From a virus: a stretch of DNA of 64,000 bases. Under the pieces are notes generated by a model. The model saw only the letters and a list, made by a program, of their open reading frames with translations, had not been told where the DNA came from and did no database searches. A program made the translations under genes and the position numbers. Positions 1-64,000 of this stretch are shown here, one piece after another (positions within the stretch are counted from its first letter, which is position 1; each line of letters starts with the position of its first letter). Where the stretch lies: positions 1 to 64,000 of the IMG/VR virus record IMGVR_UViG_3300043446_003513; one strand, given 5' to 3'.

Positions 1-829
1 TCTCTTCGACTGGTGCTAATGTTTCTGTGTTTTCTGACACTTCATTACCTCCTTCTGCGTTTGCCTGTTTTGCAATTATTTGTGTATCAGGCAACGTTAA
101 TCTTGATTTCTTAAACGAATCAAGAATTCTTTCTACTTCATTTGATTTGTTAACATCTGATTTTTCTACCCAACCGATTATTACTGCTGGTTTTCCAGAT
201 ACTGGAGACTCAAAAGTTTTTTCAGTAGATAGAAAAACAGAATTACTTTCTTCACAATAAAAAATGTTTTCAGTTACAACTTCAGCAGCCATACCTTTAA
301 ACATCATTTGTCCGCCAACTTTTTCAATTGAAAAAATATTGCAAAGCTCGTTTGCTGGAGAGTCAACAATTGAAAGTTCTACAAGCTCGTAATCTTTAAT
401 GAATCTAACTGTTTCGCCTGTTGCCTTGTTAACTTCATTCTCTGACTCTTTTATCTTACCGCCAATTGAAAAACCAGTAAGTGTGCCATCAAGCACTTTT
501 TCCCAAGTATCTTGTGCGCCCTTGGAAATGTAAGATGTTACATAAACGCCATTATAAAATTGCTTTGTCTTTTGATCATAGTATGTTTCTGGTTTAAAAG
601 AAACAACCTTGCCAACTGCAATTGGCTGATGCATCTCTCTAAGATTTCCTCTAAAGTTTTCAAATGCTTTGAGGCTTGCCTCTGCAGTAACAAGGTCTCC
701 AGTCTGATCTAAGTTGTCTAGAGTAGCGAAACCTGATACAGTTCGCTTTTCTTTGTTTACCTTAGTAAAAGGAACGGAGAGATGAAGATTTTCTCCGTTG
801 CTTGACCAGTGAGACTTTTCAATATTCAT
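1..829 (-). CDS. Prohead protease, XkdF/HK97-type (cut at window edge)
   Basis: Reading on the minus strand starts at ATG 829-827 and stays open to base 1, so the C-terminus lies outside the window. The start region contains TVSGFATLDNLDQTGD, a later NLREMHQ gives the His expected of this serine protease fold, and LTGFSIGGK followed by YELVELSIVDSPANE gives the Ser block. Such proteases cleave scaffold and capsid precursor during head maturation. The portal gene sits just upstream, the usual partner. The family assignment is from motifs; the exact nucleophile is inferred. Confidence 0.85.
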   Translation of the reverse strand, partial: MNIEKSHWSSNGENLHLSVPFTKVNKEKRTVSGFATLDNLDQTGDLVTAEASLKAFENFRGNLREMHQPIAVGKVVSFKPETYYDQKTKQFYNGVYVTSYISKGAQDTWEKVLDGTLTGFSIGGKIKESENEVNKATGETVRFIKDYELVELSIVDSPANELCNIFSIEKVGGQMMFKGMAAEVVTENIFYCEESNSVFLSTEKTFESPVSGKPAVIIGWVEKSDVNKSNEVERILDSFKKSRLTLPDTQIIAKQANAEGGNEVSENTETLAPVEE

Positions 830-837
830 ATGGTTAA

Positions 838-859
838 TTTTATCTATATGTAGATAAAA
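838..859. other. Perfect 9-bp inverted repeat between genes
   Basis: TTTTATCTA (838-846) and TAGATAAAA (851-859) form a hairpin with a 4-base loop. It lies between the oxygenase stop and the protease start on the minus strand. It lacks a clear T-run, so it may be a weak terminator or an mRNA processing/leader hairpin. Confidence 0.5.
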
Positions 860-893
860 AGGCAAATAGTAGTTGATTAGGACTTAGGATTAA

Positions 894-1532
894 TTAGGCC
901 TTATAGTCATTAAAATATTTTTCTTTCCATAGTTTTCCTATTTCAGAATTTAAAAAATCTTGTGAAGAGTGCACTGCTTTTTCCCTTAAAATACCCAATT
1001 CCTCACCAGATATTGTGTCATTAGGTTTATTTTTATCGTAAATTACAAAAGTTATAGTTCTTTTATTATTACCCTTTACTGGTAATGCTCCGTGGGGAAT
1101 ACCAGATGTATGTAATACTAAATCTCCTTTTTTAGGTTGAACCCATGTATTATTTGTTGGATAAAACAGGGCTCCGCCATCCATGTCAGAAAGGTAAATT
1201 ACTCCTGCCCATGCTTTTTTCATTGGAGTATCATCTGGAGCCTCGTCGTCTCTATGTACAGCAAACCATACTCCGTCTGGGACGTGCCAATGCAAAAACG
1301 ATTTTATTTCAAATTCTGTATTACAAAAAAAATTATTTACGGAATCTATAACCCGTTGATCCATTTTCCCGCCGAGTAGTTCTATTCCGTCTATTTCTCT
1401 TACATATTTATTTTCATCTTGTGATAAATTCCAAGATTCTTGAAAAACTTGATCGGAAATTTCTGGACTCAAAAACGATCTCCAAACATAGGCTTCGTCA
1501 TTTATTTTTTCAAGATTGCTTGTGTCAAACAT
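894..1532 (-). CDS. 2OG-Fe(II) oxygenase, prolyl-4-hydroxylase type
   Basis: 212 residues with the double-stranded beta-helix signature of 2-oxoglutarate/Fe(II) dioxygenases. The iron ligands are H93 and D95 (VHRDD) and H147 (IPHGALP); R158 in KRTITFV is the expected 2OG-binding residue. A glycine-rich DGGALFYP lies between them, matching GGE-hFP in the other copies. Family members hydroxylate protein or small-molecule carbons using O2 and 2OG. It sits between portal and protease genes, an unusual place for an enzyme, which suggests later insertion. Substrate unknown. Confidence 0.85.
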   Translation of the reverse strand: MFDTSNLEKINDEAYVWRSFLSPEISDQVFQESWNLSQDENKYVREIDGIELLGGKMDQRVIDSVNNFFCNTEFEIKSFLHWHVPDGVWFAVHRDDEAPDDTPMKKAWAGVIYLSDMDGGALFYPTNNTWVQPKKGDLVLHTSGIPHGALPVKGNNKRTITFVIYDKNKPNDTISGEELGILREKAVHSSQDFLNSEIGKLWKEKYFNDYKA

Positions 1533-1539
1533 TTTAACT

Positions 1540-3120
1540 TTAGTCTACTTGACTTCCGTCCCCTTTTGCATTTCTACCTTCTCCAGAAATATCTGGAGAA
1601 TTATTTTGTCTTTCCTGAGATCTTTGTCTGGTATTTCCAGCCTGAGCCCTTACCTCCGCTTGCTGTTGAGGTTTTAATTGTACAACTTCGTCTCCTCCAT
1701 CGAGGGGGATCATTCCCTTTCTAATTCTAACCTCATTTGGAGTAATTACTTGCATACGCAAATATCTTTCATCAATTTTTGACTGAGTATCTTCATCAGT
1801 AAGACTTAATTCATTAAATTTAATAACTAATGCGTCTGTCTTTTCTTCAATAATTTTATTTATTTTTTTCTCAAATTTCATTTGAGCTGGTCTGCAAACC
1901 TGTTCTTTAAATGTTTTATCGGCATCTCTAGCGACTGCTAAATTTACGCCTTCTGGGGTTCCAATTTTATTAATAGGGACTCTGTGTGCCAGTAGAATTT
2001 CATCCCTATTTGCTTTTCTATAAATATTAAATGAGGACTCTTGCGGATTTGCTTCCACTGGCTCCATTTTAAATTCAACCTTTGAGTCTGGAGTATCTGC
2101 TGGAAGTGGAATATATAGCGACCTGTGATTTTTACCCTTTAATCCAACCTGAAAAAACTCTAAAAGCTTACGCTCAGATTCAGGTGAAAGCTTTGCACCC
2201 TTAACTGTAATAATATATCTAGGAACAGCTTTATTCTCAAAATAGTCTAGATTATATTTGCCAGAAAGCTCGTTGCCAGCTAAAGCTATTTGTGCTGCAA
2301 TTACATCTGGGATTCCATAATAATTATTCATAGGGGTATACTTTTTAAAATGAATAATTTCATTTGGTCTATCTGTTCCGCCAGAAATTGGATTTTCTGT
2401 TTCTTGATCTCCAAAGTTTCTGAAGAATACAGCCTTGCCATAAAGCAACTGAATAAATCCATCACGTAAACGGCGAACCCTCATGGTCTTTGCTGGAATG
2501 TGTCCAATATATCCAATGTCACCACGAACTGTTCTTCCTATTTCAAGGAATCCGTTACCAGTTGCCTCATAGTCTGTAAAAACCTTAATTAATGTTTCTG
2601 TAAATGTATCTTCATCATTTGTTGAATCCAACCATTCTTGAAGATCTTGTCTGAGCTTCCCAAGCTTTCTTCTTGCTCTCTCTAATTGTTTTTCATCAGT
2701 GATCGCATCAATTGCGTCGTTTGTTTTTCTTGTTTCTAAAAATGAATATCCAAGTCCTACTGTATTAGCAACTTTGGCATTAATTGCTGCATAGTTATAT
2801 GTTGATACTTCATAAATCTTAGATAAATATTCCATATTGTATACTGGCTGAACAAGGTCGAACATTGCATAACCAGTAACAGCCTGTTGTAGTAAATTCT
2901 GCTGTGTTCCAGTTCCATCAATTCCAGTAAATGCTTTTGAAAACTCTCTACCAATTTTACGTCTAAATGCTGGACTTAAATTCTTTAATTTTTTAATTCC
3001 ATCTAAATCAATATTAAATGGGTCATCATGCTCTTCTTGTTTTTTAATGTGGAAAAAATCGCTAGAATTTAAAACAGAAACATCGTCGTTTTTTTCAAAC
3101 TCTTCTTCTATAAATTCCAT
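1540..3120 (-). CDS. Portal protein, PBSX-like
   Basis: 526 residues, typical portal length. The N-terminal half contains VQPVYNMEYLSKIYEVSTY and a stretch of paired small residues; the middle has HIPAKTMRVRR and the region around GIPDVIAAQIAL; the end carries VPINKIGTPEGVNLAVARDA, a familiar pattern in PBSX-type portals. The portal forms the dodecameric DNA channel at the capsid vertex. The start ATG overlaps the upstream stop (TAATG at 3122-3118), showing translational coupling. The tail after residue 480 is Gln/Arg-rich and probably disordered. Confidence 0.88.
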   Translation of the reverse strand: MEFIEEEFEKNDDVSVLNSSDFFHIKKQEEHDDPFNIDLDGIKKLKNLSPAFRRKIGREFSKAFTGIDGTGTQQNLLQQAVTGYAMFDLVQPVYNMEYLSKIYEVSTYNYAAINAKVANTVGLGYSFLETRKTNDAIDAITDEKQLERARRKLGKLRQDLQEWLDSTNDEDTFTETLIKVFTDYEATGNGFLEIGRTVRGDIGYIGHIPAKTMRVRRLRDGFIQLLYGKAVFFRNFGDQETENPISGGTDRPNEIIHFKKYTPMNNYYGIPDVIAAQIALAGNELSGKYNLDYFENKAVPRYIITVKGAKLSPESERKLLEFFQVGLKGKNHRSLYIPLPADTPDSKVEFKMEPVEANPQESSFNIYRKANRDEILLAHRVPINKIGTPEGVNLAVARDADKTFKEQVCRPAQMKFEKKINKIIEEKTDALVIKFNELSLTDEDTQSKIDERYLRMQVITPNEVRIRKGMIPLDGGDEVVQLKPQQQAEVRAQAGNTRQRSQERQNNSPDISGEGRNAKGDGSQVD

Positions 3121-3449
3121 TATCTTTTCCTCATTTCATCTTTATAATTTCCAATATCTAGTGGGTCTGGAACTAAACCCCACTCAAGTCTTTTTTGCTG
3201 TAGTTCAAATTCCTCGTCGTCAATCTTTCTTCTTCCAGAAAGAAATTTAGGTTGACCCTCATTAATTCCATAGGACCTAACTTCTCTGGCTAAAGCATCA
3301 ATTCTAGACCTATTCCCCTTTTTGGAAGTTATCGATAAAAAGTTACCCTCATCATCGCCAATCCATCTTCCGTCTGGCATTTCCCAAACGTATATACCAA
3401 GGGGTGACTCGTCCTCTATTACCCTTGACCCAATTTTATTAATGTCCAT
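3120..3449 (-). CDS. Small conserved protein upstream of portal, unknown
   Basis: 109 residues, charged, no membrane segment. It contains GIYVWEMPDGRWIGDDEGNFL, a compact beta-hairpin-like block, and a basic C-terminus. It is translationally coupled to the portal gene. A TAGAAT box lies 9 bases before the start (3459-3464). Its place suggests a head-assembly role, but I do not recognise the family with certainty. Confidence 0.7.
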   Translation of the reverse strand: MDINKIGSRVIEDESPLGIYVWEMPDGRWIGDDEGNFLSITSKKGNRSRIDALAREVRSYGINEGQPKFLSGRRKIDDEEFELQQKRLEWGLVPDPLDIGNYKDEMRKR

Positions 3450-3512
3450 AGGATATATATTCTACCATTCTTTTGAGATAAAGTCCAGATTTTGTACCGA
3501 TCGGTGACAAAA

Positions 3513-5342
3513 TTAAGAACTTTGTACTACTAACCAGTCAACATTATCTATTTTGATCTTTTTTTCATCAATTGTTATAACTGGATCAACTAGTATTACC
3601 GAAGGGCTACCTGTCCATAATTTATAATTTGTCTGTATTTCAGAACCGTCTAGGCTATCTTCGTATAGGATAATATTGTTATAAAGATTTTCTGGCCCTG
3701 AATGCAAAGTATTTGGGTTACAGTTTATATAACAGTCTGCGCCAAATTTGGAGTCTAGAACTAGGACCACATGGTGCATTTGTCCTTCGCTAAATACATT
3801 TGAAATATTTGTCTCTGCAGCTTTTTCTATGCCATTTACATAAATCTTTGAAATTCCAGTTTTTGAAATTGTGCCGTCTGTATCCCATGAATATATTGAT
3901 GTTGGTCCAAACGGATAGCCCGCATAAACCAGGGTGCATTTATTTAAAGATATTGGAGTAAAAAACATTTCAATTGTTTGATACTTTAAACTTATATCTA
4001 TTGTTGATAGAATAAAGCCATCTATACATCTTACCCCATTATTATTGTGCCTTGAAAGAGTTGGATAGTTTAATGTTCCATAACTAATATCTGCTGTTGA
4101 AGATATTGATCCACCTGTAAAATATATTTTTCCTCCGCCATTATCAGAGTATAACTCTTTATTTTTATAAAAGACAATAGAAAGAAATGAAAACTCTGGA
4201 CTATATACCTCTCCATATTTTAATGAACTCATTGTTATTTTAATATAAAGAAATCCAGTTGTTGAGTATGATCCTCTTCTATATTGAGGTATTACTCCGC
4301 CATTATCACATATTTCATATGTTTGTCCATCATCACTTGTTTCTACTTTAATATTAGAATCTCCACGCCATTCTATTTTTGAAGTAGTTCCAATTCCTTC
4401 TGGAACAATAACAAAATCTTCTAAAACAATATCATACCCTTCGGTTAAAGTGTCATAAAATTTTAAACTTTTATTAGATAAGTCATAATAAATATAATTT
4501 GAATTATCACTGTTTATAAATGATTGCAAGGGCTTGTCTGCTGGATAGGTATAAATAAAACTTTCGTACAACTTTCCAGCATTTAAATCAAAAACTTTTC
4601 CGTTATTTTTTTTAGCAACTTGATTTAAATTAATTTGAGTATTGCCATCTATGTAATGAGATAAAATAGTTTGGTTTGTTAATGAGTATCTATAAAGAGC
4701 TACTGCATTAACTATGCATTTTACATCTGGATTAATCTCTAAAGATACTGCTGGATAATCTGATATTGGGGTTCCATAAAATTTAAAATCGTTTGGAAGG
4801 CTTGTTGTTTGTGTAAGCATTCCGTCTACATATAAAGATATACTGTCAACATTATAAACAGCAACAACATGAATTGCTTTTTTTGAATAATTTAAATAAC
4901 TTTTAGTTTCATAATAAGAATAATTATTTGATGAGTAAACCCCAAAAGCTAGGTGCCCTCTATTAACATAAATTACAAATCTGGGATCTACATAAGAATC
5001 TCGAATTATTAAACATTGATCTAACGAAGAAACCTCATTTAATGAAACCCAGAATTCTAAAGAAAATGGATTGTCTGACGTGCTGTATGTTCCAAAAAAT
5101 CCTTCGCTTTCTTTACCCGTGTAATCATTTAGTGGGCTTAATGTAACATAATTAGTTGGAGGATTAATCAATTTTCCTTCTCCGCTAATTGGTACCAAAG
5201 GGGGTAGATTATGAATAAACGATCCTTCATATGTGCCGTGGTTTCCTGCTCCAGAAATATCATATGCTACAGATCCAGAAGTTTCATTTAGAGGCCAAAA
5301 CCCGACTGGGTAGTCTCTCATTACCTTAAGTTGATAAGACAT
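3513..5342 (-). CDS. Appendage protein with two LamG/concanavalin-like domains
   Basis: 609 residues. Residues about 80-230 contain SLEFWVSLNE, VAVYNVDSISLYVDGML and similar lines typical of a LamG jelly-roll; a second copy around residues 450-590 has IEMFFTPISLNKC, KIYVNGIEKA and GQMHHVVLVLDS. Such domains bind sugars and occur in tail fibres. The N-terminus (DYPVGFWPLNETSGSVAYD) is a common opening of these phage LamG proteins. Its promoter lies inside the end of the upstream oxygenase gene. Confidence 0.75.
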   Translation of the reverse strand: MSYQLKVMRDYPVGFWPLNETSGSVAYDISGAGNHGTYEGSFIHNLPPLVPISGEGKLINPPTNYVTLSPLNDYTGKESEGFFGTYSTSDNPFSLEFWVSLNEVSSLDQCLIIRDSYVDPRFVIYVNRGHLAFGVYSSNNYSYYETKSYLNYSKKAIHVVAVYNVDSISLYVDGMLTQTTSLPNDFKFYGTPISDYPAVSLEINPDVKCIVNAVALYRYSLTNQTILSHYIDGNTQINLNQVAKKNNGKVFDLNAGKLYESFIYTYPADKPLQSFINSDNSNYIYYDLSNKSLKFYDTLTEGYDIVLEDFVIVPEGIGTTSKIEWRGDSNIKVETSDDGQTYEICDNGGVIPQYRRGSYSTTGFLYIKITMSSLKYGEVYSPEFSFLSIVFYKNKELYSDNGGGKIYFTGGSISSTADISYGTLNYPTLSRHNNNGVRCIDGFILSTIDISLKYQTIEMFFTPISLNKCTLVYAGYPFGPTSIYSWDTDGTISKTGISKIYVNGIEKAAETNISNVFSEGQMHHVVLVLDSKFGADCYINCNPNTLHSGPENLYNNIILYEDSLDGSEIQTNYKLWTGSPSVILVDPVITIDEKKIKIDNVDWLVVQSS

Positions 5343-5350
5343 AATACTTT

Positions 5351-5379
5351 ATTATAGCACTATCCTTGTACAGTTCCAA
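5351..5379 (-). promoter_or_regulatory. Promoter for the LamG appendage gene
   Basis: On the minus strand TTGGAA, a 17-base spacer and TATAAT, followed by the start ATG after 8 bases. Transcription would begin at or one base before the start codon, so the mRNA would be nearly leaderless. Confidence 0.6.
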
Positions 5380-5908
5380 TTAAATACCTTGTTCCGTGTG
5401 TTATTGGAAGCACTAAATGGTCATATGCATAACAAGCTGGGAAAATGACTATTTGATCTTTTGCTGGTTTTATTTCAATATCAAATCTTGGAAACTGTAT
5501 TTCCCCACCCTCGTAATCATCATTAGGATAGTATAAGGTAGAAGACCTATATGGCTTTTCATCATCTTGATCATCAAAATGCCTAAACATGTGATTATTA
5601 TTTGAATATTTTGCTATCCAAACATAATGTCTTTTAAAGTTTATTATTTTTCTTGGAGTATGAAAATCTAAAAAATAATCTGATTCAATTTTTGAAAATT
5701 TTTTATCAAAATATTCAAAAATTTCTCTATAGCCCTCTTCTCCATCTGGATAAAATGTCATGTGAGAAGGTTCGTTTTCTTGTTCAATCCAATTTATTTT
5801 ACCCTGTTCAACATAATCTAAAATAAACCTCAGTCCATCTTTAAGTTCTGGAGCTATGGCAGAATATATTCCTGGAGCTAAAATTTCAAATTGTTTAAAT
5901 TTTTTCAT
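5360..5908 (-). CDS. 2OG-Fe(II) oxygenase, prolyl-4-hydroxylase type
   Basis: 182 residues. Ligands H110 and D112 (RHFDD), H164 (YDHLVLPI) and R174 (HGTRYLIG) are all present. The central NDDYEGGEIQFP is nearly identical in most copies of this family in the window. It is the last gene of the seven-oxygenase block. No good Shine-Dalgarno (SD) sequence is visible, so translation may depend on the upstream gene 6 bases away. Confidence 0.88.
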   Translation of the reverse strand: MKKFKQFEILAPGIYSAIAPELKDGLRFILDYVEQGKINWIEQENEPSHMTFYPDGEEGYREIFEYFDKKFSKIESDYFLDFHTPRKIINFKRHYVWIAKYSNNNHMFRHFDDQDDEKPYRSSTLYYPNDDYEGGEIQFPRFDIEIKPAKDQIVIFPACYAYDHLVLPITHGTRYLIGTVQG

Positions 5909-5914
5909 ATAGTT

Positions 5915-6505
5915 TTATTCTTTAAATCTAAGATGCAAAACAAGGCAGGATCTTTCTCCTGAAATCAAATCATTAACAGAATGTAGTGTGTGTCCATCAA
6001 AACATACAATGCTACCAGTGCTTGGCTTATAAAACTTTTTATTTTCTTTTACATCTTGATCTACATTATAAAATATAATTTCTCCACCTTCAAAGTTGTC
6101 ATTTAGATAAAGAACTGCTGTATATATTTTCCCACCCTCTCCATACTGATCACAGTGTGGCTCCATGCCTTTAAAAACTTTTTCTTTTGAATTAAGGCAT
6201 TTATAATGCATGGTCTCATATATAATTTCTGAATCTTTAAAATTAAATACATGACACATGTTTTTGCCTATTAAATTAAAAATGTCATATATTAATGAAT
6301 TTTGTAATTCTTTTTTTTCTAAAAAATCAAGCAAGTAAAAAATATCTTCGGTGTAACCCATGCAAATCGAGTTTTCGCCATCCTCTTTGTTAACAAAAAT
6401 TAAACACTGGCCATTGTGATCAATTAAACCTGATTCTTTCATGTAAGAGTCTATATAATTACACATTTCCTTATTAATAAAATTTTCAATTATTTTGGGT
6501 TTCAT
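5915..6505 (-). CDS. 2OG-Fe(II) oxygenase, prolyl-4-hydroxylase type
   Basis: 196 residues. H117 and D119 (PHCDQ), H175 (TLHSVNDL) and R185 (SGERSCLVL) fit the facial triad and 2OG arginine. The FEGGEIIFYNVD variant and the GER ending group it with the copies at 31113-31676 and 48032-48709 rather than with its neighbours, so the block mixes at least two lineages. A strong SD (AGGAGGG) precedes the ATG. Confidence 0.88.
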   Translation of the reverse strand: MKPKIIENFINKEMCNYIDSYMKESGLIDHNGQCLIFVNKEDGENSICMGYTEDIFYLLDFLEKKELQNSLIYDIFNLIGKNMCHVFNFKDSEIIYETMHYKCLNSKEKVFKGMEPHCDQYGEGGKIYTAVLYLNDNFEGGEIIFYNVDQDVKENKKFYKPSTGSIVCFDGHTLHSVNDLISGERSCLVLHLRFKE

Positions 6506-6562
6506 TAAACCCTCCTTTATTAAATAAATTTAACTATTTAAATTATATCACAAATTTATATT

Positions 6563-7186
6563 TTAAATAATCCAATGAGCGTTATAGATATATTTATTCC
6601 CCGATGTTATAGGAAGCGCCTGATGGATATATGGCTCTTGAGATGGAAACATTACTAAACTACCAGCTTTTGGTTTTAATTTAACATCGTGATTTGGAAA
6701 AACTAATTCTCCACCCTCATAGTCATCGTTTATGTATGTAACCAATGAAAATCTTAAAAATGAATCGCCATCTTGACCGTCATAATGCGGACCCATTCCC
6801 TGGCCAGTATAATATTTTTTTAAAGTAATATGAGAAAGATCTAAATTAATTTCATTTTTATCTGTTCCAGTAACTTCACAGTATCTTGCTGCACACATCT
6901 CTGGAGCCATATATATACTGTTTAAAATATAAAGAGTATTTTTATCTAGAAGATCATCACCTGTAGATAAAGAAAGCCTATCTTTTACAAGATTTTTTCT
7001 ATCTCCGTAGTGATAAGATTTATCATTACTTGCATACCAAGGTTCCCATTTTGGAATTCTAATATAAGTTTTTGGAATTTCATCTAGCTTATTTAAAAGA
7101 TCCAAGAACTCTTTTTCATAACTAATTACATTTTCAAAATAAAAAATACCTTTATTTTCAAACTTCAGGTCAAACATACTATACAT
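6563..7186 (-). CDS. 2OG-Fe(II) oxygenase, prolyl-4-hydroxylase type
   Basis: 207 residues. H134 and D136 (GPHYDG) and H188 (YIHQALPI) are present. The usual 2OG arginine is replaced by lysine K198 (SGNKYIYN), a substitution known in part of the family. NDDYEGGELVFP is intact. The start overlaps the end of the upstream oxygenase by 8 bases; M4 (7177) is an alternative start. Confidence 0.85.
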   Translation of the reverse strand: MYSMFDLKFENKGIFYFENVISYEKEFLDLLNKLDEIPKTYIRIPKWEPWYASNDKSYHYGDRKNLVKDRLSLSTGDDLLDKNTLYILNSIYMAPEMCAARYCEVTGTDKNEINLDLSHITLKKYYTGQGMGPHYDGQDGDSFLRFSLVTYINDDYEGGELVFPNHDVKLKPKAGSLVMFPSQEPYIHQALPITSGNKYIYNAHWII

Positions 7187-7919
7187 CTATGTTTCCTTCT
7201 TTCGCAAGTTCGGCTGGATACTCTCCACCTTTTGGAGAAAGCCTTTTACCAGAAAGCCTTATCTTTTCCCATTCTGCTTGTTCTACTTTTTGTTTTGCCC
7301 TTGTTTCAGCAATCTCTTCAGCCCAAGCATCTCTGGTCTCCTGACTATAAGCTTCTTCTGGACGATCATCCCAAAAAGATCCTATCGTATACCTGTCTCC
7401 CTTTTTAACAACAGATACTTCATGCATATTGTGTCCTCCGCCAGCAAATATCACAAATAATCCTGGCTTTGGTTTAATAGATATTGGGTCATCTTTAAAG
7501 TTTAATTCCCCTCCTTCAAAATCATCATTTAAATAAATAAATCCAGCATATCTGCTTCTTTCAAAAGCACTCGGTTTTCCGTCATAACTATTATCTGAAT
7601 GAAATCCTGCAAAAGCTCCTGGTATCCATTTTTGAGTATGGAAACTAATTTTATGTGCTTCTCCACCTATTAAACTTTCTGCTGCAGACTTAACTCTTTT
7701 TTCAAGTTCTTCAAAAAAATTGCCTGGCAAATTAAATAATGCTAAATCAGGATCGTTTGGATAAGGATAACCAGAAGAATAAGATTCATAAAAGGATATC
7801 GGATGCCAACTAAATTCATTTTTTTGAACTTTGTATTCTAAAACCTTAATTATAGAGTCACATTCTTCTTTAGTTAAAAAATTATCATAGCATATGATAT
7901 CCGCTTTGAGCTTGTTCAT
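7179..7919 (-). CDS. 2OG-Fe(II) oxygenase with C-terminal extension
   Basis: 246 residues. H107 and D109 (GFHSDN), H166 (NMHEVSV) and R176 (GDRYTIG) are present. After the core, residues 185-246 form a charged helix rich in Glu, Arg and Lys that the sister copies lack. NDDFEGGELNF marks the family. It overlaps the upstream oxygenase by 35 bases; the SD AAAGGATAACGC supports the ATG at 7919. Confidence 0.87.
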   Translation of the reverse strand: MNKLKADIICYDNFLTKEECDSIIKVLEYKVQKNEFSWHPISFYESYSSGYPYPNDPDLALFNLPGNFFEELEKRVKSAAESLIGGEAHKISFHTQKWIPGAFAGFHSDNSYDGKPSAFERSRYAGFIYLNDDFEGGELNFKDDPISIKPKPGLFVIFAGGGHNMHEVSVVKKGDRYTIGSFWDDRPEEAYSQETRDAWAEEIAETRAKQKVEQAEWEKIRLSGKRLSPKGGEYPAELAKEGNIDV

Positions 7920-8718
7920 GCGTTATCCTTTCTCCATTATGTAGGTAAACCATATTTTTTGGATCTTCTTGATCAATTCTTTCTTCTTCCATTCTTGCCC
8001 ATCTATATGCGCCAAACCTTCTCTGATTGTCTAGCCATTCATCTGAACCTGCATATGGAACCATAACAAAATTTCTAACAAAAAACTTGTATCCGTTTTC
8101 AATTAATTTAACTCCATGATAATACGGTTCTCCAGAAGGAAATATTACAATATCTCCAGCTTTTGGTTTATGGTTTATTAACTTATTATCAACAAAAAAT
8201 TCTATGTCTCCGCCATCATAATCATCATTAATATACATTGTACAGGTAATAAAAAATTTTGGACCAGGCATATCTTTTTGAGAAACAATATAATCTGTAT
8301 GATATTGCATTGTCATTTTATTTTCCATTTTATCTACATTTGGATTATATTTTGAAAAAGAAGAACCACTAAAATATGCATCTTTTGGTAAATCAACATC
8401 ATATTTTTTAACATAATGAGATAAAGATTTTATGTAGGCATCGCTGACAGCTTGTGCAAAATATTTTTCCTCATCATATATCTCACCATATTCTGCTGGA
8501 TCAGAACTTTCTTTATGTTGCGAATACGTTCCAAAAATAGACCATTGATCCCATGTCTTTAAAAAATATTTTCCTTCCGATGAAGCTTCAGATTTTTTCA
8601 TAATTTGATAAAGATTGTCTATGTCTGGAAGAATATTTCTAAAAACAAGAACCCTAGGATATAGTTCTATAACTTCATATTCTGGATTTTCTAAATTAAC
8701 ATCTACTAAATTAATCAT
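7885..8718 (-). CDS. 2OG-Fe(II) oxygenase, long form
   Basis: 277 residues from ATG 8718, chosen because GGGAGAAAG lies before it and it forms an ATGA overlap with the upstream stop; a longer TTG start at 8754 is less likely. H140 and D142 (YHTDY) and H201 (YYHGVKL) are ligands; K211 or R215 (KFFVRNF) may bind 2OG. It resembles the copy at 27980-29017 in size and in having a longer N-terminal domain (about 110 residues). Confidence 0.87.
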   Translation of the reverse strand: MINLVDVNLENPEYEVIELYPRVLVFRNILPDIDNLYQIMKKSEASSEGKYFLKTWDQWSIFGTYSQHKESSDPAEYGEIYDEEKYFAQAVSDAYIKSLSHYVKKYDVDLPKDAYFSGSSFSKYNPNVDKMENKMTMQYHTDYIVSQKDMPGPKFFITCTMYINDDYDGGDIEFFVDNKLINHKPKAGDIVIFPSGEPYYHGVKLIENGYKFFVRNFVMVPYAGSDEWLDNQRRFGAYRWARMEEERIDQEDPKNMVYLHNGERITHEQAQSGYHML

Positions 8719-9395
8719 GGCTGTCTTTCTCCCGTATGCCTTAATATCGTCCAAAAAAATGGAGATGTAAATCTATTTCCTGACTTTATTGGCCTTACCC
8801 CGTGAACATAATTTTTATCACCAGGGAAAAAATATGCTGCGCCAGCTTTAGGCTTAAACTCTATTCCATGTTGAGGAAAATATAATTCTCCTCCTTCGTA
8901 GTCATCATTAAAATAAAATAAACCAGCTATATCATAATGAGGAAAACTATTTGGCCTACCTCTTTCTTCGCCAATATGAAACTCTTTGTCCGCATGTGGC
9001 TCTTGTCTTGCTCCAATTGGCCACCGAACAATTGCTGGTCCAGTTTCAATAGCATCGACCTCAAAAAATTCATCTACTTTTGGTTTTAATCTTTTTATCA
9101 TATCATAAATTAAATCTAATATAGTTGGGTCAGATTTAACTAATGAAAGGTAAGTACAAACTCTATCTTTCCAAATATTTGCTTGATATAAAACTAAACC
9201 ATCTTCGTCTATATCGTCTTCAGTTGTATCCCAAATTTTATTATTTAAGGCAAAGTCCGTCAGCTTTTTTCTTTCCTCTTCCGTAAGAAAGTTTTCTATT
9301 TCTACTATATTATTTGAAGAATTTCCAAAAAACCCAGATGGCGTTATTGATTTAGGTCTTTTATCAGTTACATCTTCACCATTAATAATCATCAT
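8715..9395 (-). CDS. 2OG-Fe(II) oxygenase, prolyl-4-hydroxylase type
   Basis: 226 residues. H134 and D136 (EPHADK), H198 (YVHGVRPI) and R208 (GNRFTSPFF) are present with NDDYEGGELYFP between. SD AGGAGATAAT precedes the ATG pair at 9395. The next gene starts within its stop codon, so the block is read as one operon. Confidence 0.88.
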   Translation of the reverse strand: MMIINGEDVTDKRPKSITPSGFFGNSSNNIVEIENFLTEEERKKLTDFALNNKIWDTTEDDIDEDGLVLYQANIWKDRVCTYLSLVKSDPTILDLIYDMIKRLKPKVDEFFEVDAIETGPAIVRWPIGARQEPHADKEFHIGEERGRPNSFPHYDIAGLFYFNDDYEGGELYFPQHGIEFKPKAGAAYFFPGDKNYVHGVRPIKSGNRFTSPFFWTILRHTGERQP

Positions 9396-9424
9396 ATTAT
9401 CTCCTCACATAATAATAGCATATC

Positions 9425-10123
9425 TTATATCTCATTAACCTTTAATTTTATTGATTTAGTTTCATGTTGACCTAATTGGTTTCCTTCATGATCTTTTGCG
9501 TCTCTATAAAAATTTGACCACTTGCCTTCTTGGTTTAATTTTACCATTTCTTCAACATATTTTTTATCTAAAAAATAATTTTCTGGAGCCATTCCTCCCG
9601 ACATCAAATTAATTTCTGAATTATTTATTTCTCCAATAGATATAGGAACTATTGCTGATACTGGTGTATTAGCTTTAATTATAATTTCTTTATTTGGTTT
9701 GGTTATTTTCCAGGCGCAAGGGAATTCTCCTCTAAAAAAAGATGTAGTTATTATTGTGCTAAAACATTGTGCGCCATCAATAAATTGATTTGGAACAGGC
9801 ATCTGAAAAAGACTTACATTTGGATCTGTTTTAAAAACTAAACCAGTGTGAAAACTAATTGTAGCATTTGCTCTTCCAGTATCAACATATTTTTCTCCAG
9901 ACAAAATTTTAACATGGCTATCTGAAGAGTCTGAAATTCCATCCCATATAAAAACAATATCTTCTGGATACGACAAGCCCCACCCAAAAGAGTTGGTTAG
10001 AGTTACTGGAAAACATTTATAGGCATGAGCTTCCCATGTTTCATCCATCCAATCTCTTTTTACTGGAAGATTAGATATTATTGCTGGATTATGTCTAATT
10101 TTATATGCGTCAACTTTATACAT
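9425..10123 (-). CDS. DUF6065-like protein inside the oxygenase block
   Basis: 232 residues without an HxD...H triad. Features such as AHAYKCFPVTLTNSFGWGL and DIVFIWDGISDS match my memory of the DUF6065 family, whose function is unknown. It overlaps the upstream oxygenase by 8 bases and is the only non-oxygenase gene among seven. That fixed place suggests a shared pathway, perhaps as partner, substrate or a second modifying enzyme. The family name is moderately sure; the role is open. Confidence 0.65.
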   Translation of the reverse strand: MYKVDAYKIRHNPAIISNLPVKRDWMDETWEAHAYKCFPVTLTNSFGWGLSYPEDIVFIWDGISDSSDSHVKILSGEKYVDTGRANATISFHTGLVFKTDPNVSLFQMPVPNQFIDGAQCFSTIITTSFFRGEFPCAWKITKPNKEIIIKANTPVSAIVPISIGEINNSEINLMSGGMAPENYFLDKKYVEEMVKLNQEGKWSNFYRDAKDHEGNQLGQHETKSIKLKVNEI

Positions 10124-10775
10124 TTTGTTTCGGCATTATTAGTTTATAGAAATCTTCACTGTGACAATTATCATTATAATCAAGCATTGTGACTATGGAG
10201 TACTTTGTTCCGCTAGCAACTGGCATTGCTTTATGAGAAAATAAATATGTTGATGGGAATATATATAAATCTCCTGCTTCTGGAGTAATTTTTAAATCTA
10301 ATTTTGGAAAATATAATTCTCCGCCCTCATAATCATCGTTTGGATATCCTACTAAAGATACAGTGGCAACATAAGAAAATCCATGATCTGCATGTTCTTC
10401 AAAGTGTTGTCCTGGACCATATTTAATAAAATTCATTGCTTCCCAAAAATCCATTTTTATACTATACATGTTACAGTAATCTAAAACTGCTGGAATTTGA
10501 GCATCATAAGCATCTTGCCAAATAGAATTTAAAACCTTTTGTTTTTCTGAAAGAATTAATGATTTATTTTTATTTAGTTTAAAATCAAAACAATCTCTGT
10601 AGCTTGGACGAGTTTCTCCATAGCCCACAAACGCCTGTTCCCATTTACCAAATGGATCATTTTCTATTGCTTTTTCTATTCTATTAATTAAATCTAATTC
10701 TTTTTTAAAGATGTCTTTATACTTCCATATGCCTAAAAACAATTCTTCTTTTGAAGTCCATGACTGTTGATTCAC
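10116..10775 (-). CDS. 2OG-Fe(II) oxygenase, first gene of the block
   Basis: 219 residues from GTG 10775. H128 and D130 (EEHADH), H181 (FSHKAMPV) and K191 (SGTKYSIV) in the 2OG position. NDDYEGGELYFP is present. It is the first gene behind a consensus promoter at 10800-10828, with a 24-base leader after the -10 box. It lies immediately downstream of the PPGFF/Hint gene. Confidence 0.88.
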   Translation of the reverse strand: MNQQSWTSKEELFLGIWKYKDIFKKELDLINRIEKAIENDPFGKWEQAFVGYGETRPSYRDCFDFKLNKNKSLILSEKQKVLNSIWQDAYDAQIPAVLDYCNMYSIKMDFWEAMNFIKYGPGQHFEEHADHGFSYVATVSLVGYPNDDYEGGELYFPKLDLKITPEAGDLYIFPSTYLFSHKAMPVASGTKYSIVTMLDYNDNCHSEDFYKLIMPKQNV

Positions 10776-10799
10776 AAAACGTCCAATCTCTATGTAGAG

Positions 10800-10828
10800 A
10801 TTATATAATTATATCCAATGTATGTCAA
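10800..10828 (-). promoter_or_regulatory. Consensus promoter of the oxygenase block
   Basis: TTGACA, 17-base spacer and TATAAT on the minus strand, all consensus. It would drive the genes from 10775 down to about 5360. A short CTCT-ACAT-AGAG hairpin follows in the leader. Confidence 0.75.
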
Positions 10829-10837
10829 GATGCCAAA

Positions 10838-12184
10838 TTAACTAATTACTAGGTGATCGCCAGCAATAAACCATTTATTTGGTTCTGTTTTAATGGTGTA
10901 AACATCTTGATCTTCATCGCTAACTGTTATTGTTTCAATTTTGACAAAGTCAATGGAGCCGTTATTTTTAACCGCTAAAGCCTCGTCTCCTATATTAATT
11001 TCAGAAACAAGCACCGAAGTTATTCCGCTATCTTTTTTAATAAATATAGGTTGATTTAAAGAATAGTTTGCAATTTTATTATCATTAAACCAAACAATTT
11101 TTTCTTTTCCATGAGTTGCTTCAGTTACTGTTGTTTCTTCAAACTCTAGATTATTTGCATCTAAAAAGTATTCTTCATCAGAATTACTTGTTAAATTTTT
11201 TGAAGAAATTGTTAAAATATTTTGTCCAACAATAATTTCTTTTGCTAAACAAATTCCATCTTTAGTCAATATTGGAGTTTCCCCGCCAATGCAATAATAT
11301 GGAATTGGTTTTGAAAATCTTGGTGGAGAAAAAAAGGATGGAGGGAAAAAGAATCCTGGTGGAACAAAGAATGCTGGAGGAGAGAAGAACCCTGGAGGGG
11401 CAAAGAACCCTGGAGGGGCAAAGAACCCTGGAGGGGCAAAGAACCCTGGAGGGGCAAAGAACCCTGGAGGGGCAAAGAACCCAGGAGGAGAAAAGAACCC
11501 TGGAGGAGAAAAGAAGCTGGGCGGCAAAGTTGTTACGCTATTAGAAGCCGCTGATGTTATAGAATTTCCGTTAGCGTTAATTGCATAAACAGTATATGTT
11601 TGTGCCGTATTATATTCTTGTGATACAGTAACAGATGTTGAAGCTGTTGGTCCACCACCTGGAGTTCCTCCAGCTAAATTTGTTTTTCCATCTGAAGATG
11701 CCCAAATATATCCAGTAATATTTTTGCCACCAGTTGCTGGAGCTGTCCATGAAACTGTATCAGAATCTACGCCAGCAGTAGCAGTTGGGGCTGCTGGAGT
11801 AGCAGGAACTGTTGTTGCTAATACTGAAGATGATGTTGTGCCGCTTGCGGTTCCACCAATACTGACTGTTTGAACAGTAAACGTGTATGATGTATTAGAG
11901 GCGAGTCCTTGAAAAGTATATGATGTTGTAGATGTACCAGTATTTACTGTATATGTTGAAGGAGTAGATGTAATTATATAAGAGGTTGCCGCTGGAGATG
12001 TAGACGGAAGTGTCCAAGATAGTGTTACGGCTGCGCCAGTTCCCGCTGCAGATGCAGCAGATGTTGTATTGGCGGTTGCCAAATAAGGTCTATTAGTTCC
12101 TACATCTGTTGCCGTTAAAGATGTAACATCTAGTGGAGCGGGCGCTCCAGATCCTTTAATTCCCGTTCTTTTACCAGTAGCCAT
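10838..12184 (-). CDS. FnIII - PPGFF repeat - Hint domain appendage protein
   Basis: 448 residues in three parts. Residues about 25-220 form two fibronectin type III-like domains (SYTFQGLASNTSYTFTVQT; VSWTAPATGG). Residues about 221-288 are tandem FF(S/A)PPG units. Residues 298-448 look like a Hint (hedgehog/intein) domain: C298 opens CIGGETPILTKDG, a His lies in TEATHG, and VYTIKTEPNKWFIAGDHLV matches the intein F block. The protein ends VIS, without the usual His-Asn and without a C-extein, so it could not splice normally; N-terminal cleavage at C298 is possible. It lies between fibre genes and oxygenases, so a virion appendage is likely. SD AGGAAGAGG supports the start. Confidence 0.8.
   Translation of the reverse strand: MATGKRTGIKGSGAPAPLDVTSLTATDVGTNRPYLATANTTSAASAAGTGAAVTLSWTLPSTSPAATSYIITSTPSTYTVNTGTSTTSYTFQGLASNTSYTFTVQTVSIGGTASGTTSSSVLATTVPATPAAPTATAGVDSDTVSWTAPATGGKNITGYIWASSDGKTNLAGGTPGGGPTASTSVTVSQEYNTAQTYTVYAINANGNSITSAASNSVTTLPPSFFSPPGFFSPPGFFAPPGFFAPPGFFAPPGFFAPPGFFAPPGFFSPPAFFVPPGFFFPPSFFSPPRFSKPIPYYCIGGETPILTKDGICLAKEIIVGQNILTISSKNLTSNSDEEYFLDANNLEFEETTVTEATHGKEKIVWFNDNKIANYSLNQPIFIKKDSGITSVLVSEINIGDEALAVKNNGSIDFVKIETITVSDEDQDVYTIKTEPNKWFIAGDHLVIS
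11322..11523 (-). repeat. Tandem 18-bp repeat coding FF(A/S)PPG
   Basis: About eleven units of six codons; the central five are identical at DNA level (unit AACCCTGGAGGGGCAAAG on the plus strand, about 11389-11480). Outer units have drifted. The pattern shows recent copy-number growth. Each unit gives Pro-Pro-Gly followed by two Phe. Confidence 0.9.
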
Positions 12185-12218
12185 TTTACCTCTTCCTATA
12201 TATTATACAATATTTATA

Positions 12219-15200
12219 TTATGCGGACAAATCTCCGAGTAATACCCACTCATTTGCAGCTCTTTTAAATAAAGTTGCAGATGACCAGCGATCTCTAAGA
12301 CTTTTTCCTGGTGTAGCATTAACGTTTGCCAAGCCAGAATTTGTGATTGTTACTGCACCAGTATTAATTCTTAATATATCAATAGATGTTCCAACTGGAT
12401 AAGTTAATGAGTTTGTGCCATCTTGAGGAACTGTAATTGTTATCGTTCCAGTAGAATCACAAGTAATCATTTGATCTCTTAAACTTGTTCCGCCATCGTT
12501 GATTCCAAAACTTGCGGTTTTTGCTGTTATTGTTGTTTGAGATGGAACGCCCTCTTTAGATTGTGTGCCATCAGAAAATGTAATGCTTGTTGCAGTTGCT
12601 GCGCCCAAAGTTGGTGTTACTAATGTTGGACTATTTGCAAAAAGAAGTGCTCCAGTTCCAGTTTCATCAGTAAGCGCTGCTGCAAGATTTGCAGATGATG
12701 GCGTTCCAAGAAATGTAGCAACTCCAGTTCCTAGAGATGTAATCCCTGTGCCTCCATTTGCTACTGGTAATGTACCAGTTACACCTGTGGTAAGTGGAAG
12801 ACCAGTTGCATTTGTTAGAGTTCCGCTTGAAGGTGTACCAAGTGCTCCACCATTGACTACTGGAGCGCCAGCAGATCCTACGTTAACTGCAAGAGCAGTT
12901 GCTACGCCAGTTCCAAAACCAGATATACCAGTAGATACTGGAAGTCCTGTTGCATTTGTGAGCGTGGCAGATGAAGGTGTGCCAAGCGCTGGTGTAGTTA
13001 ATGTTGGACTTGTAAGTGTTTTATTTGTCAGAGTTTGTGCTGTATTTAGATCAACAGTTGTAGCAGTATTAATGCTAAATGTATTTCCAGTTAATGTTAA
13101 TCCTGTACCTGCTACATATGTACCACTACCAGAAAATTGAGTAAATTCAATTGCATCTGTACCAATTGTAGTAATGGTATTTGTTTGTACCCAGCCAGTT
13201 TTTCCGTTAACCGTACCGTTTTCAACGAAGATAAAGTCTCCAGCATCTACCTCTGGGGTTGAGTCATAATCAGTTGCTCTTGTTGGAGCTCCAGAAGCAT
13301 TTACTGTATAAACACCATTTTGTGATTTTGTTGTTTGATTCTTAACAAGAATTCTATTGCCTGTTGCAAGAGTAACCCCATCAAGAACGTCACCATTTTC
13401 AACATCTGTCGCAAGTGTGATATTTGCAGTAGTTGCAGCCTTTACAGAATCATGTACGTTGAGACCAGAAGTTGCTGCATCTACATAAGCTTTTGTTGCT
13501 GCATCTTGATCTGCTGTAGGATCTGCAAGATTTGTAATCTTTTGACTGTTCATTGAAAATGAACTAGTAGGTGCAGCAAGATCTGTTACCTTAGATGTAC
13601 GAACTTGTGTATCAAAGTCTGAAATTGTACTTGCTGTTTGTGTGCCAGTATGATTTGCACGTGCAAGAGGGTCTGTGGCAAGTTTGCTGAGAGCAATTGC
13701 TGCTGAAGCATTAATATCAGCATTAACAATTGTCCCATCAGCAATCATAGTAGAAGTAACAGTTCCAGAAGGTAGTGTTACTGTTCCTGTAAATGTTGGA
13801 GAAGCAAGCGGAGCCTTTGCATCAAGAGCAGATTGAGTTGCTGTTGATACTGGCTTGTCTGCATCAGAAGTGTTGTCTACGTTTGCAAGTCCAATCATCG
13901 ACTTTGTAATACCTGAAACGGTACCAGTAAATGTTGGTGATGCAATTGGTGCATAAGTGCTTGACGCTGTAGATGTAGATAGTTTAGAATCAATTTGTGT
14001 TTGAATTGAACTGGTAACTCCGTCAACATAATTAAGTTCTGTTGTACTTAAAGTTGCCCCATCGAGAATATTTAATTCTGCTGTTGAAGCAGTTAATCCG
14101 TCAAGTATATTAATTTCTGATGTGGACGCAGTAACACCATCAAGAAGATTTATTTCAGAAGCCGAAGCTGTTATATCTGAAATATTTGCTGATTGAACAG
14201 TAAGAGTATTATTTAAATATGAAATTGTTTTATTAGTTAAAGTTTGTGTGTCGGATGTTCCAACTATATTGCCTGTAGTGCCATGAGAAGACGTATCTGT
14301 TGCGTGAGTTGAAATTTCATTTCCTACATATGTTTTTGTAGCCAAATTTGCAACATCATCAATTCCATGAACCATTGTACTTGTTTCAGAATGTGTTGTA
14401 AGATCATTATAAGTAACTCTATCATCAATTTGTGATTGAATTGCCGATGTTACTCCATCTAAATAAGAAATTTCTGATGAAGAAACTTGACCTATGCTTG
14501 TGGTATCTGGAAGAGTTACAGTTCCAGTAAATGTTGGAGCTAAAATAGGTGCATAAGTGGTTGATGCTGTAGAAGTATTTAATTTAGAATCAATTTGCGT
14601 TTGAATTGCTGAATAAACGCCACTTAAATAAGAAATTTCGACTGGAGTAACAGATCCTATTGTTGTTGTATTTGGTAAGGTGATATCTCCAGTTAACGTT
14701 GTATTATTTTTTACAGCATAATCTGAAGCTGCACTTGAAATAGAAAGTTTATTATTCAATTGTGTTTGAATTGCTGAAGTAACTCCATTTAAATATTGAA
14801 ATTCAGTATTGCTTACATCTCCTATATGTATTTCATCTCCATATAGTATTCCAAGCTGCATAGTTTCTTTTGTATAGGTTGAAAAATCAACAGTGTTTGT
14901 TGGTTCATTTGTTACACCAGAAAATAACTTCCAAACTCCGTCTGTTGCATCTTTTATAAAACCAGTGTGAGAATATGTGCCAGAAATTGTATGAGATCCA
15001 ATAATGCCTATGTCTACAGTATTAGAATTATTATTTTCTGCCATATAAATAATAGGATTTGTTACCGTTAAAGTTTCTACTGGAACTGTATTATAAGTTC
15101 CATTTACAGTTAAATCTCCATCAACTATTAACGATCCAGCTTGAACTTCTCCAGTAAAAATAGCAGAAGAGGCACCAATTTGGTCTGCCCCAAAACTTCC

Positions 15201-15935
15201 AGATATTGTTACGCTGTCTGATAAATTTACGGTTAGTGTTCCAGCATTATCATTATAAGAAGTATCAATATTATTTCCACCAATAATAGTTGAATTCATT
15301 AAATCTTGTGTTGTTTCTGTATAATCTGAAACACTTGTTGTAGTTATAGAAATACTATTGCTTGAACTATTAATTGTTTTATTTGTTAAAGTTTGATTTC
15401 CGTTTGTTGTAACTAATAGTGAAGTATCTGCTATTCCATGTATGTTTGTTGTGTTTGATTCATGAGACGCAATTAATGAATTAATTTCGCTTGTATTTGT
15501 TAAAGCTTTCCAGTTTGCATTTGTTGAAGCAGGGGAAGATTGAAGAACATAACTTGTTCCATTGTCATTTTGAATTGCAATATCTCCAGGTTGCGCTGTT
15601 AATGCAAGTCTTGCTGTTTGATCTGCAACAGTGTTTACTGTAACTTTAACAAGCGCTGGTAGCTGACTAGCTGGAACTAAACCGTCCGAATCAAGTGAAG
15701 CAACTCCATTTGCTTGTCCAACATCTGCTAACAAAACATAATCTGAAAGTGAATCTCCTAATCCAGTAGGAGTAACATTTGCATAAGGAAGCTCTGTCCA
15801 TGTATCGGAATTATTACCAATTTTAAATTTATTAGTATCGCTCTCAATGCCAACCTCCCCTGCAGCCAAGACTGGATCGACATCTGTCCAATCTGCTGCT
15901 AGACCTCTACGAAGTTGAATTCTTACTGTTGACAT
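12219..15935 (-). CDS. Long tail fibre with Mtd-like N-terminus
   Basis: 1238 residues. The N-terminus ([17 protein letters not shown], then [16 protein letters not shown]) is the short attachment module seen in Mtd-type and other fibres. The body is low-complexity Thr/Ser/Asn-rich with repeated NLLDGVT, NILDGLT and NYVDGVT lines, typical of trimeric beta-helical shafts, and repeated [11 protein letters not shown] units. It ends in a small globular tip after VTITNSG. SD GGGAGC lies before the ATG. Role: host recognition. Confidence 0.82.
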
Positions 15936-15981
15936 TTATTGCTCCCTAAGTTTAAATTATATCATTTAGATAATTCAAATA

Positions 15982-16332
15982 CTAGGCTATTACCCCTGCA
16001 TCAAATTCATATCTAACTGTTGTTGTATTTGGATTTCCACCATCCAAAAATTTGCTTGTTCCAGAAACATTTATTCCGTTTCCCTGTATTATAAAAACTG
16101 GATTTCCATCGTAGTCTATAGTAAGACCAATGTCTTCATTGAATACCAAGACATCGGCATCTGACAATAAAGCTAACGGGAGCCATTGACCATCTACCTG
16201 AACTTTTAATCTACTGGTTTGTGTATCAAAGGCTAGCGGGGTTGTCCCTAAAATAACATCTGAATTAAATACTGCTTGTCCAGTTACATTTAATCCATTT
16301 TTTACCTTAAAGTTTTTATTTGACGTACTCAT
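15982..16332 (-). CDS. Short fibre-related protein
   Basis: 116 residues opening with NKNFKVKNGLNVTGQAVFNSDV, a module also found at the start of the next two genes. It then has RLKVQVDGQWLPLALLSD, like 16332-16559. No shaft follows, so it may be a cap, an adaptor or a shortened fibre. Confidence 0.75.
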   Translation of the reverse strand: MSTSNKNFKVKNGLNVTGQAVFNSDVILGTTPLAFDTQTSRLKVQVDGQWLPLALLSDADVLVFNEDIGLTIDYDGNPVFIIQGNGINVSGTSKFLDGGNPNTTTVRYEFDAGVIA

Positions 16333-16559
16333 TAATTGCCTCCATTATATTGAATTGGAGGAGAAGAAAAAACTCCTGTTTGTATGTCTGACAATAAAGC
16401 CATAGAGACCCACGCATTATCTACGAAGGCCTTTAGTCTATGTGTTGATTCGTCTATTGTAATCGGGGTGTCATTTATTGTAATACCAGAAGGAAAGGTA
16501 GCCGTACCGTTGACGTATATACCATTTTCTACAATAAAATTTTTATTGTTTACTGACAC
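16332..16559 (-). CDS. Short fibre-related protein, paralog of its neighbour
   Basis: 75 residues from GTG 16559. It shares NKNFIVENGIYVNGTATF and RLKAFVDNAWVSMALLSD with 15982-16332, so one arose by duplication of the other. It has no C-terminal domain of its own. The start overlaps nothing; a GGGGGA SD lies about 10 bases upstream. Confidence 0.7.
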   Translation of the reverse strand: MSVNNKNFIVENGIYVNGTATFPSGITINDTPITIDESTHRLKAFVDNAWVSMALLSDIQTGVFSSPPIQYNGGN

Positions 16560-16583
16560 GAGTTCACTATCCCCCGATTATTT

Positions 16584-16605
16584 GGCTGGGGATTTCTCCC
16601 CAGCC
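16584..16605. other. Strong GC hairpin between fibre genes
   Basis: GGCTGGGG (16584-16591) and CCCCAGCC (16598-16605) with a 6-base loop in the gap after gene 16621-18270. No U-run follows on the minus strand. It may slow transcription or stabilise the upstream mRNA. Confidence 0.55.
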
Positions 16606-16620
16606 ATTTAACTATTTTTA

Positions 16621-18270
16621 TTACTTAATTAATGATCCAACAGTCATAACTTCAGTGTTATTGTTTGCTGGTGTTACTCTAATTCTTACATCATTGCTAT
16701 TGATGTCTGCAGTAATATCCATCAAAGATCCGTTTGATGTGGTTATTGCATACTCATTAATTGCAATATTGTCTGAGGTATCAAGAGTTACGATAACCTC
16801 AGAAACGTGTGTGTGTGTTCCATTCTTAGCCTTTATAGTAAGCTTTGCGCTTCTATAATCAGCCTTTAACCATGCAAACGCAGTGGTTGCTGCTGCTGTA
16901 GCAATATTTCCAGTTGTAGCTGCAATTTGCTTTGCCACATCATTAATTGCTAACGATGTAAACGAACGATCTGTTCCGTCTACAGCATCTCTTGCACGAG
17001 CATCCGTGAAGTAAAGGTTTGAACCTTCTGAAACATCATCTGTATCTAGGCCTGTAACCGAAATTGTATCGCTTACAATGCTGATATTTGAGCCAGCGGT
17101 TAATGTATTTTGCTTTCCATTAAGACCATTAGCTACTGTAGTAAAGAAGTTTTCATCATCATTGATTGCTGCTGCCAACTCGTTTAATGTATCAAGAAGT
17201 CCTGGGGCTCCGTCAACAAGGTCGCTAATTGCGCCATCTACATATGACGTGGTTGCAATTGTATTGTCTACAGAGATTTCACCAGTTCCAGAATCATAAG
17301 ATATTCCAGTTCCAGCAGAAATGGCTCCACGAGCACGAGTATTTGTAAAGTACTGGTTAGTTGCACCCTCTTCAATATCGTCTGTGTCAAGAGCATTGAT
17401 AGCGTTATCTGTGTATGTGTTAGCTGCACCTTCAGCGCTTGATGCCGAACCATAAGCGTCATAAGCGGCAGATGTTGCATCAAGTGCTCTTTGGTTTGTA
17501 AAATACTTATTAGTAGCACCTTCTTCAATGTCATCAGTGTCAAGAGCGTTTATGGCGTTATCTGTGTATGTGTTTGCCGAACTTTCTGCTGATGAAGCTG
17601 CACCGTATGCATCATAAACTGTTGAAAGGGCAGAAATTTCTCCATCTGTGTAGCTATTTGCTGCTGTTTCAGCGTTTGAAGCTGCATCGTCAGCATAAGT
17701 CTTTGTTGCAATTGTATTATCTACTGCAATTTCACCAGTGCTGCTATTGTAGCTGATTCCAGTTCCACCAGAAATCGCGTTACGTGCTCTGGTGTTTGTG
17801 AAATAAAGGTTTGTAGTACCTTCTGCTAAATCGTCAGTGTCTGAATCTGCAACACCATTTTCAGCAGTGATTGTTAAGCCGTTACCGCTTCCAGTAATTG
17901 TAATATTGGTAAGATTTGCATTTGTTAATAAATCAGCTGCAGAGCTTTTTGCTCTTGCATCTGTAAAATATTGATTAGATGAACCTTCTGCAAGGTCATC
18001 TGTATCATGGTTTGAAAGGCTAGAAACTGTACCAGTTACATCACCAGTTAAATCTGCTGTAATTGTTCCAGCTGAAAAATTTCCACTACCATCACGCTTT
18101 ACAACAGAGTTTGCTGTATTTGCTGATGTGGCGGTTCCGCCAATAAGATCAATAATGTAATTTTCATCTGCTGTACTCTTTTTAAGTACATCGTAACCAT
18201 TAACTGTAGCTGTTGATCCTTCAACTACAAGGCCGTTTTTAACTCTAAAATTCTTGCTTACTGTTGCCAT
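16621..18270 (-). CDS. Tail fibre with repeated shaft units
   Basis: 549 residues. It starts with SKNFRVKNGLVVEGSTATVNG, the same adaptor as the two genes downstream. The shaft has repeated DTDDIEEGATN-YFTN-RA and AYDAYGSASSAE units of about 40 residues. The last 120 residues (KADYRSAKLTIKAKNG onward) form a distinct end domain. Likely a receptor-binding or accessory fibre. Confidence 0.8.
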   Translation of the reverse strand: MATVSKNFRVKNGLVVEGSTATVNGYDVLKKSTADENYIIDLIGGTATSANTANSVVKRDGSGNFSAGTITADLTGDVTGTVSSLSNHDTDDLAEGSSNQYFTDARAKSSAADLLTNANLTNITITGSGNGLTITAENGVADSDTDDLAEGTTNLYFTNTRARNAISGGTGISYNSSTGEIAVDNTIATKTYADDAASNAETAANSYTDGEISALSTVYDAYGAASSAESSANTYTDNAINALDTDDIEEGATNKYFTNQRALDATSAAYDAYGSASSAEGAANTYTDNAINALDTDDIEEGATNQYFTNTRARGAISAGTGISYDSGTGEISVDNTIATTSYVDGAISDLVDGAPGLLDTLNELAAAINDDENFFTTVANGLNGKQNTLTAGSNISIVSDTISVTGLDTDDVSEGSNLYFTDARARDAVDGTDRSFTSLAINDVAKQIAATTGNIATAAATTAFAWLKADYRSAKLTIKAKNGTHTHVSEVIVTLDTSDNIAINEYAITTSNGSLMDITADINSNDVRIRVTPANNNTEVMTVGSLIK

Positions 18271-18285
18271 GTGACAACCCCCTAA

Positions 18286-18843
18286 TTATATTTTTAATGC
18301 TGTTCTATAAAATCTGGCAGTTACGGCAGATGATACAGGTTCTACGTACAAACTAATTATACCCGAATTTTCTTCGAAAGTAACATTAGCTAAAGTATTT
18401 TCTGTGTTTGAAACAACCTCTAATTCATTGACATGAAAATCAGTTGAATCATGGGTAAAATCATATGAATTTGTTACGTATTCAGACCCTTTAGTAATTT
18501 GTACAACATATCTTACTGTTCGATAAACTGTTTTACTAAATGAATCTATTGATGTTTTATTTTCTATTCCAGAAACTATAAGGTCATTATTTCCTTCTAG
18601 TCCTAGAAGTGTTGTTACTGTTTCTGTATTATTTCCTATATTAGATACTTGTAACTCTAATGTATTAATCTTATAGTCAAAAGAATCGGTATCTTGTGAG
18701 CCATCCACGCCTATTTTTGTTTGAATAGCCTCAACAGCATCATTTAAATTAATGTGTTGTTGAGAATGGGATGGATTAGAAAGCGGACTTGTTGCTGTTG
18801 GATTTGTTAAAACGTCCAAAGAATTTGGAAAATTTGTTGCCAA
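18286..18843 (-). CDS. Virion appendage protein, unknown
   Basis: 185 residues from TTG 18843 (SD GGTGGTGAG). The N-terminus contains NPSHSQQHINLNDAVEAIQTKIG, a segment common in phage fibre and baseplate proteins. The C-terminal 110 residues form a beta-rich domain (YVVQITKGSEYVTNSYDF). Its place among fibre genes supports a structural role. Confidence 0.72.
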   Translation of the reverse strand: MATNFPNSLDVLTNPTATSPLSNPSHSQQHINLNDAVEAIQTKIGVDGSQDTDSFDYKINTLELQVSNIGNNTETVTTLLGLEGNNDLIVSGIENKTSIDSFSKTVYRTVRYVVQITKGSEYVTNSYDFTHDSTDFHVNELEVVSNTENTLANVTFEENSGIISLYVEPVSSAVTARFYRTALKI

Positions 18844-18889
18844 CGTCTCACCACCAAATAAAATTTATATAACTAATTTTACCATAAAA

Positions 18890-19228
18890 TTAATTAATAA
18901 TGCCACCATCTACATGAATTTCTGTAGCTGGTCCTGGTGGATCAGTATATGGTTGATCTAATGTTCCACCATCAACACTTAAGAGTCCAGACATATCATT
19001 TGCAACATCAAATGGTACTGGATTAATTGTGTCAACATCTCCATCATAATTATGAGTATGCAAATAAAATGGAGTGTCTGAAGCTGGCGTTAAGTCAATC
19101 CAAGATGTACCATTATGAACTCTAAGATTTGTTGTTGTAGTATTAACATATATATCTCCTAATTTGCCGTCGGCAGGATCAGTTTCTGAGGTATATAGAT
19201 TTAACGCCACCTTCATTTGTCTTGACAT
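18890..19228 (-). CDS. Short fibre-associated protein
   Basis: 112 residues. KLGDIYVNTTTTNLRVHNGTSW is the small repeat motif found in many fibre shafts; here it stands almost alone. The C-terminus is Gly/Asp/Pro-rich. SD AGGATAATACA precedes the start. Confidence 0.7.
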   Translation of the reverse strand: MSRQMKVALNLYTSETDPADGKLGDIYVNTTTTNLRVHNGTSWIDLTPASDTPFYLHTHNYDGDVDTINPVPFDVANDMSGLLSVDGGTLDQPYTDPPGPATEIHVDGGIIN

Positions 19229-19232
19229 TGTA

Positions 19233-21437
19233 TTATCCTACTATTACTACTTCATATTGTCCAGTAGTTGGAGCGGAAGCAAACTTAAGAGTTACAACGC
19301 TTGTACTTGTATGCTCCACATCTGCTTCTATTTGAGCGTAAGGACTTGTTGCTTCAAATATTTGAACTGTTACATATCTTGTTCCAATTGAGTGTGTGAC
19401 TGTAAACGATGTTGCAGAATTATCACCAATTGTTGTTGTATATTTTTTAAGCCCATATCCTGAAGCGAATTCAAGTGAGCCTGATGACGTATCGAATCCA
19501 GTTCCAGCATTAATAGCTATATTTCCTGAGCCATCAAATTCTATGCCGTCACCAATCTTTGCGTAAACGCCATCTCCATCAATTGCAAGGCCTCTGGTGC
19601 CGTCTACAACAACATTGATTTCATTGCCATCAACTAGAATTGAATCTGATCCAATATATGTTCCCTGTCCCGAGAACTGAACCCATTCTTGGTTTGCAAA
19701 CGAGCTTAAGTAATGACTTGACTGAACCCACGATGTAGAACCGTAGGTGTCTCCTTCCATTACAAATACCGCTGCTCCAGTTAATTCGGCATCAGAATCG
19801 GCATCTACAGATCTTGTTAATGCATAATCTAAACCACCATTTGTAAACGCTAAATCATAGATACCATTTTGTGATGCTGTAGATTGATTGATTAAAAGTA
19901 CTCTATATCCACTTGAAAGAACGTGATTATCAATTGATAGCGGAGTATTTCCTGTCAATGGAATATTTATATTTGCTAAAACATTTACAGCTTGTTTCCA
20001 AGATAGTCCAGAAGAAGTTGCCTGGACATCTGAAATTCTAGCAATCTCGTTTCCAGGAGTTGCTGCTGAACCATAAAATGCTTTTGCTGATGCATCTGGA
20101 ATAATCTCAATATTTTTAGTTGTTCCATTGATGTGGATTTGAGAATCTTGGTTGCCATCTTTTAATGTAAGGCTTCCATCTGCAGAATTTAATGTTGATC
20201 CAACTAAATTAGTTGTATTTAAATTACTGCTAACATTTAATTGAGAATCAACATATACTTGGCCATCTGCATCTAATCTAATATCTCCATTATTTGAGTA
20301 AAGATTAAGATCTGCAACGTAGGCTCTAATTTCAAAGTTTTCATTGGAATCGTTGATCTTAATTCCACCATCATTTGGAATAGTAGATGGATTTGTAAAA
20401 TAAAGTTCATCATTTACAGTCTTATTTGTTAATACTGCTGATCCTGCTTCTGTTACAACTTTATTTCCAGTAGAAACGCTTCCAATAAATACGCCATTAT
20501 CATCATAGTCAAGAATTAAGTTGTTGGCTGCTGAAATTACTAAATCATTATTGCCATCATTAGATATTGATGATGTGTTAAATCCATTAGAATCACTTAA
20601 ATTAAGTTGTCCATTTACAGAAACTATATCTGTTGTTGAATTTGCAGTAAATACATTTGTTGTAGATCCTACTGCAAATGTGTCTGCTATTACAACATCG
20701 TCTGGAAGACCTACCGTTATGTTTCCAGAACCATCATCTGAAACTGTAACTTCATCAGTAGTTCCAAAAACTGATTGAACAACAGCATTTGATTCTAAGT
20801 CTCCAATTGTTGCAATACGATTGTTTGGAGATACATTAGATCCAATATATGCAGTTCCATCTGGATTAAGTACAATGTCTCCATTGACTGTTGTCAAGTT
20901 AATGTCTTGATTTGCAGATAGATTTAAGTTATTTGATGAAGCAACAATTTCAAGGTTGGTAGCTCCGTCGTCATGAATATATCCAACGTTTCCTCCCCCA
21001 TCATTAAAATGAAGGTTGTCTGAAATTGTTTTGTTTGAAAGTGTTTGTGTGTCTGAAGTTCCTACTACATCTCCAGTAACACCATGAACACCAGTTGTTA
21101 AATCACTGTGATCTTCAATCCAACCAGTTACATCTGATTCACTTAATGTTCCTTGAACCCAAGCTGAACCGTTGTCTACGTAAACAACTTTTGCTTCTGT
21201 ATCAATATATAATTGACCAGCCTTGCTAGCTGCTGGACGTGAAATTGTATTACCGAACTCTACTGAACTACCTGATATCCATTGAGATCCATCATAGTAT
21301 CTAAGTTCGTTATCTACTGTATTAAAATAAATCTGACCTGCCACAGGTGACGATGGATTAGCAGACAGATTTTGAATTCTAGCATTTTGTAACTCATTTT
21401 TATTGAGATTAATGCTAGTTGCAAATAATCTTGCCAT
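19233..21437 (-). CDS. Tail fibre protein
   Basis: 734 residues. The first 100 residues have two GQIYFNTVDNELRYYDGSQW-type units, followed by a long Asn/Ser/Asp-rich beta-helical shaft. Residues about 495-590 (SSGLSWKQAVNVLANINI) match a stretch in the 1238-residue fibre ([18 protein letters not shown]), a shared module. The end (TTGQYEVVIVG) is a small beta domain also common at fibre tips. SD AAAGGAG precedes ATG. Confidence 0.82.
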   Translation of the reverse strand: MARLFATSINLNKNELQNARIQNLSANPSSPVAGQIYFNTVDNELRYYDGSQWISGSSVEFGNTISRPAASKAGQLYIDTEAKVVYVDNGSAWVQGTLSESDVTGWIEDHSDLTTGVHGVTGDVVGTSDTQTLSNKTISDNLHFNDGGGNVGYIHDDGATNLEIVASSNNLNLSANQDINLTTVNGDIVLNPDGTAYIGSNVSPNNRIATIGDLESNAVVQSVFGTTDEVTVSDDGSGNITVGLPDDVVIADTFAVGSTTNVFTANSTTDIVSVNGQLNLSDSNGFNTSSISNDGNNDLVISAANNLILDYDDNGVFIGSVSTGNKVVTEAGSAVLTNKTVNDELYFTNPSTIPNDGGIKINDSNENFEIRAYVADLNLYSNNGDIRLDADGQVYVDSQLNVSSNLNTTNLVGSTLNSADGSLTLKDGNQDSQIHINGTTKNIEIIPDASAKAFYGSAATPGNEIARISDVQATSSGLSWKQAVNVLANINIPLTGNTPLSIDNHVLSSGYRVLLINQSTASQNGIYDLAFTNGGLDYALTRSVDADSDAELTGAAVFVMEGDTYGSTSWVQSSHYLSSFANQEWVQFSGQGTYIGSDSILVDGNEINVVVDGTRGLAIDGDGVYAKIGDGIEFDGSGNIAINAGTGFDTSSGSLEFASGYGLKKYTTTIGDNSATSFTVTHSIGTRYVTVQIFEATSPYAQIEADVEHTSTSVVTLKFASAPTTGQYEVVIVG

Positions 21438-21451
21438 TTTTTATTTCTCCT

Positions 21452-21904
21452 TTATGACAGGTATGCTGTCCCTGAAAATGGTTGAGCCATTGTCAGTGTT
21501 ATTGTATTTGTATTGTTATAATTTATGCCAGTTTCTAACATGTCGCCAGAACTAGACTTTACTGTTACATTTGGATAAAATCCTAAATTATGTGTTATTT
21601 CTACAGAATAGATATTTGAAACTGGGCCAGTTACTTGTGCTAGTTCCCAAGATGTACTATAAGCATAATCTGATCCAGCTGTAGCTAATTGAATAACATT
21701 AGCCCCAGTCCAAGAAAAATCGGTTAACTTTGGACCATAAAATTGATGAGTATCATTATTTACATAAAAGTCGCCAGTGATTCCTAAATTATTTGATGGA
21801 GCACCACTGCCATTTAATATTGTACGGCCAGCTGGACCTTGAGGCCCAGGAGTCTTAACAATTACTTTTCTTTTTTCTTCTACTACTATAACTTTTTCTG
21901 GCAT
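21452..21904 (-). CDS. Fibre/baseplate adaptor with short collagen-like start
   Basis: 150 residues. Residues about 18-27 read TPGPQGPAGR, one collagen-like Gly-X-Y turn, then a fibre unit (GDFYVNNDTHQFYGP) and a C-terminal beta domain. The start overlaps the previous stop (TAATG). The GPQGPAG piece is a possible but minor substrate for prolyl hydroxylation. Confidence 0.72.
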   Translation of the reverse strand: MPEKVIVVEEKRKVIVKTPGPQGPAGRTILNGSGAPSNNLGITGDFYVNNDTHQFYGPKLTDFSWTGANVIQLATAGSDYAYSTSWELAQVTGPVSNIYSVEITHNLGFYPNVTVKSSSGDMLETGINYNNTNTITLTMAQPFSGTAYLS

Positions 21905-22251
21905 TAGATAGTTACCGATCTACTGAGAGTCAAAAACCCTTCGAGGAGTTTTATTTTTTTCCCATTAGAATCGACAACCATAATGTCATACGATGACTTT
22001 GGATAAAATAGCTTATTTGTTTGGGTTGGAGTTACAGTAATAGTTAATGTTCCAGTTGGACCATCAATTGAAATTCCTGTTGGTGAAGTTAAAGAAAATG
22101 CTAACTTACTTCCACCTTTTGTATCTCTAACCTGCATTTTTGCGGTTGCACCAGTAAGATCAATCGGGGTTACCTCATCATCTTCTGTATACTGAACCTG
22201 AAATGAGAATGTAGTATTTTGATCTACTTCCCAATTTTTTTGTACTGCCAT
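21904..22251 (-). CDS. BppU-like baseplate/fibre N-domain protein
   Basis: 115 residues. NTTFSFQVQYTEDDEVTPIDLTGATAKMQVRD followed by TLTITVTPTQT is an immunoglobulin-like module found at the N-terminus of baseplate upper proteins; quoted pieces are contiguous parts of the protein split here by eye. It stands alone, so it may be the anchor subunit for the fibres. Confidence 0.68.
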   Translation of the reverse strand: MAVQKNWEVDQNTTFSFQVQYTEDDEVTPIDLTGATAKMQVRDTKGGSKLAFSLTSPTGISIDGPTGTLTITVTPTQTNKLFYPKSSYDIMVVDSNGKKIKLLEGFLTLSRSVTI

Positions 22252-22272
22252 TTACCTAAGTCTCCTAATAGG

Positions 22273-22306
22273 AATACTCCTGTACCTATTTTAGCACAGG
22301 AGTATT
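22273..22306. other. Perfect 11-bp hairpin just before a start region
   Basis: AATACTCCTGT (22273-22283) and ACAGGAGTATT (22296-22306), 12-base loop. On the minus strand it ends 22 bases before the ATG at 22251. It may be a leaky terminator after the small membrane gene or an mRNA end stabiliser. Confidence 0.55.
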
Positions 22307-22324
22307 TCTAATTTGTTGAACTAT

Positions 22325-22567
22325 TTACTTCTTTTTAATTCCAAAAGACGCATCGTTTGGATTAATTCCTTTAAGAATAACTGGTGCTACGGCGGCTACG
22401 CCAGCTGCAAGAATTGCCTTTAGATCTGTATTTCCAGTCATATATAAAGCAATTGCTGCTGAAAGAAAAGCTCTTCCATATGTGCCTAGTGCTGCTAAAA
22501 TTTGTTCTTGCACAGTTACTTTACCATCCTTATTTAAATCTTCTTTGCTAACTTTTTTAGTTGCCAA
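22325..22567 (-). CDS. Small membrane protein, holin candidate
   Basis: 80 residues from TTG 22567 with SD AAGGAGA at 7 bases. Residues 12-20 (LNKDGKVTV) look like a short EF-hand-like loop; residues 27-65 include one or two hydrophobic segments (FLSAAIALYM; ILAAGVAAVAPVIL). Another small protein at 55764-56009 has the same two elements in reverse order. A holin role is inferred from size and topology only. Confidence 0.6.
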   Translation of the reverse strand: MATKKVSKEDLNKDGKVTVQEQILAALGTYGRAFLSAAIALYMTGNTDLKAILAAGVAAVAPVILKGINPNDASFGIKKK

Positions 22568-22628
22568 GATATCATCTCCTTCAAGGCCCTATGCCCTAAA
22601 TTTAGGTTTCCCTAATATTATTGTAGCA

Positions 22629-24566
22629 TTATGCAGATATATCTACAATTTCACAATTTCCGTCAGATGTACAGGCCAGCGTTTGTGTTCCACTGGTTCC
22701 ATCTTCTGTTTCATAAAAAGATAGATCTTCCCATCTAATTGAAGACGGCATTTTGGCGGACAGCTCAAGATACTCTACTTCTGAAACCTCTTGATATGGA
22801 GCTTGCTTATAGGAATGATCTGAGTATGGTAGGAATGAAATTCCAGAAACCTCGTCAAAATGCTTATAGACCCAAGCTCCTACCTCCATCCATTCTTCTT
22901 CCTTTACTGAAACAGTAATTGATGGTTTGTGCTCACACCAGGCTCTTTGATATACAAGCCAAATGTTTAAATGATCAATTGCAGTTAAGTGTTCTCTTAA
23001 TATTGCACCTTCTGGTGCCTTAACTGGAAACGAAAATACATATGTATCTGTTGGTTTCATAAAATCATCTTCTACTGGAATGCCTACTTCTTTTAAAAAT
23101 GTTGAGAGTGGATCTTTTTTGTCTCCACGAACTGTTCTAATATAATAATCAGAATGCCATGGATGCATTCCAGAAGATACCCCGACCAATTGAGATACTG
23201 TTCCAGAAGGCTTTACACATGTAATAGCTGCAGACTCAGAAATCCCAATTTTTCCAGCCTCTTCAGAATTAATTGTTCTTGCGTATTCACGAAGTCTATT
23301 TAAAGCGTCCTCTAACTTATTGAGGTCTTCTTTGCCAGAAAAAAACTTATTTCCAAACTGACCAGTTAGGGATACGCCTAGTAATCGTTCTTCTTCTGTA
23401 TTATCTTTCCAAATCTTTCTAAGATATTTAAAGTCTGTTAATGTAGACTGCCATGTTCCTAATATTGTTGCTAGTCTTACTTTTTCCGCAACAGTTGTAG
23501 TAGTATCATTTTCGCGTATAACAACTTCTGATAAATTACAAAATTGATAAGGGCGAAGAATAATTTCAGCGCAAGGATTAGTGCCATAATGAATTTCAGG
23601 ATCTCTTCGGCCATATTTAGCAGCTTGATTTTGAGCAGCTTTAACATTATAAATTCCCCGTTCTCCAGATTTTGAATCATACAAAGACTTCCACTCTGCT
23701 ATAAACTGTTCCATTTCTGGTTTTCTAGAGTATGCGACAGAGTTATTAGATAATGCTCTTTGAGAATTTGATTCCCACCAATTGCCAGACTTTGCTTGTG
23801 CCATTTCAATATCATTAATATTTGATAGTGAAATCATTGCAGATCTTCTAACTCCACCAACAACAACAATCTCGCCAATCTTACACATAATGTCATGACA
23901 TTCAATTGGTTTTAGTTGACGTCCAAGAGCTCCCTTAAACTTTGCAATTGTGAAATCAAAAAGATTTACAAGTGGCTGAGGACCAGATGATCTTCCGCCC
24001 ATGGTTTTTAGTCTTGCTCCAGCTGGTCTAAGCTTGCTAACATCAATTGATGGAATTTGACCAGACCACAATAAAGCAAGAAGTTCTCTGTAAGCTTTTG
24101 CCCAACCCTGCTTAGAATCTTCTACAATAATTGTTGTACTAGATTTTTCAAGTGTGTCTGGAACTGATGGAAGTTTGTTAATATACTTATATTCTACAGA
24201 AAATCCAACTCCTGTTCCGCACATAAGAATATACATTGTTTCATCAAAGGACCTAGGTGAGTCGACTGGAACAAATGAGCAATTGTATCCAGCAACATTA
24301 TCTCTATCCAATGCTGCGCCAGCAGTCATAACAGACCTCATTGATGGCATTACATTTCTATTAAAAACTGCCTCTTTAAGATCTGACAAAAGGGTGTCTT
24401 CTGGAACATAGTTATAGTTTTCCTTTAAGTGATTAGTCATAAAGCTAAAATAACGATCTACGGTTTCTCTCCATGTCTCACGACGATTTTCTTCTGGGAT
24501 CCACCTTGCATATCTAGATAAAGCAATAAAATTTTCATATGGATTTGCAATGCTGTTGTTTGACAT
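22629..24566 (-). CDS. nrdJ: Ribonucleotide reductase, class II (B12-dependent)
   Basis: 645 residues from ATG 24566, preferred over an upstream ATG at 24629 because AAAAGGTG lies just before it. It reduces ribonucleotides to deoxyribonucleotides using adenosylcobalamin. NCSFVPVDSPRSFDE, MCGTGVGFSVE and NPCAEIILRPYQFCNLSE are active-site blocks with the catalytic cysteines, and the end has C-X5-C (CTSDGNC) for the reductant. Length and motifs fit monomeric Lactobacillus-type enzymes. It supplies dNTPs for phage replication; oxygen-independence of this class suits varied conditions. Confidence 0.92.
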   Translation of the reverse strand: MSNNSIANPYENFIALSRYARWIPEENRRETWRETVDRYFSFMTNHLKENYNYVPEDTLLSDLKEAVFNRNVMPSMRSVMTAGAALDRDNVAGYNCSFVPVDSPRSFDETMYILMCGTGVGFSVEYKYINKLPSVPDTLEKSSTTIIVEDSKQGWAKAYRELLALLWSGQIPSIDVSKLRPAGARLKTMGGRSSGPQPLVNLFDFTIAKFKGALGRQLKPIECHDIMCKIGEIVVVGGVRRSAMISLSNINDIEMAQAKSGNWWESNSQRALSNNSVAYSRKPEMEQFIAEWKSLYDSKSGERGIYNVKAAQNQAAKYGRRDPEIHYGTNPCAEIILRPYQFCNLSEVVIRENDTTTTVAEKVRLATILGTWQSTLTDFKYLRKIWKDNTEEERLLGVSLTGQFGNKFFSGKEDLNKLEDALNRLREYARTINSEEAGKIGISESAAITCVKPSGTVSQLVGVSSGMHPWHSDYYIRTVRGDKKDPLSTFLKEVGIPVEDDFMKPTDTYVFSFPVKAPEGAILREHLTAIDHLNIWLVYQRAWCEHKPSITVSVKEEEWMEVGAWVYKHFDEVSGISFLPYSDHSYKQAPYQEVSEVEYLELSAKMPSSIRWEDLSFYETEDGTSGTQTLACTSDGNCEIVDISA

Positions 24567-24652
24567 GAATACACCTTTTCTGCCATCCATCGATGACTTA
24601 TGATTTTTTGTAGATTTATAGTGTATCAAATGTTTTGTTGCATGAAAAGACT

Positions 24653-25642
24653 TTAGGAAAACTTTTTTACAACATCTTTAAAAGCATTATTAGTCAACTG
24701 AATCCAGTTATATTCTTTATGAATTTTAGAAGCTTGTGCATAATAGTATCCAGAGTATGCTTTAAAATTATGAACAACATCTCTCATAACCTCAAGTAGA
24801 TGTTGATACTCTGGTTCAAACATTTTGCCCTCATGAGGAAATGGCCAAGGAGAGTCAACTAGTTCTGACTTTAATGCAAGAGGTCCTAAGTAGTTTTTAT
24901 AGTGTGCCCAATTTTCAGTACAAATAGTCGGCATTCCAGTTGCTAAAGCTTGTAATGGAATAAATCCAAATCCCTCTCCGTAGCTTGGATAAAGTAAAAC
25001 ATCATGATCATGAAAAAGTTTTACTAATTCTAAATCAGAGAGTTGTTCTGTTATTATATTTATATTGTTATATACTTGATGTGGTAAGCCAATAATATTT
25101 TTATCTAAATAATTATTATATATTCTTGTAGTATTATTAAAATAAGCTTTTATGGTTAAAGAATATCTTGGATCATTTCCAAATAGTTGTGAGAATGCAT
25201 CTACAACCATTTGCCCACCTTTTCTTGGTGCTGGCTCTCCAACATGCAAAAACTTTATTACTTCGCCTTCGTTTCTTTTTTTAAGTTTCCAAATATCTTG
25301 AATGCCATGAGGATAAACTTTTATATCTTTAAATCCATTATCTTCAAAAACATTAGCACACCAATTTGATGTAGTCCACAACTCATCACATGCTTTCATC
25401 ATATTGATCCATCTATCTGGAATTTTCGTAGATTCCCAAGGAGTGTATCCTATTTGGTATTGACCTTTATGCATTTTAAAATGTTCTGGTTGTGCAAAGT
25501 TTAATTGAACTGGAGATTTAGCATTTGAATAGGGAACAATGTGACCAAGGGTTTTTAATGAATCAACTATATTTAAGCCAGCATAACCGTATCCATTAGA
25601 ATTTTTTAAATTAATAGTTGGTGTAAAAAATGAAATTTCCAT
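24653..25642 (-). CDS. Glycosyltransferase, GT4-like
   Basis: 329 residues. VKVYPHGIQDIW and IKFLHVGEPAPRKGG are typical of the C-terminal nucleotide-sugar domain. PSYGEGFGFIPLQALATG is the EX7E region, but the second glutamate is glutamine, an odd change. It may glycosylate virion proteins or host surface or DNA; the target is unknown. Its last base is 86 bases from the reductase start. Confidence 0.82.
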   Translation of the reverse strand: MEISFFTPTINLKNSNGYGYAGLNIVDSLKTLGHIVPYSNAKSPVQLNFAQPEHFKMHKGQYQIGYTPWESTKIPDRWINMMKACDELWTTSNWCANVFEDNGFKDIKVYPHGIQDIWKLKKRNEGEVIKFLHVGEPAPRKGGQMVVDAFSQLFGNDPRYSLTIKAYFNNTTRIYNNYLDKNIIGLPHQVYNNINIITEQLSDLELVKLFHDHDVLLYPSYGEGFGFIPLQALATGMPTICTENWAHYKNYLGPLALKSELVDSPWPFPHEGKMFEPEYQHLLEVMRDVVHNFKAYSGYYYAQASKIHKEYNWIQLTNNAFKDVVKKFS

Positions 25643-25663
25643 AGTTTTTCCTGGTCAACTGGC

Positions 25664-25693
25664 TTGACAAGGGTTGTCCGCCAATGTTATGAT
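25664..25693 (+). promoter_or_regulatory. Promoter for the lysozyme-like gene
   Basis: TTGACA (25664-25669), 18-base spacer, TATGAT (25688-25693). It points away from the minus-strand glycosyltransferase and opens the plus-strand genes at 25.7 kb. Confidence 0.75.
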
Positions 25694-25726
25694 TGTAGTT
25701 CGTTATCTCTAAAGGAGGAAATGCCA

Positions 25727-26302
25727 ATGGAGAATATCAAACAAAGTTTCAGTGATGTTGTACATAACTGGACTGTGATAACAATGATAGCATTATTTTT
25801 GTTTTCAACCAGCCCAGTAGTAAAATTTCCAGCTGAAGCTTCTGTAGTAAGACCCAGAATTGTTGTGCAGGAAAAAACTGCAGAACAAATCAAGAAAGAA
25901 ACCTTAGAAAAGTACAGCAGTACTGTTTATGGAGAATGGGATCAGCTTAGCGATTTTGAACTTAAGGAATTGTTATTGTTGATCGGATTCGAAGGAAGTG
26001 CCCTTAAAACGGCATGGGCTATTGCTAAGCGGGAGTCTAACGGACGACCAATGGCTTACAATGGTAACAGGAAAACTGGAGACAGTTCCTACGGAATTTT
26101 TCAGATTAATATGTTGGGAAACCTCGGCATTGATCGTAAAGAAAAATTTGATTTAAAGTCGAATAAAGAATTATTCGATCCAGTTAGAAATGTTGAGATA
26201 ACGTACTACATGACCGATGGCGGTAAAGATTGGTCAGCCTGGAAGGGACTTACCCCAAGGGCACAGGAATGGCTAGAAAAATTTCCTGACAAAGAAAAGT
26301 AG
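25727..26302 (+). CDS. Lysozyme/lytic transglycosylase-like, membrane-anchored or secreted
   Basis: 191 residues from the second ATG (25727), which lies 8 bases after AAAGGAGG; the ATG at 25721 is too close. Residues 15-32 (WTVITMIALFLFSTSPVV) form a signal or anchor segment. The catalytic part has AWAIAKRESNGRPMAYNG with the general-acid Glu, then DSSYGIFQINMLG. It cuts peptidoglycan glycan strands. It could act in lysis or in cell-wall entry; two more genes follow in the same direction. Confidence 0.82.
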   Translation: MENIKQSFSDVVHNWTVITMIALFLFSTSPVVKFPAEASVVRPRIVVQEKTAEQIKKETLEKYSSTVYGEWDQLSDFELKELLLLIGFEGSALKTAWAIAKRESNGRPMAYNGNRKTGDSSYGIFQINMLGNLGIDRKEKFDLKSNKELFDPVRNVEITYYMTDGGKDWSAWKGLTPRAQEWLEKFPDKEK

Positions 26303-26307
26303 GAGAT

Positions 26308-26523
26308 ATGCAACAGATACAATATGTATCTAAATATTTAGCCCTAGCAGAAGAAGGCCTTGTATCAAGAATGGACTGTCCAATTGATCAAGGTCTTCTT
26401 TTTCCTAATTTAGATAATGATGATAATATATTTTTGTATTGCATTTCATGTTCTTATAAAAAAAATATTGGACTAGATTTATATAATAAGATTAAAGAAA
26501 AGGTAGAAGAAAATAATGAGTGA
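26308..26523 (+). CDS. Small zinc-binding-type phage protein
   Basis: 71 residues. CPIDQG-LLFPNLDNDDNIFLYC-ISC holds three cysteines in a knuckle-like spacing, a pattern I recall from small proteins of many large phages. SD AGGAGAT precedes the start. Function unknown. Confidence 0.72.
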   Translation: MQQIQYVSKYLALAEEGLVSRMDCPIDQGLLFPNLDNDDNIFLYCISCSYKKNIGLDLYNKIKEKVEENNE

Positions 26524-26731
26524 AAATAATCAAGAGATGGAAAATCTGGAAGAAAATCTTCCAATGGTAAATTATATTATGCTTCACAGAATTTATGATT
26601 TATTAACTCTTATTGCAAACAAGCTGGTTGGACCAGAAGATGTATCTAAAATGGTTTCATATCATGATCAAGGATACCTGCTTGGACCTATGCCGTCTTT
26701 TGTTCCTCCGTCTCAAGGAGAAGTTGATTGA
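26516..26731 (+). CDS. Small hypothetical protein
   Basis: 71 residues, acidic N-terminus, one amphipathic helix (NYIMLHRIYDLLTLIANKLV) and a Pro-rich end. It overlaps the preceding gene by 8 bases. Its stop codon is almost inside the promoter of the RNA candidate downstream. Not recognised. Confidence 0.65.
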   Translation: MSENNQEMENLEENLPMVNYIMLHRIYDLLTLIANKLVGPEDVSKMVSYHDQGYLLGPMPSFVPPSQGEVD

Positions 26732-26756
26732 CTTTAAAATATATATATTTTATACT
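26728..26756 (+). promoter_or_regulatory. Promoter of small RNA candidate 1
   Basis: TTGACT (26728-26733), 17-base spacer, TATACT (26751-26756). The expected transcription start (about 26763) coincides with the first base pairs of a long hairpin, which argues for a structured RNA. Confidence 0.7.
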
Positions 26757-26762
26757 TGTTTA

Positions 26763-26843
26763 ACGAGTAGAGCAAAGCTCCTCGTTCGGCATCTCAAGAT
26801 GCTACTAAGTCCCAGTTGAATCCGCCTTTAACTGGGACTTTTT
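26763..26843 (+). ncRNA. Small RNA candidate 1, three hairpins and terminator
   Basis: About 81 bases. Hairpin 1: AACGAG-TA-GAGC, loop AAA, GCTC-CTCGTT (26762-26786, 10 pairs with a 2-base bulge). Hairpin 2: GCATCT, loop CA, AGATGC (26789-26802). Hairpin 3: AGTCCCAGTT (26808-26817) and AACTGGGACT (26830-26839) followed by a T-run, a rho-independent terminator. No open reading frame of note lies inside. Target unknown. Confidence 0.62.
26808..26843 (+). terminator. Rho-independent terminator
   Basis: Ten-base stem AGTCCCAGTT / AACTGGGACT with a 12-base loop and five Ts. It ends the small RNA and any read-through from the lysozyme operon. Confidence 0.85.
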
Positions 26844-26879
26844 ATATGCTTTATATTAATTTAATTGTATAATTGATAT

Positions 26880-27149
26880 ATGCTAAGACACAGAATAGTG
26901 GAGCTAACATCTACTCCAGCTTTAATGACAACTCACGAACCAGTAGACAGACTTAATGTTTTATCTATTCAAAACGTGATGATGACTGGATTTGCTTATT
27001 TAGGAAATTCTAATGTGTCTACAACAACATATGGACATAAATTATATCCAGGCCAAAGTTTTACCATAGAACTTGCTCCAAATGATCGTGTGTGGGCTGT
27101 TGGAGATGCTGGAGTAAGCGTTGCAATATTTAATTTGGACATAGGATGA
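26880..27149 (+). CDS. Small beta-rich virion-type protein
   Basis: 89 residues, rich in Thr, Val and Gly, with GQSFTIELAPNDRVWAVGD, like small decoration or tail proteins. The ATG lies exactly six bases after TATAAT (26868-26873), so the mRNA is probably leaderless. It overlaps the next gene by 4 bases. Role inferred. Confidence 0.65.
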   Translation: MLRHRIVELTSTPALMTTHEPVDRLNVLSIQNVMMTGFAYLGNSNVSTTTYGHKLYPGQSFTIELAPNDRVWAVGDAGVSVAIFNLDIG

Positions 27150-27781
27150 GCCAACCAAGAATACGAATTACAACTGCACCATTAGATCCATCATCTATAA
27201 TTGCGGCGTATACATCTACAATAAAACATTTGGTTAAAAGCGATTATGATGGAACAATAAATAAAGGCCAGGCTGTCTATGTTACTGGCTCAACTGGTCA
27301 ATCTGGCACAAACATGTTAGTTAATAGGGCAAGCAATAACATTGAAATGACTTCATCAAAAACTATGGGGCTTTTAGAAACAAGTCTTTCAAAAAATGAA
27401 ATTGGCTATGTTGTTACAGAAGGGCTGCTTGCTGGATTAGATACTTCTAGTGCTGGTCAGGCTGGAGATCCAGTTTGGCTTGGAGTAGATGGAAATTTAA
27501 TTTATGGATTAACAAATAAACCAGTAGCGCCAGCTCATTTAGTTTTTATTGGAATAGTGACTCGCAAACAACAAAACAACGGTGAAATATTTGTTAAAGT
27601 TCAAAATGGTTTTGAGTTAGAAGAACTTCATAATTTAGTTTTAAACGGCAAAGCAGAAGGAGATATGATTAAGTGGGACGGAACTAAATGGATTAACTTT
27701 CATGGCGCCACGGGATCATTTATATCAACAGATAATAAAACAGTTATAGTAACTAATGGTATAATTACATCTATTGTCTAA
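27146..27781 (+). CDS. Virion structural protein, fibre/capsid-accessory type
   Basis: 211 residues. VKSDYDGTINKGQAVYVTG, TMGLLETSLSKNEIGYVVTE and GLLAGLDTSSAGQAGDPVWL form a module I recall inside structural proteins of T4-like and other large phages. The end (TGSFISTDNKTVIVTNG) is a short fibre-like tip. Overlaps the gene before it. Confidence 0.72.
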   Translation: MSQPRIRITTAPLDPSSIIAAYTSTIKHLVKSDYDGTINKGQAVYVTGSTGQSGTNMLVNRASNNIEMTSSKTMGLLETSLSKNEIGYVVTEGLLAGLDTSSAGQAGDPVWLGVDGNLIYGLTNKPVAPAHLVFIGIVTRKQQNNGEIFVKVQNGFELEELHNLVLNGKAEGDMIKWDGTKWINFHGATGSFISTDNKTVIVTNGIITSIV

Positions 27782-27797
27782 TAGAATAGGATACAAA

Positions 27798-27983
27798 ATG
27801 GATAAAAGATTTAACCCAGAATTAAGAAGAAATGTTGCAGAAAGCATTCCATGCATACACATGAATTCTATGTCTTTGGCTGACAGAACACTAAAAACAA
27901 TTGTTAGATATCTAAAAGATGCTCAAAGCAGAGGGCTTACAACTATTGATCAAGTTTTGAGTGACATGGAGAGGGAAGACTAA
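27798..27983 (+). CDS. Small hypothetical protein
   Basis: 61 residues from ATG 27798 (AGGA seven bases upstream); a TTG at 27774 is less likely. Basic N-terminus, helical C-terminus (RTLKTIVRYLKDAQSRGLTTIDQVL). It ends head-to-head against an oxygenase on the other strand. Not recognised. Confidence 0.6.
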   Translation: MDKRFNPELRRNVAESIPCIHMNSMSLADRTLKTIVRYLKDAQSRGLTTIDQVLSDMERED

Positions 27984-29017
27984 TCGCAATGGTCTTTTCT
28001 GTTATAAACATATAGATCAACAAACTCTTCTATTGGAAATGGCTGTTCGTCATCATCTGAAAAAGTAAATCTATTTTGCTTTGAAATAAGATCATGATTT
28101 CCAGATTTTAAAACATAAATATTTGTATCTTTTTTAAGAATTCTTTGTTCGTCAATTGTTTCCTTGGTGGCAAACAACATGCCACGCCATTCCTTATTTA
28201 AAAACCCATCCTTTTCAATTTCTGCAATTTTTTTCATAAAATCTTCATCAGACAATGAGCTTTCCATATCTGTCCATTCTTGCGGAATTGGGGCTGATAA
28301 AAAATGTCTTACATAATATTTTTTACCTTTTATTGGAAATACAGCGTGGGGAATGTCTGTTCTAAACAATAATCCATCTCCAGCTTCCATTTTATATGTA
28401 ATTGGATCGTCTACATAATAACAAGTCTTTTCGTCTCCAACTTGATTTATATAAGAAGTTTTTTCAGCATTTTCTATATCAATAAACTGAATTTCTCCGC
28501 CTTCATAATCATCGTTAATATAAATATTGTAATTAAATATTTGTGGAGAAGGAGTAATCCATCTTCTTTTATCTAAATGATAATCCATTGATAAAAATTT
28601 TGTTGGATTTGTATTTAAAGATTCTGCAATCAATAAATCTGGATACTGCCACCCTACAATATTTTTTTTATTATCAAAAAATTCTTCAAAATTTGATGGA
28701 ACAGTTTTGCTATCTGCAAATGAATCTACATAATTACTGTCCCATAAATTTTCTTTATAATATTTAATTGCATCCCAAAAAGAATCTGTTGTTTCTTTTA
28801 TAAAATATGCCCCATCAGAGTCAGAGTGCATCCAGGAAGTATCTTCAACAGGGTAAACTTTTGAATAGTAACCCCATGGTTTCCAATTTACCCATGAACT
28901 AAAAAAATCTACTTTTTCTGTTTTACTTTTTTTAATTATTTCATAAAGTTTATTTGGGTTGCTAACAGCATTTTTAATTAAAAGAATTTCTTTTCCTAGT
29001 TCAATGTATTCTTTCAA
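27980..29017 (-). CDS. 2OG-Fe(II) oxygenase, longest copy
   Basis: 345 residues from TTG 29017. H147 and D149 (DYHLDK), H224 (IPHAVFPI) and K233/R237 (KKYYVRHF) fit the family. NDDYEGGEIQF is intact, followed by an insert of about 25 residues and a C-terminal extension of 100 residues. The TTG overlaps the stop of a 30-codon membrane peptide (TTGA), so the two are coupled and share a leaderless promoter. Confidence 0.85.
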   Translation of the reverse strand: MKEYIELGKEILLIKNAVSNPNKLYEIIKKSKTEKVDFFSSWVNWKPWGYYSKVYPVEDTSWMHSDSDGAYFIKETTDSFWDAIKYYKENLWDSNYVDSFADSKTVPSNFEEFFDNKKNIVGWQYPDLLIAESLNTNPTKFLSMDYHLDKRRWITPSPQIFNYNIYINDDYEGGEIQFIDIENAEKTSYINQVGDEKTCYYVDDPITYKMEAGDGLLFRTDIPHAVFPIKGKKYYVRHFLSAPIPQEWTDMESSLSDEDFMKKIAEIEKDGFLNKEWRGMLFATKETIDEQRILKKDTNIYVLKSGNHDLISKQNRFTFSDDDEQPFPIEEFVDLYVYNRKDHCD

Positions 29018-29106
29018 GACTCTATCTCATTTTCTTTGTTTGGCCAAGCCAAAACAATAAATGTAATTATTGAAAAAGTTACCGCTAATATACTTACAAT
29101 TATCAT
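29014..29106 (-). CDS. 30-residue membrane peptide coupled to the oxygenase
   Basis: One hydrophobic segment (IIVSILAVTFSIITFIVLAW) and a polar tail. The ATG lies six bases after a consensus -10 box, as in a leaderless mRNA, and its TGA overlaps the start of the oxygenase. It may be a real small protein or a leader that couples translation. Confidence 0.55.
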   Translation of the reverse strand: MIIVSILAVTFSIITFIVLAWPNKENEIES

Positions 29107-29112
29107 AATAAA

Positions 29113-29141
29113 ATTATACAATATTTTTATTTTTGTGACAA
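29113..29141 (-). promoter_or_regulatory. Leaderless-type promoter
   Basis: TTGTCA, 17-base spacer, TATAAT, then six bases to ATG 29106. It overlaps the end of the small cysteine-rich gene upstream. Confidence 0.75.
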
Positions 29142-29248
29142 TTACACTCACAAATAGCCTTTTTGTTATTCCAGTCTATATATGACCACCTACATTCTTC
29201 ATGTAGCTCATCCATACACCACCCAAATTTTCTTATTTTTATAGACAT
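29114..29248 (-). CDS. Small cysteine-rich protein
   Basis: 44 residues with five Cys and two His (GWCMDELHEEC, ICECNCH), suggesting a metal knuckle. It reads MSIKIRKFGW at the start. It is preceded by a GATACT/TATAAG region, and its stop falls in the next promoter. Not a known family. Confidence 0.5.
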   Translation of the reverse strand: MSIKIRKFGWCMDELHEECRWSYIDWNNKKAICECNCHKNKNIV

Positions 29249-29294
29249 GCGCTTATAGTATCATATTGTGGTATAATTTTGTAGGAGGAAACAC

Positions 29295-29435
29295 ATGGGA
29301 AGAGATCATTTTAAAAAAGTATTTTTTTCACCATACTTTCAATCCAACCATTATAAAAATGAAACTCCTGGCGGAAAGATAGAAAAAAAAATCGAGAATT
29401 GGTTTAAAAAATTTTTTAAAAAGGATGAAAAATAA
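29295..29435 (+). CDS. Small basic protein ahead of an oxygenase
   Basis: 46 residues, rich in Lys and Phe (VFFSPYFQSNHYKN; NWFKKFFKK), amphipathic end. TATAAT at 29270 and SD TAGGAGG precede the ATG. The stop overlaps the next start (TAATG). Unknown; a membrane-surface peptide or coupling leader is possible. Confidence 0.6.
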   Translation: MGRDHFKKVFFSPYFQSNHYKNETPGGKIEKKIENWFKKFFKKDEK

Positions 29436-30238
29436 TGTTTTATGACAGACCAGACTGTATTAAATTGGCGGAAAAAATATTTTTGTTTAAAAATGCTTTA
29501 CCCAAAGAATTAATTGATCATTTAAATAAAGCATATATGGAAATGGATCAATCTACACTAGAATATGAAGATACTTTAATAGAATGGTATTCAAATAAAG
29601 TTGCTACAGAAATGCCAACTCCTAGAATTCATGAGGCCTGGGAACTTATTAGTGATATTTTATATCCAGAATATATTCTTCACCCTTCAGTAAATGTTTT
29701 AGCTGTAAAGCCAGGGGATGGCGGTATGTTTGTTCACGCAGATAGCCCAGGTCGAGGATGCGAAGATATGCTTACGCAACTTGATGAATTTAGCACATGT
29801 TGCATTATTGATTATGGTTTAGTAATGTATCTTGGAGAATGGACTGGAGGGGCTATATTTTATCCCCAGTTAAATCCAGATGGAACACCTAAGATGCATG
29901 AAAATGTTCAAGAAGGATGTTTTGAATATACTCCAGAAATTGGAGATATAATTATTCATAGTGCTCATTCTCCATATGAACATGGAGTAAGAGAAGTTGA
30001 ATCTGGTACAAGGTTTGCATACTCTAACTTTGTTTTAAGAATGGAAGATAATCCTGGATCATTTTATACTTATAAAACTCCAGAGTATTACGAACAACTT
30101 GGTGAAAAAGAAGATGGATTTTTAAAGAGATGGATTATTCCTTTATACCAGAGCGATGTTTCATATAAGCTCAGAAAAGAATTCGGTAAAGAAATTCCAG
30201 ATCTTCCAACTAAAGATCAGCTATTAAATAATAAATAA
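29435..30238 (+). CDS. 2OG-Fe(II) oxygenase
   Basis: 267 residues. H101 and D103 (FVHADS), H183 (YEHGVREV) and R193 (SGTRFAYSNFVL) are present. TGGAIFYP replaces GGE-hFP. The arrangement of the C-terminal half resembles the copy at 45578-46135. One of few oxygenases on the plus strand. Confidence 0.86.
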   Translation: MFYDRPDCIKLAEKIFLFKNALPKELIDHLNKAYMEMDQSTLEYEDTLIEWYSNKVATEMPTPRIHEAWELISDILYPEYILHPSVNVLAVKPGDGGMFVHADSPGRGCEDMLTQLDEFSTCCIIDYGLVMYLGEWTGGAIFYPQLNPDGTPKMHENVQEGCFEYTPEIGDIIIHSAHSPYEHGVREVESGTRFAYSNFVLRMEDNPGSFYTYKTPEYYEQLGEKEDGFLKRWIIPLYQSDVSYKLRKEFGKEIPDLPTKDQLLNNK

Positions 30239-30314
30239 GTGCGAAATTTAGTGTCGCGGCGGCAGAGAACAAACATACCCCATATAATTCATATAAGCCC
30301 ATTAGAGAGACTTT

Positions 30315-30464
30315 CTAGAATAGAGTAGGGTCTTCCTCTATGTCGTCATCATATACGTCGAATGTTTCCTCAAATAGGTCAGCGGCATCATTTACTTGAT
30401 CAATAACGAACCATAATAGGAATCCAAATAGACCTACAAGAGCGACGGGCAGAAAGCGTTTCAT
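30315..30464 (-). CDS. 49-residue membrane protein after the SpeD-like gene
   Basis: One hydrophobic segment (FLPVALVGLFGFLLWFVI) and an acidic tail (DVYDDDIEEDP). The ATG overlaps the stop of the SpeD-like gene (ATGA), so they are translated together. Function unknown. Confidence 0.6.
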   Translation of the reverse strand: MKRFLPVALVGLFGFLLWFVIDQVNDAADLFEETFDVYDDDIEEDPTLF

Positions 30465-30850
30465 AATAGCTCATTTCCTATTACTTCAGTCTTAAATCCA
30501 TCTTCTCTATCAAATAGAACATAATCAATAGAACTAACGTCAAAGGCATTTCTAAATATTGTAAGCACTTTATCCAAATCTAGCTTGCCACAAGTATATA
30601 GATCAAATTGAACCAAAGAAGGATCCATCTCGTCCCATATATGAAATGCTATATGACTAGTTTCGATCATTACTATGGCTGTTAGCCCTTTATTCCCCGC
30701 CTTGTCTACATAACTTGCAAATGGACCTTTTATGATCTTCATATCGATATCATTTACTAGCTTAGTGAGAAAATCGATACCCTCTTCTTCGGTATTCATT
30801 GGATTATGTACTTTTGCATTTATAAGTAAGTGCTTGTGATATATCATCAT
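30461..30850 (-). CDS. speD: S-adenosylmethionine decarboxylase-like
   Basis: 129 residues, the size of bacterial class 1B SpeD proenzymes. The MIETSHIAFHIWDE block gives Ser65, the probable pyruvoyl-forming residue (Thr-Ser here instead of Glu-Ser), and His70; Cys87 (LYTCG) is the expected third residue. Family members decarboxylate SAM for spermidine synthesis. Phages carry such genes to change polyamine supply for DNA packing or host growth. Activity is inferred. Confidence 0.82.
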   Translation of the reverse strand: MMIYHKHLLINAKVHNPMNTEEEGIDFLTKLVNDIDMKIIKGPFASYVDKAGNKGLTAIVMIETSHIAFHIWDEMDPSLVQFDLYTCGKLDLDKVLTIFRNAFDVSSIDYVLFDREDGFKTEVIGNELL

Positions 30851-30870
30851 CTTCCGTTTCTACATCAAAT

Positions 30871-30932
30871 ATATTCTAGTCGACTATAATTTTAGATTAT
30901 ATAAAATGTTATATATATTTTTTATAAGTATA
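30871..30932 (+). repeat. Direct repeat copy 1 flanking an oxygenase gene
   Basis: Begins ATATTCTAGTCGACT and later has TTTAGATTATATAAAATGTT. Nearly the same 62-base line occurs at 31692-31752, downstream of the oxygenase at 31113. A shorter relative is at 45301-45313. Confidence 0.7.
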
Positions 30933-31077
30933 TCTGGGGATTTAGATTTTTAGGAAAGCCCCCCTACCCCCCAAGTTTTTTCTTCTTGGAAAGATAGAGA
31001 AAGCTACATCTGGTACATTTGAGTTCCTAGTGTAAGCCCCCACAAACCAAAGTAAGTATAACATTATAAAAATTTTT

Positions 31078-31106
31078 CTGTCAAACTACTACAAATATTG
31101 TATAAT
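31078..31106 (+). promoter_or_regulatory. Leaderless-type promoter
   Basis: CTGTCA, 17-base spacer, TATAAT (31101-31106), then six bases (GGTTTT) and ATG 31113. Confidence 0.72.
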
Positions 31107-31112
31107 GGTTTT

Positions 31113-31676
31113 ATGCAGCCAACAATAATAAAAAATTTTATTAGTAAAGACACAGCTTATTATTTAAATAATTATTTTAGGCCTTTGGTTGAAATAAATC
31201 CTAATGGTTTACTTAATGTTCCTCTTACTGCTGGAGACAATGGACTTGGATTTTCTTGCAAAGATCCAGCAATAAAAGAATCAAATATTTCACTTGATAT
31301 AGTGACTTTAATTGTTGAAGCAATTGCACATAGGTTTAATTTGCCAAAAAATAGAGTATCAATTAGAAGCTGTAACTATCAAGTGCTGGTTGAAGGTCAA
31401 GAAATTGGTTATCATTCTGATAATCGTGGAGCATATCGAAATAAAATGAAAAACGATGGTTGGTCTGCCCTTCTTTATTTGGATGATCAGTATACTGGTG
31501 GAGAAATTTTGTTCTATGAATTAGATGAAAATGGCAAAGAAATATCTAAATCTTATCACCCCACACCAGGAACATTAATCTATTTTAAAGGCGATGAAGA
31601 ACATTGTCATTCTGTTAATAAAGTGATAAATGGAGAAAGACCAAATCTTATCTTATTTTTTGATGTAAATGATTAA
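31113..31676 (+). CDS. 2OG-Fe(II) oxygenase between direct repeats
   Basis: 187 residues from ATG 31113; a TTG at 31098 lies inside the -10 box and is rejected. H101 and D103 (GYHSDN), H166 (EHCHSVNK) and R176 (NGERPNLILFF) are ligands. It groups with the copies at 5915 and 48032 by the GER line and GGEILFY. It stands alone with its own promoter between two imperfect direct repeats, like a mobile cassette. Confidence 0.87.
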   Translation: MQPTIIKNFISKDTAYYLNNYFRPLVEINPNGLLNVPLTAGDNGLGFSCKDPAIKESNISLDIVTLIVEAIAHRFNLPKNRVSIRSCNYQVLVEGQEIGYHSDNRGAYRNKMKNDGWSALLYLDDQYTGGEILFYELDENGKEISKSYHPTPGTLIYFKGDEEHCHSVNKVINGERPNLILFFDVND

Positions 31677-31690
31677 GTTTCACATGAAAC
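31677..31690. promoter_or_regulatory. parS-like palindrome
   Basis: GTTTCACATGAAAC is close to the bacterial ParB site consensus TGTTTCACGTGAAACA (14 of 16 when flanks are counted). It lies directly after the oxygenase stop. It could bind host ParB or be chance. Confidence 0.3.
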
Positions 31691-31691
31691 A

Positions 31692-31752
31692 ATATTCTAG
31701 TCAACTGCTTTTTTAGATTTCATAAAATGTTAATATAATTTTTATTTGTATG
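31692..31752 (+). repeat. Direct repeat copy 2 flanking an oxygenase gene
   Basis: ATATTCTAGTCAACTGC, then TTTTAGATTTCATAAAATGTTA; about 80 percent identical to 30871-30932 by eye. Confidence 0.7.
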
Positions 31753-31875
31753 ATCCAGCCCGCTGACAAATCGGACATTTAGGATAGTCCGCCCATATTG
31801 CTGACCTTTGTGAGCCATATCACACACTTTTTCTAAATTATTTTTGAGAATGTCCGAATTGTTAGCATTTTAGAT

Positions 31876-31904
31876 TTGATTTTGTCGGTGGCTTCTGCCA
31901 GACT
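31876..31904 (+). promoter_or_regulatory. First promoter-like site of the early plus-strand region
   Basis: TTGATT, then TGTCGGTG at 31883-31890, 8 bases, and a poor -10 (CAGACT, 31899-31904). The 60 bases before it closely match those before the promoter at 33258 (shared ATGTCCGA, TAGCATTT and TTTGAT words). The remaining gap (31753-31875) holds GGACATTTAGGATAGTCCG, a loose inverted repeat. Confidence 0.6.
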
Positions 31905-31937
31905 TGAGGTATCAAGATAAAGAAAGGAAGTCGCAAA

Positions 31938-32054
31938 ATGAGCAACATGAAGCGATATATCGAGGAAGTCGAAGGCGAAACCTTTGACCAAGCACTAGAG
32001 GCTCTGGTAGCCTTTTATCATCAAGAATTAGAACTAGAGAAAGAAGGTAAGTAA
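31938..32054 (+). CDS. 38-residue hypothetical protein
   Basis: Acidic and helical (RYIEEVEGETFDQALEALVAFY). SD AGAAAGGAAG matches the shared start-associated sequence. First gene of a chain of eight tiny genes packed to 33025. Confidence 0.55.
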   Translation: MSNMKRYIEEVEGETFDQALEALVAFYHQELELEKEGK

Positions 32055-32055
32055 T

Positions 32056-32208
32056 ATGTTTGATATAGAGAACGATAGCGACTACTGGAGTAGTCAATTA
32101 CCCGCCTCCGTTTATCGCAACGGATACCTTAGCGAAAAGCGCAAGAAAGAAATACGCGAAGCAGTTGCTCGCGTACAAGGTAGAACACTAGAGAACGGAA
32201 ATAAATAA
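32056..32208 (+). CDS. 50-residue hypothetical protein
   Basis: MFDIENDSDYWSSQLPASVY start and a basic helix (YLSEKRKKEIREAVARVQGR) toward the end. One base separates it from the genes on both sides. Not recognised. Confidence 0.55.
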   Translation: MFDIENDSDYWSSQLPASVYRNGYLSEKRKKEIREAVARVQGRTLENGNK

Positions 32209-32209
32209 T

Positions 32210-32416
32210 ATGGCTAAATTATATTCAGTAGAAAGTTTGCTAATTGGCAAACGATACGATTCCGCTAGCCTCAATGGTGTAATCGTAAATGCTACCGAAA
32301 CCGATAAAGTTTGGTTTGGTAGTGGATTAGATTCTTATCTCGTAGAGATTAGAGAGGATGGTAGTTTCATCAACACCTTCCGCTATGTTGCCGTAAAGAA
32401 TGGAGAGCTAGTATGA
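32210..32416 (+). CDS. Small beta protein, paralog of 33320-33517
   Basis: 68 residues. It shares LYSVESLLIGKRYDSASLNG, TETDKVWF, YLVEIREDG and FRYVAVK with the later copy, about 60 percent identity by eye. The regions upstream of both operons are also alike, so a whole segment was duplicated. Function unknown. Confidence 0.7.
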   Translation: MAKLYSVESLLIGKRYDSASLNGVIVNATETDKVWFGSGLDSYLVEIREDGSFINTFRYVAVKNGELV

Positions 32417-32577
32417 AAATAACCTACACACTTTGGATGGGCTCTAGAATTATAGGTAACGGATTAGTTGCCTATAAAGTAGAGGAAATAAACGAGATGA
32501 TAGATGAACTAAAGAAACTAGATAACCTAATCGAGCCACACGCAACAATTCTAAAAGTAGAGAACGGAGATAACTAA
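32413..32577 (+). CDS. 54-residue hypothetical protein
   Basis: Starts in the stop of the previous gene (ATGA). KITYTLWMGSRIIGNGLVAY then a helix (EEINEMIDELKKLDNLIE). Unknown. Confidence 0.58.
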   Translation: MKITYTLWMGSRIIGNGLVAYKVEEINEMIDELKKLDNLIEPHATILKVENGDN

Positions 32578-32578
32578 A

Positions 32579-32758
32579 GTGTATTCATTCGACACCATCA
32601 ACGATTCAGAATATAAATATGAGAGCATTCAGGATTATTATCCGCTAGAGGAATTGGTAGAGGAATCAGACCCTATAGACCCTATCGAATACTACCTTTC
32701 CGACATAGAGCAAGAGCAACGCGATTGGGAAGAAGACGACGGGTGGATGTTCTTATGA
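32579..32758 (+). CDS. 59-residue acidic protein
   Basis: GTG start right after the previous stop. Very acidic (about 20 Asp/Glu), with DPIDPIEYYLSDIEQEQRDW. Such acidic small proteins can mimic DNA or bind host enzymes, but no family is visible. Confidence 0.52.
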   Translation: MYSFDTINDSEYKYESIQDYYPLEELVEESDPIDPIEYYLSDIEQEQRDWEEDDGWMFL

Positions 32759-32835
32759 GAGCCCTAGTATTCCTAACCCTTGCCTCGTGGGTGTATCTGA
32801 ACTACCTATGGCTAAAGGCAAGGGCTAAGGGCTAA
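32755..32835 (+). CDS. 26-residue membrane peptide
   Basis: MRALVFLTLASWVYLNYLWL is one membrane segment, then a basic end. ATGA overlap with the gene before it. Confidence 0.45.
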   Translation: MRALVFLTLASWVYLNYLWLKARAKG

Positions 32836-32893
32836 GGGCGGGCCGAGATCGGGTTACGGCACAATAATAAAAAATCCCAGAAAGGAAAATGAA

Positions 32894-33025
32894 ATGAAAA
32901 TAGATCAATACGGAGTAATGCTAGACTTTGGCGATACGCTATATATCTCGTCATCGTGGTTAGGGGTTCTTAGCCTAGCTGTTGTGTATGGCGTGTATAG
33001 AGTAGTAAAATACTACTACCTCTAA
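32894..33025 (+). CDS. 43-residue membrane protein
   Basis: YISSSWLGVLSLAVVYGVYRVV is a membrane segment. SD AGAAAGGAAAA. Just upstream (32836-32880) are the TTACG and TCCCAGAAA words of the shared control block. Unknown. Confidence 0.5.
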   Translation: MKIDQYGVMLDFGDTLYISSSWLGVLSLAVVYGVYRVVKYYYL

Positions 33026-33040
33026 AAAAGGGGAAAATAT

Positions 33041-33067
33041 TCGTGTAACGCGTTCGGGCGTGTCGCC
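33041..33067 (+). repeat. Exact 27-bp direct repeat, copy 1
   Basis: Starts TCGTGTAACGCG and ends GGCGTGTCGCC; identical to 34258-34284. It contains AACGCGTT and GGCG-TGT-CGCC, both self-complementary. GC-rich, unlike its surroundings. Both copies open a control region, so protein binding is plausible. Confidence 0.8.
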
Positions 33068-33257
33068 TGAACGCAAAACGGACAAATGGCCCACTCTTTT
33101 GAGGGGGCTTTTGTCCTATTATGTCCGATATTCAAAAATCCCTGAAAGTTTGACCATTTTACGGGCGTGTCGATTTGACAGACAAAACGGACATATAGGA
33201 TGTGACGCACACCACAAAAATATTTTTCAAGATGTCCGATTTGATAGCATTTCTAAT

Positions 33258-33286
33258 TTGATAATGTCGGTGGGTTCGTGTATCGT
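33258..33286 (+). promoter_or_regulatory. TGTCGGTG-type promoter
   Basis: TTGATA (33258-33263), TGTCGGTG (33265-33272), 8 bases, TATCGT (33281-33286). The region 33026-33257 also holds CCCACTCTTTTGAGGGGGC, TCCCTGAAA, two ACGGGCGTGTCG/CGGGCGTGTCG words and two ATGTCCGAT words. Confidence 0.68.
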
Positions 33287-33319
33287 AGTACCTATCAACC
33301 TAGAGAAAGAAGGTTCATC

Positions 33320-33517
33320 ATGGCAAACCTCTACACAGTAGAAGAATTGCTAGTTGGCAAGCGTTACAATTCTGCCAGCCTCGCTGGTGTTATCATCAGC
33401 GCAACAAAGACCGATAAGGTCTATTATCAAAACGCCGAAACCTATTTGGTAGAGGTGCGAGAAGATGGCGGATTTATTCGCCACCCTTATCGCTATGTAG
33501 CAGTTAGGGGGGAATAA
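33320..33517 (+). CDS. Small beta protein, paralog of 32210-32416
   Basis: 65 residues from ATG 33320 (AGAAAGAAGG upstream). LYTVEELLVGKRYNSASLAG, TKTDKVYY, YLVEVREDGGFI and YRYVAVR align with the earlier copy. Unknown function; perhaps a regulator since both copies sit first or near first behind like promoters. Confidence 0.7.
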   Translation: MANLYTVEELLVGKRYNSASLAGVIISATKTDKVYYQNAETYLVEVREDGGFIRHPYRYVAVRGE

Positions 33518-33518
33518 C

Positions 33519-33650
33519 ATGGCAGATATGTTTATTTTCCGCATGGATTCAGAGGGAGCGGGCTGGGCTAATTTCTCAGACGCTACCCCTGAGGAAATCC
33601 TAAATTTGGAAATCGGTCTATATAATGAAATGGGGAAAAATGCTAACTAG
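33519..33650 (+). CDS. 43-residue hypothetical protein
   Basis: MADMFIFRMDSEGAGWANFS then a helix (TPEEILNLEIGLYNEMGK). Starts one base after the previous stop. Confidence 0.55.
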   Translation: MADMFIFRMDSEGAGWANFSDATPEEILNLEIGLYNEMGKNAN

Positions 33651-33807
33651 AAAACACTTTCAGGCAACGGCAGAAATTCTAAATACCCACCGCAAATTTA
33701 TACACCCCGCCGCTTATCAAAGTCTAATCAAAGAATTTGCCAAAGTTTATTCGGAGGAAAATCCCTCGTTTGATCCCGTCAAATTTGCCAAGGTAGTTTA
33801 TAAATAA
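33640..33807 (+). CDS. Actinophage-type small protein
   Basis: 55 residues from ATG 33640, overlapping the previous gene by 11 bases. MLTRKHFQATAEILNTHRKF, SLIKEFAKVYSEENPSFDP and VKFAKVVY are a pattern I recall from many actinobacteriophage small proteins. The C-terminal half of 53289-53738 carries the same motif. Function unknown. Confidence 0.72.
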   Translation: MLTRKHFQATAEILNTHRKFIHPAAYQSLIKEFAKVYSEENPSFDPVKFAKVVYK

Positions 33808-33830
33808 ATGTCGGTGGCTTCCGCTATAAT
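33801..33830 (+). promoter_or_regulatory. TGTCGGTG-type promoter
   Basis: Weak -35 TAAATA, TGTCGGTG (33809-33816), 8 bases, TATAAT (33825-33830). It overlaps the end of the previous gene. SD AACGAAAGGA follows. Confidence 0.75.
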
Positions 33831-33855
33831 CTAACCAGTAACGAAAGGAAACGAA

Positions 33856-34053
33856 ATGAATAAATACAAAGTGTTCTTAGAAACTTATGTTGAGGCAGAG
33901 GATTATCTCAAAGCCGCTTTCGCGGCGTTTCATAAGTTAGACCCATTGGGTGATGTTCAGTTTCAGTTTGAGATTGTAGATGTTCATCACTTTACCAGCG
34001 AAGGCTGGAAATCCCCCACGGGAATTGTTGAGATGTTAGAGAGGTATCGCTAA
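33856..34053 (+). CDS. 65-residue hypothetical protein
   Basis: NKYKVFLETYVEAEDYLKAAF then VQFQFEIVDVHHF. The alternating pattern suggests a small alpha/beta fold. First gene behind the promoter at 33801. Confidence 0.62.
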   Translation: MNKYKVFLETYVEAEDYLKAAFAAFHKLDPLGDVQFQFEIVDVHHFTSEGWKSPTGIVEMLERYR

Positions 34054-34054
34054 A

Positions 34055-34144
34055 ATGTTTTTTGTAATCGTATTTGGTTTGGGTGTATTGACTACACTTC
34101 TCGGAACAGCTCTCGCATTATTGTTTTTTGATTTGGAGGACTAA
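34055..34144 (+). CDS. 29-residue membrane peptide
   Basis: Almost wholly hydrophobic (FFVIVFGLGVLTTLLGTALA). One base after the previous stop; its stop overlaps the next start. Confidence 0.48.
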   Translation: MFFVIVFGLGVLTTLLGTALALLFFDLED

Positions 34145-34239
34145 TGAAAAAATGTAGTTTGTGTCGCAAATATCGAATTCTAAAAAATGCGTATTTGTGT
34201 GCGGAGTGTAATCAGCTTATTCGCGGCGACCTCAAGTAG
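34144..34239 (+). CDS. 31-residue zinc-knuckle protein
   Basis: CSLC near the start and CAEC later form a four-cysteine site. Similar miniature proteins occur at 34397 and 44728. TAATG overlap with the gene before it. Confidence 0.52.
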   Translation: MKKCSLCRKYRILKNAYLCAECNQLIRGDLK

Positions 34240-34257
34240 TAAAAAAGCCGAATATTT

Positions 34258-34284
34258 TCGTGTAACGCGTTCGGGCGTGTCGCC
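34258..34284 (+). repeat. Exact 27-bp direct repeat, copy 2
   Basis: Identical to 33041-33067. Followed by the shared control block (TTTTGCGGCC, TTGTTACGA, TTTCCCCAAAA) and the promoter at 34342. Confidence 0.8.
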
Positions 34285-34341
34285 CAGTATTTTGCGGCCT
34301 CTTAGATCTTGTTACGACACGAAAAAATATTTCCCCAAAAC

Positions 34342-34371
34342 TTGATTATTGTCGGTGCGTTGTGCTATTGT
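34342..34371 (+). promoter_or_regulatory. TGTCGGTG-type promoter
   Basis: TTGATT (34342-34347), TGTCGGTG (34350-34357), 8 bases, TATTGT (34366-34371). Confidence 0.7.
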
Positions 34372-34396
34372 TTTCCTATCAACAAAAGGAGCTCAT

Positions 34397-34489
34397 ATGC
34401 GTAACTGCGTTTATTGTAAAAAAGAAACCACCCTCTTTACCACCGACGACGGTGAGTACTACTACCCCGTATGTAACGAGTGTGGATAG
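34397..34489 (+). CDS. 30-residue zinc-knuckle protein
   Basis: CVYC and CNEC at the two ends with DDGEYYYPV between. SD AAAAGGAG. A whole promoter serves this one tiny gene, which argues that it is real. Confidence 0.55.
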   Translation: MRNCVYCKKETTLFTTDDGEYYYPVCNECG

Positions 34490-34551
34490 GAGCCCACGTT
34501 TTTGCGGCCCCCAAGATCTGCTTACGGCGCAACACGCCGATTTCCTGAAAT

Positions 34552-34581
34552 TTGGATAATGTCGGTGCGGTGTGCTATTAT
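34552..34581 (+). promoter_or_regulatory. TGTCGGTG-type promoter
   Basis: TTGGAT (34552-34557), TGTCGGTG (34560-34567), 8 bases, TATTAT (34576-34581). Upstream block: CCCACGTTTTTGCGGCCC, GCTTACGG, TTTCCTGAAA. Confidence 0.75.
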
Positions 34582-34608
34582 CTGCTTATCAACTACGAAA
34601 GGAAAAAA

Positions 34609-34779
34609 ATGGATAATCTCTTCGATTCCTACGACGGCTCTGACGAGGCTTGGGCTGACCCAGCTGAGCAGGAGGATTGGGTCGATACCGACCTTTTCTA
34701 CGAGAGCGTTTCTGATTCGGACGCCCTCATCTCTATCGGTTGGGGCACCGATGAGGACTACGGGTACTACGGGGAGTAA
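34609..34779 (+). CDS. 56-residue highly acidic protein
   Basis: About 19 Asp/Glu and almost no Lys/Arg (DSYDGSDEAWADPAEQEDW). Single gene behind its own promoter, with SD ACGAAAGGA. Its charge resembles DNA-mimic or inhibitor proteins; no family assigned. Confidence 0.58.
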   Translation: MDNLFDSYDGSDEAWADPAEQEDWVDTDLFYESVSDSDALISIGWGTDEDYGYYGE

Positions 34780-34874
34780 TCCCCGCTAGGCCCACGTTTT
34801 TGGCGGCATTTTTTCTCTGTTACGGAGATCACAAAAAAATTCCTGGATTCTGTCCAGAAACGCCCAATTTTAGA

Positions 34875-34904
34875 TTAGGTTATGTCGGTTAGCGATGATA
34901 CAAT
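34875..34904 (+). promoter_or_regulatory. TGTCGGTT-type promoter
   Basis: TTAGGT, TGTCGGTT (34883-34890), 8 bases, TACAAT (34899-34904). Upstream block: CCCACGTTTTTGGCGGC, TGTTACGG, ATTCCTGGATT. Confidence 0.72.
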
Positions 34905-34931
34905 ATACGCACCAACAACGAAAGGTAAAAA

Positions 34932-35225
34932 ATGGAACAACCGCTTATCAGCAAAATGCTTGACCACGCTATTGAGGCTATTCACTCTGATGATGTTACA
35001 GAATCTGCTCGTCGTATTATCAATACAGAATACGCAAATGTTGATGATAAGATTCGTGACCTCTTTGCTTACTCGCAAGAACTCTGCTCAATGTTCATCA
35101 CCAAATATCTTTGTGCTAACTACACCGATGAGCAAATCGAGCAACTACAAAATGATGTTGAGGAATATATGGGCTATCAACTCAGCGATGAAATTGAGCA
35201 ATTCCTACTTGCTGGGGGTGAGTAA
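34932..35225 (+). CDS. 97-residue helical protein
   Basis: All-helical, acidic (HAIEAIHSDDVTESARRIIN; DEQIEQLQNDVEEYMGYQL). SD AACGAAAGG. First of three coupled genes. Not recognised. Confidence 0.66.
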   Translation: MEQPLISKMLDHAIEAIHSDDVTESARRIINTEYANVDDKIRDLFAYSQELCSMFITKYLCANYTDEQIEQLQNDVEEYMGYQLSDEIEQFLLAGGE

Positions 35226-35226
35226 T

Positions 35227-35439
35227 ATGGAGAATAAGTTTATTCACGAAACAACAGTTGTGTTTCAGCACGAAATCTCTCTTGATGAATTTTCAGAAAT
35301 TCTACAATATGGTGAGGAGCATATCAAATCAATGCTCGACACTATGGTGTATGAAATTTTCAAGTTGCGAGAAACTGAAGCCGAAGTAAACGAACACGGA
35401 ACCAAGGCGTTTTGTAGAATCAAGGAGGTGTCTCGATGA
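35227..35439 (+). CDS. 70-residue hypothetical protein
   Basis: ETTVVFQHEISLDEFSEILQ and later IFKLRETEAEVNEHG. One base after the previous stop. Confidence 0.62.
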   Translation: MENKFIHETTVVFQHEISLDEFSEILQYGEEHIKSMLDTMVYEIFKLRETEAEVNEHGTKAFCRIKEVSR

Positions 35440-35540
35440 GCTTAGAAACACTACAGTATCTTTGCGAAGTTTTCGATTGGTCAACTGATGTAGATAATGA
35501 AGGTCAACTAATTATTTACACGGGAATCTATAACTCGTAA
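35436..35540 (+). CDS. 34-residue hypothetical protein
   Basis: ETLQYLCEVFDWSTDVDNEG. ATGA overlap and SD AAGGAGGTG. Last gene of its small operon, followed by a hairpin. Confidence 0.52.
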   Translation: MSLETLQYLCEVFDWSTDVDNEGQLIIYTGIYNS

Positions 35541-35550
35541 TGTTGGGAAG

Positions 35551-35566
35551 CCGCCCTTCGGGGCGG
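35551..35566 (+). terminator. Hairpin after small operon
   Basis: CCGCCC-TTCG-GGGCGG, a very stable tetraloop hairpin, then CCCACTCTTTTGCGGGG and five Ts (35570-35591), which may form a second terminator stem. Confidence 0.65.
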
Positions 35567-35609
35567 TGATCCCACTCTTTTGCGGGGTTTTTGATCGTGT
35601 TACGTAGTT

Positions 35610-35639
35610 ATAGAAAATGTCCCTGCCATGTGGTAGAAT
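35610..35639 (+). promoter_or_regulatory. TGTCCCTG-type promoter
   Basis: TGTCCCTG (35618-35625), 8 bases, TAGAAT (35634-35639). The -35 is weak. Same spacing as the TGTCGGTG promoters with a changed core. Confidence 0.6.
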
Positions 35640-35665
35640 AATCCCACCAAGAACGAAAGGCAACA

Positions 35666-36382
35666 ATGAAACTCAAACGCTCTAACGATAGGAAGGTCGC
35701 TAATGCGGTATCGAAAAACGGAAAAACACCCGCTATTGCTAATACTTTTGGGCTACCTGCTGGGAAGAATTTCTCATGTCCTGGCGCTACTAGCGTATGC
35801 GAAAGTGTCTGCTACGCAGGAAAGCTTGAAAAACTCTACAAAGGAGTAAAAAATAATCTTCTCCATAACTGGGAATTACTAAAAGACGCTGATTTTGATA
35901 GCATGCTCTTATTGCTTGACGATATGATTGTAGATTTCATTGATGATTGCACTAAGCGTAATGCGCCTAAATTATTCCGCATTCATTGGGATGGCGATTT
36001 CTTCTCCGATACTTATGCGTACGCATGGCGTGTAATTATTACTAATCACCCAGATGTTCAATTCTGGGTATACACTCGTGTAAAGTCTGCCGCCGAGATT
36101 CTTCAAGGCATTGAAAACTTATCTCTTTATTATTCTACCGATTCAGAAAATAAAGATATCGCTCAAGAATTATCTAATAAGGGCGTAAAGCTTGCATACC
36201 TTGCTACAACTTTTGCAATGGCAAAGGAAGACATGCTAAACCTTATCGGAAAGTCTGGTGTAAAGTGTCCTGAGAATAATAAAAAGATTCCGCTAATATC
36301 AGTCAACGGGTCTGCGTGTGTTACTTGCGGGCAATGCGTATATGAGCGTAACGATATTCTATTCTCCGCAACTAAAAAATAA
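35666..36382 (+). CDS. GP88-like protein
   Basis: 238 residues. KTPAIANTFGLPAGKNFSCP followed by C-ESVCYAG and a C-terminal SACVTCGQC cluster match the actinophage GP88 family, whose fold resembles radical-SAM-like or iron-sulfur proteins. The middle has FRIHWDGDFFSDTYAYAW. Activity is unknown. SD AACGAAAGG. Confidence 0.82.
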   Translation: MKLKRSNDRKVANAVSKNGKTPAIANTFGLPAGKNFSCPGATSVCESVCYAGKLEKLYKGVKNNLLHNWELLKDADFDSMLLLLDDMIVDFIDDCTKRNAPKLFRIHWDGDFFSDTYAYAWRVIITNHPDVQFWVYTRVKSAAEILQGIENLSLYYSTDSENKDIAQELSNKGVKLAYLATTFAMAKEDMLNLIGKSGVKCPENNKKIPLISVNGSACVTCGQCVYERNDILFSATKK

Positions 36383-36396
36383 GGAAGGAAAAATAA

Positions 36397-36531
36397 ATGG
36401 ATCAAGATGTAAAAGATTGGGAAGATCGTATAGAGCTCTCTCATATTGAACAATTAGAAAAGTTTGGCTGGTGTGTTTGCGAAGATACAAATGGAGAAGG
36501 CCAAATGGCAGAGGATTGCCCTCCTAATTAG
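36397..36531 (+). CDS. 44-residue acidic protein
   Basis: Helical, acidic (DVKDWEDRIELSHIEQLEKF), with CVC and one later Cys. SD AAGGAAGG. The stop lies inside a perfect palindrome. Confidence 0.55.
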   Translation: MDQDVKDWEDRIELSHIEQLEKFGWCVCEDTNGEGQMAEDCPPN

Positions 36532-36537
36532 GAGGGC
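36518..36537. terminator. 20-bp perfect palindrome at gene end
   Basis: GCCCTCCT and AGGAGGGC around AATT. It includes the stop codon of 36397-36531. A following CCCACTATTTTGGGGGG may add a T-rich terminator. Could also be an operator. Confidence 0.6.
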
Positions 36538-36598
36538 CCACTATTTTGGGGGGTCTTGTCAAGTGTTACGGACATCACATTTATTTTCCTGGATTGCC

Positions 36599-36628
36599 TT
36601 TACAAATGTCGGTGGGGTCGAGTATAAT
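36599..36628 (+). promoter_or_regulatory. TGTCGGTG-type promoter
   Basis: TTTACA (36599-36604), TGTCGGTG (36607-36614), 8 bases, TATAAT (36623-36628). Upstream block: TGTTACGGACATCACA and TTTCCTGGATT. Confidence 0.8.
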
Positions 36629-36671
36629 ATACCCATAACTTCATACAACTACTATCGAAAGGAAATGCCAC

Positions 36672-37091
36672 ATGGCAAGAGGTAAAGCAATAAATGTAAA
36701 GATTGCCACAGCAAAGGTAATCAAAGCACTAGAAACAAAGTTAGCACAAATCAAAAAAGACAAGGCTAACCAAAAATCTAACGAGGAAAAGTATAAGAAG
36801 GAAGTTGAGAAGTGGGGCAAAGAACTTGCCAAACTTGCGCTTACTAAAATTAGTAAGGCAGAAAATCTTTCTGCCACTACGCGATATAACAATGATGTTT
36901 ATATCAACTTTACTTTACCTGCTGGAACCATCACAGTACCTGATGAGCCCGAAAGAAATTTCGAGGTAATTTATGACCACAACTATCGTGAGATGGTAGA
37001 GGAAATTGAGAACGCAATTCGTATTCTCAAAATGACCGACGAGGAAACAGTAAGCACCTCAACTTACAACTCTATCGCTAAATATCTCTAA
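36672..37091 (+). CDS. 139-residue hypothetical protein
   Basis: Residues 10-70 are a Lys-rich coiled coil (KVIKALETKLAQIKKDKANQ); residues 70-139 form an alpha/beta part (YNNDVYINFTLPAGTITVPD). SD TCGAAAGGA. I recall similar proteins in actinophages but know no function. Confidence 0.68.
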   Translation: MARGKAINVKIATAKVIKALETKLAQIKKDKANQKSNEEKYKKEVEKWGKELAKLALTKISKAENLSATTRYNNDVYINFTLPAGTITVPDEPERNFEVIYDHNYREMVEEIENAIRILKMTDEETVSTSTYNSIAKYL

Positions 37092-37097
37092 CTAGAA

Positions 37098-37126
37098 TTG
37101 GGGAGGGACACGGACACCCTCCCCAA
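37098..37126 (+). terminator. 10-bp hairpin after gene
   Basis: TTGGGGAGGG (37098-37107) and CCCTCCCCAA (37117-37126), 9-base loop. No strong T-run; the next bases are AATAT. Confidence 0.55.
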
Positions 37127-37296
37127 ATATCCGCTAGGCGGTTTGGTGCTGAGCAACACCTAAGGTAAAAATGGCTACCTCACCTGAGTATGTGAAGGCT
37201 AAACTACTCACCAAGTGTATCTCCCAGTGCCATGGCGAGGGAGGCAGTTCCTGAGCATGAACTGAAACTGCTCACCACTACTAACAAAGGAAAGAA
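37127..37296 (+). other. Structured leader-like region before 37297
   Basis: No TGTCGGTG promoter is seen here. It holds several short stems: GGTG-CTGAGCAA-CACC, AGGTA-AAAATGGC-TACCT and CAGTTC-CTGAGCAT-GAACTG, and repeated CTCACC. A 27-codon frame (37171-37254, MATSPEYVKAK start) also fits. It may be a structured leader or a second small RNA. Confidence 0.35.
37171..37254 (+). CDS. Possible 27-residue peptide
   Basis: MATSPEYVKAKLLTKC start with two Cys; weak SD TAAGG. It could be a chance frame in a structured RNA. Confidence 0.25.
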   Translation: MATSPEYVKAKLLTKCISQCHGEGGSS

Positions 37297-37557
37297 ATGG
37301 CAAACCGATATCGAGTAGAGATATTCGACGAAATGAAGTCAAACGATTTGACGATTTACTCAGATACAAATGTTGATAAGGATTTACTAACTGAAATGGT
37401 ATTTAGTAATATCAGCAAGTTTGAGGGAAATATCAGCGCATTCGTTTATGATAATGAAAAAAAGAAAAAGACAACTGTTCTAATCCTTCCTTGGGAAACT
37501 GTAAGAAACATCAACTCCAAAATTCGTTGGGGATATGAGGCGCTGGGTCTCTCCTGA
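37297..37557 (+). CDS. 86-residue hypothetical protein
   Basis: ANRYRVEIFDEMKSNDLTIY and SAFVYDNEKKKKTTVLILPW suggest a small alpha/beta fold. SD AACAAAGGAA, a variant of the shared sequence. Unknown. Confidence 0.65.
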   Translation: MANRYRVEIFDEMKSNDLTIYSDTNVDKDLLTEMVFSNISKFEGNISAFVYDNEKKKKTTVLILPWETVRNINSKIRWGYEALGLS

Positions 37558-37629
37558 GATCCAGTTGCCCACGTTTTTGTGGCCACATTTTATCTGTTAC
37601 GTACGCGATCAACATTCCCCAAAATAAGC

Positions 37630-37658
37630 TTTACAATGTCGTACCCTGCTGATATAAT
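37630..37658 (+). promoter_or_regulatory. TGTCGTAC-type promoter
   Basis: TTTACA (37630-37635), TGTCGTAC (37637-37644), 8 bases, TATAAT (37653-37658). Upstream block: CCCACGTTTTTGTGGCCAC, TGTTACGTA, ATTCCCCAAAA. Confidence 0.75.
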
Positions 37659-37685
37659 TCAACTAATCTAATCGAAAGGAAACCA

Positions 37686-38693
37686 ATGGCTCATAATCTC
37701 GAAGTCGAGAATGGCGAAGTTGCTTTTGCGCTACGCGGAACCCCCGCTTGGCACAATCTCGCCAATCGTATTTTCTCACAAGATGAGGAAGTATCTACAC
37801 AAACAATGCTATCAGAAGCGAAACTATCTAATTGGGATGTTCGCCTATCTCCAGTAACCGACCACATTCCTAGCGAATGGAATGATGTTAGCGGGGCACA
37901 ATATGTTCTTCGTACTAACCCATTCAATCAAGGAACTGATGTTCTATCCGTAGTTGGTTCTCGCTATCAAGTAATTCAGAATGAAGATTTATTTTCGTTT
38001 GCTGATAATGTTCTTGACGGGGATTCCCGTTGCGCTTGGGAATCTGCTGGTTCTCTAAAGAATGGTAAAGTTGTATTCGGCTCTCTTACTGTTCCCCGCG
38101 AAATGGTGTTAGACCCACAAGGTGCTAACGATACAACTAAACTGTATCTTATCGTTTGGACTTCACACGATGGTTCTGTTGCGGTTCAGGCAGCAATTAC
38201 TCCTGTTCGTGTTGTATGCCAAAATACTCTCAATCTTGCTATGCGTAACGCTAAACAATCATTCAAGATTCGCCACACGCAGACCGCTGACGGCAAGATT
38301 CAAGTTGCCCGCGAAACCCTCGGACTTACATTCGGATATTTTGATGAGTTTGAGAAACAAGCGCAGGAACTATTCAAGCAAGAGATTTCCGACAAGGATT
38401 TTTCTAAACTGCTAACCACTATCTATCCTAAGCCAGAGGCTGACGCTAAAAATGCTCTCAAGCGTTGGGAAAATAAAGTCGTATTGCTTGATGACCTTTA
38501 TTTCAATTCACCTACCAATGCTAACATCAAGGGCACAAAGTGGGGAGCGTTCAATGCGCTAACTGAACGCCTTGATTATTTCCGTTCAACTCGTAAGAGC
38601 AATACGGAATCTAAATGGGCTTCCGCTTCAGGGTTTGACCCAATCATTACTGCCGAAAAGAATAAGATTCTTCAGGTTGTAAAAGCGTTCTAG
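37686..38693 (+). CDS. DUF932 protein (phage/plasmid-like)
   Basis: 335 residues. TPAWHNLANRIFSQDEEVST, YVLRTNPFNQGTDVLSVVGS and the TPVRVVCQNTLNLAMRNAKQ block are hallmarks of the DUF932/TIGR03299 family found in phages and plasmids, often near replication or anti-restriction genes. Function unknown. It is the largest gene of the early region and stands alone behind its promoter. Confidence 0.9.
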   Translation: MAHNLEVENGEVAFALRGTPAWHNLANRIFSQDEEVSTQTMLSEAKLSNWDVRLSPVTDHIPSEWNDVSGAQYVLRTNPFNQGTDVLSVVGSRYQVIQNEDLFSFADNVLDGDSRCAWESAGSLKNGKVVFGSLTVPREMVLDPQGANDTTKLYLIVWTSHDGSVAVQAAITPVRVVCQNTLNLAMRNAKQSFKIRHTQTADGKIQVARETLGLTFGYFDEFEKQAQELFKQEISDKDFSKLLTTIYPKPEADAKNALKRWENKVVLLDDLYFNSPTNANIKGTKWGAFNALTERLDYFRSTRKSNTESKWASASGFDPIITAEKNKILQVVKAF

Positions 38694-38730
38694 TACGCAA
38701 CTCCTGGGTATGAGTATAAACTGCCTTCCT

Positions 38731-38803
38731 GGCCCATTAGCTTAGCGGTTAAAGCGCTACCCTGTCACGGTAGAGATCGTCGGTTCAAATCCGATATGGG
38801 TCG
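38731..38803 (+). tRNA. tRNA-Asp (GTC)
   Basis: 73 bases; acceptor GGCCCAT/ATGGGTC, anticodon loop CTGTCAC, T-loop GTTCAAATC. No CCA encoded. It lies between DUF932 and the next promoter. Confidence 0.93.
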
Positions 38804-38864
38804 CCCCCAAAATCATGGGTGCAAAAATGCTTTTACGCAACCCAAAAATATTTTCCCGAAATGC

Positions 38865-38893
38865 TTGATATTGTCAGTGGCCTCGTGTATACT
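38865..38893 (+). promoter_or_regulatory. TGTCAGTG-type promoter
   Basis: TTGATA (38865-38870), TGTCAGTG (38872-38879), 8 bases, TATACT (38888-38893). Upstream: TTTTACGCA and TTCCCGAAAT. Confidence 0.75.
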
Positions 38894-38920
38894 TCTGCCA
38901 ACAGAACGAAAGGAATAAAT

Positions 38921-39382
38921 ATGGACGAGTTTGTAGAGTTATCATATGATGAGTGGGTAGATACTTATAGGCCTATCAAAAATCATATTGACCCAAATGC
39001 TTCTATGGACGGCTATATGTTTGAGACGTATGATTCAGAGAAAGACTTTGTAAAGCAATCTTTCCCCGAATATATTTGGACTTATGGCGATGGTGATGAC
39101 GGCGGTATGTATATTTGGAATGGTTATGGAATTGTAAATCGCATTGGTTATTTTGTAACTGAGATTCCTTGCCCGCCAAAAACTACTATTCAGGTATTGG
39201 TATCTCATAACTGGTATTACTGCGAGAGCTGCGGTTCAGAAACAGAAGACCCAGATAATCTAATTAGAGATTCATTTCAGGATATTGACTTAGATAAGTG
39301 TCCTAACTGTGCTACCGCTGAGGAGCTAACAACCGCTGGCTTTACTCAAATAAGAGAAGGGCTCTGGAGCGTGGGTCAGTAA
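38921..39382 (+). CDS. Zinc-ribbon hypothetical protein
   Basis: 153 residues from ATG 38921 (AACGAAAGGA upstream). The N-terminal 100 residues are acidic and aromatic; the C-terminus has CESC and CPNC, a zinc ribbon. Unknown function. Confidence 0.68.
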   Translation: MDEFVELSYDEWVDTYRPIKNHIDPNASMDGYMFETYDSEKDFVKQSFPEYIWTYGDGDDGGMYIWNGYGIVNRIGYFVTEIPCPPKTTIQVLVSHNWYYCESCGSETEDPDNLIRDSFQDIDLDKCPNCATAEELTTAGFTQIREGLWSVGQ

Positions 39383-39406
39383 TGACCCACAGGATCGTGG
39401 CGAGAC

Positions 39407-39435
39407 TTGTGCTTGTCAGTGGCAACTGCTATACT
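39407..39435 (+). promoter_or_regulatory. TGTCAGTG-type promoter
   Basis: TTGTGC, 17-base spacer with TGTCAGTG (39414-39421), 8 bases, TATACT (39430-39435). The start-associated sequence AACGAAAGGAAG follows, the best match to the small RNA loop. Confidence 0.72.
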
Positions 39436-39460
39436 ACACCCAATCAACGAAAGGAAGGCA

Positions 39461-39883
39461 ATGTACCAAGACAATAACCCAATTGTCGATAAACCGATAC
39501 CGACATTGGAAGAGCAATACAAGCAAGAAATGGAATTAAGATATGGTAGCGAAATTACTATATTAAACAATAAGTTACACGACCGTAATCAACGCATATC
39601 TGATTTCAACACTAACATCAACGCTGTTCGTGATTATCTAGTTGAGAATTATGATGAACTAGAAGGTCACGCTGATTCTATCGCCGACCTTCTTGGCGTA
39701 GATTTAACTAAAACAACTACTTTCACAGTTGTCGCAACTTACACAGTTGAAATTACTCACGACATTAATCATTTGCCAACTGACTTTGATTTCGCAATTG
39801 GTTGGTCTAATGGACTTGAATACAATGGTGAAGGCGACATTGAAATTATTGATTCAGACATAACTGAGATTCACGAGGTATAA
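39461..39883 (+). CDS. 140-residue hypothetical protein
   Basis: Coiled-coil (LNNKLHDRNQRISDFNTNIN) then a beta domain (TFTVVATYTVEITHDI). This coiled-coil plus FTV-TYTVE layout recurs in actinophage early proteins. It heads a five-gene operon to 40859. Confidence 0.7.
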   Translation: MYQDNNPIVDKPIPTLEEQYKQEMELRYGSEITILNNKLHDRNQRISDFNTNINAVRDYLVENYDELEGHADSIADLLGVDLTKTTTFTVVATYTVEITHDINHLPTDFDFAIGWSNGLEYNGEGDIEIIDSDITEIHEV

Positions 39884-40113
39884 TGTTCTATCGACTTAAG
39901 GCAAAGAATAAGGTCTCATTTAATGGGGCCTTATTCACCGCAGACATAAATGGACTTGACCCTGATAACTTTAACCCAAAAGAATATATATTTGAAATTG
40001 GAACGGGAAAGGTGGAAAAAGTTTCACGCTTGATTTCTCAATACAATTTAGATATACTTGTCGAATCGGACTACGCACCAAATCAATATGCGTATCTAGT
40101 GGAAGGGGTATAA
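39883..40113 (+). CDS. 76-residue hypothetical protein
   Basis: MFYRLKAKNKVSFNGALFTA and later VSRLISQYNLDILVESDYAP. TAATG overlap with the gene before it. Unknown. Confidence 0.62.
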   Translation: MFYRLKAKNKVSFNGALFTADINGLDPDNFNPKEYIFEIGTGKVEKVSRLISQYNLDILVESDYAPNQYAYLVEGV

Positions 40114-40262
40114 TGTCTGACAGTTATCAAGAAGGATACGCAGACGGCTATAAGTTTGCTCGTGATGAAATCATTGAGAAACTAAGAGAAATAGATATTG
40201 ACGATATCGATGGCTGGCTATTAGATAAGTTATCTGACATGATTGAGAGAAACGACATATGA
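40113..40262 (+). CDS. 49-residue hypothetical protein
   Basis: YQEGYADGYKFARDEIIEKL is a helix with G/Y spacing seen in many small phage proteins; acidic end. Coupled at both ends by overlapping codons. Confidence 0.58.
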   Translation: MSDSYQEGYADGYKFARDEIIEKLREIDIDDIDGWLLDKLSDMIERNDI

Positions 40263-40453
40263 CAGAAGAATGGATCGGCTGCGATAAATGTTCAGTAGCA
40301 CAGGCTAGGTATTTATTGAGAGGTGTTGAAGGGGATTTATATTTCTGCCACCACCACTATAACAGTTTCAAGGGTGGCCTAGACAAATGGTCCTTTGAAA
40401 TGATAGAATTGAACAAGAAGGAAGAAACACCACAACTAGAAAAGGCGGAATAA
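40259..40453 (+). CDS. Small zinc-finger protein
   Basis: 64 residues with CDKC and CHHHY, a Cys/His site often seen in actinophage DUF7455-type proteins (the name is from memory). Acidic C-terminus. Confidence 0.65.
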   Translation: MTEEWIGCDKCSVAQARYLLRGVEGDLYFCHHHYNSFKGGLDKWSFEMIELNKKEETPQLEKAE

Positions 40454-40454
40454 T

Positions 40455-40859
40455 ATGGGAGACAGAGCAAACTTTGGATTTGTGCAGCCTAACGGTCACA
40501 CAATTGTATTGTATGGGCACTGGGCTGGTGAGAATATGCTAGCTAATTTAGCAGATGCAGTTAATGCAGCTCGTCCTCGTTGGGGCGATTCATCATATGC
40601 GACACGTATTGCAATTAGTCAATTAATTGGCAATGAATGGAACGGTGAGCTTGGCTGGGGTTTGGCCGTAGATGAGATTCTAGACAATGAGCACCACATT
40701 GCAATTGTTGATTTTGAACAGCAAATATTTTCTCTTCATCCTGAGGATGAGCACGTCAACAAGGATAACAAGGTTAGGGGAATGCGTAATGAACCTAAAT
40801 TCACCATGGACCTAGATTCATTTGTGAATAAATATGGAGACGTTGTAGTTGGCGTTTGA
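40455..40859 (+). CDS. Conserved actinophage protein
   Basis: 134 residues. MGDRANFGFVQPNGHTIVLY, GHWAGENMLANLADAVNAAR and SYATRIAISQLIGNEWNGEL are strongly conserved lines that I recall in many actinobacteriophages. No known function. Its end contains the -35 region of the small RNA promoter. Confidence 0.75.
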   Translation: MGDRANFGFVQPNGHTIVLYGHWAGENMLANLADAVNAARPRWGDSSYATRIAISQLIGNEWNGELGWGLAVDEILDNEHHIAIVDFEQQIFSLHPEDEHVNKDNKVRGMRNEPKFTMDLDSFVNKYGDVVVGV

Positions 40860-40885
40860 CATATTAGCCGAAGTTATTCTATAAT
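40856..40885 (+). promoter_or_regulatory. Promoter of small RNA candidate 2
   Basis: TTGACA (40856-40861), 18-base spacer, TATAAT (40880-40885), both boxes consensus. It lacks TGTCGGTG, so it is controlled differently from the regulon. Confidence 0.82.
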
Positions 40886-40891
40886 ATGAAT

Positions 40892-41038
40892 AGGTCTTCC
40901 AGGGCCTATTCATTATAGGTAAGGTGCCGCTACTAGGTCTATCACCGAGTGGCTAAGTAAGGCAAGCGTTCTTCCTTTCGTTTCGCTAGCAGCCTACCAC
41001 ATTAATCCCCGCAGCTTATGTTGCGGGGATCTTATTTT
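40892..41038 (+). ncRNA. Small RNA candidate 2 with anti-RBS loop
   Basis: About 147 bases with no useful reading frame. The 5' end can fold as ATAGG/CCTAT. The segment 40960-40998 can form a long hairpin: GTA-GGC-AGCG on one side and CGCT-GCC-TAC on the other, with a loop TTCTTCCTTTCGTTT. CTTCCTTTCGTT (40971-40982) is the exact complement of AACGAAAGGAAG, found before start codons of the early genes. It ends in a strong terminator. Likely a trans-acting translation regulator; target pairing is inferred. Confidence 0.7.
41005..41038 (+). terminator. Rho-independent terminator
   Basis: ATCCCCGCA (41005-41013) and TGCGGGGAT (41022-41030) then CTTATTTT. Confidence 0.85.
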
Positions 41039-41125
41039 GCCCATAAAAAATAGGGTAACAACTTTGTCTTACGGAGTCAAGTTCAATTTTCCCGAAATTT
41101 GTGATAACGATCACACGAAATTGGG

Positions 41126-41155
41126 TGGACAATTGTCAGTGTCTTGATATATAAT
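41126..41155 (+). promoter_or_regulatory. TGTCAGTG-type promoter
   Basis: TGGACA (41126-41131), TGTCAGTG (41134-41141), 8 bases, TATAAT (41150-41155). Upstream block: CTTACGGAG and TTTCCCGAAAT. Confidence 0.78.
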
Positions 41156-41178
41156 TATGCCATAACGAAAGGAAAATT

Positions 41179-41427
41179 ATGGAAGAAGTATATGTTGAAA
41201 GAGTAGAATCTTTAGTTAACTATATAGAGATACACTTAACTAGTTTACAGCAAGACCTAGATAAACTATCTGAGCAAATGGAAAAGTATGATGAGGATTC
41301 TAAGGCTCACCGCTCTATGGATGAAGAGTATCTTTATTTAAGTGGACAGATTACTGCCGCCAGCCATTTATTGTCGGTGGTCAATGATACAATGGTCACC
41401 TGGAAAAGGGAGAAAAATAATGGCTGA
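41179..41427 (+). CDS. 82-residue coiled-coil protein
   Basis: VNYIEIHLTSLQQDLDKLSE and ITAASHLLSVV suggest a helical hairpin. SD AACGAAAGGA. A second promoter lies inside its 3' end. Related in style to 42270 and 42541. Unknown. Confidence 0.65.
   Translation: MEEVYVERVESLVNYIEIHLTSLQQDLDKLSEQMEKYDEDSKAHRSMDEEYLYLSGQITAASHLLSVVNDTMVTWKREKNNG
41365..41393 (+). promoter_or_regulatory. TGTCGGTG-type promoter inside a gene
   Basis: TGTCGGTG (41372-41379), 8 bases, TACAAT (41388-41393), inside the end of 41179-41427 and 27 bases before ATG 41420. The same motif coding within a gene shows that it is kept for regulation. Confidence 0.65.
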
Positions 41428-41659
41428 TGTTTCATTCTTAGAAAATGAAAACCAAATGGTAATTGACGCAGAATTACAAACAATTGCCGAACAACTACTA
41501 GAGGACTGGCTCTATGAAAATTTGAATGAGGGTCAATTTTATGCTGATTGGCGTATTGCTTCTATGTCTGATAGTAATTACTTAAAAGGTAGATTTAATC
41601 AATTCTATAACTTACAGCCTGATAGCGATTATTATATTGAGTGGGATGAGGAGAAGTAA
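41420..41659 (+). CDS. 79-residue acidic protein
   Basis: Starts at ATG 41420 (MADVSFLENENQ); overlaps the previous gene by 8 bases. AELQTIAEQLLEDWLYENLN is an acidic helix. Unknown. Confidence 0.62.
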   Translation: MADVSFLENENQMVIDAELQTIAEQLLEDWLYENLNEGQFYADWRIASMSDSNYLKGRFNQFYNLQPDSDYYIEWDEEK

Positions 41660-41808
41660 TGTTAGGTTATAACTATCAAGATATACAAGATATGGGTGTT
41701 GGATTATCATGGGCTATTGATAATGCCCCCGCTGATATGAAAACTAGTTTATTAGAAATATGGAATTTCTTTGAAGGACTACTAGCAGAAGGGTATGTTG
41801 CAGAATAA
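41659..41808 (+). CDS. 49-residue hypothetical protein
   Basis: YNYQDIQDMGVGLSWAIDNA then a helix. TAATG overlaps at both ends. Unknown. Confidence 0.56.
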   Translation: MLGYNYQDIQDMGVGLSWAIDNAPADMKTSLLEIWNFFEGLLAEGYVAE

Positions 41809-41999
41809 TGGAAGATGAAGAATTATTTACTTTCTTTGCTACTATGTATGATAAGTTTGGTCAATTTGCTGTAATTGACTTTGTTAGGTCCCGCCAAGAA
41901 AATATGCAGTTACAACATATTCATTGGCAAGACTGTAATGGTTGTGACTGGCACACCCCTTATTTAAATACTAATTGTTTGGTTTGTGGAGGATACTAA
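41808..41999 (+). CDS. 63-residue zinc-knuckle protein
   Basis: Helical start (LFTFFATMYDKFGQFAVIDF) and C-NGCDWH ... CLVCGG end, a four-cysteine site. Translationally coupled. Confidence 0.6.
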   Translation: MEDEELFTFFATMYDKFGQFAVIDFVRSRQENMQLQHIHWQDCNGCDWHTPYLNTNCLVCGGY

Positions 42000-42277
42000 T
42001 GGGAAGCAATATGGCATATGAGTTAGCAAATTCTGATCTAAGTATGGAAAGGGCTATTGGATATCACTTACAGGGTAATCATTATCCACCCGTCCCGCTC
42101 ACCATGGTCCAACCTTGCCTTGATGCAATTCAAGCATATTGGGAAGATGAAATAGATAGGGAGATTGCAATGCCAGAGGGTGTCTCATATAAAGGTAGAG
42201 ATACCGCACCTGCCTGGGCAATAATCGAACAGCACCACCTTGACGCTTGGATATCTCATGAGGAGGAATATGACTGA
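41999..42277 (+). CDS. 92-residue actinophage protein
   Basis: From ATG 41999 (TAATG). LQGNHYPPVPLTMVQPCLDA and the acidic APAWAIIEQHHLDAWISHEE line resemble a family of actinophage early proteins. Function unknown. Confidence 0.68.
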   Translation: MGSNMAYELANSDLSMERAIGYHLQGNHYPPVPLTMVQPCLDAIQAYWEDEIDREIAMPEGVSYKGRDTAPAWAIIEQHHLDAWISHEEEYD

Positions 42278-42440
42278 GACATTAATAGATCTAGTTGAAC
42301 ACATAGAAGAACAAATTAAGTTATACGAGGATGACCTTGATATGACCACAGAGGAAGATATGGCCTCATTCTACCAGGGCCAACTGGAAGCATATGAGGA
42401 TTGTTTAATTAAATTAAAGTATATCTTGGATATGGACTAA
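42270..42440 (+). CDS. 56-residue helical protein
   Basis: TETLIDLVEHIEEQIKLYED and a second helix. SD GAGGAGG; overlaps the previous gene by 8 bases. Similar in plan to 41179-41427. Confidence 0.6.
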   Translation: MTETLIDLVEHIEEQIKLYEDDLDMTTEEDMASFYQGQLEAYEDCLIKLKYILDMD

Positions 42441-42488
42441 GATCTTAAGGGCAAGAAAAATTGCTTACGTATTTATGTCAAAATGCCC

Positions 42489-42517
42489 TTGACGGGTTTG
42501 CAAATTCAATATATAAT
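42489..42517 (+). promoter_or_regulatory. Promoter, standard type
   Basis: TTGACG (42489-42494), 17 bases, TATAAT (42512-42517). It lacks TGTCGGTG but keeps GCTTACGTA upstream and GCGAAAGGATAAC before the ATG. Confidence 0.75.
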
Positions 42518-42540
42518 ATTAATATAGCGAAAGGATAACA

Positions 42541-42813
42541 ATGGAAACTTTAACACTGGACCCCCGTCTTCAACGACAGGTTGAACTTGGGAGCTCTGGC
42601 CTAGATATCATTCATGGCGAGCTGAAGAATCTCATGTTACAAGCAGAAGTACATTTAGAAGCTGCCAGGGAGGTTGAGGAGGAATCTGGCTCTGCAATTG
42701 ATTCCATGGAGCGGACGTACTGGGAGGGACACCTAGACGCCTTGTCAGATATCTACAGTCTCACATATGCATTGGCATTCGAAATTCAAGAAAGGGATTC
42801 TCGTGAAGTATAA
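42541..42813 (+). CDS. 90-residue helical protein
   Basis: ELKNLMLQAEVHLEAAREVE and LDALSDIYSLTYALAFEIQE are two long helices. First of three coupled genes. Confidence 0.62.
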   Translation: METLTLDPRLQRQVELGSSGLDIIHGELKNLMLQAEVHLEAAREVEEESGSAIDSMERTYWEGHLDALSDIYSLTYALAFEIQERDSREV

Positions 42814-42982
42814 AGTATACGGTCGTAAGAACCAAGATTTTATAATTACAGTAAATGCTACAAGTCCTGAGGAGGCTGCAAGCATTGCAAATGGAATGTC
42901 TTCACATCTATGGACTGAGATTGAAACGGACGACGTCATCGAAGCAATTGACGTTGTTGACTATGAATTGGGGAATCGATAA
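42803..42982 (+). CDS. 59-residue protein
   Basis: From GTG 42803 (AGAAAGGGA upstream), overlapping the gene before. KYKVYGRKNQDFIITVNATS and EEAASIANG resemble small beta-alpha phage proteins with an ITVNATS-EEA line. Unknown. Confidence 0.62.
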   Translation: MKYKVYGRKNQDFIITVNATSPEEAASIANGMSSHLWTEIETDDVIEAIDVVDYELGNR

Positions 42983-43116
42983 TGGAGACTACTAAGGCCC
43001 ATATCTCAGACGTTTTAAAGAAGGTCCAGTCCCTTATGGACTCAGGATCCCTGCACGAGCTGGATGAGGCCTATAGCCTCATCTCAGATTTAATTAATGA
43101 TATCGAGATGTCCTAA
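42982..43116 (+). CDS. 44-residue helical protein
   Basis: SDVLKKVQSLMDSGSLHELD then a second helix. TAATG start. Unknown. Confidence 0.55.
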   Translation: METTKAHISDVLKKVQSLMDSGSLHELDEAYSLISDLINDIEMS

Positions 43117-43169
43117 TTGGGGGCGGAAAAACCCAGTTACGGAAATAACTAAATATAGGCGGAAAGCTG

Positions 43170-43198
43170 TTTACAAATCCTTGTAAATGGTATATAAT
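43170..43198 (+). promoter_or_regulatory. Promoter, standard type
   Basis: TTTACA (43170-43175), 17 bases, TATAAT (43193-43198). GTTACGG lies upstream (43136). No TGTCGGTG. Confidence 0.75.
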
Positions 43199-43223
43199 TA
43201 AAAAGATCATGAAAGGATCTAAA

Positions 43224-43367
43224 ATGACAACAAAGCGAGAATATCTAAAGTCCAAGGGAATCACAGTTGGAGCCCGTGGCCGTTTTTCAGGTGCAGCTAA
43301 GCAAGCCATTCAAGAGGCTTTGCAAAAGGGTGTAACCTTCACAGATGAGAAGGCCCCACGCAAGTAA
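43224..43367 (+). CDS. Lsr2-like DNA-binding domain, stand-alone
   Basis: 47 residues. REYLKSKGITVGARGRFSGA followed by AKQAIQEALQKG aligns with the C-terminal DNA-binding half of actinobacterial Lsr2, including the Arg-Gly-Arg minor-groove hook. The N-terminal oligomerisation domain is absent. Lsr2 silences AT-rich foreign DNA; a lone DNA-binding half could compete with host Lsr2 or act as a regulator. It has its own promoter and terminator. Confidence 0.72.
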   Translation: MTTKREYLKSKGITVGARGRFSGAAKQAIQEALQKGVTFTDEKAPRK

Positions 43368-43380
43368 CCTGAACTAATAC

Positions 43381-43419
43381 GGAGGGATGGTTGAGGAGAC
43401 TTGCCATCCCTCCTTTCAT
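43381..43419 (+). terminator. Rho-independent terminator
   Basis: GGAGGGATGG (43381-43390) and CCATCCCTCC (43404-43413), then TTTCATTT. Confidence 0.85.
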
Positions 43420-43449
43420 TTGGTAGAATTGAACATTTGAGAGGCGGAC

Positions 43450-43728
43450 ATGAAGAAAAAGATACCTGAGGCAAAAGTAGTAGAGGCTCTAGCAAGCCTA
43501 TTAGATAATTACTGGTTCAACCCCAAGATATTCGCAAATCTAATTGTTAACGAATATCCACTATATACCCAAGATAAACTAACTGAGTTAATTGTAGAGA
43601 TAGTAAGATATCAGAAGCAACGCTTCTCACACGAGTTGGAGCACGGTGAGACGTCTTCGGGACTGCTCTTCTCCGAGTACATTGGGTCCATTATCGAAGC
43701 AAATGAGGGCAGCAATGGCCAGGGCTGA
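43450..43728 (+). CDS. 92-residue helical protein
   Basis: AKVVEALASLLDNYWFNPKI and KLTELIVEIVRYQKQRFSHE. A TAGAAT box at 43423 and SD GAGGCGG precede it. It resembles other small helical early proteins. Unknown. Confidence 0.65.
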   Translation: MKKKIPEAKVVEALASLLDNYWFNPKIFANLIVNEYPLYTQDKLTELIVEIVRYQKQRFSHELEHGETSSGLLFSEYIGSIIEANEGSNGQG

Positions 43729-43909
43729 ATTCGATAGCTTAGGAAGAAGCAATCGGCTCAAAAGAGGCAAGCGGGCCCAGGATAAAGACTATGCATGGCA
43801 AATGACTAAGAAGATAATTGATCGGCGGAAGGCCGATAAACAAAAAGAAATAGATCTCTATAATGAACTTTGTGGTCCAGTAACTATAACATATATAGAT
43901 AAGAACTAA
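43715..43909 (+). CDS. 64-residue basic protein
   Basis: From ATG 43715 (GAGGGC upstream). ARAEFDSLGRSNRLKRGKRA and a basic helix (KKIIDRRKADKQKEIDLYNE); likely nucleic-acid binding. Last gene of the plus-strand early region. Confidence 0.62.
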   Translation: MARAEFDSLGRSNRLKRGKRAQDKDYAWQMTKKIIDRRKADKQKEIDLYNELCGPVTITYIDKN

Positions 43910-43928
43910 TTAGATATATCTTCCCCTT

Positions 43929-43960
43929 ATGCCCAAGTTTTATTGCTTGGGCATATTTTT
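43929..43960. terminator. Terminator closing the early region
   Basis: ATGCCCAAG (43929-43937) and CTTGGGCAT (43946-43954) followed by ATTTTTAT. The minus-strand genes approach from the other side. Confidence 0.8.
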
Positions 43961-44297
43961 ATGGGCAAAATCAAGGGCCAAATGTCTGCTTTACGACATA
44001 TGATCAAAAATCCCAGAAATTTACATATAAATCTATCAATATGTCGACAAATCTATATAGAATTATACCAATTTAGATCTAAATCTGCTAAAATTTAGTC
44101 AAAATATGGGCCATTTTTCTCGTTTACGAGGGCATATAAAATGTCCCTGAACGGTACAAATTGGACATATATGGACAAAGTGGAGCAAAATGGTATTAAG
44201 TGGGGCATTATGGGGTGGCTCAATTACTCATATATAAATTTGTCGATATATCTCTAGTAATTAGACCAATATCTATAGTCATTTAGATCATAGGATA
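43961..44297. other. AT-rich non-coding region between convergent gene sets
   Basis: No gene seen. It has two copies of the control-block words (CTTTACGAC with TCCCAGAAAT; GTTTACGAG with TCCCTGAAC), a TGTCGACA followed 8 bases later by TAGAAT (44043-44062), and two degenerate 50-base direct repeats (about 44040-44092 and 44239-44294) with ATTTAGATC words. It could be a decayed promoter array or an origin region. Confidence 0.5.
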
Positions 44298-44555
44298 CTA
44301 GTCAGAATAGCCTTTAAAGGGCTTATAAGGCCATTTAAGAGGGCGGGAGAATCTCTTGATAGTGTTCTCTTTTGGCTCATTTGATGAATTTTTATCAAGG
44401 CTATTAAGCCTTCTAATGGCATCAGTATAGCCTTTGAGAACAGTCTCGTAATTGGCATTTAATTTCTCGTATTTGGAATATATCATAATATACTGTCCTA
44501 CGATATATATAAAGGCTATTGTAGTTATTATAGATACTACTTGGTAGATTACCAT
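44298..44555 (-). CDS. 85-residue membrane protein
   Basis: From ATG 44555, overlapping the previous stop. VVSIITTIAFIYIVGQYIMI is one membrane helix, then a coiled coil (KLNANYETVLKGYTDAIRRL) and a basic tail. Small spanin- or holin-like topology, but not near lysis genes. Unknown. Confidence 0.6.
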   Translation of the reverse strand: MVIYQVVSIITTIAFIYIVGQYIMIYSKYEKLNANYETVLKGYTDAIRRLNSLDKNSSNEPKENTIKRFSRPLKWPYKPFKGYSD

Positions 44556-44740
44556 TGAGCTTCCCCGTCCCATTCTGCCAGAATTTCCATGGCTTTTATG
44601 AGGCTAGTTTCTGGGATGTCATTAAATAGGATACGGTTCTTTTCTGTATGCCTAGTCCAGCCCCGCCATCCCTGCCTATCCTGCCACATTTTACTGGCAG
44701 TATTATGACGATCCAAAAGATGATTATTTATTGTATCCAT
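44549..44740 (-). CDS. 63-residue hypothetical protein
   Basis: HNTASKMWQDRQGWRGWTRH and IPETSLIKAMEILAEWDGEA. It overlaps both neighbours. Unknown. Confidence 0.6.
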   Translation of the reverse strand: MDTINNHLLDRHNTASKMWQDRQGWRGWTRHTEKNRILFNDIPETSLIKAMEILAEWDGEAQW

Positions 44741-44883
44741 TTATCTCCATCCCAATTCTTTTTAGCCCATTCTGCAACGAAGTCTGCCGAATCTACGCAT
44801 GGTCTACATAGCCAAAGCATCTTATCTCCGTCCTGGTAAGCGTAGCTTCCCTTTCGGAGGCATGTGTCGCATCTAGTCATCAT
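44728..44883 (-). CDS. 51-residue zinc-knuckle protein
   Basis: CDTC and CRPC frame a small metal site; then DSADFVAEWAKKNW. SD GAGAAGGAAA. Its end overlaps the next start. Confidence 0.6.
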   Translation of the reverse strand: MMTRCDTCLRKGSYAYQDGDKMLWLCRPCVDSADFVAEWAKKNWDGDKWIQ

Positions 44884-45077
44884 AAAATTTCCTTCTCTCG
44901 CGTCGCACTTTTCGCACTTTCTGTCGAATTGTGATCTAATTTAACTATATGGTAATTATTTTTCTCTAATATATACATAATGAATTTAGCCATCTGTCTA
45001 GGCTCGTCTGGAAGCCCATATTGATATTGATGATATAAGCCTTCCTGTAATATATAGAATGGAGTATCTTTATTCAC
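44880..45077 (-). CDS. 65-residue hypothetical protein
   Basis: GTG start overlapping the previous stop (GTGA). MAKFIMYILEKNNYHIVKLD helix. Unknown. Confidence 0.6.
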   Translation of the reverse strand: MNKDTPFYILQEGLYHQYQYGLPDEPRQMAKFIMYILEKNNYHIVKLDHNSTESAKSATREKEIL

Positions 45078-45268
45078 TTTACATCCTTCATAATAAAAGC
45101 CGCTGCTTCATCGTAGCCAGCCTCTACTAACATATCCGCCACTGTTTCCCTTTCAAGCTTACGAGCCTTTGTACAGCCGCTGCAAGGGCATTTCCAGGAC
45201 GTCTTCCTGTAGGTTATTTGATCCCTGGGTGGTCTTAAATGATCCGTCTCTGCCGCTTCTAAATCCAT
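45074..45268 (-). CDS. Small Cys-containing protein
   Basis: 64 residues with CPCSGC and a helical end (TVADMLVEAGYDEAAAFIMK). Zinc binding is likely. SD CGGAGGCGG. A consensus promoter precedes it. Confidence 0.62.
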   Translation of the reverse strand: MDLEAAETDHLRPPRDQITYRKTSWKCPCSGCTKARKLERETVADMLVEAGYDEAAAFIMKDVK

Positions 45269-45284
45269 TTCCGCCTCCGTGTAA

Positions 45285-45313
45285 AGTATATAATATTAAA
45301 ATATTCTAGTCAA
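45285..45313 (-). promoter_or_regulatory. Promoter inside the repeat word
   Basis: TTGACT, 17 bases, TATACT on the minus strand. The -35 belongs to the ATATTCTAGTCAAC word that is also found in the repeats at 30871 and 31692. Confidence 0.68.
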
Positions 45314-45498
45314 CCACATTTAGGACATTGATATTTACTATGAACACATGATGGAAGTTTACGATAAATACTAAAATCATTTAACCAAGATATAATTACT
45401 GTGGTAGTAGTATTGCATTGATTAGCTATTTCTTCTACTGATCTTTTTTGATTAACATATTGTTCTATTAACCATTTTTTGTCTGTAAATTTCGCCAA
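45310..45498 (-). CDS. Small HTH protein with zinc end
   Basis: 62 residues from TTG 45498 (AGGAAAG upstream). DKKWLIEQYVNQKRSVEEIA followed by NQCNTTTTVIISWLNDF is a helix-turn-helix like those in homing-endonuclease or terminase-small accessory domains; ends CPKCG. Could bind DNA. Confidence 0.62.
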   Translation of the reverse strand: MAKFTDKKWLIEQYVNQKRSVEEIANQCNTTTTVIISWLNDFSIYRKLPSCVHSKYQCPKCG

Positions 45499-45581
45499 GG
45501 GCTTTCCTCCGCCTCATCAATATAGTCATCCATATTTTTGGTGTGATCGATAGTACAATTTCCACATGCCCTACACATCAT
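45468..45581 (-). CDS. 37-residue Cys-rich protein
   Basis: MMCRACGNCTIDHTKN start, acidic end. The ATG overlaps the oxygenase stop (ATGA). CxxCxxC with His suggests metal binding. Confidence 0.5.
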   Translation of the reverse strand: MMCRACGNCTIDHTKNMDDYIDEAEESPWRNLQTKNG

Positions 45582-46135
45582 GGCATAAAATATCCAGGAT
45601 GAGGAAATATATAATCCATATAGGCATATCTAGTTCCAGATAAAACCTCCTGAGTATAATGATTTGTTTCTGGTAAGTAATCAAATATTAATAAATCATT
45701 GTGTTCTGGCTTATATTTAAAGTTTAAGTTAGGAAATACTATTTCCCCTCCAGTAAAATCTCCTAAATACCAAGCTATTTTATAATCTATGAAGCTATTT
45801 GATTCATGTTTTGAAATTTCAGACTTTTGACCAGTTCTCAATCTTATAAAATTAATATGCTGATAGGTCCAATGTGTTGGTGCCAACATGTCTATTAATG
45901 GATCATGAACATCTTGATAACTTATTATATCAACCCCACATTTATCTTCCCAATAGGTTCCTTGTATATCGCCAGACTCATAGTTTTCATGTTCGTACCA
46001 AACACTTTCTGGGTGGGAATTCAATATAGATATATATTTGTCAGCTATCGACAAATCAAAAAAGTTTTTATATAAATATACATGATCATTTAATTTAATT
46101 ATTTTTTGATCTGTCAATAGCCGTGGAGTATTCAT
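45578..46135 (-). CDS. 2OG oxygenase-like with altered iron site
   Basis: 185 residues from ATG 46135 (just after the AhpD stop). H110, H159 (TNHYTQEV) and R169 (SGTRYAYMDY) are kept, and TGGEIVFP marks the family. But the HxD motif reads H110-E-S112: the Asp ligand is Ser. Loss of this carboxylate is known in Fe/2OG halogenases (Ala or Gly there) and in inactive copies. It is the third gene after AhpC and AhpD, so it may be redox-linked. Confidence 0.8.
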   Translation of the reverse strand: MNTPRLLTDQKIIKLNDHVYLYKNFFDLSIADKYISILNSHPESVWYEHENYESGDIQGTYWEDKCGVDIISYQDVHDPLIDMLAPTHWTYQHINFIRLRTGQKSEISKHESNSFIDYKIAWYLGDFTGGEIVFPNLNFKYKPEHNDLLIFDYLPETNHYTQEVLSGTRYAYMDYIFPHPGYFMP

Positions 46136-46136
46136 T

Positions 46137-46646
46137 TTAAGCCGATAAGATTTTTGAAATTGCATTTATTGTTGATGCAATTCTTCCAATATCTCTAAGT
46201 TGTTCCGTAGAGTATCCTTCTTGCTTTAAAGTGTCATAATGAGCTTTCACACAAAAATGGCACTTTCCAATTATTGATGCTACTAATGAGTAGGCTTCAA
46301 ACTTGCCCTTGGTAGTTCCGCCATGACTTGAAATAGCATTCATTCTTAATTGAGCTGGAAGACCTTTTAAGTCTTTATCTCCCGCCATCTCAATATACGG
46401 GTACCAAATATTATTTTGAGCCATTAATGATGCAGCAGTAAGAGCGGCATCTCTTTCAGTAACATTATCAGCGCTTGCTAAAATAAAAGTTAAAAGCTTA
46501 CTGTTTCCTGTAGCAAATGCAGCAGAAATAGATAAATACTTTGCTTCTTCTGGATCAATAGAAGATCTATTAATAACTGCATCTAGATTTAACTTAATAT
46601 CTTTAGCGTAATCAGGAATAGACTCTTTTAGTTGATCAACCCACAT
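46137..46646 (-). CDS. ahpD: AhpD-like alkylhydroperoxidase
   Basis: 169 residues. IGKCHFCVKAHYDTL holds the CxxC (C129, C132) and His136 of AhpD. In actinobacteria AhpD reduces AhpC. It overlaps the upstream AhpC gene by 11 bases, so the pair is made together. Unusual cargo for a phage; it may protect against peroxide made during infection or by oxygenases. Confidence 0.88.
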   Translation of the reverse strand: MWVDQLKESIPDYAKDIKLNLDAVINRSSIDPEEAKYLSISAAFATGNSKLLTFILASADNVTERDAALTAASLMAQNNIWYPYIEMAGDKDLKGLPAQLRMNAISSHGGTTKGKFEAYSLVASIIGKCHFCVKAHYDTLKQEGYSTEQLRDIGRIASTINAISKILSA

Positions 46647-47181
46647 TTAATGTGTCTCCACCCAAAGGTCTGTTGCATGCACAAAGTTCTCCAGTTTGCA
46701 AGGCGTCCAAAACTCTCAAAGCTTCGTCTGCATTGCGACCAACGTCTAGATTATTGCAAGTAACATGTTGAATAATATTATCTGGATCTACAATAAATGT
46801 TGCACGATATGTAACTCCAGATGAATGGTGAACGCCTAAATCATTTGCTAATTGGTGCGCCGTATCTGCAAATGACCAAGAATTTGTTTTTCTTAGATCT
46901 TCATGAGCATTTCTCCAGGCCACCTTACAAAATTCATTATCGACAGAACCAGTCATTAATACTGCATCACGGTCGTTAAAATCATTGACTAACTTATCAT
47001 ATGCAACAATTTCTGTTGGACATACAAAAGTAAAGTCTTTTGGATAAAAAACAATTATTTTCCATTTTCCAGGAAATGAATCTTGTGTAATAGTTTCGAA
47101 AGTTGAATCGTCATAAGTTAAAGCTCCTGGCTTAACACCAGTAACAGCAAAATCTCCTAATTTGCTTCCAACAGTTTTCAT
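46636..47181 (-). CDS. ahpC: Peroxiredoxin AhpC
   Basis: 181 residues. The peroxidatic Cys54 lies in FYPKDFTFVCPTE, and the resolving Cys in GELCACN near residue 168. It reduces peroxides. Consensus promoter and SD AAAGGAG precede the start. It leads the AhpC-AhpD-oxygenase operon. Confidence 0.92.
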   Translation of the reverse strand: MKTVGSKLGDFAVTGVKPGALTYDDSTFETITQDSFPGKWKIIVFYPKDFTFVCPTEIVAYDKLVNDFNDRDAVLMTGSVDNEFCKVAWRNAHEDLRKTNSWSFADTAHQLANDLGVHHSSGVTYRATFIVDPDNIIQHVTCNNLDVGRNADEALRVLDALQTGELCACNRPLGGDTLNVG

Positions 47182-47204
47182 TTTTCTCCTTTGTGTAGGG
47201 TTTT

Positions 47205-47233
47205 AGTATACAAAATGTTTTTGTATCTGTCAA
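47205..47233 (-). promoter_or_regulatory. Consensus promoter of the ahpC operon
   Basis: TTGACA, 17 bases, TATACT on the minus strand. It overlaps the T-run of the terminator just upstream. Confidence 0.8.
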
Positions 47234-47264
47234 AAAAAATAATAGCTCGCATAAGCGAGCTATT
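47231..47264 (-). terminator. Rho-independent terminator
   Basis: AATAGCTCGC and GCGAGCTATT (47241-47264) with a TTTTTTT tail on the minus strand. Ends the small-gene operon at 47280-47963. Confidence 0.85.
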
Positions 47265-47279
47265 ACTATAATGTTATTT

Positions 47280-47483
47280 TTATACTTTTCTGCGACCAGT
47301 CTTTTTTGGTTTAATTCCGCCAACGGGCCTTTCTCTACGAATGCCATGTCGGTTTCTATCTACAACTAATCCTTGTTTTGGATATTTTCTTGTAGCCTGT
47401 TCGCTTGTTACAGCTCCTGCTGGAGCTGAATTTGGTGGCGGAACCATTCCAGTTCCATCATCCTTTTTAAAATTTTCAGACAT
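47280..47483 (-). CDS. 67-residue basic protein
   Basis: Basic end (DRNRHGIRRERPVGGIKPKK) and a disordered start (GTGMVPPPNSAPAGAV). Likely nucleic-acid or membrane contact. Unknown. Confidence 0.6.
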   Translation of the reverse strand: MSENFKKDDGTGMVPPPNSAPAGAVTSEQATRKYPKQGLVVDRNRHGIRRERPVGGIKPKKTGRRKV

Positions 47484-47486
47484 TAA

Positions 47487-47660
47487 TTAATCCTCTTCTG
47501 CATTTAAAGGATTTTCTAATTCTGACTCATTTTCCATTTCAGAAATTTCAAGATTCAATCCCTGATATGCTGCATTTGATCCAAGAGGGTTCATTGAGTC
47601 AGTAGAAAACATTCCACCAGAACGAATAACTTGAGGCTCTCCATTAATATTTTGTATCAT
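47487..47660 (-). CDS. 57-residue acidic protein
   Basis: GGMFSTDSMNPLGSNAAYQG and an acidic helix (EISEMENESELENPL). SD AAGGAGG. Unknown, probably real as all four genes here are coupled. Confidence 0.55.
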   Translation of the reverse strand: MIQNINGEPQVIRSGGMFSTDSMNPLGSNAAYQGLNLEISEMENESELENPLNAEED

Positions 47661-47758
47661 TACATGTCCTCCTTTTTTGATTCGAGTGACATTGTCTTAG
47701 CATCTTTTAATGGTACACCCATAAAATCTTCGCTGTCACAACCACACATAGCGCACAT
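47660..47758 (-). CDS. 32-residue Cys-rich peptide
   Basis: MCAMCGCDSEDFMGVPLKDA. CxxCxC may hold a metal. TAATG overlap with the next start. Confidence 0.45.
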   Translation of the reverse strand: MCAMCGCDSEDFMGVPLKDAKTMSLESKKEDM

Positions 47759-47759
47759 A

Positions 47760-47963
47760 TTAGTTTCCTGCGCCGAAGTTACGAGTCTCTTCTACAGAGT
47801 GGACCATTTTGTTTGTTAATCCAGCTTCTCCCTGTGAAGACTTGTCTTGTGCTGCTGGGAATGATCCTGTCGCTGGAGAATAGTCTCCCGACGCATTAAT
47901 ACCATTTGTTCCTGCTGCACGACGATTTGCTGTAAAACCGTCCATGTTAATTCCGTTTGTCAT
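47760..47963 (-). CDS. 67-residue hypothetical protein
   Basis: Two copies of TNGIN, low complexity (SGDYSPATGSFPAAQD). SD TAGGAGA. Preceded by an AGCGG/CCGCT hairpin (47987-48008) and TATAAT (minus strand, near 48018). Unknown. Confidence 0.55.
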   Translation of the reverse strand: MTNGINMDGFTANRRAAGTNGINASGDYSPATGSFPAAQDKSSQGEAGLTNKMVHSVEETRNFGAGN

Positions 47964-48031
47964 TATATCTCCTATAGGTTATATTTAAGCGGGTCTAGAA
48001 GTCCGCTCATCAGTCTATTATAGCATTTAAA

Positions 48032-48709
48032 TCAACTAAAAGTACTTAGTTGGCCTAGGTCGTTTAAAGTAATTGGTCTCTCTTTTGGGTAAGAATTTGG
48101 TGGGGTATTTTTACCAGAACCAGGGGTGTCAGTTAAGAATATAACAACATTGTGTCTTTCCCCACTAATTATCTCAAAAACCTCGTGAGGAACTGATTTG
48201 TTCCCCTCAAAAAATATTAAGGTGCCTTCTTCTGGCTTCAATATTAAATTTTGTAAAGGAAAGGATATCTCTCCGCCAGAGTATTCGTTTGGATTATTTA
48301 AATACAAAAGAGCAGATTTATCATTTTCAAAACCAGGCCGTCCTTTAAAGCTTTCAGTAGTTGAGTCTAAATAATAATTATCCATGTGTAATTTATTTTT
48401 AGATCCTGGCACCATTTTGTTGTAATGTATATTTCTTACAAAATATCTTGATCCATATTTATCTGAAATTGTCTTTGCAATACATGTGGCAAGCATGGTA
48501 ACTAAATCTATTGCAATGTTGTAATTGCTATCAATTGTATATTCTGAAATTGGATTTCCGAGTTTTAAGTGATCTTCTGTTTGATTTTTTGAAAACCCGC
48601 CAAATACACCTGGATCTGGTGTTTCAACAGTATTTGGTCCAATTGTTTTGTATAAAAATTTTGCAGTATCTGAAGAAATATAACTTTTAATTATATTTAT
48701 TTCTTGCAT
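48032..48709 (-). CDS. 2OG-Fe(II) oxygenase
   Basis: 225 residues. H108 and D110 (KLHMDN), H175 (VPHEVFEI) and R185 (SGERHNVVIFL) are present with SGGEISFP. Groups with 5915 and 31113. It overlaps the DUF2061 gene start by one base. Confidence 0.87.
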   Translation of the reverse strand: MQEINIIKSYISSDTAKFLYKTIGPNTVETPDPGVFGGFSKNQTEDHLKLGNPISEYTIDSNYNIAIDLVTMLATCIAKTISDKYGSRYFVRNIHYNKMVPGSKNKLHMDNYYLDSTTESFKGRPGFENDKSALLYLNNPNEYSGGEISFPLQNLILKPEEGTLIFFEGNKSVPHEVFEIISGERHNVVIFLTDTPGSGKNTPPNSYPKERPITLNDLGQLSTFS

Positions 48710-48909
48710 TATTTAACTTTGTTTCCAAATTTAGCCCAAATTCTTTCATGAATATAATACCCTATTGATTCCCACGCAATGTAAATTAAAGCCCCCAGGC
48801 TGGCATATTCCCATTCGCCAGTAAATAAATAAATTACTCCAGCAACGCCAATTAAATGAAAGGTTTCCCAACTTAATGTTTTTATTAAACTTTTTTTATT
48901 AGATTCCAT
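48709..48909 (-). CDS. DUF2061 membrane protein
   Basis: 66 residues. KSLIKTLSWETFHLIGVAGV and the ESIGYYIHERIWAKFG end are the DUF2061 pattern: two membrane helices and a YYIHER-W motif. Occurs in bacteria and marine or freshwater phages; function unknown. Overlaps the oxygenase downstream. Confidence 0.8.
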   Translation of the reverse strand: MESNKKSLIKTLSWETFHLIGVAGVIYLFTGEWEYASLGALIYIAWESIGYYIHERIWAKFGNKVK

Positions 48910-48938
48910 TATATCCCCTTATATATTATTGTAGCATA

Positions 48939-49109
48939 TTAATTAAGGTGAAATACTCTTACACAAAAAGCACATGGGTCTCCACCACTTTCCCATTGGT
49001 TCATTTCGTCATCATCCCATGGCGCTCCATCATGAGTGTCACAAAAAACATCTGATATCCAGCCTTGATCATATCCATATTTAATCCATTCGTCAAAATC
49101 TATAGCCAT
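48939..49109 (-). CDS. 56-residue Cys-containing actinophage protein
   Basis: FDEWIKYGYDQGWISDVFCD, CDTHDGAPWDDDEMNQWESG and DPCAFCVRVF form a pattern known to me from many actinophages. Overlaps the thioredoxin stop by 10 bases. Confidence 0.7.
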   Translation of the reverse strand: MAIDFDEWIKYGYDQGWISDVFCDTHDGAPWDDDEMNQWESGGDPCAFCVRVFHLN

Positions 49110-49405
49110 TGTTTAAGCTCCTCAACTACAAAATGTTTAGGTTTAGCGCCAACAATTCTTTTAACCTCTTTGCCGTTTTCAAAAACTATGGTAGTTGGAA
49201 CTGATGTTATTTGATATTTGCTTGATTGAATTGGATTTAAATCAATATCTATTTTTGCAATCCATACGGCATATTCTTTAGAGATTTCATCTAAGATTGG
49301 GGAAAACATTTTACATGGTCTGCACCATTCTGCCCAAAAATCAACAACTAAAACATTGTGCTGTTGTAAATGAGAGTCTAAATTATCATCAGTTGCTAGT
49401 ATCAT
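49100..49405 (-). CDS. Thioredoxin-like protein
   Basis: 101 residues from ATG 49405 (AAGGAGAAAA upstream). VDFWAEWCRPCKMFSPIL has the active site C28-R-P-C31 (usually CGPC), and SVPTTIVFENG has the cis-proline. It may reduce the ribonucleotide reductase, AhpC/AhpD or the endonuclease-like neighbour. Confidence 0.9.
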   Translation of the reverse strand: MILATDDNLDSHLQQHNVLVVDFWAEWCRPCKMFSPILDEISKEYAVWIAKIDIDLNPIQSSKYQITSVPTTIVFENGKEVKRIVGAKPKHFVVEELKQWL

Positions 49406-49871
49406 TTTTCTCCTTATGTGTTGGCCAAAAATAGTTACATGTATCACAACATACATACCCTATGTTTCTGTAGTCTGCAAACTCTGAATAAAACCAATAA
49501 TGATCTGGATCTTTTTCGTAGAGCCTCCCCTTGTGGCTGTAATGTAACTCTTCTAGTTCTAACCACCAAGGCTTGTCTGATTCAACTCCCCAAAAATTAT
49601 CCCAATATACTTTAATAAACTGATCTCTAGTATTATCCTTATACCCTCTTCTAATTACTTCTTTAATAATTGACTCGTTATAAAGTAGTAACCAGTCTTC
49701 GTGGCCATCCCACATTCTTACTGCTGGGTGATTAGACCAAGCCCCTGATTCATATAACCCAGCTAAAGATTTTAATATTTGAAAATTTTCAATTCGCTGT
49801 TTCATCAATCTTTTTGAATCTAAACTTTGTGCAATAAGATCAAAGTCCGACTCTGGTAAAAATGTCTGCAT
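49389..49871 (-). CDS. Pyrimidine-dimer-glycosylase-like (MSMEG_6728 family)
   Basis: 160 residues. MQTFLPESDFDLIAQSLDSK and NHPAVRMWDGHEDWLLLYNE match the MSMEG_6728 family, related to T4 endonuclease V. Such enzymes may cut UV-damaged DNA. A Cys-rich end (CCDTCNYFWPTH) is extra. The UV link would suit a sunlit habitat, but activity is inferred. Confidence 0.75.
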   Translation of the reverse strand: MQTFLPESDFDLIAQSLDSKRLMKQRIENFQILKSLAGLYESGAWSNHPAVRMWDGHEDWLLLYNESIIKEVIRRGYKDNTRDQFIKVYWDNFWGVESDKPWWLELEELHYSHKGRLYEKDPDHYWFYSEFADYRNIGYVCCDTCNYFWPTHKEKNDTSN

Positions 49872-50455
49872 TATTTCCCGCCCTCTCTATTCGCAAACTT
49901 AAACCACGCACTAGCAGTATACCTATTTTTGCCAAAAACTTCAAGCACCTCGTGATAATAGTTTTCATTTCCTGGAAAAGAAATCGTACTATTTGCAATT
50001 GGTTTTATTTTTAAATTATGTTGAGGAAAATGTAGCTCTCCCCCGTCATAATCATCATTTAAATAATAAATAATTGAAAGGTTAAAATCTGACATAATTT
50101 CTTCATCGTAGTGAGCGTTCATGTGTATATTTTTTTTCCATTTATTTATAAACATTGAATTTGATCCTTCGTCTTCTATCCGATGCTCAAACTCAACTCC
50201 ATATTTTTTTTCTATTTGTTCTTTTACGGAAGTAAAAATATTTTGTAAAATATTTTTTATTTCATCTGGAAGATCTTTTTGATATTGCTTATATATATTT
50301 TTTTCTATCTCTAATTCTTCTAAAGTTTTTTCTTTAGTTCCTTGATAATCAAAATCTGCGGTTTCCACAAAATTCAACAACTTAATTCTATCAAACTCAT
50401 TTAAAATATCTGTATGTATCATTATGTTATCGGTGGAACCATCAAATTTAAACAT
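49871..50455 (-). CDS. 2OG-Fe(II) oxygenase
   Basis: 194 residues. H115 and D117 (NAHYDE), H168 (YYHEVLEV) and R178 (KNRYTASAW) are present with NDDYDGGELHFP. The helical first 100 residues are longer than in the copies at 5-10 kb. One-base overlap with the next gene. Confidence 0.87.
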   Translation of the reverse strand: MFKFDGSTDNIMIHTDILNEFDRIKLLNFVETADFDYQGTKEKTLEELEIEKNIYKQYQKDLPDEIKNILQNIFTSVKEQIEKKYGVEFEHRIEDEGSNSMFINKWKKNIHMNAHYDEEIMSDFNLSIIYYLNDDYDGGELHFPQHNLKIKPIANSTISFPGNENYYHEVLEVFGKNRYTASAWFKFANREGGK

Positions 50456-50657
50456 CAGATTTTAACTCTTCCGCTGCAGCATTAAACTTATTCATAAAGT
50501 TTTGAATGATAAATATCGTAGTCTCATTAGCATTATTTGCTAAGGCTTTTGAGGACTCCTCTGTTTTATCTTCCTCTGGAATAGCGTTATACCATTTCTG
50601 GTATAACTCTATCGCAAGGTCTCTTATAATCTCTTCTAAGACTGTTAAATTAGCCAT
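50448..50657 (-). CDS. 69-residue helical protein
   Basis: ATG 50657 overlaps the subtilase stop. TVLEEIIRDLAIELYQKWYN and NETTIFIIQNFMNKFNAAAE. Unknown. Confidence 0.6.
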   Translation of the reverse strand: MANLTVLEEIIRDLAIELYQKWYNAIPEEDKTEESSKALANNANETTIFIIQNFMNKFNAAAEELKSDV

Positions 50658-51582
50658 TAATAGATGCTCCAATGTTTATTAAGCCTGGGAAGGATCCTTG
50701 TCTTCCCCGAACCGTTGTTGATGTACGATAAACTAAATCAAATTGTTCTGTAAATGAAAGTCCTGGCTTAGCACTTTTTATTGCAATCCATTGTGCTGCA
50801 GCAATTTGAGTAGAAGCCGAAGTTCCAGCAGCATTTGCTTTAGCCCCGCCAGGAAGAATTGCAGTCGTATTACCAAGCGCAAACAACATTTTTAAATTTT
50901 TGTCTACATTTGAATACATGGCAATATCATTTTGTTGATCTGTCGCAGACACTGGAATGGCGCCAGCCTCACATGCTGGCCAATCAACTCTATTATAATC
51001 TCTATCATTTCCAGATGAAACAAAGAAAGGTACGTTCATAGAAGAAAGAGTCTTAATATTGTTGTTCACTCTTGCATTAACTGGACAGTAATTCTGTCTA
51101 GACATCAGATTGTGGTGGCTTTGTGCGCTTGCAACTGCTTGAATATTGTATTTGTCTTTATTATCAATAACCCATTTTAACGCATTTTCTACAGATCTTG
51201 GGCCAGCAAGTTGCCTACTGCCAGATTTAGTATTACCAATAATTCTAATAAAAACAATTTTCATATTTGGGTTAGCATTAACAGCAATTGAAGCCATTTG
51301 TGTCCCGTGATTAAAATCTCTAGTTACCATAAAATTAAGAGGGATAACTGAGGCTCCAGGGCCCTCCATGAAAGACGTCCCATTTGGACAGGAATTCCAT
51401 TCGAGGACACAAACCTCTTGGGCTATCCTATCTTGAAAAATAGGGAGTGATGTATCCAATGCTGTGTCGAGAATAGCTAAAGCTGGTTGCGCTACTGCAT
51501 CTTGATTTTTAATCGCTGCATTCGCTGTTGTTGGAATAATTAATAGTAATGATAAAACCGCCAAAATAATTTTTTTATTCAT
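50650..51582 (-). CDS. Secreted subtilisin-like protease
   Basis: 310 residues. Signal peptide KIILAVLSLLLIIPTTANA (cut after about residue 22). The catalytic triad is D39 (AILDTALD), H92 (NHGTQMASIA) and S255 (AGTSASTQIAA), with N192 (SSGND) for the oxyanion hole. It would act outside the membrane, in the cell wall or medium. A secreted protease is rare in a phage; it may process virion or host surface proteins. Leaderless-type promoter. Confidence 0.87.
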   Translation of the reverse strand: MNKKIILAVLSLLLIIPTTANAAIKNQDAVAQPALAILDTALDTSLPIFQDRIAQEVCVLEWNSCPNGTSFMEGPGASVIPLNFMVTRDFNHGTQMASIAVNANPNMKIVFIRIIGNTKSGSRQLAGPRSVENALKWVIDNKDKYNIQAVASAQSHHNLMSRQNYCPVNARVNNNIKTLSSMNVPFFVSSGNDRDYNRVDWPACEAGAIPVSATDQQNDIAMYSNVDKNLKMLFALGNTTAILPGGAKANAAGTSASTQIAAAQWIAIKSAKPGLSFTEQFDLVYRTSTTVRGRQGSFPGLINIGASING

Positions 51583-51588
51583 GATGTT

Positions 51589-51617
51589 ATTCTACTAAAT
51601 TAGGGTTAGTCTGTCAA
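51589..51617 (-). promoter_or_regulatory. Leaderless-type promoter of the subtilase
   Basis: TTGACA, 17 bases, TAGAAT, six bases, ATG 51582. It overlaps the end of the upstream 56-residue gene. Confidence 0.78.
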
Positions 51618-51784
51618 TCGTTTTTTGGAAAATTATCTAGATACCACTTATCTGCATCTAATGTAGGATAAGTAGATTTATTTAGCTGAATTAAGTAATT
51701 GACTAACTGGGTCAATTCATGCATTTCATATTGCATTCTAACGAAATCAAGTTCTAACAACCTAAGTCTTTCAGACTTTCTCAT
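51614..51784 (-). CDS. 56-residue hypothetical protein
   Basis: RKSERLRLLELDFVRMQYEM is a coiled coil. ATGA overlap with 51781-52110. Unknown. Confidence 0.62.
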   Translation of the reverse strand: MRKSERLRLLELDFVRMQYEMHELTQLVNYLIQLNKSTYPTLDADKWYLDNFPKND

Positions 51785-52110
51785 TCTGATTCCTCTCGAT
51801 CTACTGGAGTAGGCGCTGTTGCCAAACTACCACAATTTGCACATTCCATATCCAAAAAATAAGTAGATATTTGATAATCTTCGAATGAAGCTTTTAGGTT
51901 CCAAATGCTACACCCACATATACAAATGTGTGTTGGGGTTCCTCTTAAATCTACTGCATTTTCATAAGTTGGGGGATCATAAAAATCTTGTGGCTCTTCT
52001 AATCTATCTACATAGTAGAGCCCAACTTTATATCTAGAAAACAAGGCTTTTAAAACATCGAACAAAACAAACATTAATGCGAAAACCCCTAGCCCTTTTA
52101 AGATCTTCAT
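51781..52110 (-). CDS. 109-residue membrane-anchored zinc protein
   Basis: One N-terminal membrane helix (LGVFALMFVLFDVLKALF), then CICGC and CANC, a zinc site facing one side. Leaderless-type start. Confidence 0.65.
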   Translation of the reverse strand: MKILKGLGVFALMFVLFDVLKALFSRYKVGLYYVDRLEEPQDFYDPPTYENAVDLRGTPTHICICGCSIWNLKASFEDYQISTYFLDMECANCGSLATAPTPVDREESE

Positions 52111-52116
52111 AAGTAC

Positions 52117-52145
52117 ATTATACTCTATACTTGAATATATGTAAA
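52117..52145 (-). promoter_or_regulatory. Leaderless-type promoter
   Basis: TTTACA, 17 bases, TATAAT, six bases, ATG 52110. It lies within the end of the proteasome-like gene. Confidence 0.75.
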
Positions 52146-52682
52146 TGGTGAAGAAACGCTCATTGAAAATTCTGAAGCTGCCTCAAGAGCCAGTTTTAAT
52201 CTTGTCTTGGGATTCTTTATGTTTTTAGTAGCAAACAAAGCTCCTAGAGCAAAAGCTCCGCCGCTTCCCTCTGCCATGTAGTTAAAGTTATTTTCTGCAA
52301 CATGGAAATCCTCATCAATTGTAAAAAGTCTTCCTTCTACTCCAACTAAAAATATTCCGCCAACATCGCCATCTTCGTTAGGCCCAAAATTTCCGTAACC
52401 ATTTTCCTTAAAAGCCTCTTTGACAGAGTCAATAAATTTAGTTCTCATGAACTTATCTAATCCATTATTAGTTTTTGTAGGAGTATATTTTGGTGGGAGC
52501 CAATTATATTGTAAAATTTGTCCCATTCTGAAACTATCAGTAAATGCGATTCCGTATTGTCCAACCTTAAATACTTTTGGATCTTTTCTGACTAAAATCC
52601 ATCCGCTTTTTTCATCTGAAGCGGCATGATCGGCAGCCATATGGACTACCCCATTTTGAGCTATGGCTACAACACAAGTCAT
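52125..52682 (-). CDS. HslV/proteasome-beta-like hydrolase
   Basis: 185 residues. MTCVVAIAQNGVVHMAADHA is the N-terminal nucleophile fold: removal of Met1 would free Thr2 as nucleophile, Asp18 matches D17 of the proteasome, and Lys33/36 are near the K33 place. GSGGAFALGALFA is the glycine line of these hydrolases. No propeptide. TATACT lies 7 bases before the ATG. It may cleave host or phage proteins, or act on another amide. Confidence 0.78.
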   Translation of the reverse strand: MTCVVAIAQNGVVHMAADHAASDEKSGWILVRKDPKVFKVGQYGIAFTDSFRMGQILQYNWLPPKYTPTKTNNGLDKFMRTKFIDSVKEAFKENGYGNFGPNEDGDVGGIFLVGVEGRLFTIDEDFHVAENNFNYMAEGSGGAFALGALFATKNIKNPKTRLKLALEAASEFSMSVSSPFTYIQV

Positions 52683-52715
52683 ACCATACAGTATACTAAA
52701 TATAAATTCGAAGTG

Positions 52716-53018
52716 CTAGTACTCAATTGTTTGATTAATTAAAGATAATTTAACCAAGGTTTCTTCTAGCTCAGCTTTTACGGAAATTAATTCTTGAATA
52801 GTAGTATAATATTTATTTTTCCACTCATCTAAATCTTTTTCTAATTTATATAATTTAATTTGAAGATCTTTTAATTCAAGTTTTAATTCGTCTTGTTCTT
52901 TTTCTGCCTTACGAACTTTTTCTCTTTTTTGCTCCTGATAATAGGACAACAAAGATACACCAAATCCGCTTAAAACGGCGGAAATTAGCGTTAATGCTAT
53001 TACGGAACTATTATTCAT
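52716..53018 (-). CDS. 100-residue membrane/coiled-coil protein
   Basis: Membrane helix (VIALTLISAVLSGFGVSLLS) then a heptad coiled coil (DELKLELKDLQIKLYKLEKD). Spanin-like outline but of unknown role. TATAAT lies 9 bases before the ATG. Confidence 0.65.
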   Translation of the reverse strand: MNNSSVIALTLISAVLSGFGVSLLSYYQEQKREKVRKAEKEQDELKLELKDLQIKLYKLEKDLDEWKNKYYTTIQELISVKAELEETLVKLSLINQTIEY

Positions 53019-53052
53019 TATATGAATATTATACCGTAATTTATTTAATTAA

Positions 53053-53289
53053 TTAAATTAATAGCTCTGAAGCGGAAATTTCTTCGCCAATATATCTCTT
53101 TTTTAATACAAAATCCTTAACAGAATCCGCACCGTTTTGCCTTCCAGCAATGATTACAGCCCACCTTGGTTCAAATTTAGATTCAATGCAGGTTTCACAC
53201 ATTAATAGATTAATAGAAAGCAAGGAAGACTTTTTTACATTTAACTTATTCTTAGTCTTATTACATGAATAACACAATATTTTTTCCAC
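53053..53289 (-). CDS. Zinc-finger actinophage protein
   Basis: 78 residues from GTG. CYSCNKTKNKL and MCETCIESKFEPRW form a four-Cys site; RWAVIIAGRQNG follows, a line I recall in actinophage proteins. Overlaps the gene upstream. Confidence 0.72.
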   Translation of the reverse strand: MEKILCYSCNKTKNKLNVKKSSLLSINLLMCETCIESKFEPRWAVIIAGRQNGADSVKDFVLKKRYIGEEISASELLI

Positions 53290-53738
53290 TATTCTGTTAC
53301 CTCTCTGCTACATTCCGTAGCAATAAAAAATCTTACTGGATCAAATCTCCAATTATCCATAGAAAAAATTTTAGCAATTTCCTTTATTAGTTTTGCGTAA
53401 GAGTCTTCTTCAAGTTGCCCTTTAATGCTTAAAAGAATTTTTGCTATTTTATAATACTGTTCTCTAACAAAAACACATTCACCTGCTGGAGGCCTCTTTA
53501 ATATTTTTGTAAAAACATTACCGTTTGGCTCGTAGAGTGAAACAGTTAAATATTCTTTTGCAAATCCCCAATCAGTGTATGAATTATAACCATTTACTGC
53601 GTCTAAACAATTATTAAATATATAGACAGATCTTTCTGGAGTTTCGCCATCTCTAGCAATTGTTAACATATAATTGTTTTCTGGATTTTCTTTATATTTT
53701 TTAATTGTTTCAACCTGTGTATTAACAAAATACTCCAC
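53289..53738 (-). CDS. Phage protein with FDP-RF end motif
   Basis: 149 residues from GTG. The C-terminus (AKLIKEIAKIFSMDNWRFDP then VRFFIATE) is the same motif as in 33640-33807; here an N-terminal domain of 90 residues is added. Function unknown. Confidence 0.7.
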   Translation of the reverse strand: MEYFVNTQVETIKKYKENPENNYMLTIARDGETPERSVYIFNNCLDAVNGYNSYTDWGFAKEYLTVSLYEPNGNVFTKILKRPPAGECVFVREQYYKIAKILLSIKGQLEEDSYAKLIKEIAKIFSMDNWRFDPVRFFIATECSREVTE

Positions 53739-53938
53739 TATTCGGATTCCTCTACATGTTCAAATACAATTTCGTCAACTATTGTAAAATCTTGGTTGTC
53801 CAAAAGCTCTTCCTTTTCTACTCCATCTTTAATATATTTTACCACAGATCCATAAACTCCGAGCGTTTCAACTGTTCCGTAACATTGTTCTTCATGAATT
53901 ACAACAACTGCTATCCTGTCATAATACTCTTTGCTCAT
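53738..53938 (-). CDS. 66-residue beta protein
   Basis: YDRIAVVVIHEEQCYGTVET and VVKYIKDGVEKEELLDNQDF look like an SH3-like barrel. Overlaps its neighbours. Unknown. Confidence 0.62.
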   Translation of the reverse strand: MSKEYYDRIAVVVIHEEQCYGTVETLGVYGSVVKYIKDGVEKEELLDNQDFTIVDEIVFEHVEESE

Positions 53939-54222
53939 TTTGCACCTTCCAGTTCACATCTTACGCCGTAAGACTCTATAGTATTTTTTATCATCTCAAT
54001 ATATTCAATTACTTTTACTCTATGTGATCCATCATATTTTGCAAAATTGCTTTCGTATAATCTTATAGCTAAAAATTCTGGATATTTAACTATATCCATT
54101 TTTAAATCTGGCACAGGACACCTTAATTCTCTTACTCTTTTAGCCATTTCTTTTGTATAAAAAACTGGCTTGTTTGGCTCACCAGTCCATTGGTTTATGC
54201 CATATTTAAAATGATTATCCAT
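53935..54222 (-). CDS. 95-residue protein
   Basis: FKYGINQWTGEPNKPVFYTK and FLAIRLYESNFAKYDGSHRV. ATGA-type overlaps. I recall similar proteins in actinophages but no function. Confidence 0.65.
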   Translation of the reverse strand: MDNHFKYGINQWTGEPNKPVFYTKEMAKRVRELRCPVPDLKMDIVKYPEFLAIRLYESNFAKYDGSHRVKVIEYIEMIKNTIESYGVRCELEGAK

Positions 54223-54523
54223 TTTTCTTTCTTATTCTTTTCCATATATCTGGTGTTTTGTGAAGATTCTTAGTTTTATCTACAGATCCAGAGTTTAAAT
54301 AAACTCCACCCCACACCCCATATTCATTATTTTCTATACCAGACTGATAGCAAAGTTTAGAAACTGGGCATCCTAAGCATGCCTCATCTACATTTCTAGC
54401 TATATTTTGATCAATTTCATATTTATCAAAAAATAGATTTGTATCCATTCCCTTACATACTGCTATGTCATACCAATTAAAATCTTCTTTATCTATACCT
54501 AAACTATCTAAAATGTTTGACAT
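54215..54523 (-). CDS. WhiB-family transcription factor
   Basis: 102 residues. Four Cys (C23, C49, C52, C58) that bind an iron-sulfur cluster, followed by GVWGG (69-73), the WhiB hallmark, and a basic tail. WhiB proteins bind the host primary sigma factor and occur only in actinobacteria and their phages. It is the best host marker here. Confidence 0.92.
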   Translation of the reverse strand: MSNILDSLGIDKEDFNWYDIAVCKGMDTNLFFDKYEIDQNIARNVDEACLGCPVSKLCYQSGIENNEYGVWGGVYLNSGSVDKTKNLHKTPDIWKRIRKKNG

Positions 54524-54737
54524 ACTTTAATGGCAACTTCCATATCCCAGTTTCATCAACAGAAATTTTTTCTGCTGTTCCCCATGCACTTTCTCTAAAC
54601 ATTCCGTTAATACTGGTAAAACCATTTGGATTTTTCTTCCAAATTATTAAATCATAATTATTCCAAAAACTGTGTTGGTTATTAGACTTAGATTTGTCTA
54701 TAAAAACCTCTACACCCTTTAGTGTAAGATGAAGCAA
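54504..54737 (-). CDS. 77-residue hypothetical protein
   Basis: TTG start with GGAGAAAA. WNNYDLIIWKKNPNGFTSIN and AWGTAEKISVDETGIWKLP form a beta domain. Overlaps WhiB by 20 bases. Unknown. Confidence 0.6.
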   Translation of the reverse strand: MLHLTLKGVEVFIDKSKSNNQHSFWNNYDLIIWKKNPNGFTSINGMFRESAWGTAEKISVDETGIWKLPLKYVKHFR

Positions 54738-54759
54738 TTTTTTCTCCGAACTTTATAGC

Positions 54760-54830
54760 TGGCCCACCTGGACTCGAACCAGGAACCTATGAGTTAACAG
54801 CTCACCGCTCTGCCTATTGAGCTATGGGCC
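54760..54830 (-). tRNA. tRNA-Asn (GTT)
   Basis: 71 bases on the minus strand; acceptor GGCCCAT/GTGGGCC, anticodon loop CTGTTAA, T-loop GTTCGAGTC. No CCA encoded. Confidence 0.93.
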
Positions 54831-54876
54831 ATTACAACTCAATAAGTATAATTATACATTATTAAACAGGTTGATG

Positions 54877-55563
54877 TCAACGAAGCTTAAATTTTCTTTT
54901 TGCAAAAGAAACTGGGTCTAATTTGCCAGTCCATAAAGTTTTTTCTACCTTTTCTACTGGAACACAATTAGGAACCATTCTTCCGCCTTTTTCTTTCATG
55001 CCAACCTGCTTGTATCCAGTCCAACATTTTTGCATTTCGTTGTCCCATTTATCTTCATCTTCATTATCTGATTTATAAATTTCATTTTTATTTTCTGACT
55101 CAAGGTCGGTCTGACCATCCATTTTTTCAAAATCTTGATCGTCTTCTATTTCAATTACTGTATCTATTGGATTCATAATGTCATCTAATAAATCTGCTAA
55201 CTCTAGTGCTAAACTGTCTTCGTTTACAAAAGATTTTTTCATGTTCTTTTCTCTTTCAACAATTTTTCTAGACCAAGAAAATCCAGCATCTCCACCCCAA
55301 GCATCCCACATAATTCTTCCATTAGACGGATTTGATGTGTTGTAGAAATCTTTTCCCTTTTTGTCTACTTCATGTCTTGAAAAGAAAGAATACATGCGCT
55401 TAACTGTAGAAAGACTTAATGTTTCTCCACGAGCTAACTGTCCAGCTCTTGTCCAACCAACTGCAGTTCCAGCTCCCTTTGCCTTACCTTCTTCTTTCCA
55501 TCTAATTGCTCTTTTTGCCGCTGACTTCATTCCAGAAGTAGGCTTGTATCCTTCTTTTGCCAT
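54877..55563 (-). CDS. Conserved phage protein of the SAAKRA-W family
   Basis: 228 residues. TSGMKSAAKRAIRWKEEGKA, KGAGTAVGWTRAGQLARGET, TVKRMYSFFSRHEVDKKGKD and MWDAWGGDAGFSWSRKIV are strongly conserved lines known from head-gene or terminase neighbourhoods of many phages. Acidic middle; the end has CWTGYKQVGMKEKGGRMVP. Function unknown. Confidence 0.8.
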   Translation of the reverse strand: MAKEGYKPTSGMKSAAKRAIRWKEEGKAKGAGTAVGWTRAGQLARGETLSLSTVKRMYSFFSRHEVDKKGKDFYNTSNPSNGRIMWDAWGGDAGFSWSRKIVEREKNMKKSFVNEDSLALELADLLDDIMNPIDTVIEIEDDQDFEKMDGQTDLESENKNEIYKSDNEDEDKWDNEMQKCWTGYKQVGMKEKGGRMVPNCVPVEKVEKTLWTGKLDPVSFAKRKFKLR

Positions 55564-55706
55564 TATTTCTCCTTAATACTATTAATTTTAATGCTCTTAA
55601 TTTCATCGTCTACGCTAAAAATATCACTAACATACTCTGAAGCATCATCTTCATTGAACGCCTGAATTTCTATTTCTACGTCTAGCTTAATTTTATAGGT
55701 GTTCAC
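55563..55706 (-). CDS. 47-residue protein, leaderless GTG start
   Basis: NTYKIKLDVEIEIQAFNEDD. GTG lies six bases after TATAAT (minus strand, 55713-55718). TAATG overlap with the next gene. Small beta-alpha protein of unknown role. Confidence 0.6.
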   Translation of the reverse strand: MNTYKIKLDVEIEIQAFNEDDASEYVSDIFSVDDEIKSIKINSIKEK

Positions 55707-55721
55707 TAAATAATTATAGCA

Positions 55722-55753
55722 TAAAATAAGGCGACGCCAGAAGCGTCGCCTTA
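55722..55753 (-). terminator. Rho-independent terminator
   Basis: AAGGCGACG and CGTCGCCTT (55728-55752), then ATTTTAT. Its tail runs into the promoter of the next gene. Confidence 0.85.
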
Positions 55754-55763
55754 AATATAGGTT

Positions 55764-56009
55764 TTATTTCTTTACCCCTTTTTTGTCAACGGCATTAAAA
55801 GCTTCATTAATTTCTTCTAATGAAAGCTTACCGTCGTCAAGGAACGAACGTGCTAATTTTTCTACAACGGTAGCAACTCCAAGACCGCCAGCAAGCATTA
55901 CTGCCTTCATTGTATCAATTCCAACAACGGCCCCAGCTCCAATTACGGATAGTCCAGATGCTGCAAAAACTGCTACGATACGCATTATTACATTAACCAT
56001 GCCTTGCAT
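55764..56009 (-). CDS. Small membrane protein, holin candidate
   Basis: 81 residues. Two hydrophobic segments (IVAVFAASGLSVIGAGAVVG; AVMLAGGLGVATVV) and an EF-hand-like end (LDDGKLSLEEI). Mirror layout of 22325-22567. It follows 56011-56223 and the PA14 protein. Confidence 0.62.
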   Translation of the reverse strand: MQGMVNVIMRIVAVFAASGLSVIGAGAVVGIDTMKAVMLAGGLGVATVVEKLARSFLDDGKLSLEEINEAFNAVDKKGVKK

Positions 56010-56010
56010 T

Positions 56011-56223
56011 TTAGTCCTCCTTTTTATTTCTTATTCTTAAAGTAACAATCCAAACAATTGTTGACCAAACAATTGCCCATCCAACTATTGTTCTGGCTGC
56101 TCCAGTAAGTGTTAGCCATGCGATAAAGAATCCAAGTAGTGTGAATGTTTGATTCATTATTTCAATAAATGAATCCCTTATCCATGCAAAAAATCCTTTT
56201 ATCATTTTAATTACTAGTTTCAT
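56011..56223 (-). CDS. Small membrane protein, holin candidate
   Basis: 70 residues. Amphipathic start and two membrane segments (FTLLGFFIAWLTLTGAA; IVGWAIVWSTIVWIVTL), then a basic end. Size and topology fit a class II holin. Overlaps the PA14 gene by one base. Confidence 0.62.
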   Translation of the reverse strand: MKLVIKMIKGFFAWIRDSFIEIMNQTFTLLGFFIAWLTLTGAARTIVGWAIVWSTIVWIVTLRIRNKKED

Positions 56224-58412
56224 TAGATCCTCCTCGCTGATAATATATTTGCGACAGCATTCATAACTTGAGAAACTATAATTACAGGAATAATTACTTC
56301 CTGAGCTTTTTCTCTTTGATCATCTGTCATGTCCGACCCAAGGCTAGCTAAAGCTTCTCCTGGATTAGAAAGTAAATCTGAAGTAAATTGAGCTAATTCT
56401 TGTAAGCTCTCACCAACTGCAGCAGCAGCTGCACCTGGGTCTGTAAACGCTTCTGTAAGTCCTGAAATAATTTGTTCTGCTTGAACCTCTGTTGCTGCAT
56501 CAGCAAGTGTGTATGGCATAGGGGAATTTGCATTAGCCTCCGCTCTTTGATTAAATTGTTCTACTGCTTGTGCAATTACTGGATCAGATTTAATTAATTC
56601 TGCCAATAATTTTACATCTTCCTTTGATAAATCAGTTTCTTTAATTACTTCAATTAATTGTTCTGTTTCTTTTTTAGATAATCCGCTATCTTCTAATATA
56701 TTTGCTATAATTATTTCATCTTTAGAAAGGTTTTCAGTTGGAAGATTTTCTTGAACATCTTGGTCCTGGACATCATTTATGGTCTCTTGAGGATCTTGTG
56801 TCTCTGTATTATCTTCAACAGGGACTTCTGGCTCAGGAGGTAGGACTTCAGTCTGATCTGGCTCTACTGGAACAGGTTCTGGATTTGGTACATCATCGAC
56901 TGGGGGATTCTGTTCATCGATTGGAGTTTCATCAATTGGTGTTTCTGGTTCAACAGGAATTGTTGAATCCTGATTTGGATCAGGATCTTGTTCTGGTTCG
57001 GGAGCTGGCGGAACAACGGGATCGGGATTTGGAATTACTGGTGGCTGGACTGGTACGGGAGGAGGCTCTGGTGTCGGAGGTTGAACTGGTGGAGTGGGAT
57101 TGGGTTCTGGTGCAGGAGGAGGCTCTGGAGTCGGAGGTTGCTGAGGTGAAGGCTCGGGAGTTGGAGTTGGTGTTGGAGACGGCTCGACAGGAGCGGGAGA
57201 AGTTGGAGTGGGCGAAGGCTCCGTGGGAGTTGGAGATGGGCTCGGGGTGGGTTCAGGAGCGTTCTTAAAAGTAATAGAAAGTATTAATATTTTACCAACT
57301 CCTGGAACTGGATCTGTAAAGTTAGCATTTGTAGCAGATATATTTGCTGTAGCTAAATTTGTAAATTGTTCTGTAAGCTGACTAGAAACATTAATACCTT
57401 GAGAGCCATCATTTGGGTGCCCATACCAACCAATGATTTGATCTATTAGTTTACCTTCTGGTGCATTTATAACTATAGAATCATTTTCATTTATTGTATG
57501 TTGTGGAGTAAATGGTAGTGGTGATGGAATATATAAAGTTACTACATTAGAATCTTGAGAATAAGTTGACAAACTATCATTGTCTGCTCTTATTTTAAAC
57601 TGATACTCTTTACCAGTTCCGTCAGTAGTAATTACGCTATATGGAATTGTTATAGATGTATTTAATGCTGTTTCGCTTCCAACATTACCAGTTGCTACCC
57701 CCCACCCATTAGTTGTAAAATTTGTTGTAGACCAGCTGATTGCGTATCTTTCTACTGCTGTATTTGCTTGAGTTGGAACAGGTGCAGTCCAAGATAAAGT
57801 TATATTTTCTGATTGTGTGCTTAAAGACAAACCTGTGGGAGGATTTAAAGATGGTGGAAGTGGGGGAGTTGGTTCTGTCAAATAAAAAACTGTGGACGGA
57901 ACAATTTGATCCCCAGAACCATCGTTCCAATATAACCAAACATTTGCCCCACCGCCATTTTCATAAAACCATAAAGTGAATGGATATGGGGTATTTGCTT
58001 GTAAAGTAACTGGCTGACTTATACTTCCGCCGCCACCTTTGTCATACCAGTCATTAATTAAAACTATATTATTAAAAGTAAAATGTATACCATCATCGCC
58101 AGGAGCATAAAAGTTTACTGTCTTTGTTACTGGAGACATAATATAACCAGTAAATTTAACTTCTACATCTTCATATCTATTACTAAGTACTGGTCCACCA
58201 CCCCAGTTAAAATCTATTGTAGATACTGTTGTGGTATTAATTAACACATTTTGATAGCATGGTCTAGGTGGAGCATTGTTCCATCCTGCACAATTGTATA
58301 CTTGTGCTGTTATGCCATTCTCATTAGTAGCCGCTGCCGACTCTACAAAACCAAAAAAGGATGACCCAAAGATCACCCCTAGGACGGCAACTATGCGAAA
58401 AAGTTTTTTCAA
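56223..58412 (-). CDS. Secreted PA14 - FnIII - Pro-rich protein
   Basis: 729 residues from TTG 58412. Signal peptide (LFRIVAVLGVIFGSSFFGF). Residues 35-185 form a PA14 domain (NFYAPGDDGIHFTFNNIVL; FTLWFYENGGGANVWLYWN), a sugar-binding beta barrel. Residues about 190-290 are FnIII-like. Residues about 390-560 are Pro-rich with Ser-Pro-Thr-Pro and Pro-Glu-Pro repeats. A helical end finishes with a hydrophobic IIPVIIVSQVMNAVANIL. It may span or coat the cell wall, or sit on the virion. The Pro-rich part could be modified by the oxygenases. Confidence 0.75.
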   Translation of the reverse strand: MKKLFRIVAVLGVIFGSSFFGFVESAAATNENGITAQVYNCAGWNNAPPRPCYQNVLINTTTVSTIDFNWGGGPVLSNRYEDVEVKFTGYIMSPVTKTVNFYAPGDDGIHFTFNNIVLINDWYDKGGGGSISQPVTLQANTPYPFTLWFYENGGGANVWLYWNDGSGDQIVPSTVFYLTEPTPPLPPSLNPPTGLSLSTQSENITLSWTAPVPTQANTAVERYAISWSTTNFTTNGWGVATGNVGSETALNTSITIPYSVITTDGTGKEYQFKIRADNDSLSTYSQDSNVVTLYIPSPLPFTPQHTINENDSIVINAPEGKLIDQIIGWYGHPNDGSQGINVSSQLTEQFTNLATANISATNANFTDPVPGVGKILILSITFKNAPEPTPSPSPTPTEPSPTPTSPAPVEPSPTPTPTPEPSPQQPPTPEPPPAPEPNPTPPVQPPTPEPPPVPVQPPVIPNPDPVVPPAPEPEQDPDPNQDSTIPVEPETPIDETPIDEQNPPVDDVPNPEPVPVEPDQTEVLPPEPEVPVEDNTETQDPQETINDVQDQDVQENLPTENLSKDEIIIANILEDSGLSKKETEQLIEVIKETDLSKEDVKLLAELIKSDPVIAQAVEQFNQRAEANANSPMPYTLADAATEVQAEQIISGLTEAFTDPGAAAAAVGESLQELAQFTSDLLSNPGEALASLGSDMTDDQREKAQEVIIPVIIVSQVMNAVANILSARRI

Positions 58413-58423
58413 CCTCTTTCTCC

Positions 58424-58454
58424 CAATGTTTTATAACTTATTTATAAAACATTG
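58424..58454. promoter_or_regulatory. Perfect 13-bp inverted repeat before the PA14 gene
   Basis: CAATGTTTTATAA (58424-58436) and TTATAAAACATTG (58442-58454), 5-base loop. It lies between TATAAT (minus strand, 58457-58462) and the SD. It may be an operator or an mRNA leader hairpin. Confidence 0.65.
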
Positions 58455-58494
58455 AAATTATAGCATGTTTTAAAGCCTAATTTATTTTAGTTAA

Positions 58495-58674
58495 CTACTT
58501 ATTATCTGTCTTGTAGAATCCAGTTCCTTTAAACTGTATTCCAACTGATCCATAAGATCTTGTAGTAGCGTAACCGCAAGATAGGCATCTGGGAACAACT
58601 TCTTCGTCGTGAAAACCCCTAGTTACCTCTAATGATTTATCGCATGTCACACATACATACTCATATACTGGCAT
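58495..58674 (-). CDS. FmdB-type zinc ribbon protein
   Basis: 59 residues from ATG 58674 (ATGAGGAAAAT upstream; a longer frame exists). MPVYEYVCVTCDKSLEVTRG and PRCLSCGYATTRSYGSVGIQ then FKGTGFYKTD are the FmdB regulatory-protein pattern with two CxxC. Common in actinobacteria; role unclear. Overlaps the cupin gene. Confidence 0.85.
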   Translation of the reverse strand: MPVYEYVCVTCDKSLEVTRGFHDEEVVPRCLSCGYATTRSYGSVGIQFKGTGFYKTDNK

Positions 58675-59251
58675 TTTTATTTTCCTCATTTTTGTTAACT
58701 GGAATATCAAAAATTATGGTTGCTCTGGGCTCAAAAATTACAGCTTGATGTATTATACCCGTTGGTATATAAATAACATCTCCAGGAGATAAAATATATT
58801 TTTCATATTTTAATCCTCTAAAGTCTATGGGCTCTCCAAAATTACATGGAACGTCTTCATAGATTCTATACTCCACGCTTCCAATACATTGCCAAGAAAT
58901 CACATCTTGTGGATCTTTGTGTGCACTATAAAGGGCTTCTTTGCCAACAAAATTTATTAAGGCTTTTGCATACCATTCTTTTTTTTCTTTAAATAAATAT
59001 TTTTCTGCATTTTTAATTTCTTGAAAAAATGTTTTTTTATTTAAAAATGTTGCAACATTCCAAAACTGTGGATCAAATTTATTGTACATAAAAATGTCAG
59101 TACATTTATCTTCTTTAAAAACAAACTCGTCTTTTGATCCGTGTATAAAATCTTCATGTGGATTATTAAATTTATAATCCAAAGCACGAATAAAGTCTTC
59201 CCAGTGTGGCACTATTGGTAAAACATTTTTTTTGTATTCTACCACATTCAT
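58661..59251 (-). CDS. JmjC/cupin-type 2OG oxygenase-like protein
   Basis: 196 residues. H111 and D113 (YSAHKDPQDV) and H168 (IPTGIIHQAVIF) match the iron ligands of JmjC/cupin-8 hydroxylases; LSPGDVIYIPTG is the cupin line. A different branch from the fourteen P4H-type copies. JmjC enzymes hydroxylate proteins or ribosomal parts. SD AAGGATATT. Confidence 0.75.
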   Translation of the reverse strand: MNVVEYKKNVLPIVPHWEDFIRALDYKFNNPHEDFIHGSKDEFVFKEDKCTDIFMYNKFDPQFWNVATFLNKKTFFQEIKNAEKYLFKEKKEWYAKALINFVGKEALYSAHKDPQDVISWQCIGSVEYRIYEDVPCNFGEPIDFRGLKYEKYILSPGDVIYIPTGIIHQAVIFEPRATIIFDIPVNKNEENKNASI

Positions 59252-59267
59252 TAATATCCTTAATATA

Positions 59268-59294
59268 AAAGCATGGCGCGATGCGCCATGCTTT
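59268..59294 (-). terminator. Rho-independent terminator
   Basis: AAAGCATGGCGC and GCGCCATGCTTT with a 3-base loop, then TTATATT on the minus strand. Confidence 0.82.
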
Positions 59295-59301
59295 ATTTTA
59301 T

Positions 59302-59925
59302 TTATTTCTTTTTAGGAGCAGATTTTTTAGCTGGAGTTTTAGCTGGTGCTTTCTTAGCAGCAGGTTTTGCTGGTGCAGCAGCTTTTACTTCCTTCTTTTT
59401 TACTGGAGTGCCAAATGCTGGTCTGCCGAATCCAACAATTGCAACTGGCTTGCTTGGCATAACCTTAGATCCGTTTTTCTTCTTGTATGCTCGACGCTGT
59501 AGGCAAACCTCTCCGCCATTTCTTTGATCTCCAGCCTTTGCCTTTGTTGTGTTTCCTTCAATGACCATGACTGTTCCATCGCCGTTGTCTTTTACAACAA
59601 TTCCAACGTGTGAAATTCTATCTACGCCATCATTTGGAAAATCAAAATAAGCAATGTCTCCTGGTTGTGGGGTTGCCTCTTCTGCCTTTTGCCATGTTCC
59701 AGCCTTCATAAATGCTTGTGCCCCCGCTGGAGTATAAACAGTATTTGGCATTTTTACTTGTGCTTCATTTGCACACCACATGACAAAGCTTCCACACCAT
59801 GGCTGGAAATTTGATCCAGTAAATGCGCCAAACTTTGTCTCGTTGTCTTTTGGACCCTCGACATATCCTTCTTCCGCTAAAGCAATTTCTACTAGTTTTG
59901 CTGCAGAACCTGGTACTGCTGTCAT
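59302..59925 (-). CDS. CHAP-domain endolysin-like protein
   Basis: 207 residues. C44 (FQPWCGSFVMW) and H106 (DRISHVGIVVKD) form the CHAP amidase/peptidase site. The last 45 residues are a Lys/Ala/Pro-rich tail (AAKKAPAKTPAKKSAPKKK), like histone H1 tails, that may bind acidic cell-wall polymers. It cuts peptidoglycan peptides. No signal peptide, so it needs a holin. Confidence 0.86.
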   Translation of the reverse strand: MTAVPGSAAKLVEIALAEEGYVEGPKDNETKFGAFTGSNFQPWCGSFVMWCANEAQVKMPNTVYTPAGAQAFMKAGTWQKAEEATPQPGDIAYFDFPNDGVDRISHVGIVVKDNGDGTVMVIEGNTTKAKAGDQRNGGEVCLQRRAYKKKNGSKVMPSKPVAIVGFGRPAFGTPVKKKEVKAAAPAKPAAKKAPAKTPAKKSAPKKK

Positions 59926-60386
59926 TATTCTCCTTGATTATTTATAATAGTTTTTAAAGATGAAACCATTTTCCATCTAAATTTTTCATGCACGGCAATT
60001 CTATCTGCAAAAAAGTTTGCCACTCCTTGCTCGCCAGCAATGTTTGCCATATTAAATGCATTCTTTAGGTCTTCAATAATTCTTTCATTAGAAACTACCA
60101 AAGACTTTAGCATGTCTGTTGGATTATTAGTATTTCCTAGATCGTACTTTACATTAGAAGTCATAACAGCTTTTGCAGCATCAAAATCTGCATACTGTCC
60201 AAAAATTCTAATCCATTCAGCATATCCATCTATAGAATTCCATGCATCGTTATATATTTCTGAGAAAAAATCATGGAACTGATTAAAAAGAATTCCTTCC
60301 GTGTTCCAGTGATATCCATGTGCCTTTGTGTAGTAAACAAAAGCATTGGCTTGAAGTAATCTTAATTGTTGAATCAGCGTTTCCAT
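59925..60386 (-). CDS. dps: Dps/ferritin-like protein
   Basis: 153 residues, normal Dps size. AHGYHWNTEGILFNQFHDFF and EIYNDAWNSIDGYAEWIRIF hold the His, Asp and Glu iron ligands of Dps at the dimer interface. Dps stores iron and uses peroxide. SD AAGGAGGG. TAATG overlap with the endolysin gene is odd. It may manage iron for many Fe-dependent oxygenases (inference). Confidence 0.87.
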   Translation of the reverse strand: METLIQQLRLLQANAFVYYTKAHGYHWNTEGILFNQFHDFFSEIYNDAWNSIDGYAEWIRIFGQYADFDAAKAVMTSNVKYDLGNTNNPTDMLKSLVVSNERIIEDLKNAFNMANIAGEQGVANFFADRIAVHEKFRWKMVSSLKTIINNQGE

Positions 60387-60434
60387 TGATCCCTCCTTAA
60401 ATGTTTATAATCATTATACCATTTATATATTTTG

Positions 60435-60506
60435 AGCCCCCAGAGGGATTTGAACCCCCGACCTACGCATTACAAGTGCGTTGCTCTACCTCTGAGCTAT
60501 GAAGGC
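60435..60506 (-). tRNA. tRNA-Thr (TGT)
   Basis: 72 bases; acceptor GCCTTCA/TGGGGGC with G-T pairs, anticodon loop CTTGTAA, T-loop GTTCAAATC. Confidence 0.9.
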
Positions 60507-60510
60507 GTTG

Positions 60511-60583
60511 CGCCTTTGGCAGGAATCGAACCTGCGACCTAATGCTTAGAAGGCATCCGCTCTGTCCCCTGAGCTACAAAGGC
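60511..60583 (-). tRNA. tRNA-Arg (TCT)
   Basis: 73 bases; acceptor GCCTTTG/CAAAGGC, anticodon loop CTTCTAA, T-loop GTTCGATTC. Four bases from the tRNA-Thr. It reads AGA, a codon common in this AT-rich genome. Confidence 0.92.
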
Positions 60584-60589
60584 GTGTAT

Positions 60590-60748
60590 TTATTTTTTAC
60601 TATTTTTAGATTCTGAAGCATATAATGCTTTTAAATGTGCCAATGCTCTAGATTTGCTTGGATGGCAACCAACTAATTCGTTAGTTCCTTCTTTTACAAC
60701 AGCAAATCCTTTGCAACCAGCCGCATTTTGTTTTATTTGCCAAGGCAT
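60590..60748 (-). CDS. 52-residue conserved phage protein
   Basis: PWQIKQNAAGCKGFAVVKEG and ELVGCHPSKSRALAHLKALY are lines known in small phage proteins. Ends next to the tRNA genes. Function unknown. Confidence 0.7.
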   Translation of the reverse strand: MPWQIKQNAAGCKGFAVVKEGTNELVGCHPSKSRALAHLKALYASESKNSKK

Positions 60749-61042
60749 CTAGTCTTCCTCTCCTGGAAATTGAAACAATCCATACTCTTCAGCCAAAGAT
60801 ATCCCTTCGTCTGTTAATTCAAATGTTGCCTCTAATTCCTCATTATATGAGACAGACAATAATCCTTTTTCGTAAAGATCCATGAGCATTTCATCAACAT
60901 TTTGTTGATGCGCCTTCCATAAAAGAGGAGCCACCTCTTTTGCCTTTTTTGTTATTCTAAACATAAACTCTCCATTTTCGTCTATGCCAGTTAATTCTAC
61001 AGCGCCCACTTCAAGGTAGTATTCTAGATCCTCTGATTCCAT
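60749..61042 (-). CDS. Winged-helix-like protein
   Basis: 97 residues. YYLEVGAVELTGIDENGEFM, DEMLMDLYEKGLLSVSYNEE and FELTDEGISLAEEYG resemble a winged helix of actinophages. TATAAT and SD GAGGAG precede it. A DNA-binding role is possible. Confidence 0.68.
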   Translation of the reverse strand: MESEDLEYYLEVGAVELTGIDENGEFMFRITKKAKEVAPLLWKAHQQNVDEMLMDLYEKGLLSVSYNEELEATFELTDEGISLAEEYGLFQFPGEED

Positions 61043-61072
61043 AACTTCTCCTCAATGTAATTATACAATAAT

Positions 61073-61789
61073 TTAAGAAAATTCTCTAACTATCTCGTCT
61101 AATATCTTTTTATTAAATTCTTGTTTTAAATGATCTAATTTAAAGTTTATAAATCTTGGATCTAAACAATCTATGCACTCATGGCACTCAAAAGACTCGT
61201 CTAGCCGATCTACTCCTAAAATATCTTCTGTGCTTATTGGTTCTTTTAATCCAAATTCTTTCAAATATTTTCTTAAAAAATATTTATATTCTTTATGATA
61301 TGGAAATCTGGATTGAAAATCGTAATTCGGGTTACCAGATCCTAATGGGTTAATAAATTGTGGAATTGGTTCTATAAATTGCAATTTGTATCCTTCAAAA
61401 AAATTTAAAGTTTTTTCAATATAATTTTTTATTACAACTTCTGTATTTTTTTGATGAGGTAAATGTGCTTTTATGTCAATATACCCAAAAAATGGAAAAA
61501 CTGTAAAATCTTTTGTAATTGTTTTTTTAATACAGGGATATTCCCCTCTGGTATATGAACATGAATAAGCGGAACCTCCCCTATGACCAGAAAAATAAAC
61601 ATCAACTGGCAAATTTTTTGATTTAGTAACATGAAACATTACGCAATCTGAATGATAATTAAAACTATCATCATGTTGAAAAATTTCACTATCTGGTTTC
61701 CATGTGCATCCGTCTACATGATCTTGTCCTTCTAACCCTATAGAATTTCTTAATCTAAATGTATGACTATCTCCTATAATATATAACAT
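61073..61789 (-). CDS. SGNH/GDSL-hydrolase-like protein
   Basis: 238 residues. LYIIGDSHTFRL has the catalytic Ser8 in a GDSH block; the end has DCLDPRFINFKLDHLKQ with an Asp-x-x-His-like pair. The family removes acetyl or acyl groups from sugars. Similar proteins occur in sugar-modifying clusters. It pairs with the SDR gene upstream. Confidence 0.7.
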   Translation of the reverse strand: MLYIIGDSHTFRLRNSIGLEGQDHVDGCTWKPDSEIFQHDDSFNYHSDCVMFHVTKSKNLPVDVYFSGHRGGSAYSCSYTRGEYPCIKKTITKDFTVFPFFGYIDIKAHLPHQKNTEVVIKNYIEKTLNFFEGYKLQFIEPIPQFINPLGSGNPNYDFQSRFPYHKEYKYFLRKYLKEFGLKEPISTEDILGVDRLDESFECHECIDCLDPRFINFKLDHLKQEFNKKILDEIVREFS

Positions 61790-61803
61790 TAATAACCTCT
61801 TTC

Positions 61804-62385
61804 TTAAAGTTCAATTAGTTTTCCATTGTATGATTTGTCTGCATTTAAAATAATTTTTGAAATATTTTTTCTTATATCGTCTGTTATTGTAGGTGGAGAT
61901 ATACAAAAAATAGCTTGTTCATTTTTTGCATATAACGAAAAAGATCTCGCAAAAGATTGTATAGCTCCCTTTACTGCAGATAAATTAAAATCTTCATAAG
62001 GTACATTTGCAACTAAAGAAGAAATTAAAATTAAATGTCCGTCCTCGTCTAAAAAATTAAATAAATTATAAACAAGATATATATAATTAAACAAATACGA
62101 ATCATAGTAAATTTTAATTTTTTTAAAGTCTAAATTTAAATAATCTGAAGGGAAAGCATTTCCAGATAAAATAATTATTTTTTTATATTTATTGTTTGCC
62201 TTGTTTATAAAATTATCTATAGATTCTTTATTTTCTAAATCCAAATATTGCCAATTGTATTTTGAGTTTATTTTAAACCTATTTCTATAACTTACCAGGG
62301 ATATTAAATAATTTTTTTCCTCTAAGTCTTTACTTAAAAAATTAAAAATACTACTGGTCCCTCCAACTACTAAAACATTTTTCAT
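61804..62385 (-). CDS. Short-chain dehydrogenase-like protein, catalytic Tyr missing
   Basis: 193 residues, a short SDR. NVLVVGGTSSIFNFL is the nucleotide-binding turn; ISSLVANVPYEDFNLSAVKG has the Ser and Lys, but the residue four before Lys is Leu, not Tyr. So oxidoreductase activity is doubtful; it may bind a nucleotide sugar or act structurally. Very AT-rich codons. SD AAAGGATT. Confidence 0.72.
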   Translation of the reverse strand: MKNVLVVGGTSSIFNFLSKDLEEKNYLISLVSYRNRFKINSKYNWQYLDLENKESIDNFINKANNKYKKIIILSGNAFPSDYLNLDFKKIKIYYDSYLFNYIYLVYNLFNFLDEDGHLILISSLVANVPYEDFNLSAVKGAIQSFARSFSLYAKNEQAIFCISPPTITDDIRKNISKIILNADKSYNGKLIEL

Positions 62386-62405
62386 AAAATCCTTTCAATT
62401 AATTG

Positions 62406-62479
62406 TACACCAGGTAGGACTTGAACCTACGATAACCGAATTATGAGTTCGGGGCCTTGACCAACTTGGCTACTGGTGC
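62406..62479 (-). tRNA. tRNA with CAT anticodon (Met or Ile2)
   Basis: 74 bases; acceptor GCACCAG/CTGGTGT, anticodon loop CTCATAA, T-loop GTTCAAGTC. Elongator Met or lysidine-modified Ile cannot be told apart by eye. Confidence 0.88.
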
Positions 62480-62489
62480 AAGACCTAAA

Positions 62490-62738
62490 TTATAGCGTTC
62501 CATCTTGATTTTTGTCAATAGATTCTTCTACAATTTGCTGCACATATTCAGAAAAGTGTTTTCTAATACTACCAGCTGGTCTTGCTCCAATTAGTTTCCA
62601 TAATCTTGTATATTCCATTATATTTGCAAAAGTTGTTGGACATACTTGTATTCCGTTATATTCTTTTAATATTGTAGGCAATGGAACATGTTTTCCACAA
62701 CACTTACATTCTTTTGCTTTTTCTTGATAAATGCTCAT
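62490..62738 (-). CDS. 82-residue Cys-rich protein next to terminase
   Basis: CKCCGKHVPLPTILKEYNGI and FANIMEYTRLWKLIGARPAG. It overlaps the terminase stop by 4 bases. Zinc binding is likely; a packaging accessory role is possible but not shown. Confidence 0.68.
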   Translation of the reverse strand: MSIYQEKAKECKCCGKHVPLPTILKEYNGIQVCPTTFANIMEYTRLWKLIGARPAGSIRKHFSEYVQQIVEESIDKNQDGTL

Positions 62739-64000
62739 AATATCATCATGTTTTCTATTGAATCTTTTAAATGCTCTGGCATTCTTGGTGGCCTAATCAT
62801 ATTTTGCACATGCTCCTGCTCTCCATCTGGTTCTATTAAATCATTATCTTCAATTAAAGATTCATATGTATGAATTTTAATTTCATTATTTCCATCAAAT
62901 CTAGATCTGCTTATTGCATTATAAATAGATCCACACACCGCATCCGCCAAGTCCTTGGAACCTTTTCTTGGGTGGTCTACTCTATCACGCATAATTTTTA
63001 ACTGAAGTAATTCATCTATTAACAAGGGGATGTGCGGACCAATTAATCTTTCTTCTAAAACTACCATAGCCATATCGTCATAATGTTTTTTAGCAACAGA
63101 TAAAATTTCTGTGTTAATGCCATATTGTTTTAATTGCTGCATCATGTCATGAGAATTCCATCTGTCAAAAGTACAAACCCTTATTTTAAATCCTTTTGTC
63201 CTTAAAGATAAAATATAGTCTTTGACTTCTGTAAAATCAACAGACTTATCAGCTGTAGGCGTCCAATATCTTACAGCATCAATTTCAACAATTGGTGCTG
63301 GCTGAGAATATGTATCTGTTACTTTTACATTTACCCACTTTTGAACATGAGAAAGAGAAACCGCACAATGGTCATGTTTTTGTGCTAAGTCAACATGCAT
63401 AAAATATTCTTTGTCTGGATCTGGAACAAACCAGTTTTCAAATCTTCCAAATTGATCTATTGCTAATGACGTATTTCTAAATGCTACCTCAATTTTTTCT
63501 CTTGATTTAAAAAATGCATCAATTGCTTCTGGTGGCATACACGCAAATCTGCCAAGGGCGTCTGAAGAATTTTTATAAAAAGAAACTTTAAAATCATCTA
63601 TGCTTCTGGTTGGATTAACTTCCCAGGTAGGTCTTTTAAGAGCGTACACCTTTGGAACTGCATATGAAAGAATATGATCTTCTTCCCATTGAATTTCAAA
63701 TTCGTTACCCTCTACCCCATCTGGTAAATCAATATCCATTTTAAATTTATGCGTTCTTATCACCGTTTCTTTTTCTGCAATTACTGAATCATAAAATTTT
63801 TGAATGGGATCATTTTTAAATCTTGGGAATGAAAGAAGAATAACCTTTCCAAAGTCGGGAAAACGAGAATCCACGGAGGCACGATACATATCATATATCG
63901 CATCTGCTGTTTTTGCTTGATCGTGTCCAGTTGTATTTTCTGTAGCAAATCCAGAAATTTCATCTAGAATAACAACAATTACGTTATATCCTTCCCATGC
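62735..64000 (-). CDS. Terminase large subunit (5' end outside window)
   Basis: 422 residues visible; the frame runs open through base 64000, so the Walker A part is missing. NVIVVILDEISGF is Walker B. The nuclease part has MHVDLAQKHDHCAVSL, CTFDRWNSHDMMQQL and GSKDLADAVCGSIYNA with the metal-binding Asp residues. It packages DNA into heads. The portal is about 60 kb away on the same strand. Confidence 0.93.
   Translation of the reverse strand, partial: AWEGYNVIVVILDEISGFATENTTGHDQAKTADAIYDMYRASVDSRFPDFGKVILLSFPRFKNDPIQKFYDSVIAEKETVIRTHKFKMDIDLPDGVEGNEFEIQWEEDHILSYAVPKVYALKRPTWEVNPTRSIDDFKVSFYKNSSDALGRFACMPPEAIDAFFKSREKIEVAFRNTSLAIDQFGRFENWFVPDPDKEYFMHVDLAQKHDHCAVSLSHVQKWVNVKVTDTYSQPAPIVEIDAVRYWTPTADKSVDFTEVKDYILSLRTKGFKIRVCTFDRWNSHDMMQQLKQYGINTEILSVAKKHYDDMAMVVLEERLIGPHIPLLIDELLQLKIMRDRVDHPRKGSKDLADAVCGSIYNAISRSRFDGNNEIKIHTYESLIEDNDLIEPDGEQEHVQNMIRPPRMPEHLKDSIENMMIL

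Follow-up and report, generated by a model that had tools for sequence, protein, structure and literature searches.

The window analysed here, a 64,000-nucleotide stretch of a virus genome, encodes a structural protein with a repetitive proline-rich tail that is directly followed by a cluster of prolyl 4-hydroxylase (P4H)-type 2OG-Fe(II) oxygenase genes. The same order, a Pro-rich-tail protein directly followed by P4H-type genes, recurs in many uncultured aquatic phages; the tail and 2OG genes are linked, and among relatives of this phage they co-occur in an all-or-none manner. We infer from these patterns that the tail protein is located in the virion and that the P4H-type enzyme encoded next to it probably hydroxylates its prolines, to the presumed benefit of the phage.

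The proline-rich tail protein and its downstream oxygenases

The tail protein matches the PHROG family of central tail fibre J (category tail), and in its AlphaFold2 (AF2) model two folded parts are separated by the repeat, most of which has pLDDT <50 (Table 1). The initial annotation had described about eleven FF(A/S)PPG units. Eleven tandem FFxPPx units are indeed present, but only 7 of them are exactly FF(A/S)PPG, with one FFVPPG and three units ending in A, S, or R; PPG ends 8/11 units, and PPA, PPS, and PPR end the others. Composition-preserving shuffles of the repeat region (n=20,000) produced at most 5 units, compared with the 11 observed, and the 18-bp array in the gene was detected independently by TRF. 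In being repetitive, Pro-rich, and predicted to be disordered, the tail resembles extensin-like sequences.

Table 1. Positions in the window of the proline-rich tail gene, its domains and the neighbouring genes
Feature	Position	Strand	Remarks
Fibre-like structural protein (Mtd_N)	12219..15935	(-)	Upstream context of the module
Pro-rich-tail structural protein	10838..12184	(-)	448 aa; two Fn3, [FFxPPx]11 linker/tail, C-terminal Hint-like domain
Fn3 domains, aa ~11-221	11522..12154	(-)	Pfam fn3 E 8.8e-13; AF2 model; Foldseek tandem FnIII
Eleven FFxPPx units, aa 224-289	11318..11515	(-)	Predicted disordered, pLDDT mostly <50
Degenerate Hint/intein-like domain, aa ~296-448	10841..11299	(-)	Cys1 kept; block-B His to Gln; C-terminal His-Asn to Ile-Ser
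P4H-type 2OG-Fe(II) oxygenase, conserved partner family og8a	10116..10775	(-)	H128, D130, H181, K191
DUF6065 protein	9425..10123	(-)	Also between 2OG genes in L001 and L003
2OG-Fe(II) oxygenase (HxD..H..R)	8715..9395	(-)	
2OG-Fe(II) oxygenase (HxD..H..K)	7885..8754	(-)	
2OG-Fe(II) oxygenase	7179..7919	(-)	
2OG-Fe(II) oxygenase (HxD..H..K)	6563..7186	(-)	
2OG-Fe(II) oxygenase	5915..6505	(-)	
2OG-Fe(II) oxygenase	5360..5908	(-)	

The C-terminal part of the protein is a Hint-like domain that does not figure in the initial annotation. Its matches to Hint/intein profiles are weak (E 0.006 and 0.041) and score under the curated family cut-offs (16.7 vs 35.8 bits and 13.9 vs 29.7 bits); Intein_splicing is matched by 9/21 homologues, and the best PDB matches of the domain are inteins (E 0.001-0.06). 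The position-1 nucleophile, Cys in the window, is Cys in 67/75 and Ser in 8/75 sequences. At the block-B TxxH position the window protein reads SLNQ, and relatives show Q, E, or H at the last residue; its C terminus reads DHLVIS, the terminal His-Asn being retained in some relatives only. Because the block-B His and the terminal His-Asn have been lost, self-cleavage by the window domain is doubtful, and Hint-mediated cleavage that exposes the tail, though attractive, is not claimed here. A Hint-like domain follows the repeat in 75/236 repeat ORFs, while 128/236 end no more than 40 aa past the repeat, some of them cut by contig ends. At two loci (L019 and L167) the FFxPPx repeats are followed, as judged by eye, by an apparent S74-type intramolecular chaperone domain, not by Hint.

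Seven P4H-like 2OG-Fe(II) genes lie just downstream of the repeat gene, as had been reported, all on its strand within 5360-10775 and with one DUF6065 gene interposed; the first begins 62 bp past the repeat gene's stop codon. At least 15 2OG domains are encoded in the 106.7-kb record as a whole, and the window oxygenases belong to the sequence family PHROG 61. DUF6065 genes also reside within the 2OG clusters of distant loci (L001 1759-2454, L003 4213-5638), where L003 has a second, diverged relative adjoining.

The enzyme encoded nearest the tail gene is a member of the og8a family, most aligned homologues of which are 50-81% identical to it, with the three most distant at 22-37%. Its HxD...H iron triad is invariant across 20 aligned og8a sequences, as is K191, the predicted 2OG-binding lysine, which is located ten residues beyond H181. 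The same H+10 spacing of the lysine is found in collagen and algal P4H. The AF2 model of the enzyme (pLDDT 90) has as its top Foldseek matches Pseudomonas P4H (4iw3), the PBCV-1 vCPH (5c5t), Chlamydomonas P4H-1 (2jig), and human PHD2, with E values of 3e-11 and up and TM scores of 0.54-0.67, and its predicted fold is a P4H-like double-stranded beta-helix. The enzyme has an intact active site and the predicted fold of peptidyl-proline hydroxylases. The og8a sequence profile finds a bacterial P4H as its best match (E 1.7e-7). The same profile also weakly matches the LH3 lysyl hydroxylase and PKHD-type enzymes, and the seven window enzymes differ from each other, the residue predicted to bind 2OG being either K or R. 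Both observations would fit enzymes that hydroxylate the virion protein at sites other than the repeat prolines (Asp, Asn, Lys, or positions in the Fn3 and Hint domains), the Pro repeats only marking a class of protein. We consider this highly unlikely, since relatives with Fn3 proteins that lack Pro repeats also lack the enzymes, and the (TP)n and NPGF proteins described below share little except proline.

Elsewhere in the window, a WhiB-type transcription factor (54215-54523, minus strand; Pfam E 1.9e-11) suggests, from sequence, an actinobacterial host. Genes for an AdoMet decarboxylase (30461-30850), an AhpC-type peroxiredoxin (46636-47181), a subtilase (50650-51582), and a ferritin-like protein (59925-60386) are all on the minus strand. 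The Pro-rich protein at 56223-58412 has a weak PA14-like match (E 5e-5, just under the Pfam cut-off) and contains no FFxPP; directly upstream of it, also on the minus strand, 58661-59251 encodes a JmjC_2/cupin-like protein, possibly a further 2OG hydroxylase. The initial annotation had also envisaged sugar addition to hydroxyproline by a glycosyltransferase, but nothing ties the GT4-type enzyme at 24653-25642 to the tail.

Linkage and co-occurrence of proline-rich tails and 2OG genes

Co-occurrence of PPGFF genes and 2OG genes in related phage contigs, which had been suggested as a check, proved strong in three designs. From the enzyme side, a scan by conserved 2OG motifs alone, blind to repeats, yielded 80 og8a-family loci. 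In this sample, which is not fully blind in that the og8a profile was built from repeat-adjacent enzymes, a Pro/aromatic-rich ORF is located no more than 4 kb upstream in 40/44 loci (those with at least 4 kb upstream), and downstream in 0/61.

From the repeat side, DNA patterns for FFxPPxFFxPP and PPFFPPFFPP were searched in IMG/VR, each giving at least 100 stretches. Among the matches listed, the repeat gene has a same-strand 2OG gene no more than 1 kb downstream in 112/176 cases, or 44/81 clusters at 70% identity, and a 2OG gene lies upstream in 2/142; control genes taken from these loci give a downstream frequency of 24%. The 18/140 tails with no 2OG gene within 4 kb count against the proposed module. 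A second enzyme family, og8b, is distributed by tail type, accompanying 0/58 spaced FFxPPx tails vs 50/82 unspaced FFPP tails. Coevolution was dropped as an interpretation of this match, as the tree gives few independent changes and the match mostly reflects one lineage split.

The same matches bear on the initial proposal that X-Pro-Gly is the determinant, as it would be in a collagen-type system in which enzymes recognise this motif and a collagen-like triple helix gains stability from hydroxylation. Such a system would account for the PPG in 8/11 window units, but among the matches listed 51/97 PPG-free tails also have a 2OG gene no more than 1 kb downstream. Moreover, among the matches listed the constrained residue is the one that precedes PP, which is A/S/G in ~94% of 1312 units, while the residue after PP is varied and is G in only ~47%. 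PPG as a required motif was rejected on account of the PPG-free linked tails and this variable residue. The collagen-like piece noted previously amounts to GPQGPAG, the tail repeat is a hexamer, and no G-X-Y run of at least four is present in any ORF of at least 90 aa, and a collagen triple helix was rejected on these grounds. Taken as a whole, the collagen-type explanation is scarcely credible.

In the third design, records were picked on portal identity alone (at least 79% to the window portal), and 29 records >22 kb were searched. A 2OG gene is present in 16/29 (Pfam and profile agree), and all 16 of these carriers encode a Pro-rich repeat protein, of FF/PP type in 11, NPGF in 3, (TP)n in 1, and PPPYDNTYSN in 1, the last two motifs having been recognised post hoc, by reading the exceptions. 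The 11 FF/PP records are exactly those with at least five og8-profile matches; an extra single FF/PP match, in G020, is noise. NPGF repeats are found in G011, G014, and G015; a full reading of G011 and G014 shows an NPGF protein that begins with a PASTA-like part, ends with a Hint-like one, and is encoded near a 2OG gene. In G005, the (TP)n tail gene precedes the 2OG gene by ~600 bases, an interval that contains one small ORF. In G016, the 2OG gene is cut by the contig start and the PPPYDNTYSN repeat protein is encoded a few hundred bases downstream.

FF/PP or PGF repeats were found in 0/13 of the portal-picked records without 2OG genes, which were probed with three motif patterns and may be fragments, though nine of them span ~50-87 kb. 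Naive probabilities, which ignore kinship, are ~1.5e-8 for 16/16 vs 0/13, and ~3e-8 for 11/11 vs 0/18 (FF/PP with at least five enzymes). Fn3 domains are present in most of the 13 2OG-free records and thus are not the correlate. Where alternating-CC matches in 2OG-free records were read, they lie in large ORFs whose plausible frame reads Gly-rich. Gly-rich stretches are located in fibre-like ORFs of the 2OG-free relatives G007, G009, G013, G017, G020, G021, G023, and G027 (L429-L437, L427), as though such repeats stood in for Pro-rich ones.

Beyond this group, the repeat pattern gave 31 matches in 257 Gb of cellular genomes, apparently in spurious frames, and so is essentially absent from them. 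No close og8a relatives were found in isolated phages, and tblastn of two repeat proteins against phage records gave no match. In isolated cyanophages, 2OG genes adjoin genes for tail fibres or tail assembly chaperones (L442 1070-1738 and 2657-3400; L440 809-1546), and none of those checked has a Pro-rich tail within 8 kb of its 2OG genes. That cyanophage 2OG genes lie among tail genes with no Pro-rich tail indicates that the superfamily has other roles too, and that the explanation offered here applies to a class of these enzymes in phages and does not extend to all of them.

The cyanophage pattern, together with the location of both tail and oxygenases in the variable fibre region, could also reflect a co-travelling host-range cassette, exchanged as a unit since tail and enzymes would serve one host encounter, with enzymes that act elsewhere (on the host envelope, nucleotides, or small molecules); Sullivan et al. 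(PMC3037559) proposed that they function in DNA repair or in the metabolism of 2OG. However, what the enzymes track is the presence of proline repeats, in any of five motifs and on at least two different N-terminal anchors, and relatives with Gly-rich stretches in their fibres lack both tail and enzymes, though they keep Fn3 proteins. In addition, the partner enzyme resembles protein prolyl hydroxylases. On balance, we regard the cassette as possible but unlikely.

Proposed tail hydroxylation and relation to known P4H systems

Hydroxylation of tail prolines, the reading we prefer, is judged likely from the proline common to FFxPPx, FFPPFF, NPGF, (TP)n, and PPPYDNTYSN, together with the intact active site and P4H fold of the partner enzyme. 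Peptides of the candidate-substrate type are GFFAPPGFFAPPGFF, GFFAPPSFFAPPSFF, FFPPFFPFFPP, (TP)8, and (NPGF)4. In the proposed module, a virion protein with an Fn3 or PASTA-like anchor and a long, disordered, repetitive Pro-rich tail, which in some cases ends in a Hint-like domain, would be paired with several P4H-type 2OG enzymes encoded downstream. The directly downstream enzyme would most likely hydroxylate the tail prolines ahead of virion assembly or in its course, drawing on host 2-oxoglutarate, Fe(II), and O2, and the further enzymes may, as a guess, act at different positions or on different residues. Once hydroxylated, the Phe/Pro tail would be stiffer and closer to a polyproline-II-like shape, less sticky, and equipped with hydroxyl groups, and the altered tail should affect adsorption or particle stability. 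On a broader scale, multi-2OG clusters may render Pro-rich tails hydroxyproline-rich and plant-cell-wall-like, with an enzyme set fitted to each tail, in a widespread and previously undescribed maturation that depends on O2 and 2OG. We rate the chances of this wider proposal as about even. The occurrence of at least seven 2OG genes vs one visible Pro-rich tail in one phage counts against the module.

The closest viral parallel is PBCV-1, which is known for a single P4H that acts on virally encoded Pro-rich repeats, as opposed to several enzymes encoded next to a fibre gene. Its vCPH (5c5t) likewise represents a virus-encoded P4H fold, but PBCV-1 infects algae and is not a phage. PMC9301287 cites Eriksson et al. 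1999, whose title states that this chlorella virus encodes a P4H. Chlamydomonas P4H-1 (2jig; 3gze with (Ser-Pro)5) and the plant cell-wall P4Hs that act on hydroxyproline-rich glycoproteins have a like fold and repetitive, non-collagen substrates. The A/S/G residues before Pro in the phage tails resemble plant P4H motifs. These are eukaryotic secretory enzymes, however, and only 16-17% identical to the phage enzyme, for which tail hydroxylation is what we propose. Bacterial P4Hs (Pseudomonas 4iw3, Bacillus 5v7y) provide the best fold and profile matches, yet their substrate is EF-Tu, not a repeat tail. The PHROG 61 oxygenases of cyanophages and other aquatic phages share the sequence family of the window enzymes; the cyanophage members checked, unlike those of the window, lack a Pro-rich tail within 8 kb.

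In the literature, phage 2OG proteins have been described as structurally like EGLN3 (PMC12774648), and P4H-like genes have been listed among phage auxiliary genes whose use "remains cryptic" (PMC9301287). No report that ties phage Pro-rich tails to 2OG enzymes was found in the open-access literature; a viral P4H with viral Pro-rich substrates is already known from PBCV-1 and, as far as we found, there is no phage precedent.

The 2OG-Fe(II) oxygenases of aquatic phages are numerous and unexplained auxiliary genes, for which DNA repair or nitrogen/2OG metabolism are the usual guesses. The pairing described here provides a concrete candidate substrate for a large class of these enzymes, namely one of the phage's own structural proteins. 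If tail-proline hydroxylation is correct, bacteriophage virions would mature in part through protein hydroxylation, which would bear on host adsorption and on gene annotation.

Follow-up and report, generated by a model that had tools for sequence, protein, structure and literature searches.

The RNA locus and its surroundings

The window, the whole 64,000-nucleotide stretch analyzed here, is part of a 106,679-base IMG/VR phage record whose host, judging from its relatives, is presumably a freshwater actinobacterium. Its right part, 33-43 kb, is occupied by rightward operons of short genes mostly of unknown function, which gene content and layout lead us to regard as early. Between two of these operons lies the RNA-coding stretch, positions 40892-41035, flanked by a sigma-70-type promoter and an intrinsic terminator (Table 1). 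The initial annotation had proposed a small RNA in a gene-free interval framed by a consensus promoter and a strong terminator, and all three features were present: no open reading frame of at least 40 aa was found between 40860 and 41179, the terminator has the expected stem and tail, and the promoter is the only 12/12 match to the sigma-70 consensus in a scan of 30-46 kb. This promoter lacks the TGTC(A/G)GTG motif carried by the spacers of the early-operon promoters, indicating that control of the RNA is probably different from that of the early operons. Many relatives harbor, as judged by eye, a 5' hairpin similar to that of the window but with altered stems upstream of the RNA element. The window also holds five tRNA genes, for Asp within the early region and for Asn, Thr, Arg, and Met on the opposite strand (38730-38806 and 54758-62479), and no tmRNA was detected in it by ARAGORN.

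Table 1. Positions of the RNA, its signals, and the leader sites in the window, and of related elements in other phages
Feature	Position	Strand	Basis or remark
Sigma-70-type promoter of the RNA, TTGACA-18-TATAAT	40856-40885	+	12/12 consensus match
5' hairpin TGAATAGG...CCTATTCA, presumed transcript start	40887-40911	+	Read from sequence
Three-stem element conserved in the family: P1, P2 enclosing P2b, P3	40919-40998	+	Covariance model R1 match; covariation, 87 homologs
Stem P2 (GCCGCT/AGTGGC), enclosing hairpin P2b	40926-40953	+	Covariation, 87 homologs
Junction UAAGUAA, family form UAARUAA	40954-40960	+	Found in nearly all homologs
Stem P3 (AGCG/CGCT) with 15-base loop 40969-40983	40965-40987	+	Covariation
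Anti-leader motif CUUUCGUU in P3 loop	40975-40982	+	Kept among relatives
Intrinsic terminator	41005-41030	+	11-pair stem, 7 G-C, then T-rich tail
Leader site AACGAAAG before ATG 33856	33840-33847	+	
Leader site ACGAAAGG before ATG 34609	34595-34602	+	
Leader site AACGAAAG before ATG 34932	34917-34924	+	
Leader site AACGAAAG before ATG 35666	35652-35659	+	
Leader site CGAAAGG before ATG 36672	36656-36662	+	
Leader site CGAAAGG before ATG 37686	37673-37679	+	
Leader site AACGAAAG before ATG 38921	38905-38912	+	
12-base exact complement AACGAAAGGAAG before ATG 39461	39446-39457	+	
Leader site AACGAAAG before ATG 41179	41164-41171	+	
Leader site CGAAAGG before ATG 42541	42528-42534	+	
Scaffold homolog of Streptomyces phage Yaboi, unannotated	L299 789-853	minus	Covariance model; also L300-L306
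Anti-SAS hairpin, Adephagia	L290 38640-38720 (about 58.68 kb in Adephagia)		Orphan reversed SAS in terminal loop
Anti-SAS hairpin, Anaya	L291 about 34870		Orphan reversed SAS in terminal loop

A three-stem RNA family

Using the protein encoded by the upstream neighbor gene as a query, we obtained 51 loci, 50 of which extended far enough to be judged and without exception contained the element, and pattern scans added more, giving a family of about 250 homologous loci in IMG/VR; the related sequences in these family counts are not independent of one another. Eighty-seven distinct members were aligned with a covariance model, and model R1 recovered the element in its own genome with 40.5 bits and an E value of 4.3e-8. 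The fold comprises an outer stem, P1 (GGU/GCC), followed by P2, which encloses P2b, and by P3. Over the 87 homologs, 92% of the cells were paired, compared to 72% after shuffling, and the covariation score was 0.433, compared to 0.134 for the shuffled control and no more than 0.09 for slid structures, with both sides changed in 385 cells. In P2, 99.8% of the cells were paired and two pairs showed both-side changes, while in P3 such changes were seen in 7/7 modelled pairs. The homologs thus share a common fold with compensatory changes, as is characteristic of a conserved structured RNA family.

Searched at the gathering threshold, the Rfam 15 families, including C4 antisense RNA and RNAIII, matched only tRNAs in the window and 11 relatives, and none of the weak matches in the RNA region was credible. 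The RNA constitutes a newly defined conserved structured family that is absent from Rfam. A search for prophage or genome copies returned one match among genome contigs. No single-stranded part of the scaffold is better conserved than the junction, UAARUAA. In all homologs (e.g., alignment A3), the closing base of P2 and the junction mostly swap as a unit between GCUAAGUAA and GUUAAAUAA: a C is accompanied by a G four bases further along, and a U by an A, a pattern suggestive of tertiary or short-range pairing within the junction.

The P3 loop and its conservation

The 15-base loop closed by AGCG/CGCT that had been predicted from the window alone corresponds to the loop of P3, UUCUUCCUUUCGUUU, which includes CUUCCUUUCGUU. 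Its motif, CUUUCGUU, was kept in all 50 relatives fetched via the neighbor gene and in 42 of the 43 new loci found by a loop-agnostic scan. The P3 stem has been rebuilt repeatedly (AGCG/CGCU, AGAGUUC/GAACCUCU, GGAUCU/AGAUCC, and others) around an unchanged CUUUCGUU; since this 8-bp core is invariant, it provides conservation and not covariation. When the window RNA was folded as a lone sequence, CUUUCGUU had a mean unpaired probability of 0.53, the family median being 0.70, and it is mainly family covariation that argues for an open P3 loop.

The initial annotation had singled out, as an observation that would speak against it, a loop that drifts while AACGAAAGGA stays. Such drift was limited to the bases facing the Shine-Dalgarno (SD) core in the proposed duplex, and the 8-base core CUUUCGUU did not take part in it: in many phages the CC needed for the SD-core match is replaced (ACUUUCGUUGG, UCUUUCGUUGG). 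In one contig, L188, the loop reads CUUUCGAU, with one base changed and the leaders unchanged.

Complementary sites precede early gene starts

The exact complement of the loop claimed before ATG 39461, AACGAAAGGAAG, was found there, and the matches claimed at nine other starts were all real, with lengths of 7 to 10 bases (Table 1). On the plus strand of the 64 kb, 7/7 occurrences of ACGAAAG sit 6-8 bases 5' of an ATG, each following a promoter with TGTC and then, within a few bases, a TATAAT-like -10 box. Likewise, all 10 CGAAAGG occurrences in 31-44.2 kb are located at starts, versus 0.8 expected. When every 7-mer over 155 bases of the RNA region was considered, only those of 40972-40982 had complements repeated at starts, except for three 7-mers reaching two starts. 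The mean duplex energy of the loop was -12.8 kcal/mol with leaders after early-type promoters, compared to -6.9 kcal/mol with other genes, and in a shuffled control, none of 1,000 shuffled loops scored as well. A version of this control that included stem bases proved misleading because those bases are not free, and it was repeated with the loop alone. Between 33.8 and 42.6 kb, the window shows a repeated early promoter cassette, namely, a TGTC(A/G)GTG-type spacer motif, a TATAAT-like box, a short leader, AACGAAAGG, and ATG, which occurs upstream of ATG 33856, 34609, 34932, 35666, 38921, 39461, 41179, and others.

The same bias was seen family-wide. Over 2.48 Mb from 246 loci, the RNA strand had CGAAAG 1,566 times before starts and 383 times elsewhere, while the opposite strand had it 26 times before starts and 507 times elsewhere, about 246 of the latter presumably being the RNA loops themselves. 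The AA located 5' of CGAAAG, which is not pairable with the 16S tail, showed roughly 67-100% conservation at each position in every loop class with at least 10 sites. AACGAAAG was present in 654 of the 1,155 promoter-anchored leaders and almost confined to short early-operon leaders, mostly 8-17 bases 3' of the -10 box and thus near the mRNA 5' end. It is a motif at the position of the ribosome binding site (RBS) that is longer than 16S complementarity. Taken together, the start bias, the conservation of AA, and the position of the motif identify the leader of the first gene of an operon, and not the general SD of the phage, as the shared element.

Co-occurrence of loop and leader

Conversely, we picked 15 long contigs by the promoter-leader pattern alone, and 13 of them contained the RNA; the remaining two break off within the early region, with the leader cluster running to the contig end. 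Scans that left the loop unspecified found CUUUCGUU in nearly all loci and yielded a few homologs that depart from it: besides L188, these are L228/L230/L260, with the P3 loop CUGGGGGUGUU, L229, with CCUCGAAAA, and L270-L273. In L228/L230/L260 and L229, only 1 of 13 promoter-anchored leaders carried AACGAAAG, versus the family ratio given above, and whole-record counts of AACGAAAG were near background save for a few sites in these records and in L270-L273. As these loop-swapped homologs represent few lineages, they are supporting rather than decisive. In L270, L271, L272, and L273, P3 is a minimal hairpin, GCGC-ACA-GCGC, without a targeting loop, so that the scaffold alone remains. For the swapped loop CUGGGGGUGUU of L228, L230, and L260, pairing would be possible with ACCCCCAUG or GCCCCCAUG where the upstream 255-260 aa gene begins, possibly a new single target or a chance match.

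Two earlier proposals, namely, that complementarity extends past the SD core and that the locus harbors what would be a discrete conserved RNA with a loop complementary to the early leader, are thus supported by the family covariation, by the bias for strand and starts, by the search in the converse direction, and by the homologs with swapped loops. The flanks of the motif were less clear-cut. The base after AACGAAAG was G at 72% of the sites where the loop cannot pair with it, compared to 93% otherwise, whereas the same comparison at control SD sites gave 64% and 66%, i.e., no difference. The A after this G, however, differed between classes at control SD sites too (28% and 8%), and some CC-loop phages keep the leaders of the other class, showing that the flank effect is partly due to shared ancestry. 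For the supposed coevolution of the A after AACGAAAGG, ancestry accounts for part of the pattern.

The scaffold in Streptomyces phages

Three elements searched had no DNA similarity to cultured phages; it took the covariance model to reach Streptomyces phages. It detected the scaffold in both terminal repeats of Streptomyces phage Yaboi (E value of 2.5e-7), and 86 Streptomyces phage records share this place of the scaffold; those inspected carry no RNA annotation there. In Jay2Jay, an annotated CDS overlaps the scaffold homolog on the opposite strand. The P3 loop of the Streptomyces phages differs, being of the GGUCGG type, and the scaffold would thus either predate the CUUUCGUU loop or have lost it in these phages. 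After P1, they have a conserved tail at the 3' side, ACCUUUCAAU, whose complement is GAAAGG. In the 14 kb examined, 7 of the 11 GAAAGG occurrences are located before gene starts; since GAAAGG is in itself an SD, this complementarity is no more than a lead. Yaboi also encodes a true tmRNA (L181 4416-4694) directly 3' of the homolog of the gene located upstream of the RNA in the window. We rejected it as a relative of the window RNA because the two have no evident common sequence, and their shared position would reflect coincidence or replacement.

Proposed function and alternative explanations

We consider it probable that the locus gives rise to an approximately 144-nt phage RNA which, through pairing with early leaders, would act in trans and lower or time the expression of the whole early set. 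The P1/P2/P3 junction would keep the P3 loop open, and CUUUCGUU would pair over 8 to 12 bp with AACGAAAG(GAA), at or just 5' of the SD, in the roughly 22-nt leaders common to the first genes of the early operons. The duplex would then keep 30S subunits off the early mRNAs, and a single RNA would lower or time the full early set, probably switching it off. Loop-leader pairing is well supported by sequence, and we infer that the RNA is transcribed and pairs in the cell. If the pairing is real, repression rather than activation is quite likely, judging from phage c4, sar, and similar RNAs that pair with the RBS (PMC12197685). The same duplex at the 5' end might instead activate or protect, shielding short-leader mRNAs from decay or holding an open form, and the distance of the sites from the -10 box, 8-17 bases, which places them a few bases from the presumed mRNA 5' end, would be compatible with this. 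In two loop classes, moreover, pairing spans AACGAAAG and misses the best SD (AGGA, AAGGA), which lies downstream of the paired bases and fits occlusion less neatly. The CC-loop class, the window included, nevertheless pairs over the SD itself, and known RBS-pairing RNAs mostly repress (P1/P7 c4, P22 sar; PMC12197685), so that we regard activation or protection as rather unlikely.

As the scaffold exists without the CUUUCGUU loop in some phages, it must have a role of its own, and it could itself be the functional part, with a role in protein binding, at the ribosome, or in packaging, the loop being kept for a purpose other than leader pairing. Its occurrence with other loops in L228-L230, L260, L270-L273, and the Streptomyces phages would fit such a role, as would the strong conservation of the UAARUAA junction, but this explanation, which we deem improbable, accounts neither for the exact complementarity of the loop to a motif found only at early starts nor for the scarcity of that motif where the loop has been lost. 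The resemblance of UUCCUUUC to the actinobacterial 16S tail, CCUCCUUUCU, raises the question of whether the loop is a generic anti-SD decoy binding any mRNA, that of the host included, and good binding of the loop is also seen for a few genes outside the early set that have strong SDs. However, the conserved part is CUUUCGUU, the CC facing the SD core is the part that many phages have replaced, and the loop binds weakly to the remaining genes of the window, which makes a decoy very unlikely. Hardly any weight can be given to the view that the element is a cis-acting leader or attenuator of gene 41179 and not a free RNA: although the RNA and its terminator lie directly upstream of this gene, the gene has its own promoter and short leader 3' of the terminator, the downstream gene varies among relatives, and the terminator is missing in some of them.

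Comparison with known regulatory RNAs

RNAIII, a bacterial RNA of 514 nt, and similar pyrimidine-loop RNAs carry a loop complementary to the SD regions of several mRNAs, which they usually repress. RNAIII pairs with the SD core, whereas the present RNA has an unrelated scaffold and a loop whose conserved core extends to the 5' side of the SD; the comparison with RNAIII made in the initial annotation thus holds for the style of interaction but not for descent. Staphylococcus aureus RNAIII acting on coa is reported to be a case of loop-SD pairing (PMC2837412). The c4 antisense RNA of P1/P7, whose loops pair around the RBS and block translation (PMC12197685), is likewise an RNA of a phage with a loop complementary to the RBS of a phage mRNA, but c4 has one target (ant) and another fold, while the present RNA faces about ten leaders and has no Rfam match. 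Mycobacteriophages D29/L5 and Rhodococcus phage WC1 produce highly expressed non-coding RNAs (PMC5712189, PMC10986025), which, compared by description, are also unannotated actinobacteriophage small RNAs and for which these papers give no target or loop rule.

Phage small RNAs with known targets usually act on one phage or host gene, whereas the present family, which is found in hundreds of freshwater phage contigs, would face a whole regulon via a common leader. Its natural loop swaps make it a candidate programmable regulator, and the proposal can be tested now because the scaffold is present in cultured Streptomyces phages and an analogous hairpin in cultured mycobacteriophages.

A parallel in mycobacteriophages

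Start Associated Sequences (SAS) have been described in cluster K mycobacteriophages and cluster EF Microbacterium phages (PMC3203893, PMC7302621). Their authors left open whether the partner is RNA or protein, and K1 genomes contain one reversed SAS copy without a gene (PMC3203893). Like SAS, the leader element described here is a conserved RBS motif of many non-structural genes, longer than 16S needs and located beside promoter elements. The motif itself is different, AACGAAAG as opposed to GGGATAGGAGCCC or GGGAAAGGACCCC, and does not correspond to the 13-base SAS consensus GGGATAGGAGCCC; in addition, the SAS system has 17-bp inverted repeats (ESAS) upstream, while the promoter motif TGTC(A/G)GTGG-TATAAT is seen here. 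The scaffold model gave no match in five SAS phages.

In Adephagia, Anaya, and Enkosi, the reversed SAS copy makes up the loop of a long hairpin (Table 1), whose stem shows one or more compensatory changes (CAG/CTG to CCG/CGG). In Adephagia, this hairpin sits in the gp92-gp93 gap, where late transcription appears to begin (PMC11373665). Anti-SAS loops are not general among SAS phages, as no comparable hairpin was found in Pixie, ZoeJ, or the Microbacterium phage AnnaSerena. That anti-leader loops arose twice is suggested by these sequences as a lead, not as proof. More tentatively, actinobacteriophages might possess an early off switch composed of a common start-associated leader and one RNA with a matching loop, which could have arisen more than once, on the freshwater-phage scaffold and on the unrelated K1 hairpin, and in which a loop swap would rewire the regulon. 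This suggests a possible answer to the question raised in PMC3203893, namely, what purpose the start-associated sequences of actinobacteriophages serve, an RNA partner included. The region of the anti-SAS hairpin was found in 188 records, and the cluster K relatives Amohnition, Tierra, Cain, and Ximenita keep the hairpin with a pyrimidine loop that is no longer an exact match.
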